Below, piece by piece: positions 1 to 34,273 of a stretch of 34,273 nucleotides of DNA. The DNA is taken from positions 1 through 34,273 of IMG/VR virus record IMGVR_UViG_3300032288_004951. One strand, given 5' to 3'. The position numbers and the translations under genes are program-made. The notes below the pieces were generated by a model, which ran no database searches, was not told the origin of the DNA, and saw nothing but the letters and a program-made list of their open reading frames with translations. Source of the stretch: a virus. Each line of letters begins with the position of its first letter. Positions within the stretch are counted from its first letter, which is position 1.

Positions 1-1
1 T

Positions 2-586
2 AAAGAAGAACTAGTACACAAAATTTCAGATTTCATGGAACTTTATATTGATGAAAAGATTCCACAACAAGAAATTCGTGAAGCAGTAGAAAATCAAAAT
101 GCTAAGATTCTATTAACAAATCTTAAAGAAACATTAGCAGTAGATACTGCATTAATGAGTAATGCTTTTAGAGGTGCTTTGCTTGATGGTAAGCAACAAA
201 TTGAAGAAGGTAAACAAGCAAAAGCAAAATTAGAAAAAGAACTTTCTGTTCTAAAAGAGTCCGTACAAAAAATTAAGTGCGAACTTATCTTAGAACAAAA
301 AACCGCAACTCTTTCAGACAAAAAGAAAGCGTATGCTCGTAGAGTATTCGAAGGTAAATCACCAGAATTTATCCAAGAAAATCTAGATTATACAATCAGT
401 CTTTTTGATAAGAAAGAAGAAGAACGTCTAAGTGTCTTGAAAGAAGAGGCTTTTGAATCACGTCGCGTAAAAAGCGATAGAGTTGTTCCTCAAGATGAAC
501 AACAAGAAGATGATATCATTTCCGAATCTACACAAGAAGATGACGATCACACCAAAGCTTACATGGCAGAATTGAGAAAATATTAA
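2..586 (+). CDS. 22: Prohead core scaffold protein, gp22-like (5' partial)
   Basis: Probable internal scaffold of the prohead, on which the gp23 shell assembles and which is degraded by the prohead protease during maturation (role known for T4 gp22). The frame is open back to the window edge, so the N-terminus is missing; 194 residues are visible and the first internal Met is at 35. It is highly charged, with a Lys/Glu/Gln-rich coiled-coil stretch in the middle and a very acidic tail (DEQQEDD, QEDDD). It lies about 90 bp before the gp23 gene, matching T4 order 22-23. The call rests on synteny and composition, not on a catalytic motif. Confidence 0.7.
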   Translation, partial: KEELVHKISDFMELYIDEKIPQQEIREAVENQNAKILLTNLKETLAVDTALMSNAFRGALLDGKQQIEEGKQAKAKLEKELSVLKESVQKIKCELILEQKTATLSDKKKAYARRVFEGKSPEFIQENLDYTISLFDKKEEERLSVLKEEAFESRRVKSDRVVPQDEQQEDDIISESTQEDDDHTKAYMAELRKY

Positions 587-617
587 TCAGGACTGCATAA
601 AAAATATTTGGTAGAAG

Positions 618-623
618 TAAATA
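618..623 (+). promoter_or_regulatory. T4-type late promoter box for gene 23
   Basis: TAAATA box upstream of the major capsid gene. Unlike most late boxes in this window it is not next to a start codon: start of transcription near 629 would leave a leader of about 50 nt containing a hairpin. Confidence 0.55.
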
Positions 624-634
624 ATACTTGAGAA

Positions 635-655
635 CCTGCATGTAAATGCATGAGG
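635..655 (+). promoter_or_regulatory. Hairpin in the gene 23 leader
   Basis: TGCAT-GTAA-ATGCA forms a 5-bp stem closed by a GUAA (GNRA-type) tetraloop, with possible extra CC/GG pairs outside. It lies between the late box and the likely start at 680 and could stabilise or control translation of the most abundant virion protein. An in-frame ATG at 650 falls inside this hairpin. Confidence 0.45.
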
Positions 656-679
656 TCGAAAATTAGAAAAAATAAAAAT

Positions 680-2182
680 ATGAAACAAATCAAACCTACA
701 CAAGCGTATATTGATAGAGACAGAGCAGATTTGCTCGTCGAAAAGTGGGGTACAGTTCTAGACTTTTCTTCTAAGAATGTATCACCAATCGAAGACGATC
801 ATCTCCGTCTTAGCACAGCAATTCTACTTGAGAACCAAGAGCGTTGGTGCATTGAAGAAGCAGGATTAACAACACAAGGCGGTATCTTTGGTACTGGACC
901 TGGTGGTGCTGCTTACGGTTCAACTGGTGGATCTTTTGGTAATTCAGATGGTTATGCCGCTGGCGATAATCGTTTACCAAAGATTCTTATCCCAATGATT
1001 CGCCGTACCTTCCCAGAACTTATTTCTAACGAAATCGTTGGTGTTCAACCAATGAATGGTCCAGTTGGACTAGCTTTCGCTCTTCGTTATAAGTATTCTT
1101 CTGGAACTTTAGGTGGTAACTTCCAAGACGCTCCAGCAGCTTCTGGTGGTACTTTAGAACCATCATCTGGTTCTAGAAGCCAAATCGGAGTTAATGGTGC
1201 TCCAAGAGAATTAGGATATCAACATCTTGATACTCGCTTCACTGGTACTTCAAGTGCTGCACTCAGTGGTAATTCCGACTGGGAATTTGCTGCACAAGAT
1301 CAAGGTGTTGCTGAAATTCTTAAGAATTTCGAAATCAGTGCTAACATTCCTACCGTAGAAATCGGTTTCGAGAAAACCTCTGTTGAAGCAGGTACTCGTA
1401 GATTAGGTGCTCGTTGGTCAATTGAACTTGAGCAAGATCTTAAGAATATGAATGGTATCGACATTGATGCTGAGATTACAACCGCTATGGCGTATGAAAT
1501 CCAAGCAGAAATTGATCGCGAAATGATTATTCGCATGATTCAAACCTCACTCAATGGCGGTCTTAAGAAGGGTTACTCAACATGGGAACCTGCTACCGCT
1601 GATGGACGCTGGTTAGTAGAACGTAATCGTGATTTCTACCAAAGAATTATCATCGAAGCAAATCGTATGGCAGTAAGAAATCGTCGTGGACCTGCAAACT
1701 TCATTGTTGCTACTCCTCGCGTTTGCGCCATTTTCGAAATGTTGCCTGAATTCCAATGGGTAACAGTACAAAGCAACGTAAACACCCAACCAATTGGCGT
1801 AGCCAAAGTTGGTACAGTCGGTGGTCGCTTTACCGTATACCGTGATACACGCACAGAAGCTCAGAATGATACACTCTATAGTGATCAAGGATATCAAGCC
1901 CGTTCTGGCGGTTCAACAAGAACCTCAGCAACTGGAGTTGAATATGCTCTCCTTGGATACAAGGGTTCAGAATTCTACGATAGCGGTATCATCTACTGCC
2001 CATACATCCCAGTCATGGTTCAGAGAACAATCGGTCCTAACGATTTCGCTCCTCGCGTTGGATTGCTCACCCGTTACGGTGTTGTCGATAATATCTTTGG
2101 TGCATCAAACTATTATCACACTATCATCGTTAAAAACCTCGGTGTTGCATTCACTCCTGGTAATCAATCGATATATTTCTAA
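680..2182 (+). CDS. 23: Major capsid protein, gp23-like
   Basis: Forms the hexamers of the head shell. About 500 residues, close to T4 gp23 (521). Family signatures are clear: EIVGVQPMNGPVGLAFALR (T4 CGVQPMNSPTGQVFALR), SIELEQDLKNMNGIDIDAE (T4 SIELAQDLRAVHGMDADAE), an ENQERW segment like T4 FENQ, and a C-terminal GLLTRYGV like T4 GFKTRYGI. IEE|AG at residues 58-62 fits the (L/I)xE prohead-protease cleavage rule and lies where T4 loses its first 65 residues. I chose Met680 because the 10 residues added by the ATG at 650 are Lys/Arg/Asn-rich and that ATG sits in the leader hairpin. A terminator follows the gene. Confidence 0.95.
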   Translation: MKQIKPTQAYIDRDRADLLVEKWGTVLDFSSKNVSPIEDDHLRLSTAILLENQERWCIEEAGLTTQGGIFGTGPGGAAYGSTGGSFGNSDGYAAGDNRLPKILIPMIRRTFPELISNEIVGVQPMNGPVGLAFALRYKYSSGTLGGNFQDAPAASGGTLEPSSGSRSQIGVNGAPRELGYQHLDTRFTGTSSAALSGNSDWEFAAQDQGVAEILKNFEISANIPTVEIGFEKTSVEAGTRRLGARWSIELEQDLKNMNGIDIDAEITTAMAYEIQAEIDREMIIRMIQTSLNGGLKKGYSTWEPATADGRWLVERNRDFYQRIIIEANRMAVRNRRGPANFIVATPRVCAIFEMLPEFQWVTVQSNVNTQPIGVAKVGTVGGRFTVYRDTRTEAQNDTLYSDQGYQARSGGSTRTSATGVEYALLGYKGSEFYDSGIIYCPYIPVMVQRTIGPNDFAPRVGLLTRYGVVDNIFGASNYYHTIIVKNLGVAFTPGNQSIYF

Positions 2183-2203
2183 GATTTTAGAAATTAAGGA
2201 TAT

Positions 2204-2236
2204 AAAAAAAGCCGCAGATTTTTCTGCGGCTTTTTT
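2204..2236. terminator. Bidirectional intrinsic terminator after gene 23
   Basis: Stem GCCGCAGA/TCTGCGGC with a TTTT loop, flanked by A7 on the left and T6 on the right, so it can end rightward gene 23 transcripts and the leftward transcript of the 2297-2581 gene. Confidence 0.9.
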
Positions 2237-2296
2237 GTTTTTAATTATTAAAAATTAAATGTGTCTATATTATATAAGTTATTTATATTAAATATT

Positions 2297-2581
2297 TTAC
2301 CAGTCTTTACAAGCTTGATAACGTGGTGTTCCTGGTTTAGCTGATGAACATTTATGTCTAGCTCTAAAACTCTTTTTACGTTTAGTATTACCAGATTTAC
2401 CAGTTACTCTAACACCTTTTTGTCCCCAATGTACTCTTTTATAACCACTTCCAGATTTAACACACTTCATCCACTTTTTTCCTTTTCTAGTTGAAGATGT
2501 TTTTTTAGTTGATTTTGTACATCTTGAATTTGATTTCTCTAGAAGATACTCCATTCTGCTGATTAACGTATTAAAGTCCAT
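2297..2581 (-). CDS. Small basic Cys-containing protein
   Basis: 94 residues, strongly basic (many Lys/Arg), with scattered Cys: a short acidic N-terminal helix, a Ser/Thr/Lys-rich linker, then a C-terminal module ending SFRARHKCSSAKPGTPRYQ and ACKDW. Small proteins with an ARHKC...CK(x)W ending recur beside capsid genes of marine T4-like phages as far as I recall; their function is unknown. It is a lone minus-strand gene among plus-strand head genes, with its own late box 5 nt before the ATG. Basic charge suggests nucleic-acid or capsid-interior binding, which is inference. Confidence 0.7.
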   Translation of the reverse strand: MDFNTLISRMEYLLEKSNSRCTKSTKKTSSTRKGKKWMKCVKSGSGYKRVHWGQKGVRVTGKSGNTKRKKSFRARHKCSSAKPGTPRYQACKDW

Positions 2582-2586
2582 AACTA

Positions 2587-2594
2587 TATTTATA
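2587..2594 (-). promoter_or_regulatory. Late promoter box, minus strand
   Basis: Exact TATAAATA read leftward, 5 nt (TAGTT) before the ATG at 2581. Confidence 0.8.
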
Positions 2595-2624
2595 GTAAAT
2601 AACTCAGAAAATTAGGCTAGTTGA

Positions 2625-2632
2625 AATAAATA
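2625..2632 (+). promoter_or_regulatory. Late promoter box
   Basis: AATAAATA, 5 nt (ATTGT) before the ATG at 2638; diverges from the minus-strand box about 30 bp to its left. Confidence 0.7.
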
Positions 2633-2637
2633 ATTGT

Positions 2638-3093
2638 ATGAATTATTATACTAACATGGTATTCTTAAGTACTACGGAAACACCCGGAGATTTAACTTTT
2701 ACAACAAATGGTTATACTCTAAGTGGAACAAAGAATACAACTCACGAAATACATTTCTTAAATCCAGCAGGATTAAAATTGACATCATTATCAGCTACTG
2801 TTGTTGGTGTATGTTATAATGTTCCAACTGGATTTACAAAGACAGCTACCTATGCAACATTATCTGTTGTAGGTGCTAATTCAGTAACTTATGCTGTATT
2901 ATCAGCTGATAAAGCTTTTGGTAATGCTGCTGAAATGGCATTAGTATTATCTGATAGTAGAATGATGCCTCTACAAAGAGTTGTTGGAACAGATACTGTA
3001 AGTTTAAGTGCAAATGCTCAAGTAAATCTTGGTTCAGCATCATATGACCATAGAGGTCCAAAGAATAGAAGAAAGTTCGCAATTGAAGGTTAA
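2638..3093 (+). CDS. Probable virion protein, unrecognised
   Basis: 151 residues, rich in Thr, Ser, Val, Ala and Gly with alternating hydrophobic/polar residues, the composition of an all-beta structural protein; no signal peptide or enzyme motif. It lies between the capsid and baseplate genes under its own late box and is followed by a strong terminator, so it is probably a monocistronic late transcript. A head decoration or tail protein would fit, but no family was recognised. Confidence 0.7.
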   Translation: MNYYTNMVFLSTTETPGDLTFTTNGYTLSGTKNTTHEIHFLNPAGLKLTSLSATVVGVCYNVPTGFTKTATYATLSVVGANSVTYAVLSADKAFGNAAEMALVLSDSRMMPLQRVVGTDTVSLSANAQVNLGSASYDHRGPKNRRKFAIEG

Positions 3094-3118
3094 TAGATAG
3101 TTTACATATTTTTTTTAT

Positions 3119-3160
3119 AAGGCATCACCGGATATATTTTGGTGATGCCTTATTTCTTTT
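3119..3160 (+). terminator. Intrinsic terminator
   Basis: Stem AAGGCATCACC/GGTGATGCCTT around a 10-11 nt loop, followed by a T-rich run. Ends the 2638-3093 transcript just before the next late box. Confidence 0.85.
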
Positions 3161-3167
3161 ATAGTAA

Positions 3168-3175
3168 TATAAATA
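3168..3175 (+). promoter_or_regulatory. Late promoter box
   Basis: Exact TATAAATA, 5 nt (TTTTT) before the ATG at 3181. This fixes the start of the next gene, because an in-frame ATG at 3139 lies inside the preceding terminator. Confidence 0.8.
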
Positions 3176-3180
3176 TTTTT

Positions 3181-3711
3181 ATGTTTATAATAAGACCTAA
3201 TCCAAAAATAGAAGGAATGATAGGAGCAGCACAAGGAGCATTGTGTTTAGCTTCTGGTATATTTGGTTTATTACAAAACCCACAAATGTTATTGCAGGGT
3301 TTAAAGAACTTTGCAACAGATTTAGCAGCATCTGCTTTATCTACTGTATTATTTGTTGTAAAATCTAGAGTTAATCAAATACTTGGATTAGTTGATGGAA
3401 TTTTAAATAAGTATTTGGGATTAATAAATGTCATTTTGGATAATGCTCAATTAGTTGTCCAAATGGATGCATTTATTATAGATAGACAACAATGCGTTAA
3501 TTCAGCGGCTAATTTAATTAGTTGTATTGCTGCTAGTGCTAGGGATGATATCACTTCAAAGATTGCAATGCAAACAGATAAAGCAATAGGTCCAACAGCA
3601 GATAAGATAGTTGGTAAACTTTTAAAGACAGATGGTGTTATGGAAAATTTTGTATTTAAACATGATAAATTTGTACAAAAAGCAACAACGCAAAATAAAT
3701 TATTATTATAA
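3181..3711 (+). CDS. Probable tail/baseplate-associated protein, unrecognised
   Basis: 176 residues, mostly helical and fairly hydrophobic: a Gly/Ala-rich stretch (MIGAAQGALCLASGIFGLL) followed by long amphipathic helices and no enzyme motif. It starts directly after a late box and ends 6 bp before the gp5-like gene, so it is probably co-transcribed with the spike genes and may be a hub or spike partner. The hydrophobic stretch might be a membrane-active segment, but no clean transmembrane topology is evident. Confidence 0.65.
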   Translation: MFIIRPNPKIEGMIGAAQGALCLASGIFGLLQNPQMLLQGLKNFATDLAASALSTVLFVVKSRVNQILGLVDGILNKYLGLINVILDNAQLVVQMDAFIIDRQQCVNSAANLISCIAASARDDITSKIAMQTDKAIGPTADKIVGKLLKTDGVMENFVFKHDKFVQKATTQNKLLL

Positions 3712-3717
3712 TATATT

Positions 3718-4965
3718 ATGGGAAATCCAAACGACGAAAAACATTACGGATTTTATAAAGGAAAAGTAATTCAAAATAATGATTGTGAAAGAAGAGGGAG
3801 AGTAAAAGTTTTTATTGCTGAATTTGCATCAGACTTAGCGAGTAAAATTGGTGTTCAGCCTAGTGTTCTACAAGCTAGGTTTACTGGTGGTAAAAATATT
3901 AATACATTTTTAGATAGTAATGTATTGGAGAAATTGAAAGGAGTATTACCTTGGGTTGAACAAGCTTCTCCATTAATGGGTGGAGGTACTTCTGGTGTAT
4001 ATGATATTAAAAATGATATTGCGACCGTTGGTGAAGGTCATAGAGGAGCAACATCATTTGAAAATCTTGGGGAAGAAAGTATTACTCCTAGTGGAGAATC
4101 AGTTCCTGCTAGAGCAGGATATTCAATTCATGGAACACCTGGATTATGTGACACTGGATACAAAACAGGGTTATGTGACACTTACAATCAATCATTAGCT
4201 CCTACGGCCCTTAATAACGCTTCTAAGGGCATGTTTTCAATTCCTAGAGTTGGTGCTGAAGTTTGGATATTTTTTGAGAATGGTAATGTTAATAAGCCTG
4301 TCTATATGGCTTATGCTTTTGACAAGAGTGATTGGGGTTCTGTTTTTAATCCACAAAATAGTAATCCAGAATTACATTATCCTGGTGGATCAGAAAATAT
4401 TAAAGGTGATGGAGACCCATTCTTTTTTACAGGCAAAACAGTATTCAATAGTAAAGCTGGTAGTTTAGAATTTGTTGAAACTGATGACTTAGAAAAAGTA
4501 AAAGTTACACATTATAGTGGTTCATTTTTAGAATTTGGTAATCATGTAACTTCGGAAGTTGCGATTGAAAATAAAACAACATATGTGAATGGAGATTGTT
4601 TTCATAGTGTAAAAGGAAATAGTGTTGTTCGTGTAAATGGAGATATGCATTTTAGATATGAAGGACATGTCTATCAAACTTTTGGAGACCCTGATAAGAA
4701 AACATATTATACTGAATGGGTAGAAAAAGCAGCACCAGCATTTAATCATGCTGCTGCATTTAATGATAAAGAAAGAAAATTAACAGACCCTACAAAAGAT
4801 GGACAAGCAAAAGGAAATGTTAATGACAAATATTTTCAACATAAAAGTGGTGAAAAGGGAGATTTAACTTTATCGAAAGATTGGACTTCACATTTGAAAA
4901 CTATGAGTGTAAATAGCTACAAGAGTTTAGATCAAATAAATTATCTTGATGTTAAAAAAGTTTAA
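3718..4965 (+). CDS. 5: Baseplate hub/spike protein, gp5-like without lysozyme domain
   Basis: Central hub and puncturing spike of the contractile tail. The N-terminal ~210 residues look like the gp5 OB-fold: YGFYKGKVIQNNDCERRGRV then LPWVEQASPLMGGG (T4 LPWMSVIQPITSA) and FSIPRVGAEVWIFFENG. Residues about 240-330 carry the VNGD/VKGN/VNGD pattern of the triple-stranded beta-helix needle. T4 gp5 has a lysozyme domain between these parts; here nothing of that size intervenes, so peptidoglycan digestion must come from elsewhere. The needle seems to continue in the next gene, 2 bp downstream. Confidence 0.85.
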   Translation: MGNPNDEKHYGFYKGKVIQNNDCERRGRVKVFIAEFASDLASKIGVQPSVLQARFTGGKNINTFLDSNVLEKLKGVLPWVEQASPLMGGGTSGVYDIKNDIATVGEGHRGATSFENLGEESITPSGESVPARAGYSIHGTPGLCDTGYKTGLCDTYNQSLAPTALNNASKGMFSIPRVGAEVWIFFENGNVNKPVYMAYAFDKSDWGSVFNPQNSNPELHYPGGSENIKGDGDPFFFTGKTVFNSKAGSLEFVETDDLEKVKVTHYSGSFLEFGNHVTSEVAIENKTTYVNGDCFHSVKGNSVVRVNGDMHFRYEGHVYQTFGDPDKKTYYTEWVEKAAPAFNHAAAFNDKERKLTDPTKDGQAKGNVNDKYFQHKSGEKGDLTLSKDWTSHLKTMSVNSYKSLDQINYLDVKKV

Positions 4966-4967
4966 TT

Positions 4968-6011
4968 ATGGCTGAAAGAAAAGATATAACAAATAAAAGT
5001 CAATTTGATAAGAAAGACCACAAGGATGTTCTAGTCAAAGTTGCAGAAGATTTGTTAGAGGTTGAACAAAATATTCAATCTGGAGGAGCAAACATAGTTA
5101 CTTATGAAAAGGATAAAGTAGAAATTATTGGATTGCAAGAAAATAATTTCCCATCATTTAGAATGGATTATCAAGGAACATTCGTACCAAATGGTGTTGA
5201 TATAGAATCTAAAGGTTCTTATGTAAGACAGAAAGCAGTTCCTTATGTTGAAGATGTGGAAAATAGTAGATTCCCTTGTGGTACATATTCTGTGAATGTT
5301 GGAAACAAATATGATTTAAAAGTTGGTGCGGGTGGTATAGGAATTAAAAGTGAAGGTTCTACAAGAATATCCACAAAAGGTAGAATGTCAGTAAATGGAA
5401 ATGCTGAACTAAATTTAACATCAAATCATAATGTAAACATTACTAGTGATACACATTTAAATCTAACTAGTAATTCATCATTTGTAATGACAGCACCAGA
5501 ACAAGTTGTAGTCAATTCTAATCTTGGTGTTAAAAATAATGCAGTAATTAATGGATGTGCATTTATTGATGGAGAAGTATTTTTAAACCATATTACATGT
5601 CCTGTAGAAGTTCAATATACTGGTGGTGGTATTGGTAGTTTTGCCCAATTATTGCCTCAAGGAAAAACTGGTGGTGGAGGAATGGCGGCTATTGGGTGGG
5701 CAGATTTGAGTTATATTAAAACTTTGTATAACTCTATTCAAGCCGAAAAAGCTCCTTGGAGTATGCCTGATAAAGTTCCAGTGTTTGCTTTGAGTGATGG
5801 TGGTACTAGCGTAGCATCAACTGCTAATGGTACTAATTATACAAATCCACAATATTCTATATATGTGTATCCTCACCAACATCCTTTCAATAATATTCCA
5901 TTAAGATTTGCTTCAGGTAATTCTGCTATGAGAGATTTTGCTTCATCTATTTCAAGAGGTGAAGCTGGTAATTCCCTTCCAGTATCAAACGGATTTAAAC
6001 AACCAATTTAA
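4968..6011 (+). CDS. Baseplate spike/needle protein (beta-helical)
   Basis: 347 residues. The centre (about 100-200) is rich in short repeats such as LNLTSNHNVNITSDTHLNLT, typical of the intertwined beta-helix below the gp5 hub. The C-terminal half is Gly-rich (GKTGGGGMAAIGW) and contains YPHQHPF, whose closely spaced histidines could bind a metal ion at the needle tip. It starts right after the gp5-like stop codon, so the spike function that is one protein in T4 appears divided over two genes here. Assignment is by composition and position. Confidence 0.7.
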   Translation: MAERKDITNKSQFDKKDHKDVLVKVAEDLLEVEQNIQSGGANIVTYEKDKVEIIGLQENNFPSFRMDYQGTFVPNGVDIESKGSYVRQKAVPYVEDVENSRFPCGTYSVNVGNKYDLKVGAGGIGIKSEGSTRISTKGRMSVNGNAELNLTSNHNVNITSDTHLNLTSNSSFVMTAPEQVVVNSNLGVKNNAVINGCAFIDGEVFLNHITCPVEVQYTGGGIGSFAQLLPQGKTGGGGMAAIGWADLSYIKTLYNSIQAEKAPWSMPDKVPVFALSDGGTSVASTANGTNYTNPQYSIYVYPHQHPFNNIPLRFASGNSAMRDFASSISRGEAGNSLPVSNGFKQPI

Positions 6012-6013
6012 TT

Positions 6014-6193
6014 ATGAATACAAAAAAACTATACTACAAAATGTGTGCAAACAAAACCTGCTGTCCTGTAATCCAAGAAGCAGAAGATTCAGGTAATTAT
6101 CAAATCACAGACGACTACGGTGGAAAAGTTAAATTAACAAAAGAAGAACTAAAATTGTTAAAAGACTTTTTATCAAAACAAGAAGACATTTAA
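6014..6193 (+). CDS. Small Cys-containing protein, 59 aa
   Basis: A short gene packed between stop and start codons: its ATG is 2 nt after the previous stop, and its TAA directly abuts the next ATG (TAAATG). Begins MNTKKLYYKMCANKTCCP, giving a C-x4-CC cluster that could bind metal, followed by an acidic helical C-terminus. No family recognised. The tight packing argues for a real, translationally coupled gene. Confidence 0.7.
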   Translation: MNTKKLYYKMCANKTCCPVIQEAEDSGNYQITDDYGGKVKLTKEELKLLKDFLSKQEDI

Positions 6194-6490
6194 ATGTTAT
6201 ATTATAGTTTAGCTACTATAGGATTATGTTTCATATTAAAGTATGGAACAATATTAAGTTTCTTTAGAAACTTTTTAATTAGTAAAAGTAAAAAGTTAGA
6301 AGAATTATTTGAATGTTCATTGTGTTTAGGTTTTTGGTGCGGTGTAATTATCGCACCATTCCTCTATTATTTTGAAAATTATGGATCAAAAATTTTACTA
6401 TATCCATTATTTTCTGCTTGCATTTGTTGGACACATGATTTATCATTAAGATATATAAGAGCATTAATCTATATAAAGGAAAAAGATTAA
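6194..6490 (+). CDS. Small membrane protein with CxxCLGFWxG motif (DUF1360-like)
   Basis: 98 residues with hydrophobic segments at about 1-20, 48-66 and 72-88. The motif ECSLCLGFWCG after the first segment resembles the C..C..FW signature of DUF1360 membrane proteins, whose function is unknown. It begins immediately after the preceding stop codon and belongs to the late spike operon by spacing. A role at the host membrane late in infection is possible but not shown. Confidence 0.65.
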   Translation: MLYYSLATIGLCFILKYGTILSFFRNFLISKSKKLEELFECSLCLGFWCGVIIAPFLYYFENYGSKILLYPLFSACICWTHDLSLRYIRALIYIKEKD

Positions 6491-6498
6491 TGATAAAC

Positions 6499-6504
6499 TA
6501 AATA
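6499..6504 (+). promoter_or_regulatory. Late promoter box
   Basis: TAAATA, 5 nt (ATATC) before the ATG at 6510. Confidence 0.65.
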
Positions 6505-6509
6505 ATATC

Positions 6510-7139
6510 ATGAGAAAAATCTGGGCTTCTGAAGAAGTATCGGAGAGGGAAATAAGAGAATTGCCTTCTAATCCAACATCTGATATATTAACAACTGATG
6601 CTTCAATTAGAACCTTAGATAATACGATATATTTTTATTCTGATATTAGTTTAGTAGCATGTTCAGAATTAAACAGATTACTTAGAGAAGTTGATATTAG
6701 ATTAAATCAAGCAAAGGTATCAATGGATAATCATACTTTTGATCCTATTATTCATCTAAGAATTAATAGTTATGGAGGAGATGTATTCTCAGGATTATCA
6801 ACTATTGATACTATTAGATCATTAAAAAGTAAAGTATATACTTATGTTGAAGGTGCTGCTGCATCTGCTGCGACATTAATAAGTGTTTCTGGTGCTAGAA
6901 GAATTATAGGTAAAAACTCTTTAATGTTAATACATCAATTGAGTTCTGTATGCTCAGGAACTTTTGAAAGATTACAAGATGAGAATGAAAATAATAAAAG
7001 AATCATGAATCTCATAAAGTCTATATATAAACAATATACAAAGATTCCAATGAAAGAATTGGATGCAATCTTGAAAAGAGATTTATGGCTAGATTCTGAT
7101 ACTTGTTTAAAGTATGGAATAGTTGACGAAGTTCGTTAA
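6510..7139 (+). CDS. ClpP-like serine protease (family S14)
   Basis: 209 residues, the usual ClpP length. The triad is visible: Ser119 in EGAAASAA (ClpP GQAASMGA), His142 in LMLIHQLSS (ClpP MIHQP) and Asp191 in KRDLWLD (ClpP ERDRFLS), plus INSYGGDV matching the ClpP oxyanion-side strand and a closing YGIVDEV. It is under its own late box among structural genes, so it may process virion proteins or associate with host Clp ATPases; no ATPase partner is encoded nearby. T4's own prohead protease gp21 belongs to another family and would lie left of this window. Confidence 0.88.
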   Translation: MRKIWASEEVSEREIRELPSNPTSDILTTDASIRTLDNTIYFYSDISLVACSELNRLLREVDIRLNQAKVSMDNHTFDPIIHLRINSYGGDVFSGLSTIDTIRSLKSKVYTYVEGAAASAATLISVSGARRIIGKNSLMLIHQLSSVCSGTFERLQDENENNKRIMNLIKSIYKQYTKIPMKELDAILKRDLWLDSDTCLKYGIVDEVR

Positions 7140-8335
7140 TATGTTTTAATTTGCCAAGCTGTAATTTTAGCTGGATAATTATATCCATTTGTTTGCTGAA
7201 AACTTATCGAAGAACTAACTATCTTGTCTCCTGTTGAATTTAGAATTCCATTTGTAAAACTTATTCCCCAATATTTTCGTGGGTTCATTGTATCTACTAT
7301 TTTTTTCCAAGTGGATTCTTTAGAATCCCAATCATATATTTCAATTAAAGTATAAGATCTTGCACCATAAAAACGATCTTCGTATAAACTTCCAAATGTA
7401 GTAATAGCTATTCTATTTCCAGCAGAATTAATTGAAACATATAGTAAACTACCCCACATACTGGTTTTTATTTCTTGTCCTATTTGAATCCAATTTGTTC
7501 CATTCCATTTAAAAACTGTTGCTCCCTGAGATGCTGTAGCTGCATATATTACCGTGTCTCCAGTAGAATTTGTAGAAATATTTCCATAAAGATTAATATA
7601 TTTTGTTATATCTGATCCTATTTGAATCCATTTTGTTCCTGTTAAATTATAAACTTTCAAGCCTACATTAGTGACTATAAATATTCTAGTTCCAGAATCA
7701 TTTAAAAGAATATTTCCTACACTTGAAGCACTAACAATTATTTCACTTGATTTTATCCATTCTTTACCATTCCATTTATATATTCTAACTATATTTTTAA
7801 AAATTGAAGAAGCAAGTATGGTTCCATCACCATTCATAGTTATTTTATTTCCAAATGACTCGTTATTATTTTCTCCATTTATATTTGACCCTAATTGATC
7901 CCATATAGATGTTGTAGAGTTCCATTTGTAAACTTTAACTCTACCTCTAAAGATTCCAGTTCCAGGATTTGCCCTAGCACCAGACGCAATAATAGTACCA
8001 GCATTATTGATAGCTACACTGCCTCCAAAATAATCGTTTCTATCAGTCACTTTTAGTGTATCTGTAGATATAGTTTGTCCTAATTGTTTCCATGTTGTAC
8101 CACTTAAACTATAAACTTTTAGATTATTTATATTTGTATAATACCGATCAAAATATGGAGAACCTGCAACAACAACATTTCCAGCAGAATTAGTATCAAT
8201 AATAAAATTACTAAATTTTTGTTCTATTGGAAGTCCAATTTGATCGATTGTCGGTGGTGGAGTTTCTTTTAGTCTCTTCAAAAACATTCCATTTGACCTA
8301 ACTGTATTTATTGCAAATGTAGTTACAGATGGCAT
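7136..8335 (-). CDS. Beta-propeller (FG-GAP-like repeat) protein, possible adhesin
   Basis: 399 residues made of about seven blades of the form 'G..vvasG....yv.VYkWnGt.W.QlG..I', for example VKVYKWNSTTSIWDQLGSNI and VFKWNGTNWIQIGQEI. Such propellers occur in extracellular adhesins and in phage receptor-binding or fibre-associated proteins. It converges on the protease gene, their stop codons sharing the TTAA at 7136-7139, and is driven leftward by its own late box. No collagen-like or chaperone region is seen, so the fibre role is inference. Confidence 0.7.
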   Translation of the reverse strand: MPSVTTFAINTVRSNGMFLKRLKETPPPTIDQIGLPIEQKFSNFIIDTNSAGNVVVAGSPYFDRYYTNINNLKVYSLSGTTWKQLGQTISTDTLKVTDRNDYFGGSVAINNAGTIIASGARANPGTGIFRGRVKVYKWNSTTSIWDQLGSNINGENNNESFGNKITMNGDGTILASSIFKNIVRIYKWNGKEWIKSSEIIVSASSVGNILLNDSGTRIFIVTNVGLKVYNLTGTKWIQIGSDITKYINLYGNISTNSTGDTVIYAATASQGATVFKWNGTNWIQIGQEIKTSMWGSLLYVSINSAGNRIAITTFGSLYEDRFYGARSYTLIEIYDWDSKESTWKKIVDTMNPRKYWGISFTNGILNSTGDKIVSSSISFQQTNGYNYPAKITAWQIKTY

Positions 8336-8340
8336 AATAT

Positions 8341-8346
8341 TATTTA
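8341..8346 (-). promoter_or_regulatory. Late promoter box, minus strand
   Basis: TAAATA read leftward, 5 nt (ATATT) before the ATG at 8335; it lies near the 3' end of the upstream gene region. Confidence 0.65.
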
Positions 8347-8350
8347 ATAA

Positions 8351-8548
8351 TTAGTTTGTTAAAAAGGATTCCATTAACTTTTGATAAACTTCAGCAAACG
8401 TAGATTCATTCTTTGTATTAGCTTCTAATGCTTTAAGATGTTGTATCGCATCTTTTTTAGATTTATGGGCTTTTTTATTTTTATTCTTTTTTGTATTTTT
8501 ATTATAAACAAAAAATCCACCTTTACCTTTTTTAATTCCAAATGGCAT
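8351..8548 (-). CDS. Small Lys-rich protein
   Basis: 65 residues, very basic: GIKKGKGGFFVYNKNTKKNK then a lysine run and KKDAIQHLKALEANTK. The arrangement 'KKGKGGYFV...T.K..SKKP...A..QL.AL' is common in small phage proteins of unknown role. Sits between an acidic 106-residue gene and the beta-propeller gene, with gaps of 3 and 15 bp, in one leftward late operon. Confidence 0.65.
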   Translation of the reverse strand: MPFGIKKGKGGFFVYNKNTKKNKNKKAHKSKKDAIQHLKALEANTKNESTFAEVYQKLMESFLTN

Positions 8549-8551
8549 ATA

Positions 8552-8872
8552 TTAAGAGATTAATTCTTTGAATACGTTTTTAACTTTCTCTTTATATTCA
8601 TTACTAATATTTTTATTATTATCTAATAACTCTTTTACCATCTTTTTAAAAATATCTGTAACTTGTTCTTCAGTTAAATTATTAGTAGATGGAAACTTTA
8701 CTGCCTCTCCAGAATATGCAGTATCAAATGTTCCTCCAGTACGTACACCTTTATTACCTGCATCAGAAGTACCAGGATTCTGCCAAGAACTCATACCTGG
8801 ACTTTCTTGAGGAGCAGCTGGCCCCAAATTCATTTCGTTATAAACTTTTTTAAGATAATACGATATACCCAT
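8552..8872 (-). CDS. Hypothetical protein, 106 aa
   Basis: Not recognised. The N-terminal half is Gly/Pro/Ser-rich and probably disordered (SPGMSSWQNPGTSDAGN); the C-terminal half forms predicted amphipathic helices (EEQVTDIFKKMVKELLDNNK). First gene of the leftward operon 8872-7136, with a late box 5 nt before its ATG. Likely a late, possibly virion-associated protein. Confidence 0.6.
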   Translation of the reverse strand: MGISYYLKKVYNEMNLGPAAPQESPGMSSWQNPGTSDAGNKGVRTGGTFDTAYSGEAVKFPSTNNLTEEQVTDIFKKMVKELLDNNKNISNEYKEKVKNVFKELIS

Positions 8873-8877
8873 GCTAA

Positions 8878-8883
8878 TATTTA
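8878..8883 (-). promoter_or_regulatory. Late promoter box, minus strand
   Basis: TAAATA read leftward, 5 nt (TTAGC) before the ATG at 8872. Forms a divergent pair with the box at 8893-8898. Confidence 0.65.
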
Positions 8884-8892
8884 ATTAAAAGG

Positions 8893-8898
8893 TAAATA
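8893..8898 (+). promoter_or_regulatory. Late promoter box
   Basis: TAAATA, 8 nt before the GTG at 8907; supports the GTG as the real start. Confidence 0.55.
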
Positions 8899-8906
8899 TA
8901 TTAATC

Positions 8907-9140
8907 GTGACATTCAATGATATTTGTAAACAATTAATAGAGGACTATAGTATAGATACAAGCAATATGCCTGTAACATTTAAATCTATATCTAATCCAT
9001 ATAAGACATCATTGAACAATCAAGGACAAACAGTATTGGTGAATCAAATGTTTCCAGCTAAAGTTGTGAAAGCCACCAAGAAAGAGGAAAAGGAAGAGAA
9101 ACGTAAAAAGAAACTTGCAAAACAAAACCCTTTCGGATAA
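8907..9140 (+). CDS. Hypothetical protein, 77 aa, GTG start
   Basis: Not recognised. The N-terminus (TFNDICKQLIEDYSID) is a short helix, and the C-terminus is a strongly charged Lys/Glu coil (KKEEKEEKRKKKLAKQ) ending NPFG. The GTG start is chosen because the next ATG would remove the first helix and because a late box precedes the GTG. It is 9 bp upstream of the next gene, in the same direction. Confidence 0.6.
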   Translation: MTFNDICKQLIEDYSIDTSNMPVTFKSISNPYKTSLNNQGQTVLVNQMFPAKVVKATKKEEKEEKRKKKLAKQNPFG

Positions 9141-9149
9141 CATCTGTTT

Positions 9150-9488
9150 ATGTCTCATAAACTGACCTGTGTAGTTACAGGAAAAAGCATCATCGTCGGC
9201 AATGACTATTACCAGAAAAAACTAAGCCAGTTTGGTTCTGAACAATTTATAAACGACTTGTATGTTTCTAGACAAGTAAAAAGTCTTCTCAAGAGAGGCT
9301 ATAAAATTCAAGAAGTTAGAGATTTACTAAAGATTAATCCAACAGATAAAGGCTTAAAACCATCTGATGAAATTGATTTAAAAAAGATTCTTAAGATTGA
9401 TGATGATTCTTCAGAGATTGATAATATTAAGAAGTCTGACCCAGATGTTGTAGAGTTTATACAAAAACTCAAATCCAACAATATTTAA
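9150..9488 (+). CDS. Hypothetical protein, 112 aa, with N-terminal CVVTGK motif
   Basis: Begins LTCVVTGKSIIVGNDYYQKK, followed by FGSEQFINDLYVSRQVKSLL and KRGYKIQEVRDLLKI, then an acidic tail. The CxxTGK opening resembles a half zinc-binding motif but no second Cys pair is present. I recall similar small proteins in T4-like phages, without known function. Lies 28 bp before nrdA. Confidence 0.6.
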   Translation: MSHKLTCVVTGKSIIVGNDYYQKKLSQFGSEQFINDLYVSRQVKSLLKRGYKIQEVRDLLKINPTDKGLKPSDEIDLKKILKIDDDSSEIDNIKKSDPDVVEFIQKLKSNNI

Positions 9489-9516
9489 CTTGCGGGGTGA
9501 TCATTTTTAAGATACT

Positions 9517-12264
9517 ATGGGAGATTCATATTTTATAAATAAACGAACTATGGAAACATGTACAGAAATTAACGTACAAAAACGAGATGGCACATTTGAG
9601 CCGTTTCAAGTTGAGAAAATTAATAAGGTTCTTAACTGGGCTACAGAAGACATTAATGGAGTATCTGTATCTGATATTGAAATGTATGCTAAACTGAATA
9701 TCGTCAATAAAATTGAAACGAAAGATATTCATAAAGTTTTAATTGAAACTGCTGCAAATCTATTCAATGAAAGTTCTCCAAACTATCAATGGGTAGCATC
9801 AAGATTGTTGAACTATCAAATCCGTAAAGATGTTTGGGGAGGTAAAAATCCCCCTAAGCTATTAGATTTCATTAAGACTGCTGTTGAAAGAGGAGTTTAT
9901 GATGGTGATGTTTTAACCAAATATTCCGAAGAAGAAATCAATAAACTTGGTGAAGTTATTAATCATGATAGAGATTATAATTTTACCTATGCTGGAATTA
10001 AACAATTGTGTGACAAATATCTTATCCAAGATAGAAAAACAAATAAGATATTCGAAACTCCTCAATTCGCTTATATGCTAATCTCCATGATTTCTTTTAT
10101 GAATTATGGTAAAGAGCGTTTGAATTATGTAAAGAAAGCTTACACAAAATATTCTAAATTTAAAATCAATCTTCCAACTCCTCAAATGGCTGGTATTAGA
10201 ACAAAGCTTAGAGCTTACTCTAGTTGCTGTTTGATTGATATTGATGATACCAAAGAATCATTATTCCATAATAATACTGCAATTGGTTTTGCTACAGCAC
10301 AACGATATGGTATTGGAATTAATATTGGAAGAATTCGTGCAAAAGGAACAGGTATTAATAATAATACTGTAGTTCATACTGGATTGATTCCATTTCTAAA
10401 AGTATATGAAGCCACTGTAAAATCACTTCAACAAAATGGTTTAAGAGGTGGTGGAGGTACTGTACATATTCCATTCTGGCATCTTGATATTGAAGAGATT
10501 GTAGTTCTTCGTAATAATGGTGGTACTGATGAAAGTCGAGTAAGAGACTTGGATTATAGTGTTCAATTCAGTAAAGTATTCTTCGACCGATTCATTAAAG
10601 ATGATTATATTACATTATTTTCCCCCCATGAAGTTCCATTACTAACTGATACGTTTGGTATGGAAGATTTCGATAAACATTATTTGATGTACGAAAAAGA
10701 TTCTAAGATTAAGTATAAAAAGAAAATTAAAGCATCACAGTTGATGTCTTTATATGTAAAAGAAAGAACTGAAACTGGGAGAATTTATGCAATGAATATT
10801 GACCATTGTAATTCTCATGGTGCCTTTAAGGAAAGAGTAGTAATGAGTAATCTATGTCAAGAAATTACTTTCCCAACAAAACCTATCAAACATGTTGATG
10901 ACCCTGAAGGTGAAATTGGTATCTGTGTTCTGTCAGCTATTAATCTTTTAGAAGTTAAAGATGATGATGATTTAAAGGAGACATGTGATATTATTGTTAG
11001 AATGTTGGACGAACTTATTGATTACCAAAAATGGTTTAGTCCAGCAGCAGAAAACTTTATCTCTAAGCGTAGAGCACTAGGTATTGGATTGACCAACTTT
11101 GCTGCTTATATGGCAAAGAATAATATCAAATATACTGATGCAGAAGCACCAAACTTTGCAGATGAAATTGCAGAAAAGGTTCAATACTATCTCTTGCGCT
11201 CATCTTGTGACTTAGCAAAAGAAAAAGGTCCATGTGAAAAGTTTAATCTTACAAAATATTCTGATGGTATTCTTCCTCTTGATACTTATAAAAAGAAAGT
11301 TGATACTGTTGTTACTAGACAACCATCTAAAGATTGGGAATCATTAAGAAAAGATATTGTTACATATGGCTTAAGAAATTCTGTTCTGACCGCACAAATG
11401 CCTGTGGAAAGTTGTCAGACTTTAGATACAAAGATTCAAACTCCAGATGGAATATTTGAATTAGGTGAACTTCTAAAAAATAGTGGTTTAGATTTTCAAA
11501 CTATTGAAGATAAAAATGCTATTGGTTGGTATGAATTGCCAAATGAATTTACAGTAAAAACTTTAGAAGGAAATCATCAAGTTAAAAGAGCATATTATAA
11601 TGGTAAATCTGAAGATATCTATGAAATAGAATTTGAAGATGGTGAAAAATATAAATTTACTGGAAATCATAAATTATTGGTAAAACGAAATGATATTAAT
11701 GTATGGATTCGTGTAGAGGATTTGGAAGAAGATGATGATGTAATTAAATCTGTTGGACATCTTAAAATAAAGAAGATAGCAAAAATTGAATCGGTTCTCC
11801 CAACATGGGATATTGAAGTTGAAAACGTACATCATTATGCATTAAGCAATGGATGTATAGCACATAATAGTTCTGTTATTCAAAATACTACAAATGGTAT
11901 TGAACCTGTAAGGTCATTAATGACATATAAAACTTCTAAAAAATCTACATTACCAGTATTAGTTCCGAACTACTCCACTTGTAAGAATAAATATACTATG
12001 GCATTTGAGATGAAGTCTAATATTGGATTAATCAATATTGTAGCAGCAATTCAAAAGTGGTTTGACCAATCTATATCTACCAATTTGTATTACAACTATG
12101 ATGATTATCCAGATAGATTGCTTCCTGATGCAGTAGTCATTAAAGATATTCTTCATGCATATTCGATGGGATTAAAAACCTTATATTATTCGAATACGTC
12201 CGATGGAGATAAACAATCAGCATCTGGTGATTCTGGATGCGCTGGAGGAGCTTGTACTTTGTAA
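9517..12264 (+). CDS. nrdA: Ribonucleotide reductase class Ia large subunit, with intein
   Basis: Reduces ribonucleoside diphosphates to deoxy forms, supplying dNTPs for phage DNA. Active-site residues match E. coli NrdA: Cys237 in SSCCLID (C225), Cys447 and Glu449 in SNLCQEI (C439, E441), Asn445 (N437), Cys470 in CVLSAINL (C462), and the C-terminal redox pair in CAGGACTL. An ATP-cone-like start (INVQKRDGTFEPFQVEKINK) is present. Residues 633-784 are an intein; without it the protein is 763 residues, like E. coli's 761. A TATAAATA at 9534-9541 precedes an in-frame ATG at 9550 by 8 nt, so the start may be 9550 (METCTEINV). Confidence 0.95.
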   Translation: MGDSYFINKRTMETCTEINVQKRDGTFEPFQVEKINKVLNWATEDINGVSVSDIEMYAKLNIVNKIETKDIHKVLIETAANLFNESSPNYQWVASRLLNYQIRKDVWGGKNPPKLLDFIKTAVERGVYDGDVLTKYSEEEINKLGEVINHDRDYNFTYAGIKQLCDKYLIQDRKTNKIFETPQFAYMLISMISFMNYGKERLNYVKKAYTKYSKFKINLPTPQMAGIRTKLRAYSSCCLIDIDDTKESLFHNNTAIGFATAQRYGIGINIGRIRAKGTGINNNTVVHTGLIPFLKVYEATVKSLQQNGLRGGGGTVHIPFWHLDIEEIVVLRNNGGTDESRVRDLDYSVQFSKVFFDRFIKDDYITLFSPHEVPLLTDTFGMEDFDKHYLMYEKDSKIKYKKKIKASQLMSLYVKERTETGRIYAMNIDHCNSHGAFKERVVMSNLCQEITFPTKPIKHVDDPEGEIGICVLSAINLLEVKDDDDLKETCDIIVRMLDELIDYQKWFSPAAENFISKRRALGIGLTNFAAYMAKNNIKYTDAEAPNFADEIAEKVQYYLLRSSCDLAKEKGPCEKFNLTKYSDGILPLDTYKKKVDTVVTRQPSKDWESLRKDIVTYGLRNSVLTAQMPVESCQTLDTKIQTPDGIFELGELLKNSGLDFQTIEDKNAIGWYELPNEFTVKTLEGNHQVKRAYYNGKSEDIYEIEFEDGEKYKFTGNHKLLVKRNDINVWIRVEDLEEDDDVIKSVGHLKIKKIAKIESVLPTWDIEVENVHHYALSNGCIAHNSSVIQNTTNGIEPVRSLMTYKTSKKSTLPVLVPNYSTCKNKYTMAFEMKSNIGLINIVAAIQKWFDQSISTNLYYNYDDYPDRLLPDAVVIKDILHAYSMGLKTLYYSNTSDGDKQSASGDSGCAGGACTL
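9534..9541 (+). promoter_or_regulatory. Possible late promoter box inside the nrdA 5' end
   Basis: Exact TATAAATA, 8 nt before ATG9550. It could be the nrdA promoter if translation starts at 9550; the position inside the longer reading frame leaves this open. Confidence 0.4.
11413..11868 (+). mobile_element. Mini-intein in NrdA (152 residues)
   Basis: Protein-splicing element inserted between Ser632 and Ser785. It starts with Cys (CQTLDTKIQTPDG, block A), has a block-B-like FTGNHKLL with the conserved His, a block-F-like TWDIEVENVHHYAL, and ends GCIAHN followed by Ser, the usual His-Asn/Ser splice junction. Removing it restores MPVES-SSVIQNTTNGIEP, matching E. coli MPSETSSQISNATNGIEP. No LAGLIDADG or HNH endonuclease fits in 152 residues, so it cannot home by itself. 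Confidence 0.93.
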
Positions 12265-12268
12265 TATT

Positions 12269-13330
12269 ATGAAAACTGTACTTAATAAAAATAATGTAGA
12301 TACTAGATTCCAACCATTGTTTCTTGGAGAAGATTTATCATTACAAAGATATGATAAATTAAAATATCCTAAACTATATGATTTAGCTGAATCCATGGAA
12401 GAATACTTCTGGAGACCAAAAGAAGTTAATTTGTTAAAAGATAGAACAGATTATATGGAATTGTCAGATAGTGAAAGATTCGTATTTGATAAAAATTTAC
12501 AATGGCAAACCATGACAGATTCGATGCTATCTCGTTCAATATTTAAAATGTCTGAGCATGTTAGCAATCCAGAACTTGAAGCAGCAATGAATGTATGGGC
12601 ATTCTTTGAATCAAATATTCATAGTAGGTCTTACTCTCATATTCTAAAAAATGTATTCCCTGATGAAAGCGTATTCTGGGATAGTATTCTTCAAGATAAA
12701 GAAATTTGTCATAGAGCAGATGAAGCCAAGAAAGAATATGATAAATTGTTTGGCCAAAATAATGATATCAAAACTGAAATCTTTCATTCATTATTATCAA
12801 CTCAAATCACAGAAGGTCTAGCATTCTATACATCATTTGTTTGTTCATTCTTCTTTGGTGCAAAAGGTAAAATGGAAGGTAATTCGAAAATCATTAAATT
12901 AATTGCCAGAGATGAAAACCTTCATGTAGCTGTTACACAAAATGTATTAACTTATCTAAGAGATAATGAAGATGAAGGATTCCAACATATCGTTAAAGCT
13001 AATGAACAAAAGATTTATGATGCCTACGGTATTGCTGTAGAAACCGAAAAGAAATGGGCAGATTATCTATTCTCTAATGGTGGATTACTAGGATTAAATG
13101 CACAAATTCTAAAATCATATGTAGAATGGTTAGCAAATAATCGCCTAACCTCTCTAGGATATAAAAAGATATTTGATACGAAAAAGAATCCTCTAGGCTC
13201 TTGGTATGATATGTTCATGAACTCTGATAAAGTACAAGTTGCTCCTCAAGAAACTGGAATCACATCCTATAAGATTGGTGCCAGAAATACTCAAGTAGAT
13301 ATCTCAGAATTTGGTGGTATTGAACTTTAA
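12269..13330 (+). CDS. nrdB: Ribonucleotide reductase class Ia small subunit
   Basis: Provides the di-iron tyrosyl radical for NrdA. 353 residues. Ligands and radical site are visible: Asp in MTDSMLSRS, His118 and Tyr122 in NIHSRSY, Glu in TEGLAFY, and Glu/His in ARDENLHV; the C-terminal end (ISEFGGIEL) is the large-subunit-binding tail. One oddity: the helix reads ESNIHSRSY where E. coli has ETIHSRSY, one extra residue between the ligand Glu and His118. The start at 12269, 5 nt after the nrdA stop, is preferred over an upstream in-frame ATG (12203) inside nrdA. Confidence 0.93.
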   Translation: MKTVLNKNNVDTRFQPLFLGEDLSLQRYDKLKYPKLYDLAESMEEYFWRPKEVNLLKDRTDYMELSDSERFVFDKNLQWQTMTDSMLSRSIFKMSEHVSNPELEAAMNVWAFFESNIHSRSYSHILKNVFPDESVFWDSILQDKEICHRADEAKKEYDKLFGQNNDIKTEIFHSLLSTQITEGLAFYTSFVCSFFFGAKGKMEGNSKIIKLIARDENLHVAVTQNVLTYLRDNEDEGFQHIVKANEQKIYDAYGIAVETEKKWADYLFSNGGLLGLNAQILKSYVEWLANNRLTSLGYKKIFDTKKNPLGSWYDMFMNSDKVQVAPQETGITSYKIGARNTQVDISEFGGIEL

Positions 13331-13332
13331 TC

Positions 13333-13362
13333 GTTGACTTCCAAAACAAATCTGATATTATA
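13333..13362 (+). promoter_or_regulatory. Possible sigma70-type promoter before the Hsp20-like gene
   Basis: TTGACT near 13335 and, 16 bp later, TATTAT, 10-15 nt before the ATG at 13372. No late box is present here. Weak evidence from hexamers alone. Confidence 0.35.
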
Positions 13363-13371
13363 TTAATACTT

Positions 13372-13713
13372 ATGACACTAGGCGATATTGATTTTATATT
13401 CCCAACACGAAATACTTTTAATCCTAATGCCTTTATTAAGGATGGATTTAAATATGACGATACTACTAGAACATATGTGTGTTCTTTAGATTTGCCAGGC
13501 ACTAATAAAACAAATACTTCAATTAATATTGAAGATGATATTATGTTTATTAAAGCTACTAGATCTAATGGTCAAATCTATGATAGAATGATTGTTGTTC
13601 CGATATCTTTAAATCCTGAATCATTAAAGGCTACTCATGTTGATGGTGTATTGACAATTAGAGCAGAATCCTTAAATCTTAAAGGTAAAAAGAAAAGTGT
13701 AACTATATTGTAG
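13372..13713 (+). CDS. Small heat-shock protein (Hsp20/alpha-crystallin-like)
   Basis: 113 residues. The alpha-crystallin fold is suggested by YVCSLDLPGTNKTNTSINIE followed by IMFIKATRSNGQIYDRMIVV, PISLNPESLKATHVDGVLTI and RAES, the standard order with a VDGVLTIRA strand near the end. Such chaperones hold unfolding proteins, and Hsp20 homologues are common in T4-like cyanophages. It lacks the long N-terminal arm and IxI tail of cellular forms. Followed by a perfect terminator, so probably monocistronic. Confidence 0.85.
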   Translation: MTLGDIDFIFPTRNTFNPNAFIKDGFKYDDTTRTYVCSLDLPGTNKTNTSINIEDDIMFIKATRSNGQIYDRMIVVPISLNPESLKATHVDGVLTIRAESLNLKGKKKSVTIL

Positions 13714-13738
13714 TCCATATTTAGTCTGAAAGTGTAAA

Positions 13739-13769
13739 GTGGGTAAGAGAAATCTTACCCACTTTTTTT
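13739..13769 (+). terminator. Intrinsic terminator
   Basis: Perfect 10-bp stem GTGGGTAAGA/TCTTACCCAC closed by a GAAA tetraloop, then T7. Confidence 0.95.
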
Positions 13770-13791
13770 ATTTGGGTTCATATTTTTATGA

Positions 13792-13797
13792 TAAATA
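13792..13797 (+). promoter_or_regulatory. Late promoter box
   Basis: TAAATA, 5 nt (ATTAT) before ATG13803. It overlaps an upstream in-frame ATG at 13788, which shows that 13803 is the real start. Confidence 0.7.
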
Positions 13798-13802
13798 ATT
13801 AT

Positions 13803-14033
13803 ATGAGAATTCCATCTCTTTATTTCAGATTATTGACATATGTTATAGTCACAGGACTTATAACATTTATATCAATAATTAGTGATAGTAAGTATACTTC
13901 ATTTTCTGAGATACAGGGATTTGAATGGTTTCTATTAATATCAAAATCTTTTCTTCCTAGCTTAGTATCACTTAAAGCATACTTTGACCAATCCTTTACT
14001 GGATTCTTAAATAGAGACGAGGATAATAAATAA
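13803..14033 (+). CDS. Small membrane protein, possibly holin-like
   Basis: 76 residues with one clear membrane segment (about 9-26, LLTYVIVTGLITFISII) and a second hydrophobic stretch (FEWFLLISKSFLPSLVSL) followed by KAYFDQS and a charged tail (LNRDEDNK). Two-segment proteins of this size include holins, but the 'W....SFLPSLVSLKA' type is also widespread in T4-like phages with no known role. Stop overlaps the next gene's TAAATA box; ATG of the PAS gene is 10 nt further on. Confidence 0.65.
   Translation: MRIPSLYFRLLTYVIVTGLITFISIISDSKYTSFSEIQGFEWFLLISKSFLPSLVSLKAYFDQSFTGFLNRDEDNK
14027..14032 (+). promoter_or_regulatory. Possible late promoter box
   Basis: TAAATA overlapping the stop of the preceding gene, 10 nt before ATG14043; spacing is longer than the usual 5. 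Confidence 0.35.
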
Positions 14034-14042
14034 TTTCTTATT

Positions 14043-14594
14043 ATGGTAGATTGGTTTATCAAGAATGCAAATGTTGTATATTATACAATACTTATTATTG
14101 GTGCATTATATACTGGATTTAGAATTTTTACTAATAAATTTAAAAAGAGTAAAATATATAGTTCTGTATCCTTAATTACTGAAGTTCCATTAATCGTTAA
14201 AAATATTAATGATAAACAAGAAGAAGTTTTAAGAGAAGTACGCCTTCAAGGAAGATTAATATCTGAGATACTTGAAACATTAGAATTAGCACAATTTGTA
14301 TGTGATGCTGAAGGTATGTGTATAAAAGTTAATAGTAGATGGACTACATTAACTGGAATGAGTGAAGAAGATGCTAGAGGACATCATTGGATGATGGCAT
14401 TACATCCAGAAGATAAAGATAGAGTAACAAGAAAATGGAAAATGATGTTAGAGGAAAATATTCCATTTGAAGAAGTTTTTAGATATCAACATCGTGTTAC
14501 AAAAATGGTAACAAAAGTTAAATGCACTGCTACTGAAATATACGATGAAGAAGGTAATAGAATATACGTTTTAGGTTTATCCAGACTGATGTAA
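14043..14594 (+). CDS. Membrane-anchored PAS-domain protein
   Basis: 183 residues: one transmembrane segment at about 11-29 (VVYYTILIIGALYTGFRIF), a short linker helix with NDKQEEVLREVRLQGRL, then a PAS fold of the PAS_3 type at about 78-183: FVCDAEGMCIKVNSRWTTLT, GMSEEDARGHHWMMALHPED, EEVFRYQHRV and YDEEGNRIYVLGLSRLM. PAS domains sense ligands or redox state and mediate dimerisation, but no kinase, cyclase or methyl-accepting output domain follows. It may dimerise with, or interfere with, host PAS sensors at the inner membrane; that is inference. Confidence 0.85.
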   Translation: MVDWFIKNANVVYYTILIIGALYTGFRIFTNKFKKSKIYSSVSLITEVPLIVKNINDKQEEVLREVRLQGRLISEILETLELAQFVCDAEGMCIKVNSRWTTLTGMSEEDARGHHWMMALHPEDKDRVTRKWKMMLEENIPFEEVFRYQHRVTKMVTKVKCTATEIYDEEGNRIYVLGLSRLM

Positions 14595-14610
14595 GATTGT
14601 TTTTCTGGAA

Positions 14611-14616
14611 TAAATA
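14611..14616 (+). promoter_or_regulatory. Late promoter box
   Basis: TAAATA, 5 nt (GTTTA) before ATG14622. Confidence 0.65.
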
Positions 14617-14621
14617 GTTTA

Positions 14622-15104
14622 ATGCCATCGAATAGTTCAGACCCTATAATGATATCTTACTTGATATCATTATATGAATCTGATGGACAAATGAATTTTC
14701 CATTTTATGGTGATGATAAATCAAAACCACCAAAACCTAGATGGCAATTAGCTCTAGGAAGAGAATCATCAAAAGATTTTAAAAAAAGAATAGAAACTTT
14801 AATTGATGCTATTAATAATTACATTGATAAAATAAAAAAAGAAGAAAATTTCTATAGAAAAAAATATTTTGAAAAAAAGATACCAGAACTTAAAAATGAT
14901 ATAGCTAAAGTTTATTTGGAAATAATAGAACAAATTAAACTAATAGATAAAAGTGAAACTTTACAAGGATGGACTCTTCATAATAAATATGATATACCTA
15001 GTGATTATTTAAAAATTTTAGGAATTGAAGCCAATCCTAAAAAAGAAAATCCCGAAGGAAGTGATATATTAAAACGATATATTAAATTAATGCGAGAAAT
15101 GTAA
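14622..15104 (+). CDS. Hypothetical late protein, 160 aa
   Basis: Not recognised. The N-terminal ~45 residues are Ser/Pro-rich and contain MISYLISLYESDGQMNFP; the centre is a long Lys-rich coiled coil (KIKKEENFYRKKYFEKKIPE); the end is KRYIKLMREM. The last base of its stop codon region overlaps the start of the gp15-like gene at 15104, so the two are translationally coupled and it may be a tail-completion partner. Confidence 0.65.
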   Translation: MPSNSSDPIMISYLISLYESDGQMNFPFYGDDKSKPPKPRWQLALGRESSKDFKKRIETLIDAINNYIDKIKKEENFYRKKYFEKKIPELKNDIAKVYLEIIEQIKLIDKSETLQGWTLHNKYDIPSDYLKILGIEANPKKENPEGSDILKRYIKLMREM

Positions 15105-16657
15105 TGAAGAATCTAACGTACCATTTTGAAATCCAAGACATGCTGATACAATTTGTAGCAGCATTCGATGATGTTGTTATTGGTAGATTCAATAAAAATA
15201 GACAAGAAAAAGAACAAATCAAAGTTAGATATGTTCATGCTCCAAAACAAAGAGTATTATTAGATATCGTAAATAAAGCGCAAAATATTACATTACCTGT
15301 AATAGCAATTAATGCTTCTAGTATATCTAGAGATGAAGAAAGAGTATTCAATAAATTAGAAGGATTCATTCATCCTCCATCAAAAGTCAAAGACGAAAAA
15401 ACATATTCAGTAGAAGTACCAATGCCATTACCAATTGATGTAAGCGTTAGTATGTCTATTCTTGCATCATTTCAATCTGATATAGAACAAATCATTTCTA
15501 ACTTTGCTCCATATTGTAATCCCTATGTAGTCATTAGCTGGAGAGTTCCTGATGCTTTTGGTTACGATACAGTAAAAGAAATCCGCTCAACTGTTATCTG
15601 GGACGGTTCCGTAGCTTTGGAATACCCCGTCGATATCGATTCAAGTAGCAAAACCAGATTCATAGCCAATACAACATTCACAATCAAAGGTTGGCTATTC
15701 CCAGCAGCACCAGCAGAAAGAGTAGAAAACATTTATTTCGTTGATTCAAATTTCCGTGTAGCATCTAAACTTGAACTAGATAGAGATAATTATTCTAGCT
15801 TCATAAATCAACAATATAAATACGACGAAAACTCTCATCTACTAAATGAAATGGAAACAGTATCAATATCTGCTGTTCCCCAAATTACAAACGTATTAAC
15901 TTCTGAACTAACAGAAATATCAGGTTCCCATATCATCTATCCATCTATTAATAATACTAATAGTTTAATATTATATGGATATAATTTTGACTTAACTAAA
16001 AATATATTATTATCATCTACATCTACAAAGATAATCACAAGCTTACCACTTACAAGTTTCGATTTCGTAATAGATCCATATGCTCCTGATATGTTAGATC
16101 CAGCATATGATTTACCTAGTGATTTATCAGATGTCATGTTTGTTCATGGCCCAAGTAGTTATTATGCTCCTATTACAGCTAGACCACTATCTTCTTCTAA
16201 TTATACAATAGTAAACAAGAATATCATTAAAATTACCTTACCACAATTTACTAATTATGAACCATTCAATATCATTGTAGCAAATGATGTAGGATGGGAT
16301 ACTACAAAACGTATAGATGTTCATCTTGAAGCTATCGGAGAATATTATTTCAAACCAATCATAGCCCTTACAAATAATAGATACTATTGGCAAAGTGTAA
16401 ATAATTGGTATCTAGATAAAGAAGGAACAAGAAAAATATTAGTTTATCCCAATCAATATACTAGAGTAACTATATTATGTGCAGATAATGCATGGATAAA
16501 TTTAGACCATCCAGCTTATGTCAATCCTTATTCAATTAATTTGATAAATTCTAATCTTACTATCTACTCAAATAATAGTGCTAACTTCGCATCTATAGTA
16601 AATCTAGACTCAACATCAACTGTTACCTTGACAGGTAATGCTACTTTTAATAAATAA
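15104..16657 (+). CDS. 15: gp15-like tail sheath completion protein with C-terminal extension
   Basis: The first ~205 residues follow T4 gp15, the tail terminator that caps the sheath and joins the head: KVRYVHAPKQRVLLDIVNKA (T4 VPITYASKEHFMMKLNKW), VSMSILASFQSDIEQIISNF then APYCNPYVVISW (T4 YELSIFTRYEDDMFQIVEQI then LPYFQPHFN) and TTFTIKGWLFPAA (T4 LTFEVNGWMYPP). T4 gp15 is about 270 residues; here some 300 more follow, rich in Asn/Thr/Ser beta strands, including an IPT-like LILYGYNFDLTKN. The extension may decorate the neck. No membrane segments. Confidence 0.75.
   Translation: MKNLTYHFEIQDMLIQFVAAFDDVVIGRFNKNRQEKEQIKVRYVHAPKQRVLLDIVNKAQNITLPVIAINASSISRDEERVFNKLEGFIHPPSKVKDEKTYSVEVPMPLPIDVSVSMSILASFQSDIEQIISNFAPYCNPYVVISWRVPDAFGYDTVKEIRSTVIWDGSVALEYPVDIDSSSKTRFIANTTFTIKGWLFPAAPAERVENIYFVDSNFRVASKLELDRDNYSSFINQQYKYDENSHLLNEMETVSISAVPQITNVLTSELTEISGSHIIYPSINNTNSLILYGYNFDLTKNILLSSTSTKIITSLPLTSFDFVIDPYAPDMLDPAYDLPSDLSDVMFVHGPSSYYAPITARPLSSSNYTIVNKNIIKITLPQFTNYEPFNIIVANDVGWDTTKRIDVHLEAIGEYYFKPIIALTNNRYYWQSVNNWYLDKEGTRKILVYPNQYTRVTILCADNAWINLDHPAYVNPYSINLINSNLTIYSNNSANFASIVNLDSTSTVTLTGNATFNK
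16651..16656 (+). promoter_or_regulatory. Late promoter box
   Basis: TAAATA made partly from the stop codon of the preceding gene, 4 nt before ATG16661. Confidence 0.5.
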
Positions 16658-16660
16658 TAT

Positions 16661-17851
16661 ATGTTTAAAACATTTGATAATTTAACAATTTATTTGACAG
16701 AAAAATTCGGTAGCAAATATTATGTTTTGACAAATGTTCCCATGTTCACTATCTATCTAGATATACCAAAAGATATAAATACTTTATCAGATAGAGAAAA
16801 ACAATTCCTAAATCTTTGTGTACAAAATAAAGATAAAATAGAAAAAGCCTTCGCTTTGGCACGCACGCGAATAACCAAGGATCTACAATTAAGAAGTATG
16901 CACTCCAATGTAGTACTTAAAATGTTCACTGGCGATAAAGAATGGGCAGGTAAAGTAGACTTATCAGGACTTAAAACATTAACATTTAGTAGAGGATTCA
17001 TCAATGATATCATCTCATCCGAAGAAAAACTTCAACAATCTTCAAAAATGATAGTACACGAATTCTTACATGCTTTCCATATTAACCTACCTAAAGAAGA
17101 TAAAGCTAATATAGAAGCAGATTTCAATAAATCTGAATGGAATGAAGAAACACCAATCCTCATATTCTATAAAAAATTCGATAGATACTTTAGCTACTTC
17201 TGGAACGAATACTTCGATAAAAATATAACCCACTTCCCAACTGATAAATATTCCAATGACTTATTAGAAGATATCGATCCTAATGTAAATAAATTATTGA
17301 AAGCTAAATACTTCAAACAAAAACAAAAAAGATTCTTCATCTACTTCTGGAACGTATTATGTCATATCGCTAAAGAAATGTATAATAAACCAAATTCAGA
17401 AACAAAAGCTAAACATAATAATATTGAAGAAAAACGATTCCAATCCTTCTCTGGTCTAATGTTAATATTCAGCTTTTGTATGAAAAAGCTATCAGACATT
17501 TATCTCAATGATAAAAAGAAACTAAAAAACGTAGGTCTATACCCTTCATCTTATCTCATCAAAGCTAACAAATATCTTCTAAACCTATTTAAAGATCCAG
17601 TATTAGAAAATAATCTAGAAATAGTTCTATCTGGTCAAGTATTCGGTACTGGTGTAGGACAAAAAGTAGCAGATGGTACTCATCAAGGTAGACAAGGTTC
17701 TAGACCCTACTCAGCACAAAATGAATACGAATATGTAGCCACTGCTGGTGATACAAAAGAAAATGATTCTACTCACCAAAAACGTATCAGTAGAATACTA
17801 CAAACAGGTTCCCTACCAACTCGTAAGGAAGAAAAATTATATAAGGTTTAA
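16661..17851 (+). CDS. Putative zinc metallopeptidase (HExxH)
   Basis: 396 residues. MIVHEFLHAFHINLP at about 130-144 contains H133-E134-x-x-H137, the zincin motif in a helix, with a further His140. The third zinc ligand is not obvious. The rest is helical and Lys/Asn-rich, ending in a Gly/Ser/Gln-rich, probably flexible tail (GTHQGRQGSRPYSAQNEYEY). A late box and position after the gp15-like gene suggest a virion protein, perhaps processing or cell-envelope protease. The motif is short, so the enzyme call is tentative. Confidence 0.55.
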   Translation: MFKTFDNLTIYLTEKFGSKYYVLTNVPMFTIYLDIPKDINTLSDREKQFLNLCVQNKDKIEKAFALARTRITKDLQLRSMHSNVVLKMFTGDKEWAGKVDLSGLKTLTFSRGFINDIISSEEKLQQSSKMIVHEFLHAFHINLPKEDKANIEADFNKSEWNEETPILIFYKKFDRYFSYFWNEYFDKNITHFPTDKYSNDLLEDIDPNVNKLLKAKYFKQKQKRFFIYFWNVLCHIAKEMYNKPNSETKAKHNNIEEKRFQSFSGLMLIFSFCMKKLSDIYLNDKKKLKNVGLYPSSYLIKANKYLLNLFKDPVLENNLEIVLSGQVFGTGVGQKVADGTHQGRQGSRPYSAQNEYEYVATAGDTKENDSTHQKRISRILQTGSLPTRKEEKLYKV

Positions 17852-17855
17852 TCCC

Positions 17856-17954
17856 TTATTTCTTTTTCTTGTTAGCTCCCTTTTGAGAAGACTTTGATCC
17901 TGGTTTCTTTGGTTTCTTTGTTTCTTTTCTTTGTGAATGATCGCCTTTACCCAT
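17856..17954 (-). CDS. Tiny basic protein, 32 aa
   Basis: MGKGDHSQRKETKKPKKPGS followed by KSSQKGANKKKK; about half the residues are Lys or Arg. The 'MGKGD..S.KE.KKPKK' start is seen in small basic proteins of bacteria and phages as far as I recall. Despite its size it has a late box 6 nt before the ATG, and it ends 4 bp from the convergent metallopeptidase stop. Probably a nucleic-acid-associated or virion peptide. Confidence 0.65.
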   Translation of the reverse strand: MGKGDHSQRKETKKPKKPGSKSSQKGANKKKK

Positions 17955-17960
17955 ATATAA

Positions 17961-17966
17961 TATTTA
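17961..17966 (-). promoter_or_regulatory. Late promoter box, minus strand
   Basis: TAAATA read leftward, 6 nt before the ATG of the 32-residue gene. Confidence 0.55.
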
Positions 17967-18001
17967 TTCTGTTTTCAAGATGAATTAAAAATATTTTTAT
18001 G

Positions 18002-18009
18002 TATAAATA
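18002..18009 (+). promoter_or_regulatory. Late promoter box
   Basis: Exact TATAAATA, 5 nt (TTATA) before ATG18015; diverges from the minus-strand box 40 bp away. Confidence 0.8.
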
Positions 18010-18014
18010 TTATA

Positions 18015-19010
18015 ATGAGAAAAAATTCTGATCAATTTTTGTTGGAACAAGCTTACACTAGAATTCTAACAGAACAAGAAAGATTAATCATCGAAGAAGG
18101 TAAAATTACAGACTTCTTTAAATCTTTAGGACAAAAGGCAAATACTAATCTTCAAAGTATTGTTTCTAAGGTTATATCCAATCCAAGATTGATTAAGAAT
18201 GTTGGTGTTGCTAGTGCAATACTAATTGCTATCGCTAATAAAAATTATGCAAAGTTAGCTGAATTTGGTTCTGATACCGTTCAAGCTGTAGTCGATGCTA
18301 TCGCTGATGCAGCTACTGGAGATAGTTCATCCTCTCCTGCTGATTTAGCTAATATCTCTCCAGAAGATTTAAACAATATTGATGAAGAACAATTAAAAAA
18401 TTTCTTGAACAAAATTAAAATATCTCAAGATGAAACTGGTAATGTAACAGGTACAGTAGATTTCCAAGAAATGTTCAGTGATAATTGGGGAGTGAAAATA
18501 CCTGTAGAAGCTGAACAATATATAGAATCAGTAACCCAAAGTATCGAAAGTGCTGTAACTAATAATGGTCAATCAAATGTTACCAACATGATAGTTCATG
18601 CTGTTAAAGCAAATCCTGTGGATGCTTCTAAAACCGAAATATTACTAGAACTAACAGGAGAAGTACAAGGTGGTTCTGAAAAAGAAGTCATATCACAACT
18701 CAAAAATATGCTAACTTCTATATTGAAAGAAAAAAATATCAATATTAAAGGTATGCAAGATTTAACCACTTCAATAGAATCTGGTAATTATAAAGAAAGC
18801 TTTAAACTAAAAACACTAGAACAAATCGTAGAAGAAGGTATGTTTGGTAATATCGTAAATCAAATAAAAAACATCAATAAACCAACAGCAGCACCAGAAG
18901 CTAAAGCCGTTCAACCTTCATTACAACAAAGTCAAGGTTCTAAAAAAATTAAAATAGGCTTGTTAGTTCAATCAAATGATCCTAAATTAGCTCAATTACT
19001 TGGTAAATAA
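18015..19010 (+). CDS. Putative internal head protein with capsid-targeting-like N-terminus
   Basis: 331 residues. Starts MRKNSDQFLLEQAYTRILTE, closely resembling the start of the LRR protein at 20830-21564, and holds several (L/I)xE sites (LLE|Q, LTE|Q, IEE|G) like those cut by T4 prohead protease when internal proteins are packaged. A hydrophobic Ala/Ile segment (about 58-73, NVGVASAILIAIANKNY) is followed by an acidic, Asn/Gln-rich body with no recognised domain. First of a plus-strand run of three under a TATAAATA. Internal-protein role is inferred from the N-terminus. Confidence 0.65.
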   Translation: MRKNSDQFLLEQAYTRILTEQERLIIEEGKITDFFKSLGQKANTNLQSIVSKVISNPRLIKNVGVASAILIAIANKNYAKLAEFGSDTVQAVVDAIADAATGDSSSSPADLANISPEDLNNIDEEQLKNFLNKIKISQDETGNVTGTVDFQEMFSDNWGVKIPVEAEQYIESVTQSIESAVTNNGQSNVTNMIVHAVKANPVDASKTEILLELTGEVQGGSEKEVISQLKNMLTSILKEKNINIKGMQDLTTSIESGNYKESFKLKTLEQIVEEGMFGNIVNQIKNINKPTAAPEAKAVQPSLQQSQGSKKIKIGLLVQSNDPKLAQLLGK

Positions 19011-19028
19011 TATTACTAAGTAATTAAT

Positions 19029-19619
19029 ATGAAAACCTTTAAACAATATTTTTTAGAATCAGAAGACTATAGAGGTTATCATAAAGCACCAAATAAAAAT
19101 GATACTCCCCTGTGGAATGTAGTCGATGTATATGGTGAAGAATTTTATAAACTACCATCACAAACAATTGCTCAATATTATGGCCATTATGGCGATAATA
19201 GAGATTATATACCCATAAACATTATACGTAATTGTCATAATAAACCTAATGCTAAAATAAAAATATATAGAGCAATACCAATCATACTTAGTGTAAAAGA
19301 AGAAATACAAAAATTAGAATTACAAAAAGCTAAATATCTAAAAAGAGGTAGAATCCCTTCTGGTCATAATAAAGAATCTTATTACGAAAATTTAATCAAT
19401 AAAATACAACAACTTCAAACATCCCAAGATTTAAATAAACCAGAAACCAAAATAACCATCAATCCAAATGATTGGGTTACTATAGATCGTAATTATGCCC
19501 TAGAACATAAAAACTCTACACTAAGAGGTAAAGGAAAAATATTAACAAAAATTGTCCTAGCTAAACAATTATATACAGACGGTAATTCAATATTTGAATG
19601 GGGATATGACCCAAATTAA
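19029..19619 (+). CDS. Putative ejected ADP-ribosyltransferase-like protein
   Basis: 196 residues. The start MKTFKQYFLES is strikingly close to the T4 internal-protein capsid-targeting sequence MKTYQEFIAEA, with a possible cut after Glu10. The rest fits the phage ART-like pattern: Arg81 in KIKIYRAIP, then NPNDWVTIDRNYALEH (147-160) with Ser163/Thr164, and a terminal IFEWGYDP with Glu190, consistent with an R-S-E active site. T4 Alt is likewise a packaged ADP-ribosyltransferase that modifies host RNA polymerase. The targeting call is firmer than the enzyme call; a barnase-like nuclease is the main alternative. Confidence 0.55.
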   Translation: MKTFKQYFLESEDYRGYHKAPNKNDTPLWNVVDVYGEEFYKLPSQTIAQYYGHYGDNRDYIPINIIRNCHNKPNAKIKIYRAIPIILSVKEEIQKLELQKAKYLKRGRIPSGHNKESYYENLINKIQQLQTSQDLNKPETKITINPNDWVTIDRNYALEHKNSTLRGKGKILTKIVLAKQLYTDGNSIFEWGYDPN

Positions 19620-19631
19620 TTTAATATATAA

Positions 19632-19637
19632 TAAATA
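19632..19637 (+). promoter_or_regulatory. Late promoter box
   Basis: TAAATA, 5 nt (ATGTA) before ATG19643. Confidence 0.65.
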
Positions 19638-19642
19638 ATGTA

Positions 19643-20833
19643 ATGGGCTATTCAAATAAAGATTCAAAAATCCTTTGGGAATCTTACTTATTAAATGAAG
19701 TAAATTGGGAAAAAGATTTCCCCGATGTACAAAAATCTTGCTATACCCCAGAAGAAGTAGCTAATGCTCTTAATGCAGAATTAGAAAGATTAAAAGCAAA
19801 AGGAGATGATAGAGAAAAACGTGATGTCCAATTCCCTATCATAACTAAAAAAACTATAGAAAAAAGTATCAATAAAGAAACTAATAAAATTGATATAGAA
19901 GCTTTTAAAAAACAAATAATGGCATTCCCAGAAGATATATTCAGTGTAGGCAAAAAATCAGAAAATACTGTAGATGATAATATCGCTACTGTTAATACTG
20001 GTATACCAGCACTAAGAGCAGTTCTATACGATGAAAAAACTAATAAATTCTTCGTAATAAATACTTGTCCAGGTGCAGGAAATTGTATTCTTAATTGTTA
20101 TGCCAGAGAAGGATTCTACATAATGAATGATGGTAAAAATCTTAAATTAATAAGAAGATTACAATTAATGATGAATCATCCAGAAAAATATGTCGCAATA
20201 GCATATGGAGAATTATTAGGCTTCGCTGGTAAAAATAATGCCCTAGATAAAAAACTAATGATACGCTGGAATGATGCTGGTGACTTCTTTAGTGAGAAAT
20301 ATATACAAATCGCTATCGATGTAACTAAAAAATTACAAGATAAAGGTATGGACGTAGAATCCTATGCCTATACAAAAACTGCCGATATGTATAAAAAAGG
20401 ACTAGAAGCTGGTATGGTAATGAATTTTAGTACTGGTGCCTCACATTCAGAATTCCTTAAAATGGATATGAAAAATACTAAAGTATCAGTAGTCTATCCA
20501 GAAAATTTATTCAAAAAAACTATATTCAAAACAAAAGACAATGGACGACATTACGATAAACCTATAGGAGAAAAACCAATCTTCAAATCAGAACAATCTA
20601 AACAACAACTTAAACAAAATATCGTAGATTATTATAATAATATCGAATCCTCACAACTCAATTGGATAAAAGGTATACTAACTCTAGAGAATCTAAAATA
20701 TACAGACGAATTGCAACAATTACCATACAATGATAATAAAGTAAAATATCATGCTATAGTACTACCAGACGGTGATTCAGATAGACCATCCCAAAGAAAA
20801 GATGTTGGCATTACTGTTCTACTAGAACACTAA
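19643..20833 (+). CDS. GP88-like Cys-cluster protein with capsid-targeting-like N-terminus
   Basis: 396 residues. TCPGAGNCILNCYAREG (141-157) gives C142-x5-C148-x3-C152, and RWNDAGDFFSEKYIQIAIDV with a later YAYTKT follows, the order seen in the GP88 family of phage proteins (TCPGA..C...CYA...GDF), which probably bind an iron-sulfur cluster; the reaction is unknown. The N-terminus KDSKILWESYLLNEV has LWE|S and LNE|V sites like its neighbours. The stop overlaps the convergent LRR gene by 4 bp. Packaging in the virion is inference. Confidence 0.65.
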   Translation: MGYSNKDSKILWESYLLNEVNWEKDFPDVQKSCYTPEEVANALNAELERLKAKGDDREKRDVQFPIITKKTIEKSINKETNKIDIEAFKKQIMAFPEDIFSVGKKSENTVDDNIATVNTGIPALRAVLYDEKTNKFFVINTCPGAGNCILNCYAREGFYIMNDGKNLKLIRRLQLMMNHPEKYVAIAYGELLGFAGKNNALDKKLMIRWNDAGDFFSEKYIQIAIDVTKKLQDKGMDVESYAYTKTADMYKKGLEAGMVMNFSTGASHSEFLKMDMKNTKVSVVYPENLFKKTIFKTKDNGRHYDKPIGEKPIFKSEQSKQQLKQNIVDYYNNIESSQLNWIKGILTLENLKYTDELQQLPYNDNKVKYHAIVLPDGDSDRPSQRKDVGITVLLEH

Positions 20834-21564
20834 ATCATAATATACTTAACATTAGGTAACATTTGTTTTAACTGTTGTTCAGTATACTTTTTACTAATAG
20901 GTGTATTACGTAAATATAAATTACCATTAACTTTTAATCCTTTAGGTAAACTAGTAATAGGTGTATAACTTAAATATAAACCACCACCAACTGTTAATCC
21001 CTCTGGTAAACTAGTAATACGTGTATTTTCTAAATATAAATCACCACCAACTGTTAATCCTTCTGGTAAACTAGCAATAGGTGTATTACTTAAATATAAA
21101 CCACCACCTACTTTTAATCCTTTAGGTAAACTAGTAATAGGTGTATCATATAAATCTAAATCACCACCAACTGTTAATCCTTCTGGTAAACTAGTAATAC
21201 GTGTATTACTTAAATATAAACCACCACCAATTTTTAATCCTTCTGGTAAACTAGTAATAGGTGTATCACTTAAATATAAACCACCACCAACTGTTAATCC
21301 CTCTGGTAAACTAGTAATACGTGTATTTGTTAAATATAAATTACCACCAACTGTTAATCCTTCTGGTAAACTAGTAATAGGTGTATTACGTAAATCTAAA
21401 GTACCCTTACTACCATTCTTAATATACTCTACTATTTGTTTCTGTAATGCTATTTTGTAGTTTCTCTGACGTTCTTCTTTATTCCTACGTGGTATAAGTA
21501 TAGAACTACTCTCATATATACTACAATATGCTTCCTCTAATAATATCTTATCCCTCTTATTCAT
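20830..21564 (-). CDS. Leucine-rich-repeat protein with capsid-targeting-like N-terminus
   Basis: 244 residues. N-terminus MNKRDKILLEEAYCSIYESS parallels that of the 18015 gene and contains LLE|E and IYE|S sites. Then eight exact 20-residue repeats, consensus TPITSLPEGLTVGGDLYLEN, with alternating TPIT/TRIT, capped by KKYTEQQLKQMLPNVK. The same repeats and cap occur in the four LRR genes at 32.4-34.3 kb, but those have a different N-terminus. Start at 21564 is preferred: an upstream in-frame ATG (21579) overlaps the preceding gene, and Met21564 follows its stop by 1 bp. Binding partner unknown. Confidence 0.85.
   Translation of the reverse strand: MNKRDKILLEEAYCSIYESSSILIPRRNKEERQRNYKIALQKQIVEYIKNGSKGTLDLRNTPITSLPEGLTVGGNLYLTNTRITSLPEGLTVGGGLYLSDTPITSLPEGLKIGGGLYLSNTRITSLPEGLTVGGDLDLYDTPITSLPKGLKVGGGLYLSNTPIASLPEGLTVGGDLYLENTRITSLPEGLTVGGGLYLSYTPITSLPKGLKVNGNLYLRNTPISKKYTEQQLKQMLPNVKYIMI
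20905..21384. repeat. Eight tandem 60-bp repeats encoding LRR units
   Basis: Exactly 60-bp period, nearly identical at DNA level (the run GGTAAACTAGTAATA recurs in most units). High identity suggests recent expansion or gene conversion. Confidence 0.9.
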
Positions 21565-21565
21565 A

Positions 21566-22321
21566 TTAAGAAACTCCAATAATGTTTAAATAATTTGTTA
21601 GCTTTTCTCCAGTGAATTGTTTATCCAAACCATCATAAGCATCCATAGATGGTAACTTTTTTTGTGATGCTTTATATGCTGTCTCCTCATCCAATACAGC
21701 AATCGCACTTACAAAATACTGAGCACCATAACCAGAAGCTTCTAGTTTTTTTTGTAATTCTTCCGAACGTACTTTAATATAATAAAAAGTTACATTATGC
21801 TTATAATAGTAATCGTTAAAATGATTAGATGCTTTATATGTAGTACACCATGCAGAATCCTTACCGCCACCTGCACAATCCCTAAAAGCAAAATGACTAA
21901 GACCCAATTTTCTAGAAGCTTCATGAGTATGTGGAGACATTATCAATAATTCATTGTCATCCCTAATTACCTCATAATCACTCTCAAGATCCTTTACAGA
22001 TACACCTTCCCCAGTATCATTCAAATGATTAACTTCTGCTTTCAATTCAGAAAAGTTATTGTAAGCATATATATCTTTGTTTTTTGTCTTATTCTTATTT
22101 AAAAAACTATTCCACTCTTCAATAGTATTCCTCAAATCATCCATATCACTTACTAACTTATTAGCCCATTGCTTACACATCCATCCTACATACTTCTTCT
22201 GTGGTGTTGGATCAATCTTAATAATAGATTCTAACTCATCTTGAGTTATCTTTCCCTTAGATACATATAACTTACCTTCTTTAACACTTTCAGAAAGTAA
22301 TGACAAATAAAACGAAACCAT
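21566..22321 (-). CDS. Phage protein with FRDCAGGGKDSAWCTT motif
   Basis: 251 residues. The C-terminal half has SPHTHEASRKLGLSHFAF, then CAGGGKDSAWCTTYKASNHF, NDYYYKHNVTFYYIKV. This 'EAS..lG....WCTa...nhF..Yy....lyyi' arrangement recurs in phage proteins and is often next to LRR modules, as here, but its activity is unknown to me. The N-terminus SFYLSLLSESVKEG includes an LSE|S site like the neighbouring putative internal proteins. Leftward late box 7 nt before the ATG; the LRR gene follows 1 bp after its stop, so the two are one operon. Confidence 0.65.
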   Translation of the reverse strand: MVSFYLSLLSESVKEGKLYVSKGKITQDELESIIKIDPTPQKKYVGWMCKQWANKLVSDMDDLRNTIEEWNSFLNKNKTKNKDIYAYNNFSELKAEVNHLNDTGEGVSVKDLESDYEVIRDDNELLIMSPHTHEASRKLGLSHFAFRDCAGGGKDSAWCTTYKASNHFNDYYYKHNVTFYYIKVRSEELQKKLEASGYGAQYFVSAIAVLDEETAYKASQKKLPSMDAYDGLDKQFTGEKLTNYLNIIGVS

Positions 22322-22328
22322 AATATAC

Positions 22329-22334
22329 TATTTA
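22329..22334 (-). promoter_or_regulatory. Late promoter box, minus strand
   Basis: TAAATA read leftward, 7 nt before the ATG at 22321. It is the last late box in the window; everything to the right uses sigma70-like promoters. Confidence 0.55.
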
Positions 22335-22600
22335 GTAAATTTTAAGTGTTATATAAAAATCGCCATTAAGGAAATTCTTGGATTTTTTATAAAAAAAAAT
22401 TTTTGGGCATGCCTACCTCCCCCCCCTAAAAAACTTTTTTTCTACTTGACATTCTAGAATACGACGACCTAGTAAAAAGTGTTTTTGTATACAAGAGTTT
22501 GTAGTAATAGGGGTTTGGTTAAAAGTGGGGGAGTGTATCATAAAAGGAAAGGTATGCAAATAAAAAGTGAGTGATAATGGTAGAAGTGTTATGGTATAAA
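22335..22600. other. Noncoding junction between late and early regions
   Basis: About 270 bp with no convincing gene. It holds homopolymer runs (T, A and C7 near 22424), a rightward promoter candidate (22446-22475) and then a terminator. It separates late-promoter genes on the left from sigma70-promoter genes on the right. Confidence 0.6.
22446..22475 (+). promoter_or_regulatory. Rightward sigma70-like promoter candidate
   Basis: TTGACA, 18 bp, TAGTAA within CCTAGTAA, partly like the repeated early element. It points at the terminator at 22598-22630 and at no plus-strand gene, which would yield an RNA of roughly 150 nt. Confidence 0.45.
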
Positions 22601-22630
22601 AAAACCCCCCACCTATTAGGTGAGGGGTTG
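22598..22630 (-). terminator. Intrinsic terminator for leftward transcripts
   Basis: Stem CCCCTCACCT/AGGTGGGGGG (one G:T-type mismatch), followed leftward by T7. Ends the 23095-22644 gene block; may also stop rightward RNA. Confidence 0.8.
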
Positions 22631-22643
22631 TATGTTTATTAGG

Positions 22644-22898
22644 TTAGGAGATAAAGACAACAGTGCAACTATTAGATGGGACTAGTTTAATCATGTCCCC
22701 GTAATCCTCTTTTTTACAACGAACCCCAGTTAAACCTAGTTCCTTCTTGACTAATCTGACCGCTTGTTTAGAGGTGAAGGCATTAACCTTTCCACGTTTA
22801 ACCCAAGAGTAGTTCGATTCACCTTGGAAGGTATCAGTGTATTCATAGTTATAGGTATTTAGGTTTTTTGGTTCAGCTATCATAGGGTTTTTATTCAT
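22644..22898 (-). CDS. Hypothetical protein, 84 aa
   Basis: Not recognised. Contains TDTFQGESNYSWVKRGKVNA, then FTSKQAVRLVKKELGLTGVR, with a C-terminal hydrophobic strand (CTVVFIS). The central part resembles the compact alpha/beta architecture of small phage early proteins. Second gene of a leftward block preceded by the repeated early promoter element (minus copy at 23349-23395); a terminator follows the stop. Confidence 0.65.
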   Translation of the reverse strand: MNKNPMIAEPKNLNTYNYEYTDTFQGESNYSWVKRGKVNAFTSKQAVRLVKKELGLTGVRCKKEDYGDMIKLVPSNSCTVVFIS

Positions 22899-22909
22899 AG
22901 GGGTTTTTA

Positions 22910-23095
22910 TTATTTGAGTAATATATTTGCGAACTCTAATCCGAAGAGTAGAGCAAACATGGTGACGACGCCTGATGCGACCATCAGGGAGAGGAGGAAC
23001 ACTAGGTCTTCGAGCCGGAACATGGAATGATTAAAACAGATAAAAGGTAGGAAGTCCAATACAAAAACCATGCCAACCAAAGAAAAAGGATTCAT
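22910..23095 (-). CDS. Small two-segment membrane protein, 61 aa
   Basis: Hydrophobic at about 5-22 (SLVGMVFVLDFLPFICF) and 32-58 (LVFLLSLMVASGVVTMFALL), suggesting two transmembrane helices with a short polar loop. No family recognised. It is the first gene downstream of the leftward early promoter, so it is likely made early and inserted in the host inner membrane. Confidence 0.6.
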   Translation of the reverse strand: MNPFSLVGMVFVLDFLPFICFNHSMFRLEDLVFLLSLMVASGVVTMFALLFGLEFANILLK

Positions 23096-23133
23096 GCCAA
23101 TGTTTGAAAAAAGAATGATCTGATAAAAAAGGA

Positions 23134-23181
23134 TTGCAATGGGATAGGTTTTGGACTAGCCTAGTAGGCGGGGGATGGTTT
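23134..23181 (+). promoter_or_regulatory. Repeated early promoter element, copy 1
   Basis: -35 TTGCAA, 17 bp, then the repeat TAGCCTAGTAGGC-GGGGGATGGTTT at 23157-23181 supplying the -10. Confidence 0.8.
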
Positions 23182-23265
23182 GGGTGTTTTTATTATGGAT
23201 AGGCGTTTATGATGTCGATGCGTTTTTGGTATAAAAGTGGCATGGTTATTGTTGAAACTTTTTTA

Positions 23266-23313
23266 TTGCATACGGGATTGAAAGACTGTAGCCTAGTAGG
23301 CGGGGGATGGTTT
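23266..23313 (+). promoter_or_regulatory. Repeated early promoter element, copy 2
   Basis: -35 TTGCAT, 17 bp, repeat at 23289-23313. Faces the minus copy at 23349-23395 head to head. Confidence 0.8.
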
Positions 23314-23348
23314 AGGGTAGTTCGTATTTTTGTAAACTAAAAAGGTTG

Positions 23349-23395
23349 AACCATCCCCCGCCTACCAGGCTAATGATAAAAGGGGGGGTTGTCAA
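23349..23395 (-). promoter_or_regulatory. Repeated early promoter element, minus copy
   Basis: The only leftward copy: TTGACA (23390-23395), 17 bp, TAGCCT, with one change in the repeat (CCTGG for CCTAG) that breaks the dyad. It drives the 23095-22644 genes and can pair with the rightward copy 2 as a large inverted repeat. Confidence 0.8.
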
Positions 23396-23411
23396 TAAAA
23401 AAAATAGAACG

Positions 23412-23454
23412 AAAAAAAGAGTTGACCCCGACACACTTTTGATGTATCGGGGTC
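23412..23454 (-). terminator. Intrinsic terminator after the DUF932 gene
   Basis: Stem GACCCCGA/TCGGGGTC with a weakly paired loop, then a leftward run CTCTTTTTTTC. Confidence 0.85.
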
Positions 23455-23466
23455 GAACTTTCCAGC

Positions 23467-24498
23467 CTAGTTCAGAAGGTAGTTTAATGCCTTCTCTTTT
23501 AGTGTCGCACCCACCCCAAGAAGGGAACGTGTAAACCGCTGTTCCGCTTTAACTTGCGAAGCATCGCGGTCTGAACGCGAAAGGGAAGTAGCAGTCACTC
23601 GTCCGTTCTGGTGGTGGTCTACCCATTCTGTAAGACCGTTCAACAAATCGTAACGTGTTGAACCGTAGTTACCTGCACCTCGTTCGAACAGGGACAGAAC
23701 TTCGTTCCGCTTGTTCTCAACTCGCGTTGCAATGTCACCGTGTTCGTCTTCCGTGGAAGGGAACATCTCAGCCATAAAACCCTTAACGTATTCACCATCA
23801 ACCTTTTGCGTGAATAGCTGATTCATAGCTTCTTCGTACACCTTGAAGTAACCTTCCGTTAAACCCATAACACGTTGAGCCTCAGTCACTCTCGAAAGAG
23901 CGTTCTTGGTATGACGCACTGCGAACTTGTTCTTAAAGTTCCCCAGTGCAGCACTTAACGTGTTCTGGCATACAACTCGGATTGGAGTCCAAAGGCCTGT
24001 CACTGCGGCACTTCCGTCGTGAGAGGTGAAGAACAGCAACCGCTTTTCGGTTTCTTCCTTCCGCTTACCCTTCCCGATAATCATGTTGCCCAGTAACTTC
24101 GCTTGCGCGAACACTTTACGTCCGCCATCCAACGCCCCAGCCGTATCCCAGATTGCGGCTTTTTCTCCCCCCGCTTCCGGTGCAGTAACAGCGTTGAAGA
24201 AGGCAAAGCACTCTCTGTTCTGGAGAGTTTGATAACGGTCGGACATAATCGCCAACGCATTGTCTGTATCCGCCCGAACAATCGCGGTTTTCCCATCGAT
24301 TATTTTCGCATTGCCATCGTTTCCGATAATAAAGCATTCGCGGGGAACCACTTCCCAACCAAGCTTTGCGTGTTCGACGGCTTCTTCCCACGTTGCGAGA
24401 CCTTCGATGACGGTACCCAACCCATGCCAAGCAGGGGTGTTGGAACCGCAGAAAAACTCGACTTCGCCTTCTCCGTTTGTGCTAAGATTATGAGCCAT
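23467..24498 (-). CDS. DUF932-family protein
   Basis: 343 residues, matching the DUF932 'phage/plasmid-like' family: VEFFCGSNTPAWHGLGTVIE, TWEEAVEHAKLGWEVVPREC, ALAIMSDRYQTLQNRECFAF, FTSHDGSAAVTGLWTPIRVV then CQNTLSAAL, the usual order. Function unresolved; members occur on plasmids and phages and have been linked to DNA metabolism. GC content is far above its neighbours (one 60-base line, 24121-24180, has 39 G+C against 19 in 25081-25140), so it was probably acquired recently. Its 5' leader folds into a branched structure that includes the start codon. Confidence 0.92.
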   Translation of the reverse strand: MAHNLSTNGEGEVEFFCGSNTPAWHGLGTVIEGLATWEEAVEHAKLGWEVVPRECFIIGNDGNAKIIDGKTAIVRADTDNALAIMSDRYQTLQNRECFAFFNAVTAPEAGGEKAAIWDTAGALDGGRKVFAQAKLLGNMIIGKGKRKEETEKRLLFFTSHDGSAAVTGLWTPIRVVCQNTLSAALGNFKNKFAVRHTKNALSRVTEAQRVMGLTEGYFKVYEEAMNQLFTQKVDGEYVKGFMAEMFPSTEDEHGDIATRVENKRNEVLSLFERGAGNYGSTRYDLLNGLTEWVDHHQNGRVTATSLSRSDRDASQVKAEQRFTRSLLGVGATLKEKALNYLLN

Positions 24499-24597
24499 AG
24501 TGTGTTACTCTGGGGAGGGTTCCCTAAGTTCCTCAACAAGAGGAACAAGAGTCGTCTCCCCGCTAATGCGGTAGGGTTCTCCCCAGAGAGCACACTA
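24498..24597 (-). promoter_or_regulatory. Branched structured leader including the DUF932 start codon
   Basis: Paired segments, given in plus coordinates: 24591-24597 with 24498-24504 (TAGTGTG/CACACTA, the last including the A of AUG), 24579-24588 with 24508-24517 (10 bp), 24572-24576 with 24522-24526, and two inner hairpins, CCGC-4-GCGG (24560-24571) and a 7-bp GTTCCTC/GAGGAAC (24528-24546). A multi-branch RNA of this kind could control translation. No known riboswitch class was recognised. Confidence 0.6.
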
Positions 24598-24617
24598 GGC
24601 TGGAAATAAACTGTCAA
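24589..24617 (-). promoter_or_regulatory. Possible promoter of the DUF932 gene
   Basis: TTGACA (24612-24617), 17 bp, TGTGCT. The -35 is perfect but the -10 is poor. Transcription would start just at the left edge of the structured leader. Confidence 0.4.
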
Positions 24618-24794
24618 AGATCGAATCAGCCTCTCACCTCTTGCTTGGTTTCGTCTGAACCTCGCACCCCCCGCTGACATCAACAACCATAACACAACCA
24701 ATCCGCACCACAAGGGTTTTTTTCAGATTATTGAAACTTTTTTACGGAGGGTTTTCATGCCAACCATACCAACTTTTTTCAAAAATAAAAAAGC
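24600..24794. other. Right flank of the GC-rich island, no gene
   Basis: Leftward leader/promoter DNA still GC-rich up to about 24715, then abruptly AT-rich. No convincing reading frame. The composition change marks the likely right border of the acquired DUF932 segment. Confidence 0.5.
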
Positions 24795-24842
24795 TTGACA
24801 ACCCCCATCCCCCCCACTAGCCTAGTAGGCGGGGGATGGTCT
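24795..24842 (+). promoter_or_regulatory. Repeated early promoter element, copy 3
   Basis: -35 TTGACA, 17 bp, repeat at 24818-24842 (ending GGTCT). An A-rich stretch upstream may act as an UP element. Confidence 0.85.
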
Positions 24843-24874
24843 GGGGTAATACTTTTATGGGTCAAAAGTTTTTA

Positions 24875-24922
24875 TTGACACCAATCAAAAATCTCATTAG
24901 CCTAGTAGGCGGGGGATGGTCT
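24875..24922 (+). promoter_or_regulatory. Repeated early promoter element, copy 4
   Basis: -35 TTGACA, 17 bp, repeat at 24898-24922. Only 80 bp after copy 3; followed at 25008-25035 by a terminator hairpin. Confidence 0.85.
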
Positions 24923-24942
24923 GTGTGTTTCTATCATTATTA

Positions 24943-25004
24943 TAAGTTTATGATGTGAATGCATTTTTGGTAGAAATGTAGCATGGTTATTATTAAAAGT
25001 TTTT
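24943..25004. repeat. Duplicated segment also present at 23208-23269
   Basis: Downstream of copy 4, TTTATGATGT...TTTTTGGTA...GCATGGTTATT.TT matches, with scattered changes, the DNA between copies 1 and 2. The promoter cassette was therefore copied with its transcribed region. Stops interrupt all plus-strand frames here, so it is not conserved coding sequence. Confidence 0.65.
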
Positions 25005-25007
25005 AAT

Positions 25008-25035
25008 AAAAAAGAGGGGAGAATAATCTCCCCTC
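25008..25035 (-). terminator. Intrinsic terminator
   Basis: Perfect 8-bp stem GAGGGGAG/CTCCCCTC, followed leftward by T6. Ends the 25721-25045 block; the rightward T-run is weaker but could stop RNA from copy 4 after about 120 nt. Confidence 0.85.
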
Positions 25036-25044
25036 CCACTTTTA

Positions 25045-25392
25045 TTAAACTGGATAAACAACCATTCCTGATTCTAACAATAGCCATTCAATAATAGCAT
25101 CATCAGCAAATGTAAGATTAGTAGTCTTAAAGAAGACATCATTGATAGTTACCCTTACTGGTATCTCATTTGTGGTAAACATAGATGCCATCATTTGTAA
25201 AGATTTAATACAATCAATAGCTGATTGGTATCCATACAAGGTTGGAGTTGTATGTAGACCAGTAAAAACTGTATGATAATCATTAAAGTCTCTAGCCTCT
25301 TCATAAGAGTTATAATCATCAGGGTTATAAAACTCTAAAGAAACAGATTCTATTAAAGACGTTTTAACTAGACTTGCTATTTTTTCATCCAT
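25045..25392 (-). CDS. Hypothetical protein, 115 aa
   Basis: Not recognised. Start at ATG25392 (MDEKIASLVKTSLIESVSLE); a TTG 21 nt upstream would overlap the previous gene. Contains an acidic DDYNSYEEARDFNDYHTVF stretch and alternating strands and helices near the end (IPVRVTINDVFFKTTN, IIEWLLLESGMVV). Third gene of a leftward block with 13 bp spacing, terminated at 25008-25035. Confidence 0.65.
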   Translation of the reverse strand: MDEKIASLVKTSLIESVSLEFYNPDDYNSYEEARDFNDYHTVFTGLHTTPTLYGYQSAIDCIKSLQMMASMFTTNEIPVRVTINDVFFKTTNLTFADDAIIEWLLLESGMVVYPV

Positions 25393-25405
25393 AGTATTAA
25401 AAAGA

Positions 25406-25615
25406 TTAGCCAAGATTAACTAGAGCACCTAATGGGAGTTTCTTAAACTTCTTAATGTCTTTTTCATCATCTAATACATCAAGAATAGCTTCTGTTGAAA
25501 CAATAGCATAATCTGTATCTCCCCAAGTGAACTTATTCTGAAGATTCATGTAAGAATCTTCGGAGATGTTGAAATCACTAAGGTGAAAGAATGTAACTGA
25601 ATCTTCGTCGTACAT
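25406..25615 (-). CDS. Hypothetical protein, 69 aa
   Basis: Small acidic protein, not recognised: SVTFFHLSDFNISEDSYMNL, then NKFTWGDTDYAIVSTEAILD and a Lys-rich turn (KDIKKFKKLPLGALVNL). Co-directional with and just upstream of the 115-residue gene. No obvious ribosome-binding site. Confidence 0.6.
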   Translation of the reverse strand: MYDEDSVTFFHLSDFNISEDSYMNLQNKFTWGDTDYAIVSTEAILDVLDDEKDIKKFKKLPLGALVNLG

Positions 25616-25640
25616 ACGTTTTATTTGGTTTGGATTTAAC

Positions 25641-25721
25641 TTACAAGGAAACGAACCAGAGGATGAATAGGATTGGTGATACTACTACTGCCAGACCGAT
25701 GATTGCGAGGATGTTTCTCAT
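25641..25721 (-). CDS. Single-span membrane micropeptide, 26 aa
   Basis: MRNILAIIGLAVVVSPILFI followed by LWFVSL: one Arg/Asn-flanked hydrophobic segment and nothing else. It is first in the block 25721-25045, in the position where an early gene is expected. One of several similar micropeptides on this strand; too short to prove by sequence alone. Confidence 0.45.
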   Translation of the reverse strand: MRNILAIIGLAVVVSPILFILWFVSL

Positions 25722-25827
25722 ACGCCACTGAACATACCTGAAGGAAAAAGAATGGTCAACAGGTATTTTGAAAAAAAAATGTATGCCAACTCCTTCATGT
25801 TTACGAAAATAAAATAAACTTTTTTTC

Positions 25828-25875
25828 TTGTCAAAGTTGCGAGTTTCTAATAGCCTAGTAGGCGGGGGATGGTTT
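25828..25875 (+). promoter_or_regulatory. Repeated early promoter element, copy 5
   Basis: -35 TTGTCA, 17 bp, repeat at 25851-25875; A/T tracts directly upstream. Confidence 0.85.
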
Positions 25876-25949
25876 AGCTTTTTTTATAGAGGTGACAAGA
25901 TTATTACGAAATCGTGTTTTTATTCAGATGATTGGCATGAAAATACTTC

Positions 25950-25997
25950 TTTACAAAAGAGTAGAAAGTTAATAGCCTAGTAGGCGGGGGATGGTTT
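25950..25997 (+). promoter_or_regulatory. Repeated early promoter element, copy 6
   Basis: -35 TTTACA, 17 bp, repeat at 25973-25997. The bidirectional terminator at 26027-26060 lies so close that an RNA of only about 70 nt is expected. Confidence 0.85.
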
Positions 25998-26060
25998 ATG
26001 TTGTTTTATGTATTGTAAAGAAATAGAAAAACCCCTCCTATGAGAGAGGGGTTTTGTTTT
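25986..26060 (+). ncRNA. Candidate small RNA, about 70 nt
   Basis: Region from the predicted start of copy 6 to the end of a terminator with tails on both sides. It encodes at most a 10-codon frame. Prediction rests only on promoter plus terminator spacing. Confidence 0.4.
26027..26060. terminator. Bidirectional intrinsic terminator
   Basis: Stem CCCCTC/GAGGGG with A5 on the left and TTTTGTTTT on the right; works for the leftward 26756-26072 genes and for rightward RNA from copy 6. Confidence 0.85.
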
Positions 26061-26071
26061 ATTTACTTGAT

Positions 26072-26401
26072 TTATTCTTCTTCTGAAGTTTCCAAGATTG
26101 TTTCATCAGGTGATTCTTCGACTCTAGTTGTATACCATTCAGATGAATAAACTTTACCTTCTGTTAAATCATATACAATATTGTCACCATATTCAGAACC
26201 ATCACCAGCACCGCCATAAGAATAAACACTCCATGCCCATTCTTCTACTTTCTCAGCTAGTTCAGTATTAAATGTACCACCATCAAATGATACATCAAGA
26301 TATCCTTCGTCATGACCACCACTAAAGGAAAGAATGATTTGTTCAATACCAAGATTCTTGGCTTCTTCTAGTAACGATTTTTTAATAGGTTGTGCTTCCA
26401 T
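26072..26401 (-). CDS. DUF6878-like acidic protein
   Basis: 109 residues, very acidic at the C-terminus (VEESPDETILETSEEE). IEQIILSFSGGHDEGYLDVS followed by WAWSVYSYGGAGDGSEYGDN and IVYDLTEGKVY resembles small phage and plasmid proteins with a 'y.GsGDsG.i......gG.Ge...D...g.v' layout, which I associate with DUF6878; function unknown. It is 4 bp downstream of the DUF6915-like gene in the same operon. Confidence 0.6.
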   Translation of the reverse strand: MEAQPIKKSLLEEAKNLGIEQIILSFSGGHDEGYLDVSFDGGTFNTELAEKVEEWAWSVYSYGGAGDGSEYGDNIVYDLTEGKVYSSEWYTTRVEESPDETILETSEEE

Positions 26402-26405
26402 AGTT

Positions 26406-26756
26406 TTATATGATTTCTTTTACTGTTTTTGTTTTCACCATAAGCATCCATTTCTCAGGATTTTTAACCAATGGGGAAAGATAATCCTTGGGAGTTGGAA
26501 TAAATCCACAATCTTCCAAGATATGTTGTTCTGATAAAAGTTTTGTAGGAATCTTTTGTCCAGAACTATTTAAAATGGTATGACCAAACTTTTCTATTGA
26601 CCATTGAATACCAGCACTATGATGCCTTAATGCTCTATGAGTCCAATCCCCAGTATATTGTTTAGTCTCATCAAACCAATCATGTAAATGAATATAATCT
26701 TCTGGTACTCCACCCCATTTATGGGCCGAACTTTGTGCGTGCTTGTAAGGTGTCAT
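26406..26756 (-). CDS. DUF6915-like protein
   Basis: 116 residues. MTPYKHAQSSAHKWGGVPED, then YIHLHDWFDETKQYTGDWTH, RALRHHSAGIQWSIEKFGHT and LSEQHILEDCGFIPTPKDYL follow the conserved pattern of DUF6915, a family common in phages and plasmids with many conserved His/Trp/Asp and no assigned function. Met26756 is chosen as start because AGGA lies 9 nt before it, one of the few Shine-Dalgarno-like sites in the window, and the family usually begins there; an upstream in-frame ATG lies at 26780. Confidence 0.8.
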   Translation of the reverse strand: MTPYKHAQSSAHKWGGVPEDYIHLHDWFDETKQYTGDWTHRALRHHSAGIQWSIEKFGHTILNSSGQKIPTKLLSEQHILEDCGFIPTPKDYLSPLVKNPEKWMLMVKTKTVKEII

Positions 26757-26861
26757 ATCAATACTTCCTAAAAGATACATGATTTTCCAAGATACTCAAG
26801 AGTTTTTTAATAAAAAGTTTCATGCCACTCTACAATCTTTCTCTCTCTAGCATGAGTTTTG

Positions 26862-26891
26862 CGTAGCGTTCGTGGGGGGAAACGTAGCGTT
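26862..26891. repeat. Two direct copies of CGTAGCGTT, 21 bp apart
   Basis: Copies at 26862-26870 and 26883-26891, exactly two helical turns apart, in a GC-rich patch upstream of the leftward 26756 operon. The spacing suits a dimeric or cooperative DNA-binding protein. Confidence 0.5.
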
Positions 26892-26992
26892 TTTGGGAAT
26901 AATCGAGTTGAGTTTAGTGGTGCGAGTTTATTATATATAAACAAATATAATATCGACGAAGTTATATCATTTAAATGATTGTATCATTTTAT

Positions 26993-27943
26993 TTAAAGTA
27001 ATAATGTTTGTTGCTTAGAGAGTCTTTCGACTTGTAATGGTTTGTAACTTTGGTTTAGTTCACAACCTAGGTAGTGTCTACCATGCTTGATAGCAGCAGC
27101 AGCAGTCGTCCCGCTACCCATAAAAGGATCTAATACAATATCTCCCTTCTTACTACCAGCAAGAATACATGGTTCTATTAAATCCATAGGATATGTAGCA
27201 AAGTGAGCACCTTTATATGGTTTAGTTGTAACTGTCCAAATACTTCTTTTATTTCTTTTATCATTTACAGTAGCAAAAGCCCGCTGACCATTAGCCTTTG
27301 TATCCCCAGAAGTTCTTTTACCATCATACCTAATAGTACCTTTACCATGTCTATTATCTGTATAAGTAGAAGCTTCTTTTATTGATTCATAATCAAAATA
27401 GTATCTATCAGATTTACTTAAAAGAAATATGTATTCATGGCATTTAGTACATCTATCCTTTACCGACTCAGGCATTGGATTAGGTTTGTGCCAAATAATA
27501 TCTTGTCTCAAATACCAACCATCAGCCCTTAATGCAAATGCTAACATCCAAGGTATACCAATCAAATCCTTATGCTTAATATCTGTTCCATTAAAAGTAG
27601 ATGACATCCTATTTTTAGCTAATCCTTTATCTACACTAGTAGATTTATTATCTCCTCTACTACTATCAGGTATTACTTTGCCATCCCTAAATGATGCATA
27701 ACTATCACCAATGTTTAACCATAATGTACCATCATCAGCTAATATATCTTTTACACATCTGAATACTTCTACCAAACTTGAAATATATTCATTTGGAGTT
27801 TTCTCTAATCCAATCTGCCCATCGTGACCATAATCCCTTAATCCAAAATATGGAGGAGAAGTAATACAAGATTGAATCTTAATGTTCTCTTCCTTCCACT
27901 TCCTCATAATCTCTCTACAATCTCCAAACTCAATATTATCCAT
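26993..27943 (-). CDS. DNA methyltransferase (N4/N6 type, beta-class order)
   Basis: 316 residues. Catalytic motif IV SPPY at 29-32 (TSPPYFGLRDYG) comes before the AdoMet-binding motif I DPFMGSGTT at 272-280, the beta-class circular order. SPPY rather than DPPY leans toward N4-cytosine, but N6-adenine cannot be excluded. CTKCHEYIFLLSKS lies between, as in many members. No restriction nuclease is nearby, so it is an orphan enzyme, likely protecting phage DNA or marking it. A terminator-like hairpin lies just before its start codon. Confidence 0.9.
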   Translation of the reverse strand: MDNIEFGDCREIMRKWKEENIKIQSCITSPPYFGLRDYGHDGQIGLEKTPNEYISSLVEVFRCVKDILADDGTLWLNIGDSYASFRDGKVIPDSSRGDNKSTSVDKGLAKNRMSSTFNGTDIKHKDLIGIPWMLAFALRADGWYLRQDIIWHKPNPMPESVKDRCTKCHEYIFLLSKSDRYYFDYESIKEASTYTDNRHGKGTIRYDGKRTSGDTKANGQRAFATVNDKRNKRSIWTVTTKPYKGAHFATYPMDLIEPCILAGSKKGDIVLDPFMGSGTTAAAAIKHGRHYLGCELNQSYKPLQVERLSKQQTLLL

Positions 27944-27950
27944 ATAAAAT

Positions 27951-27984
27951 AAAAAGGGAAGTAGACTACTAAATCTACTTCCCC
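27951..27984 (-). terminator. Terminator or attenuator just before the methyltransferase
   Basis: 10-bp stem GGGAAGTAGA/TCTACTTCCC followed leftward by TTTTTATTTT. The methyltransferase ATG is only about 7 nt beyond this tail, leaving no room for a promoter, so expression may depend on read-through. Confidence 0.8.
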
Positions 27985-27996
27985 TATATACTATCT

Positions 27997-28146
27997 TTAT
28001 TCCTTTACCGTGTCAATGTAAATCTTCTGCCATGACCATAAATCATTTATATTATTAAAAGATGGGCCAATCAACATGGATTCATTAATACAAGTACGCC
28101 ATCCTTCAGGCACACTCTTACAACTAATCTTTAATAACTTATTCAT
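27997..28146 (-). CDS. Hypothetical protein, 49 aa
   Basis: MNKLLKISCKSVPEGWRTCI then NESMLIGPSFNNINDLWSWQ and KIYIDTVKE. Not recognised. Its ATG overlaps the stop of the upstream repeat protein (ATGA), a sign of translational coupling and of a real gene. A hairpin follows the stop. Confidence 0.65.
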   Translation of the reverse strand: MNKLLKISCKSVPEGWRTCINESMLIGPSFNNINDLWSWQKIYIDTVKE

Positions 28147-28400
28147 TTAAGATTCTCAATAAGCTTCTGAATCTGTGATAAAGTAAATACCCTTCCACCA
28201 ATACTAATCGTCTTAGGCTTCTCTTTTAATACTTTAAATGTATCTTCACTAACTTCATCCCCATTAAAATACCAATATTTCTTTCCATTTGTAAACTCCA
28301 TAGCTGGGCCATCCTCCCGATGAATAATACTCATCTTACGATCCTTGTAATATGTTGTAACTTCTGCTTCTTTAATGATGTATTGTTTTTTTGTTTTCAT
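28143..28400 (-). CDS. HREDGPA-repeat protein, short paralogue (85 aa)
   Basis: Begins MKTKKQYIIKEAEVTTYYKD, has one repeat IIHREDGPAMEFTNGKKYWY with FNGDEVSEDTF, and ends TISIGGRVFTLSQIQKLIEN. The start, the repeat and the end all match the larger gene immediately upstream, so the two arose by tandem duplication. The repeat resembles MORN/YwqK-type 'G.w...G..hr.dGPA' units that form extended beta sheets. Function unknown. Confidence 0.75.
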   Translation of the reverse strand: MKTKKQYIIKEAEVTTYYKDRKMSIIHREDGPAMEFTNGKKYWYFNGDEVSEDTFKVLKEKPKTISIGGRVFTLSQIQKLIENLK

Positions 28401-28421
28401 ACTGAAATATATATTTGATTG

Positions 28422-28865
28422 TTACTTAACCTGATTAATAAGTTCTTTTAACTGATCTACTGTAAAAGATATTCCTTCAATAGTAATAGTAGGCTCTTTA
28501 GTAGTAAGACGTTTGTGCTCTGCTTCTGTTACTTCTCTACCATCAAGCCACCATTCTTTACTACCATCTGGATATTCAATAGCAGGGCCATCTTCCCTAT
28601 GCCATTTATCATTAAACCACCATTCTTTAGTACCATCTGAATGTTCATAAGCAGGGCCATCTTTCCTATGAAGTTTACCATTAATAACCCATGCTTTATC
28701 GCCACAACTATTTTCTTCCCTATGAAGTTTACCATCAAGCCACCATTCTTTACTACCATCTAGATATTCAATAGCAGGGCCATCTTCTCTATGAAAAATA
28801 TTCATAGCTCTATTTTTGTAGTAAAAAGTACCTTCTTTATTTCTAATAATATATTGCGTTTTCAT
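28422..28865 (-). CDS. HREDGPA-repeat protein, long paralogue (147 aa)
   Basis: About four copies of a ~20-residue unit: NIFHREDGPAIEYLDGSKEW, WLDGKLHREENSCGDKAWVI, NGKLHRKDGPAYEHSDGTKE, KWHREDGPAIEYPDGSKEWW. The N-terminus (MKTQYIIRNKEGTFYYKNRA) and C-terminus (TITIEGISFTVDQLKELINQ) are shared with its neighbour, and only the number of repeats differs. Start is at 28865; an in-frame ATG at 28898 would overlap the small upstream frames. MORN/YwqK-like; no known target. Confidence 0.75.
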   Translation of the reverse strand: MKTQYIIRNKEGTFYYKNRAMNIFHREDGPAIEYLDGSKEWWLDGKLHREENSCGDKAWVINGKLHRKDGPAYEHSDGTKEWWFNDKWHREDGPAIEYPDGSKEWWLDGREVTEAEHKRLTTKEPTITIEGISFTVDQLKELINQVK

Positions 28866-28867
28866 AT

Positions 28868-28933
28868 TCAAATAAAACAAACAGGATGTACCGAACAACT
28901 CTTCTTCAACTCTTCTACTTGTTCTTCCGTCAT
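28868..28933 (-). CDS. Possible micropeptide, 21 aa
   Basis: MTEEQVEELKKSCSVHPVCF then I. The ATG overlaps the TGA of the 52-residue gene (ATGA), and the frame ends 2 bp before the next ATG. The coupling pattern is the only evidence. Confidence 0.3.
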   Translation of the reverse strand: MTEEQVEELKKSCSVHPVCFI

Positions 28934-29088
28934 ACCTTTAAAACAACTACAATGTATTCCCCACACTCACTCTTATATGTCGTAGCAATATCACTTTCAC
29001 TCTTCTCACACCCTTCAATAGCTTCCTTAAAAGAAGACATACAAATCTTCTTAGCCTTACCACTCACTACATCTACTACAAATACCAT
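28930..29088 (-). CDS. Small hypothetical protein, 52 aa
   Basis: MVFVVDVVSGKAKKICMSSF, then KEAIEGCEKSESDIATTYKS and ECGEYIVVVLKV: a plausible compact alpha/beta protein with strand-helix-strand alternation. Not recognised. Overlaps the next frame through ATGA and belongs to the block 29252-27997. Confidence 0.5.
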   Translation of the reverse strand: MVFVVDVVSGKAKKICMSSFKEAIEGCEKSESDIATTYKSECGEYIVVVLKV

Positions 29089-29108
29089 ATTCTTTAAACC
29101 TACTTCGA

Positions 29109-29252
29109 TTACCGTCTCAACAGGAACCGCCCCGCTGATGAATCAAACATACCATATCCCATCACCACCACAACACCTTTTTTCAAAAATCTTTCACTTT
29201 CTTTTACCAATACTCTTAAAACTTTTTCCTTTACATCATACCAAAATCTCAT
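29109..29252 (-). CDS. Possible small basic protein, 47 aa
   Basis: MRFWYDVKEKVLRVLVKESE then RFLKKGVVVVMGYGMFDSSA and GRFLLRR. Open frame directly beyond rightward promoter copy 7, whose spacer it overlaps. There is no independent support, and the region is strongly strand-biased, so chance is possible. Confidence 0.3.
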   Translation of the reverse strand: MRFWYDVKEKVLRVLVKESERFLKKGVVVVMGYGMFDSSAGRFLLRR

Positions 29253-29277
29253 TAGCCTAGTAGGCGGGGGATGGTCT
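29230..29277 (+). promoter_or_regulatory. Repeated early promoter element, copy 7
   Basis: -35 TTTACA, 17 bp, repeat at 29253-29277 (ending GGTCT). Confidence 0.85.
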
Positions 29278-29350
29278 AACTTGGTTTACCATTAATGCTA
29301 TTACCATGCCAACTACCTTTTATTCCCATCATGGCACGAAACTTTCCTAC

Positions 29351-29398
29351 TTTACATAACCCCAATATCACCGTAGCCTAGTAGGCGGGGGATGGTTT
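29351..29398 (+). promoter_or_regulatory. Repeated early promoter element, copy 8
   Basis: -35 TTTACA, 17 bp, repeat at 29374-29398; 121 bp after copy 7. Confidence 0.85.
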
Positions 29399-29459
29399 AT
29401 TCTATTCTTTTTATACCCATCCTTATCCACTTTTATCCATGTCAATAAAAATATTACCA

Positions 29460-29507
29460 TTGACATTACCCAAAAATACCTTTAGCCTAGTAGGCGGGGG
29501 ATGGTTT
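29460..29507 (+). promoter_or_regulatory. Repeated early promoter element, copy 9
   Basis: -35 TTGACA, 17 bp, repeat at 29483-29507; 109 bp after copy 8. Reads into the noncoding candidate origin. Confidence 0.85.
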
Positions 29508-29617
29508 ACCCCTTTTTATCAAAATACTTTTTATTAAAATAATACTTCACTTTTAATAATCCTATTATACCCTATACCACTTTTACTCATTTCCATTATT
29601 CCTTTTACCAAAATAAT

Positions 29618-29650
29618 AAAAAAGGATCACCTAGGGAGAAAATGCTTTTA
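29618..29650 (-). repeat. 35-bp CCTAGG repeat, inverted copy
   Basis: Reads leftward as TTTTCTCCCTAGGTGATCC-T6; slightly diverged from the three direct copies. Confidence 0.75.
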
Positions 29651-29654
29651 TACC

Positions 29655-29712
29655 TTTTAATAAAAAAATAATCCCAATCAGATAAAAATACTATCCAATC
29701 GGGATTATCTAT
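29655..29712 (-). terminator. Inverted repeat, possible leftward terminator
   Basis: ATAATCCC/GGGATTAT arms around a 25-nt centre, nested between two 35-bp repeats; leftward it is followed by T7. Confidence 0.5.
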
Positions 29713-29716
29713 ACTA

Positions 29717-29753
29717 TTAAAAACCTTTTTTCCCCTAGGTGATCCTTTTTTTT
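29717..29753 (+). repeat. 35-bp CCTAGG repeat, copy 1
   Basis: Core AACCTTTTTTCCCCTAGGTG followed by ATCC-T8. Pairs with the inverted copy as a large stem. Confidence 0.85.
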
Positions 29754-29759
29754 ATTTAC

Positions 29760-29795
29760 TTAAAAACCTTTTTTCCCCTAGGTGTTCCTTTTATT
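29760..29795 (+). repeat. 35-bp CCTAGG repeat, copy 2
   Basis: Same core as copy 1 with one change (GTTCC for GATCC); starts 43 bp after copy 1. Confidence 0.85.
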
Positions 29796-29828
29796 TTATA
29801 CCATTATTACCTTTTTATCCTTATTTTA

Positions 29829-29863
29829 TTAAAAACCTTTTTTCCCCTAGGTGATCCTTTTTT
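29829..29863 (+). repeat. 35-bp CCTAGG repeat, copy 3
   Basis: Same core as copy 1; starts 69 bp after copy 2. Confidence 0.85.
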
Positions 29864-29951
29864 ACTTATCCCTAATAATAAGTAACCATACTATTATCAA
29901 TATCACTATTATTATCATTTTGTGACACTTTTTCCACTTTTCGACATACTT

Positions 29952-30005
29952 TACTCTGTAGATGGCTTCACCATAAGGTAGAGTAGTATTTGTTATTTTT
30001 TTTTT
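29952..30005 (+). terminator. Possible rightward terminator
   Basis: Imperfect hairpin TACTCT...ATGG-CTTCA-CCAT...AGAGTA, then a run of ten T after about 10 nt. It could end RNAs from promoter copies 7-9. Confidence 0.4.
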
Positions 30006-30008
30006 CTA

Positions 30009-30119
30009 CTATTTCTTAGTTATCTTAAAGTAATATACTATACTTAACATTCCTAATATTATTGATATTAATATTCCATTAATTATTCCATATTCTTTTA
30101 TATTATTTTCTTCTTCCAT
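30009..30119 (-). CDS. Single-span membrane micropeptide, 36 aa
   Basis: MEEENNIKEYGIINGILISI then ILGMLSIVYYFKITKK: acidic start, one hydrophobic helix, basic end, a convincing type of small membrane protein. Not recognised. The 14-bp inverted repeat lies just upstream of its ATG. Confidence 0.55.
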   Translation of the reverse strand: MEEENNIKEYGIINGILISIILGMLSIVYYFKITKK

Positions 30120-30129
30120 ATTCTTATAT

Positions 30130-30172
30130 ATCTATACCTATATTAGTATATTTTTTTTATATAGGTATAGAT
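30130..30172. repeat. Perfect 14-bp inverted repeat
   Basis: ATCTATACCTATAT and ATATAGGTATAGAT separated by 15 bp. Lies between two micropeptide genes at the point where GC skew reverses; could be an operator, a terminator stem or part of the origin. Confidence 0.7.
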
Positions 30173-30206
30173 TATTTTTAGTATTTTTACTCTGTTAGAA
30201 TGTTAC

Positions 30207-30308
30207 CTAGGTAATAAGAGTTTTAATATGGTTAGCTAGGGTAGCACCTATAGATATTCCTAATACGATAGAGATGGTGTATAGGAATACTTTTAGTATA
30301 TTGAGCAT
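30207..30308 (-). CDS. Single-span membrane micropeptide, 33 aa
   Basis: MLNILKVFLYTISIVLGISI then GATLANHIKTLIT: one hydrophobic helix with basic residues near both ends. Its ATG is 3 nt after the stop of the upstream 67-residue gene, as expected for a coupled gene. Confidence 0.55.
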   Translation of the reverse strand: MLNILKVFLYTISIVLGISIGATLANHIKTLIT

Positions 30309-30311
30309 ATA

Positions 30312-30515
30312 TTAGTTTAGGAAGTTTTCTACGTATTCTGAGACTAGTGCTTCTGTATATTTGTCATTACAAGTGAGAACGTATTTAGAGTCGAGGAATG
30401 TTCTTTTGACTTCTACATTGGTATTATAAATCATTTGGATATTTTTGATGATATTATATTCATCCATATCTGAGAGGTTGACATCATTATCGATATATAG
30501 TTTTACTGTATTCAT
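30312..30515 (-). CDS. Hypothetical protein, 67 aa
   Basis: Not recognised: MNTVKLYIDNDVNLSDMDEY, then NIIKNIQMIYNTNVEVKRTF and an acidic end (KYTEALVSEYVENFLN), a likely ferredoxin-like alpha/beta arrangement. Leftward early region; followed immediately by a membrane micropeptide gene. Confidence 0.6.
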   Translation of the reverse strand: MNTVKLYIDNDVNLSDMDEYNIIKNIQMIYNTNVEVKRTFLDSKYVLTCNDKYTEALVSEYVENFLN

Positions 30516-30566
30516 GAGTTTATTATTTTTTTGAGTTTATGATATAAGTTTGGTTATAATATATGA

Positions 30567-30821
30567 TTATTCTTCTACATTGAGTACGGAATCAGATTCT
30601 TCATTAATGATGGAGATGAACATTTGGACTTCTTTTAGTTCTTGTTCTGTGAGGTTGAACATTTTTGGGGATTTATTGATATCGATTGATGCTACTTCGT
30701 TTGTTTCTTTGTGTACACCTAGGAAACCTTCTTGGAGACCGTATTGTAATTTTTTAGCAAACTTCATGGATTCTTTATAGATTATTTCATCCATGTTATA
30801 TCCTTTGTTATTTTCTTCCAT
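30567..30821 (-). CDS. Hypothetical protein, 84 aa
   Basis: Not recognised: begins MEENNKGYNMDEIIYKESMK, has FAKKLQYGLQEGFLGVHKET and an acidic helix NLTEQELKEVQMFISIINEE. An internal ATG at residue 9 is a possible alternative start. Its coding strand is C-rich, as for all genes right of 30.2 kb. Confidence 0.6.
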   Translation of the reverse strand: MEENNKGYNMDEIIYKESMKFAKKLQYGLQEGFLGVHKETNEVASIDINKSPKMFNLTEQELKEVQMFISIINEESDSVLNVEE

Positions 30822-30992
30822 TGTGTTTTTGTTTTGGGGTTGTTGTTACTGACTGGGATGAGTATTGCAGGATTTTGTGGGGATGCAACATTTTTCTTAC
30901 AATATTATTTAATTCAAATTGGTATTACTCTTTGAATAGTTTTTTTAGAATAAGTACTAGGGGGAAGATGAGGAAGTATGATAGTACTAGTA

Positions 30993-31547
30993 TTAAGTTA
31001 ATAGTGTTTTGATTTGGTTATTTGATTTGAATTTGGAATGTTTTGGTTTATATTGGGTAGTTTTGTATTGAGCGGAGTAGGTACCATTTAGGTTTAGGGA
31101 TACGATGGCATGGATATCATTTTCTAGGATGATGGGGTTTTTATTTTGGATGATGATGGTATCTAGGATGAGAATACAATTAATTATTTCTGATATGAGG
31201 TCAATGATTGTGGCATCTTCTTTGTATTCGATTACGTAATTTTTTTCTTGTATAGGGCCATTACAATTGAATCCTGTGTACATACCAGTTATGTGGAATG
31301 TTTTTCCATGTATGATTAATTGTTCTGATTTGATATAAGATGCGGTATAGTTTGTACCGTCGGAGAAGTTTATGGTAAGTTTGGTGAAGTCTTCTGTTTG
31401 TTGTGTATCATATCTATCGAATTCTGCTTCTAGGGATAGGGGTATTAGGGGTTCGAAAGCGGTTGTGAATTTATCTAGGTTTAGTTCTAGGAGTTCTTTT
31501 TCTCTGTTATAGAACACTTGTTTATCTATTTTTGTTAATCTAGACAT
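30993..31547 (-). CDS. Hypothetical protein, 184 aa
   Basis: Starts MSRLTKIDKQVFYNREKELL; contains FTKLTINFSDGTNYTASYIK and KNYVIEYKEDATIIDLISEI, then a hydrophobic INCILILDTIIIQ, and a basic C-terminus. Not recognised. I chose Met31547 because its ATG overlaps the end of a 25-residue membrane peptide frame, in the coupled style of this region; an in-frame ATG at 31622 would add 25 residues and is the alternative. Confidence 0.55.
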   Translation of the reverse strand: MSRLTKIDKQVFYNREKELLELNLDKFTTAFEPLIPLSLEAEFDRYDTQQTEDFTKLTINFSDGTNYTASYIKSEQLIIHGKTFHITGMYTGFNCNGPIQEKNYVIEYKEDATIIDLISEIINCILILDTIIIQNKNPIILENDIHAIVSLNLNGTYSAQYKTTQYKPKHSKFKSNNQIKTLLT

Positions 31548-31612
31548 AGCATAAGGGTGAGCATGATTGCTACGAATATAATTAGAATAAGAACTATATG
31601 GGAGTCTTTCAT
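31535..31612 (-). CDS. Single-span membrane micropeptide, 25 aa
   Basis: MKDSHIVLILIIFVAIMLTL then MLCLD. One hydrophobic helix. It overlaps the preceding frame by ATGA and the following gene by 13 bp; if real, it competes with the longer start of the 30993 gene. Confidence 0.4.
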   Translation of the reverse strand: MKDSHIVLILIIFVAIMLTLMLCLD

Positions 31613-31671
31613 TTTTTACCAAAGATGATGAGGCAGCATATGATAACGGTTAGGCAGATTGGTTCGACCAT
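31609..31671 (-). CDS. Possible membrane micropeptide, 20 aa
   Basis: MVEPICLTVIICCLIIFGKK. Hydrophobic with a basic end; linked to the next frame by an ATGA overlap. Very short. Confidence 0.35.
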   Translation of the reverse strand: MVEPICLTVIICCLIIFGKK

Positions 31672-31685
31672 AGTATTTAATTTGT

Positions 31686-31892
31686 TTAATCTTGATTACG
31701 TAGTTCTTCTAGTTCGTTATCGAAATGTTGTAGTAATTTGAAATGCGTTTTCATATGGTCGAGGAGGTAGAATAGGTCTTCGAAGGGATAATCCATTAGG
31801 TTATCGTATTGGTAATGTCTATGGATATAGCTTAATTCTTCATAGGCATTTTTGAGTGCAGTGATTTGGTTTTGGTTTAGGTTTTCTTCCAT
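31686..31892 (-). CDS. Hypothetical protein, 68 aa
   Basis: Predicted all-helical: MEENLNQNQITALKNAYEEL, SYIHRHYQYDNLMDYPFEDL and HFKLLQHFDNELEELRNQD. Not recognised. The start is supported by a good leftward promoter at 31951-31979, leaving a leader of about 50 nt; the following genes may form its operon. Confidence 0.65.
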   Translation of the reverse strand: MEENLNQNQITALKNAYEELSYIHRHYQYDNLMDYPFEDLFYLLDHMKTHFKLLQHFDNELEELRNQD

Positions 31893-31950
31893 AATAGTGA
31901 TGAGTTTATTTTATATGAACGGATCTATTCTAGGGGTGTTTATGGGGGAT

Positions 31951-31979
31951 AGGATAGTGGATTATATTGTGTTTGTCAA
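31951..31979 (-). promoter_or_regulatory. Leftward sigma70-like promoter
   Basis: TTGACA (31974-31979), 17 bp, TATCCT (31951-31956). It shares the spacing and -10 type of the repeated element but lacks its GC-rich tail and dyad, so it is probably not under the same control. Confidence 0.7.
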
Positions 31980-32052
31980 TGGGGTTTTTTCTTTTTTTGG
32001 GGGTATTTTTTTTATTTTAAACGGTACTTTTTTTTATTTTTTGGGGGGATTT

Positions 32053-32370
32053 TCATCGTTTATTCATTAGAAATAAACCTAGGCAGATTAGTAGGACACC
32101 TGCGAATTGGATGGGGGACATTTTTTCATTTAAAAAATGCATGATGAGGACACCTGTTAGGGCACCGATTGAGTTGTACCATGCTGAGAAGTTTTTTAGG
32201 GGCATTTCTCCATATTTTGTTGCATATGAAAAAAGGAGCATGAAAAGGATACTTGGGAGGAAAGTGAAGTATTGGTTCCAATTATGGTAACGTACTAGGA
32301 AAGAGATATAGGTACTGAAGGCGCAAATTGAGCCGAAGGTTAATAGGATTAGTTTATCTTTTAGAATCAT
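32053..32370 (-). CDS. Small EamA/SMR-like transporter protein
   Basis: 105 residues with four likely membrane helices: LILLTFGSICAFSTYISFLV, FTFLPSILFMLLFSYAT, WYNSIGALTGVLIMHFLNEK and PIQFAGVLLICLGLFLM. The last two match the ending of small multidrug-resistance/EamA half-transporters ('G....f.E.l....GvlLI..Gl'). SMR proteins act as dimers, so this could export a solute or remodel the membrane; its substrate cannot be told. The ATG overlaps the stop of the LRR gene upstream (ATGA). Confidence 0.65.
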   Translation of the reverse strand: MILKDKLILLTFGSICAFSTYISFLVRYHNWNQYFTFLPSILFMLLFSYATKYGEMPLKNFSAWYNSIGALTGVLIMHFLNEKMSPIQFAGVLLICLGLFLMNKR

Positions 32371-32807
32371 AAATATAAATAAGAAGCCATATGTTTAAGC
32401 ATTTTTCTTAATTCTAATGTGGTATGATTATTTGTAATAGGAGTATTTTTTAAGGCTAACCATCCACCGATTTTTAAGTTTTTTGGTAAAGTAGTAATGA
32501 GTGTATTGCATAAATTTATATTATCAAAAACTTTTAAGTCTTCTGGTAAACTAGTAATGGGTGTATTATTTAAATATAAACTTTGACCCACTACTAAGTT
32601 TTTTGGTAAAGTAGTAATGGGTGTATAATTTAAATCTAAAAAACCACCAACTTTTAATCCATCTGGAAGATAAGATACTTTAGTATAATCTAAATCTAAA
32701 TTACCTTTCATATTACCATTAATATACTTTAATAGTTTATGATAACCTATACAACCAGTTTTTATGTATTCAAAAGTAATACGTTTAGTAGCTTCTTCGA
32801 GGTTCAT
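32367..32807 (-). CDS. LRR cassette protein A (146 aa)
   Basis: N-terminal module MNLEEATKRITFEYIKTG and YHKLLKYINGNMKGNLDLD, then about five 20-residue repeats of type TPITTLPKNLVVGQSLYLNN, and a degenerate cap (TLELRKMLKHMASYLYL). The N-terminus is shared by all four cassettes here, while the repeats differ. It has its own promoter (32814-32841) placing +1 at the ATG. Divergence of the cap suggests this copy is drifting. Function unknown; LRRs usually bind proteins. Confidence 0.85.
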   Translation of the reverse strand: MNLEEATKRITFEYIKTGCIGYHKLLKYINGNMKGNLDLDYTKVSYLPDGLKVGGFLDLNYTPITTLPKNLVVGQSLYLNNTPITSLPEDLKVFDNINLCNTLITTLPKNLKIGGWLALKNTPITNNHTTLELRKMLKHMASYLYL

Positions 32808-32813
32808 GTGATG

Positions 32814-32841
32814 ATGGTAGGGGAATGTATGGTTATGTCAA
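32814..32841 (-). promoter_or_regulatory. Promoter of LRR cassette A, overlapping the upstream stop codon
   Basis: TTGACA (32836-32841), 16 bp, TACCAT. The TGA ending cassette B lies inside the -35 box; the -10 ends 6 nt before ATG32807. Confidence 0.7.
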
Positions 32842-33338
32842 ATATAAATTTCACCTTTTATATTTGGTAGCATTTGTTTTAATTGTTTTACAGTATACAT
32901 TTTACTAATAGGAGTATAACGTAAATATAAATCATAACCAACATTTAAGTCTTTTGGTATAGTAGTAATGAGTGTATGAGCTAAGTATAAATGATGACTA
33001 ACTTTTAATTTTTCTGGTAAAGTGGTAATGGGTGAAAAGGCTAAATTTAAAGCACCACCAACTTTTAATCCTTTTGGTAGACTAGTAATGAGTGTATTAC
33101 TTAAATCTAAGTAAGCACCAACTTTTAATCCTTCTGGTAAAGAAGTAATGGGTGTATTTTTTAAATTTAAATTACCACCAACTTTTAATCCTATTGGTAA
33201 AGAAGATACTTTAGTATTACCTAAATCCAAATTACCTTTCATATCACTATTAATATAGTTCATTAATGTTTGATAGAATTCATAACCAGTTTTTATGTAT
33301 TCTAGAGTAATACGTTTAGTTTCTTCTGGTAGGTTCAT
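32838..33338 (-). CDS. LRR cassette protein B (166 aa)
   Basis: Same plan as A: MNLPEETKRITLEYIKTGYE, then six repeats such as TPITSLPEGLKVGAYLDLSN, and the full cap SKMYTVKQLKQMLPNIKGEI. Spaced about 30 bp from A, from which it differs most in the repeats. The cap matches the LRR protein at 20830-21564. Own promoter at 33345-33372. Confidence 0.87.
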   Translation of the reverse strand: MNLPEETKRITLEYIKTGYEFYQTLMNYINSDMKGNLDLGNTKVSSLPIGLKVGGNLNLKNTPITSLPEGLKVGAYLDLSNTLITSLPKGLKVGGALNLAFSPITTLPEKLKVSHHLYLAHTLITTIPKDLNVGYDLYLRYTPISKMYTVKQLKQMLPNIKGEIYI

Positions 33339-33344
33339 GTGATG

Positions 33345-33372
33345 ATGGTAGGGGAATGTATGGTTATGTCAA
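33345..33372 (-). promoter_or_regulatory. Promoter of LRR cassette B, overlapping the upstream stop codon
   Basis: TTGACA (33367-33372), 16 bp, TACCAT, identical to the cassette A promoter from the -35 to the ATG; the TGA of cassette C is within the -35. Confidence 0.7.
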
Positions 33373-33878
33373 GTAAAAATATTACCTTCTACATTTGGGA
33401 ACAATGGTTTTAATTCATATGATGTCGAATAAAAGTATTTTTTACCTATTGGACTATTACGTAAGAATACATGGCTACCTACTTTTATGAATTTTGATAA
33501 ACTAGTAATTTTAGAGCTTGTTAGATATAAACTACGACCCACTTCTAAATCTTCTGGTAGAGTATTGATATTAGTATGACACAAATATAAATCACCACCA
33601 ACTTTTAAGTTTTCTGGTAAACTGGTAATAGGAGTATTGGATAATTCAAAGGAATCTTTGACAAATAATTCTTTTGGAATAGTATTGACATTTGTTCCGA
33701 ACATATTTAAATCGCCACCAACTTTTAAACCTTCTGGTAGAAAAGATACTTTAGTATTATATAAATCTAAATCACCTTTCATATCACCACTAATATACTT
33801 TAGTAATGTTTGATAGCCTTCACAACCAGTTTTTAGATATTCGAAAATAATACGTTTAGTAGCTTCTTGAAGGTTCAT
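33369..33878 (-). CDS. LRR cassette protein C (169 aa)
   Basis: MNLQEATKRIIFEYLKTGCE, about six repeats (for example TPITSLPENLKVGGDLYLCH, with some altered units such as TNVNTIPKELFVKDSFELSN), then a variant cap (SYELKPLFPNVEGNIFT). The most sequence-divergent of the set, so cassettes are not simply recent copies. Own promoter at 33885-33913. Confidence 0.87.
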   Translation of the reverse strand: MNLQEATKRIIFEYLKTGCEGYQTLLKYISGDMKGDLDLYNTKVSFLPEGLKVGGDLNMFGTNVNTIPKELFVKDSFELSNTPITSLPENLKVGGDLYLCHTNINTLPEDLEVGRSLYLTSSKITSLSKFIKVGSHVFLRNSPIGKKYFYSTSYELKPLFPNVEGNIFT

Positions 33879-33884
33879 GATGGG

Positions 33885-33913
33885 ATAATAGGGGAACGTA
33901 TGATGGGTGTCAA
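33885..33913 (-). promoter_or_regulatory. Promoter of LRR cassette C, overlapping the upstream stop codon
   Basis: TTGACA (33908-33913), 17 bp, TATTAT, the best -10 of the set; -10 ends 6 nt before ATG33878. The TGA of cassette D is in the -35. Confidence 0.8.
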
Positions 33914-34273
33914 ATCAAAATTTCACCTTTTACATTTGGTAGCATTTGTCTTAATTCTTGTATAGTATGCTTTTTACTAATAGGTGTGTTACTTAAATCT
34001 AACCAACCACCAACTTTTAAGTTTTCTGGTAAACTAGTAATATCTGTATTTTCTAAATCTAAATCATCACCAACTTTTAATCCTTTTGGTAAAGTAGTAA
34101 TAGGTGTATTACCTAAATCTATCCAACCACCAACTGTTAATCCTTCTGGAAGATATGATACTTTAGTAGCATATAACCATAAATTACCTTTCATATTACC
34201 ATTAATATACTTTAGTAATGTTTGATAGCCTTTACAGCCAGTTTTTAGATATTCGAAAGTAATACGTTTAGTA
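33910..34273 (-). CDS. LRR cassette protein D (5' partial, runs off the window)
   Basis: The frame is open to the right edge, where translation reads TKRITFEYLKTGCKGYQTLL, the shared N-terminal module; about 8 residues including the start are missing. Four repeats follow (TPITTLPKGLKVGDDLDLEN type) and the cap SKKHTIQELRQMLPNVKGEI. An internal ATG at 34194 should not be taken as the start, since homology extends beyond it. The array probably continues to the right. Confidence 0.87.
   Translation of the reverse strand, partial: TKRITFEYLKTGCKGYQTLLKYINGNMKGNLWLYATKVSYLPEGLTVGGWIDLGNTPITTLPKGLKVGDDLDLENTDITSLPENLKVGGWLDLSNTPISKKHTIQELRQMLPNVKGEILI

Follow-up and report, generated by a model that had tools for sequence, protein, structure and literature searches.

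Why does the strand composition of a phage genome reverse at an AT-rich site when the genes on both sides of that site lie on the same strand? The locus that raises this question belongs to IMG/VR record IMGVR_UViG_3300032288_004951, analysed here over its full length of 34,273 bases (hereafter the window), which is a fragment of a divergent, uncultured T4-like phage. The phage's major capsid protein matches phrog_138; among the best-ranked matches, identity to P-SSM2-type cyanophage capsids is at most about 32%, while closer kin (63–74% identity) come from uncultured viral contigs. Genes are mostly on the plus strand from 1 to 20.8 kb and on the minus strand from 20.8 to 34.2 kb. The main T4-like relatives tested have almost no counterpart of 20–34 kb, a part of the record that, judged by its sequence, behaves like a hypervariable region. 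Searches for phage DNA similar to 28.9–30.3 kb, for relatives of a 209-aa protein encoded on the right flank, and for Rfam RNAs and tRNAs found no match.

Cumulative GC skew over the 34-kb record, itself a fragment, reaches its minimum at exactly 30,138; between 30,117 and about 30,209 it departs from this minimum by no more than 4 units, and we take that interval as the switch point. The original prediction had expected a minimum near 30.1 kb, and the base counts that it gave are exact (12 C and no G at 29521–29580; 18 G and one C at 31021–31080). When contrast is measured over 1.5 kb on either side of a site, the value at 30,138 is 390, the largest in the window, against 234 for the runner-up and a maximum of 149 in 300 shuffles. 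Once the average effects of gene strand and codon position are subtracted, this value stands at 409, and the next site outside the window, in 1.4 Mb of relatives plus T4, reaches 267. Three loci in a 2.2-Mb T4-like set rival or exceed the window's contrast (599, 529 and 438/397). One of these is a TRF-confirmed, long run of tandem Thr/Pro-type repeats; the remaining two share the same extreme low-complexity composition around a matching gene, and no other non-repetitive site in the 2.2 Mb of related T4-like DNA equals the reversal at 30,138.

The two flanks are each extreme, adjoin one another and are opposite in sign. On the left (28900–30137), C strongly exceeds G on the plus strand, at a level within the top 0.05% of the relatives' 1.2-kb windows. 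On the right (30150–32360), where genes are on the minus strand, coding and non-coding DNA alike have a strong plus-strand excess of G over C, and no 2.1-kb comparison window was equally extreme. At its strongest the skew extends over about 1.2 kb to the left and 2.2 kb to the right, while the G bias as a whole spans 30.14–33.9 kb and the C bias 15–30 kb, the latter broken by a G+C-rich stretch at 22.3–26 kb. That stretch (22300–26000, up to about 51% G+C) is an island with a DUF932 gene, deviant tetranucleotides (correlation of about 0.68 with the left half) and seven copies of the dispersed element described below; from its sequence it looks acquired. AT skew in non-coding DNA showed no reversal, with T exceeding A on both sides of the switch.

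Could coding strand account for the flip? Genes on both sides of the reversal are on the minus strand, and coding-strand bias, discounted as a cause in the original prediction, is ruled out because the shift extends to intergenic DNA and the coefficient fitted for gene strand is about zero. This coefficient comes from a model of G versus C on the plus strand at codon position 3 whose terms were gene strand and freely placed breakpoints. The optimum put one breakpoint at about 14.9 kb and the other between the genes at 30,064 and 30,257, with log-odds of G over C of −0.04, −0.73 and +1.34 in the three segments (segment likelihood ratio 193; maximum of 200 gene permutations, 103). Third-position skew tracks location, and the C bias of 15–30 kb persists where genes switch strand at 20.8 kb. 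Sites under weak constraint show the largest shift, namely codon position 3 and intergenic DNA (+0.74 and +0.61, respectively, in the right block), and positions 1 and 2 a smaller one. The window thus holds a switch in strand asymmetry that is independent of gene direction, as expected of an origin. Simple inversion of a block is likewise ruled out, because genes and skew would then flip jointly.

An internal control for this effect of location is provided by a family of LRR-like genes (32367–34272 and 20830–21579), all on one strand. Third positions number 21 G to 2 C at 21 kb and 21 G to 44 C in three copies at 32–34 kb (P about 1e-6); a fourth copy, at the record's end, departs from the trend with 8 G to 5 C. 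Identical leaders (acattcccctaccatcatcac ahead of the ATG), with TTGACA-type boxes upstream, precede the two copies that start at 32807 and 33338.

The switch coincides with the DNA whose helix is the least stable in the record. By nearest-neighbour stability, the ~200 bp at 29987–30189 rank first among 150-, 200- and 300-bp windows and take ranks 1 and 2 among 100-bp windows, which makes them a candidate DNA unwinding element; the skew minimum falls inside this segment, so that an easily unwound AT-rich segment is present at the switch, again as expected of an origin. At the minimum itself lies a perfect 14-bp inverted repeat with a 15-nt loop (30130–30172; arms 30130–30143 and 30159–30172) that is absent from shuffles. 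Also borne out are the four 35-bp repeats of the original prediction, which measure about 32–35 bp and comprise three direct copies and an inverted one. The direct copies of this repeat (R hereafter) are on the plus strand at 29720–29751 (core TTTCCCCTAGGTGATCC), 29763–29794 and 29832–29864, and the inverted copy, 88% complementary to the first and third of these, is on the minus strand at 29617–29649. As single-stranded DNA, the inverted copy and its neighbour fold far more strongly than shuffles (z −6.7). A strong minus-strand, terminator-like hairpin (29666–29710; 20 pairs plus a T-run) separates the inverted copy from the direct ones and is predicted to end leftward transcripts of the gene cluster at 34–30 kb. 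A 12-bp palindrome, TTACCTAGGTAA, at 30203–30214 has ACCTAGG in common with the R repeats, and this motif occurs 10 times in the window where 2.4 are expected. Searched as a 16-mer in viral contigs, the R repeat gave scattered single matches only.

The block around the switch is AT-rich, as had been claimed, but it is not mostly gene-free, because two small ORFs flank the skew minimum, one of 36 aa at 30009–30119 and one of 33 aa at 30207–30308, both membrane-protein-like as judged from sequence. Two further short ORFs lie to the left of the switch, at 28930–29088 and 29109–29252, and all four are minus-strand ORFs. The latter two would fuse into a protein of about 100 aa if the frame shifted by −1 at a GGGG run; they may be parts of a single frameshifted gene, or the split may stem from a sequencing error.

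Three promoters firing into the block had also been predicted, and three copies of a promoter-like element are present on the plus strand, at 29230–29275 (TTTACA-17-TAGCCTAGTAGGCGGGGGATGGT), 29351–29396 and 29460–29505 (TTGACA), the last aimed at the repeats and the AT-rich segment. They are not specific to the site, however, being three of ten copies, located between 23134 and 29505, of one dispersed element that consists of a −35-like TT(G/T)ACA or similar, 17 bp, and the 23-bp core TAGCCTAGTAGGCGGGGGATGGT. No copy of the core is expected by chance, and the ten observed have one mismatch summed over all of them. A promoter-like reading on the plus strand is supported by the −35-like hexamer, which is kept 17 bases upstream while the spacer varies. 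Each cluster of the element occupies the space that separates a minus-strand gene's terminator from the start of the following gene, and nine of the ten copies are oriented against neighbouring genes. Because seven copies (23–26 kb) are away from the candidate site, the element is weak evidence for an origin.

Neither the 23-mer of the element, which was not found in viral contigs, nor a 16-mer, whose one identical match (in three contigs) is apparently coincidental, led to relatives, and the Bacteroidetes-type promoter motif TANNTTTG was not enriched. The closest relative by NrdA/NrdB, G014, has no copy of the element. Its contig (L082) carries a different dispersed element, CCATCTGAAACCC, at 25356, 25692, 26724, 26973 and 27288, about 40–50 nt upstream of small minus-strand ORFs, and this is possibly an analogous early signal.

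The best single explanation for 29.2–30.3 kb is that it is the replication origin of this phage, a reading that we put forward tentatively, with slightly less than even confidence, and whose main rival is a mosaic junction. It is favoured because the strand asymmetry depends on location and has its centre in the record's least stable DNA, as an origin would leave it, and because an inverted repeat stands at the switch, with four R repeats and rightward promoter-like elements 0.3–0.9 kb away. Moreover, a promoter with an AT-rich element, or an early promoter with direct repeats, is a known T4 layout (PMC3016281). Under this reading, transcripts from the rightward promoter-like elements, the last at 29460–29505, would run through the R repeats, whose probable role is to bind protein; the AT-rich DNA of 29,987–30,189 would melt, and forks would depart from it in both directions. 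Strand-unequal mutation around the start of the forks could then, over the long term, have enriched the plus strand in C on the left and in G on the right.

Several results weaken the origin reading. A symmetric replication signature should flip AT skew, which here keeps its sign, a joint reversal being supportive of an origin and not strictly defining. The strongest GC skew is only local, the promoter-like elements recur at 23–26 kb, and no local reversal of this order is seen at the origins annotated in T4 (A, E, F and G): contrasts at the four annotated positions, 16,763, 79,355, 115,321 and 152,947, are 43, −1, 43 and 5, respectively, none an outlier comparable to the window, and T4 thus lends no support as a positive calibration for skew. 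Nor do skew minima mark unstable DNA as a general rule, since those of related contigs coincide with it no more than random points do. We also count against an origin that a search for relatives carrying the 29.2–30.3 kb region found none and that no initiator protein was recognised in the record, which is a fragment.

The candidate's parts nonetheless invite comparison with known systems. In T4, oriF and oriG pair a MotA middle promoter with an AT-rich unwinding element downstream of it, in a minimal origin of about 100 bp, and oriE has an early promoter with direct repeats; oriE, oriF and oriG, but not oriA and oriC, are close to broad shifts in composition where transcription switches as well (PMC3016281). 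The candidate, also in a T4-like phage, resembles oriF and oriG in having a promoter-like element upstream of an A+T-rich, easily unwound segment. It differs from them in that about 490 bp and a hairpin separate the nearest such element from that segment, in that its promoter-like elements are known from sequence, whereas theirs are MotA middle promoters, and in its local skew switch, which they lack. The original prediction of an origin reminiscent of the RNA-primed ones of T4 is partly supported, in that the parts (promoter-like elements, repeats and AT-rich segment) are present, but the likeness to T4 is weaker, given the gap and the missing reversal at T4 origins. Like oriE, the better comparison within T4, the candidate combines clustered direct repeats with a promoter of early type, here a putative one, although the repeats of oriE are 12 nt and evenly spaced and those of the window 32–35 nt, spaced by 43 and 69 bp and with one copy inverted. 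The ori of phage lambda combines iterons, an AT-rich segment and transcriptional activation, a general layout to which the window's repeat array, AT-rich segment and predicted transcription across them correspond; here, in contrast, the repeats are intergenic and no O-like initiator gene was recognised. By this analogy, the parts appear closer to oriE or lambda ori than to oriF and oriG. To our knowledge, the origins of T4-like phages have no sequence motif in common and are experimentally known from very few phages.

A related use of skew comes from the T4-like Acinetobacter phage ZZ1, whose origin was predicted from its cumulative GC skew minimum (PMC4177764). That origin is likewise a prediction only, and the ZZ1 minimum lies near, not inside, its gene-free region. 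By a citing paper's account, the PeSL cassettes of T4-like phages consist of an early promoter and a stem-loop; the window's elements resemble them as promoter-like repeats beside terminator hairpins, in several copies and in a hypervariable region, and appear to differ in being antisense to neighbouring genes and in their nearly invariant 23-bp core.

The main rival holds that two acquired blocks from different sources, opposite in strand composition, meet in an AT-rich intergenic stretch within a hypervariable region, so that the skew flip would mark their junction in place of an origin. We regard such a mosaic boundary as possible though on the doubtful side. It would suit the near lack of counterparts of 20–34 kb in the main relatives, the patchy composition of the record, with its deviant island at 22.3–26 kb, and the failure of the relatives' skew minima to track unstable DNA. 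The genes at 30.3–32.4 kb, moreover, have a raised third-position G+C (0.31–0.42, about twice the usual), which keeps acquired DNA in contention. Yet this would require two blocks, each very rare, independent of one another and opposite in sign, to adjoin by coincidence, the C bias of 15–30 kb survives the gene-strand change at 20.8 kb, and the tetranucleotides of 30.1–32.4 kb correlate at 0.87–0.90 with most of the remaining record.

Transcription offers another source of asymmetry, if strong divergent transcription from about 30.1 kb, of leftward genes and rightward antisense RNA, biased mutation on either side. The promoter-like elements at 29.2–29.5 kb do point rightward, and enrichment of G and T on the plus strand in that direction fits exposure of this strand, but we consider the explanation quite unlikely: there is no convincing rightward gene or promoter at the switch itself, promoter-like matches in the region are fewer than expected by chance, and gene strand has no effect on the third-position skew of this genome. 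More improbable still is an assembly artefact joining two phage genomes at about 30.1 kb. The contig is metagenomic and a single copy, and the junction would lie in low-complexity AT-rich sequence; against this, LRR genes of one family (52–63% identity) occur on both sides, though such genes are common in related phages, and the skew trend on the left starts 15 kb earlier.

Returning to the origin reading, a site recognisable by composition, melting and repeats in an uncultured group would yield a concrete prediction for read-depth mapping. If true, it would also suggest that some T4-like phages replicate from a fixed, dominant origin. That this phage has one dominant origin of iterons plus AT-rich DNA, and a strand bias that lasts and resembles that of a replichore (about 15 kb to the left), in place of the several origins of T4, seems to us unlikely.

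Two observations concern the record at large. Gene starts generally have few recognisable Shine-Dalgarno sequences, with A/T-rich stretches preceding most start codons, and the host may therefore not be a typical bacterium that uses them. Finally, the NrdA gene (9517–12264) has an insert at residues about 634–783, relatives aligning up to 633 and from 784; with Cys as its first residue and His-Asn-Ser as its last, the insert appears from its sequence to be an intein.
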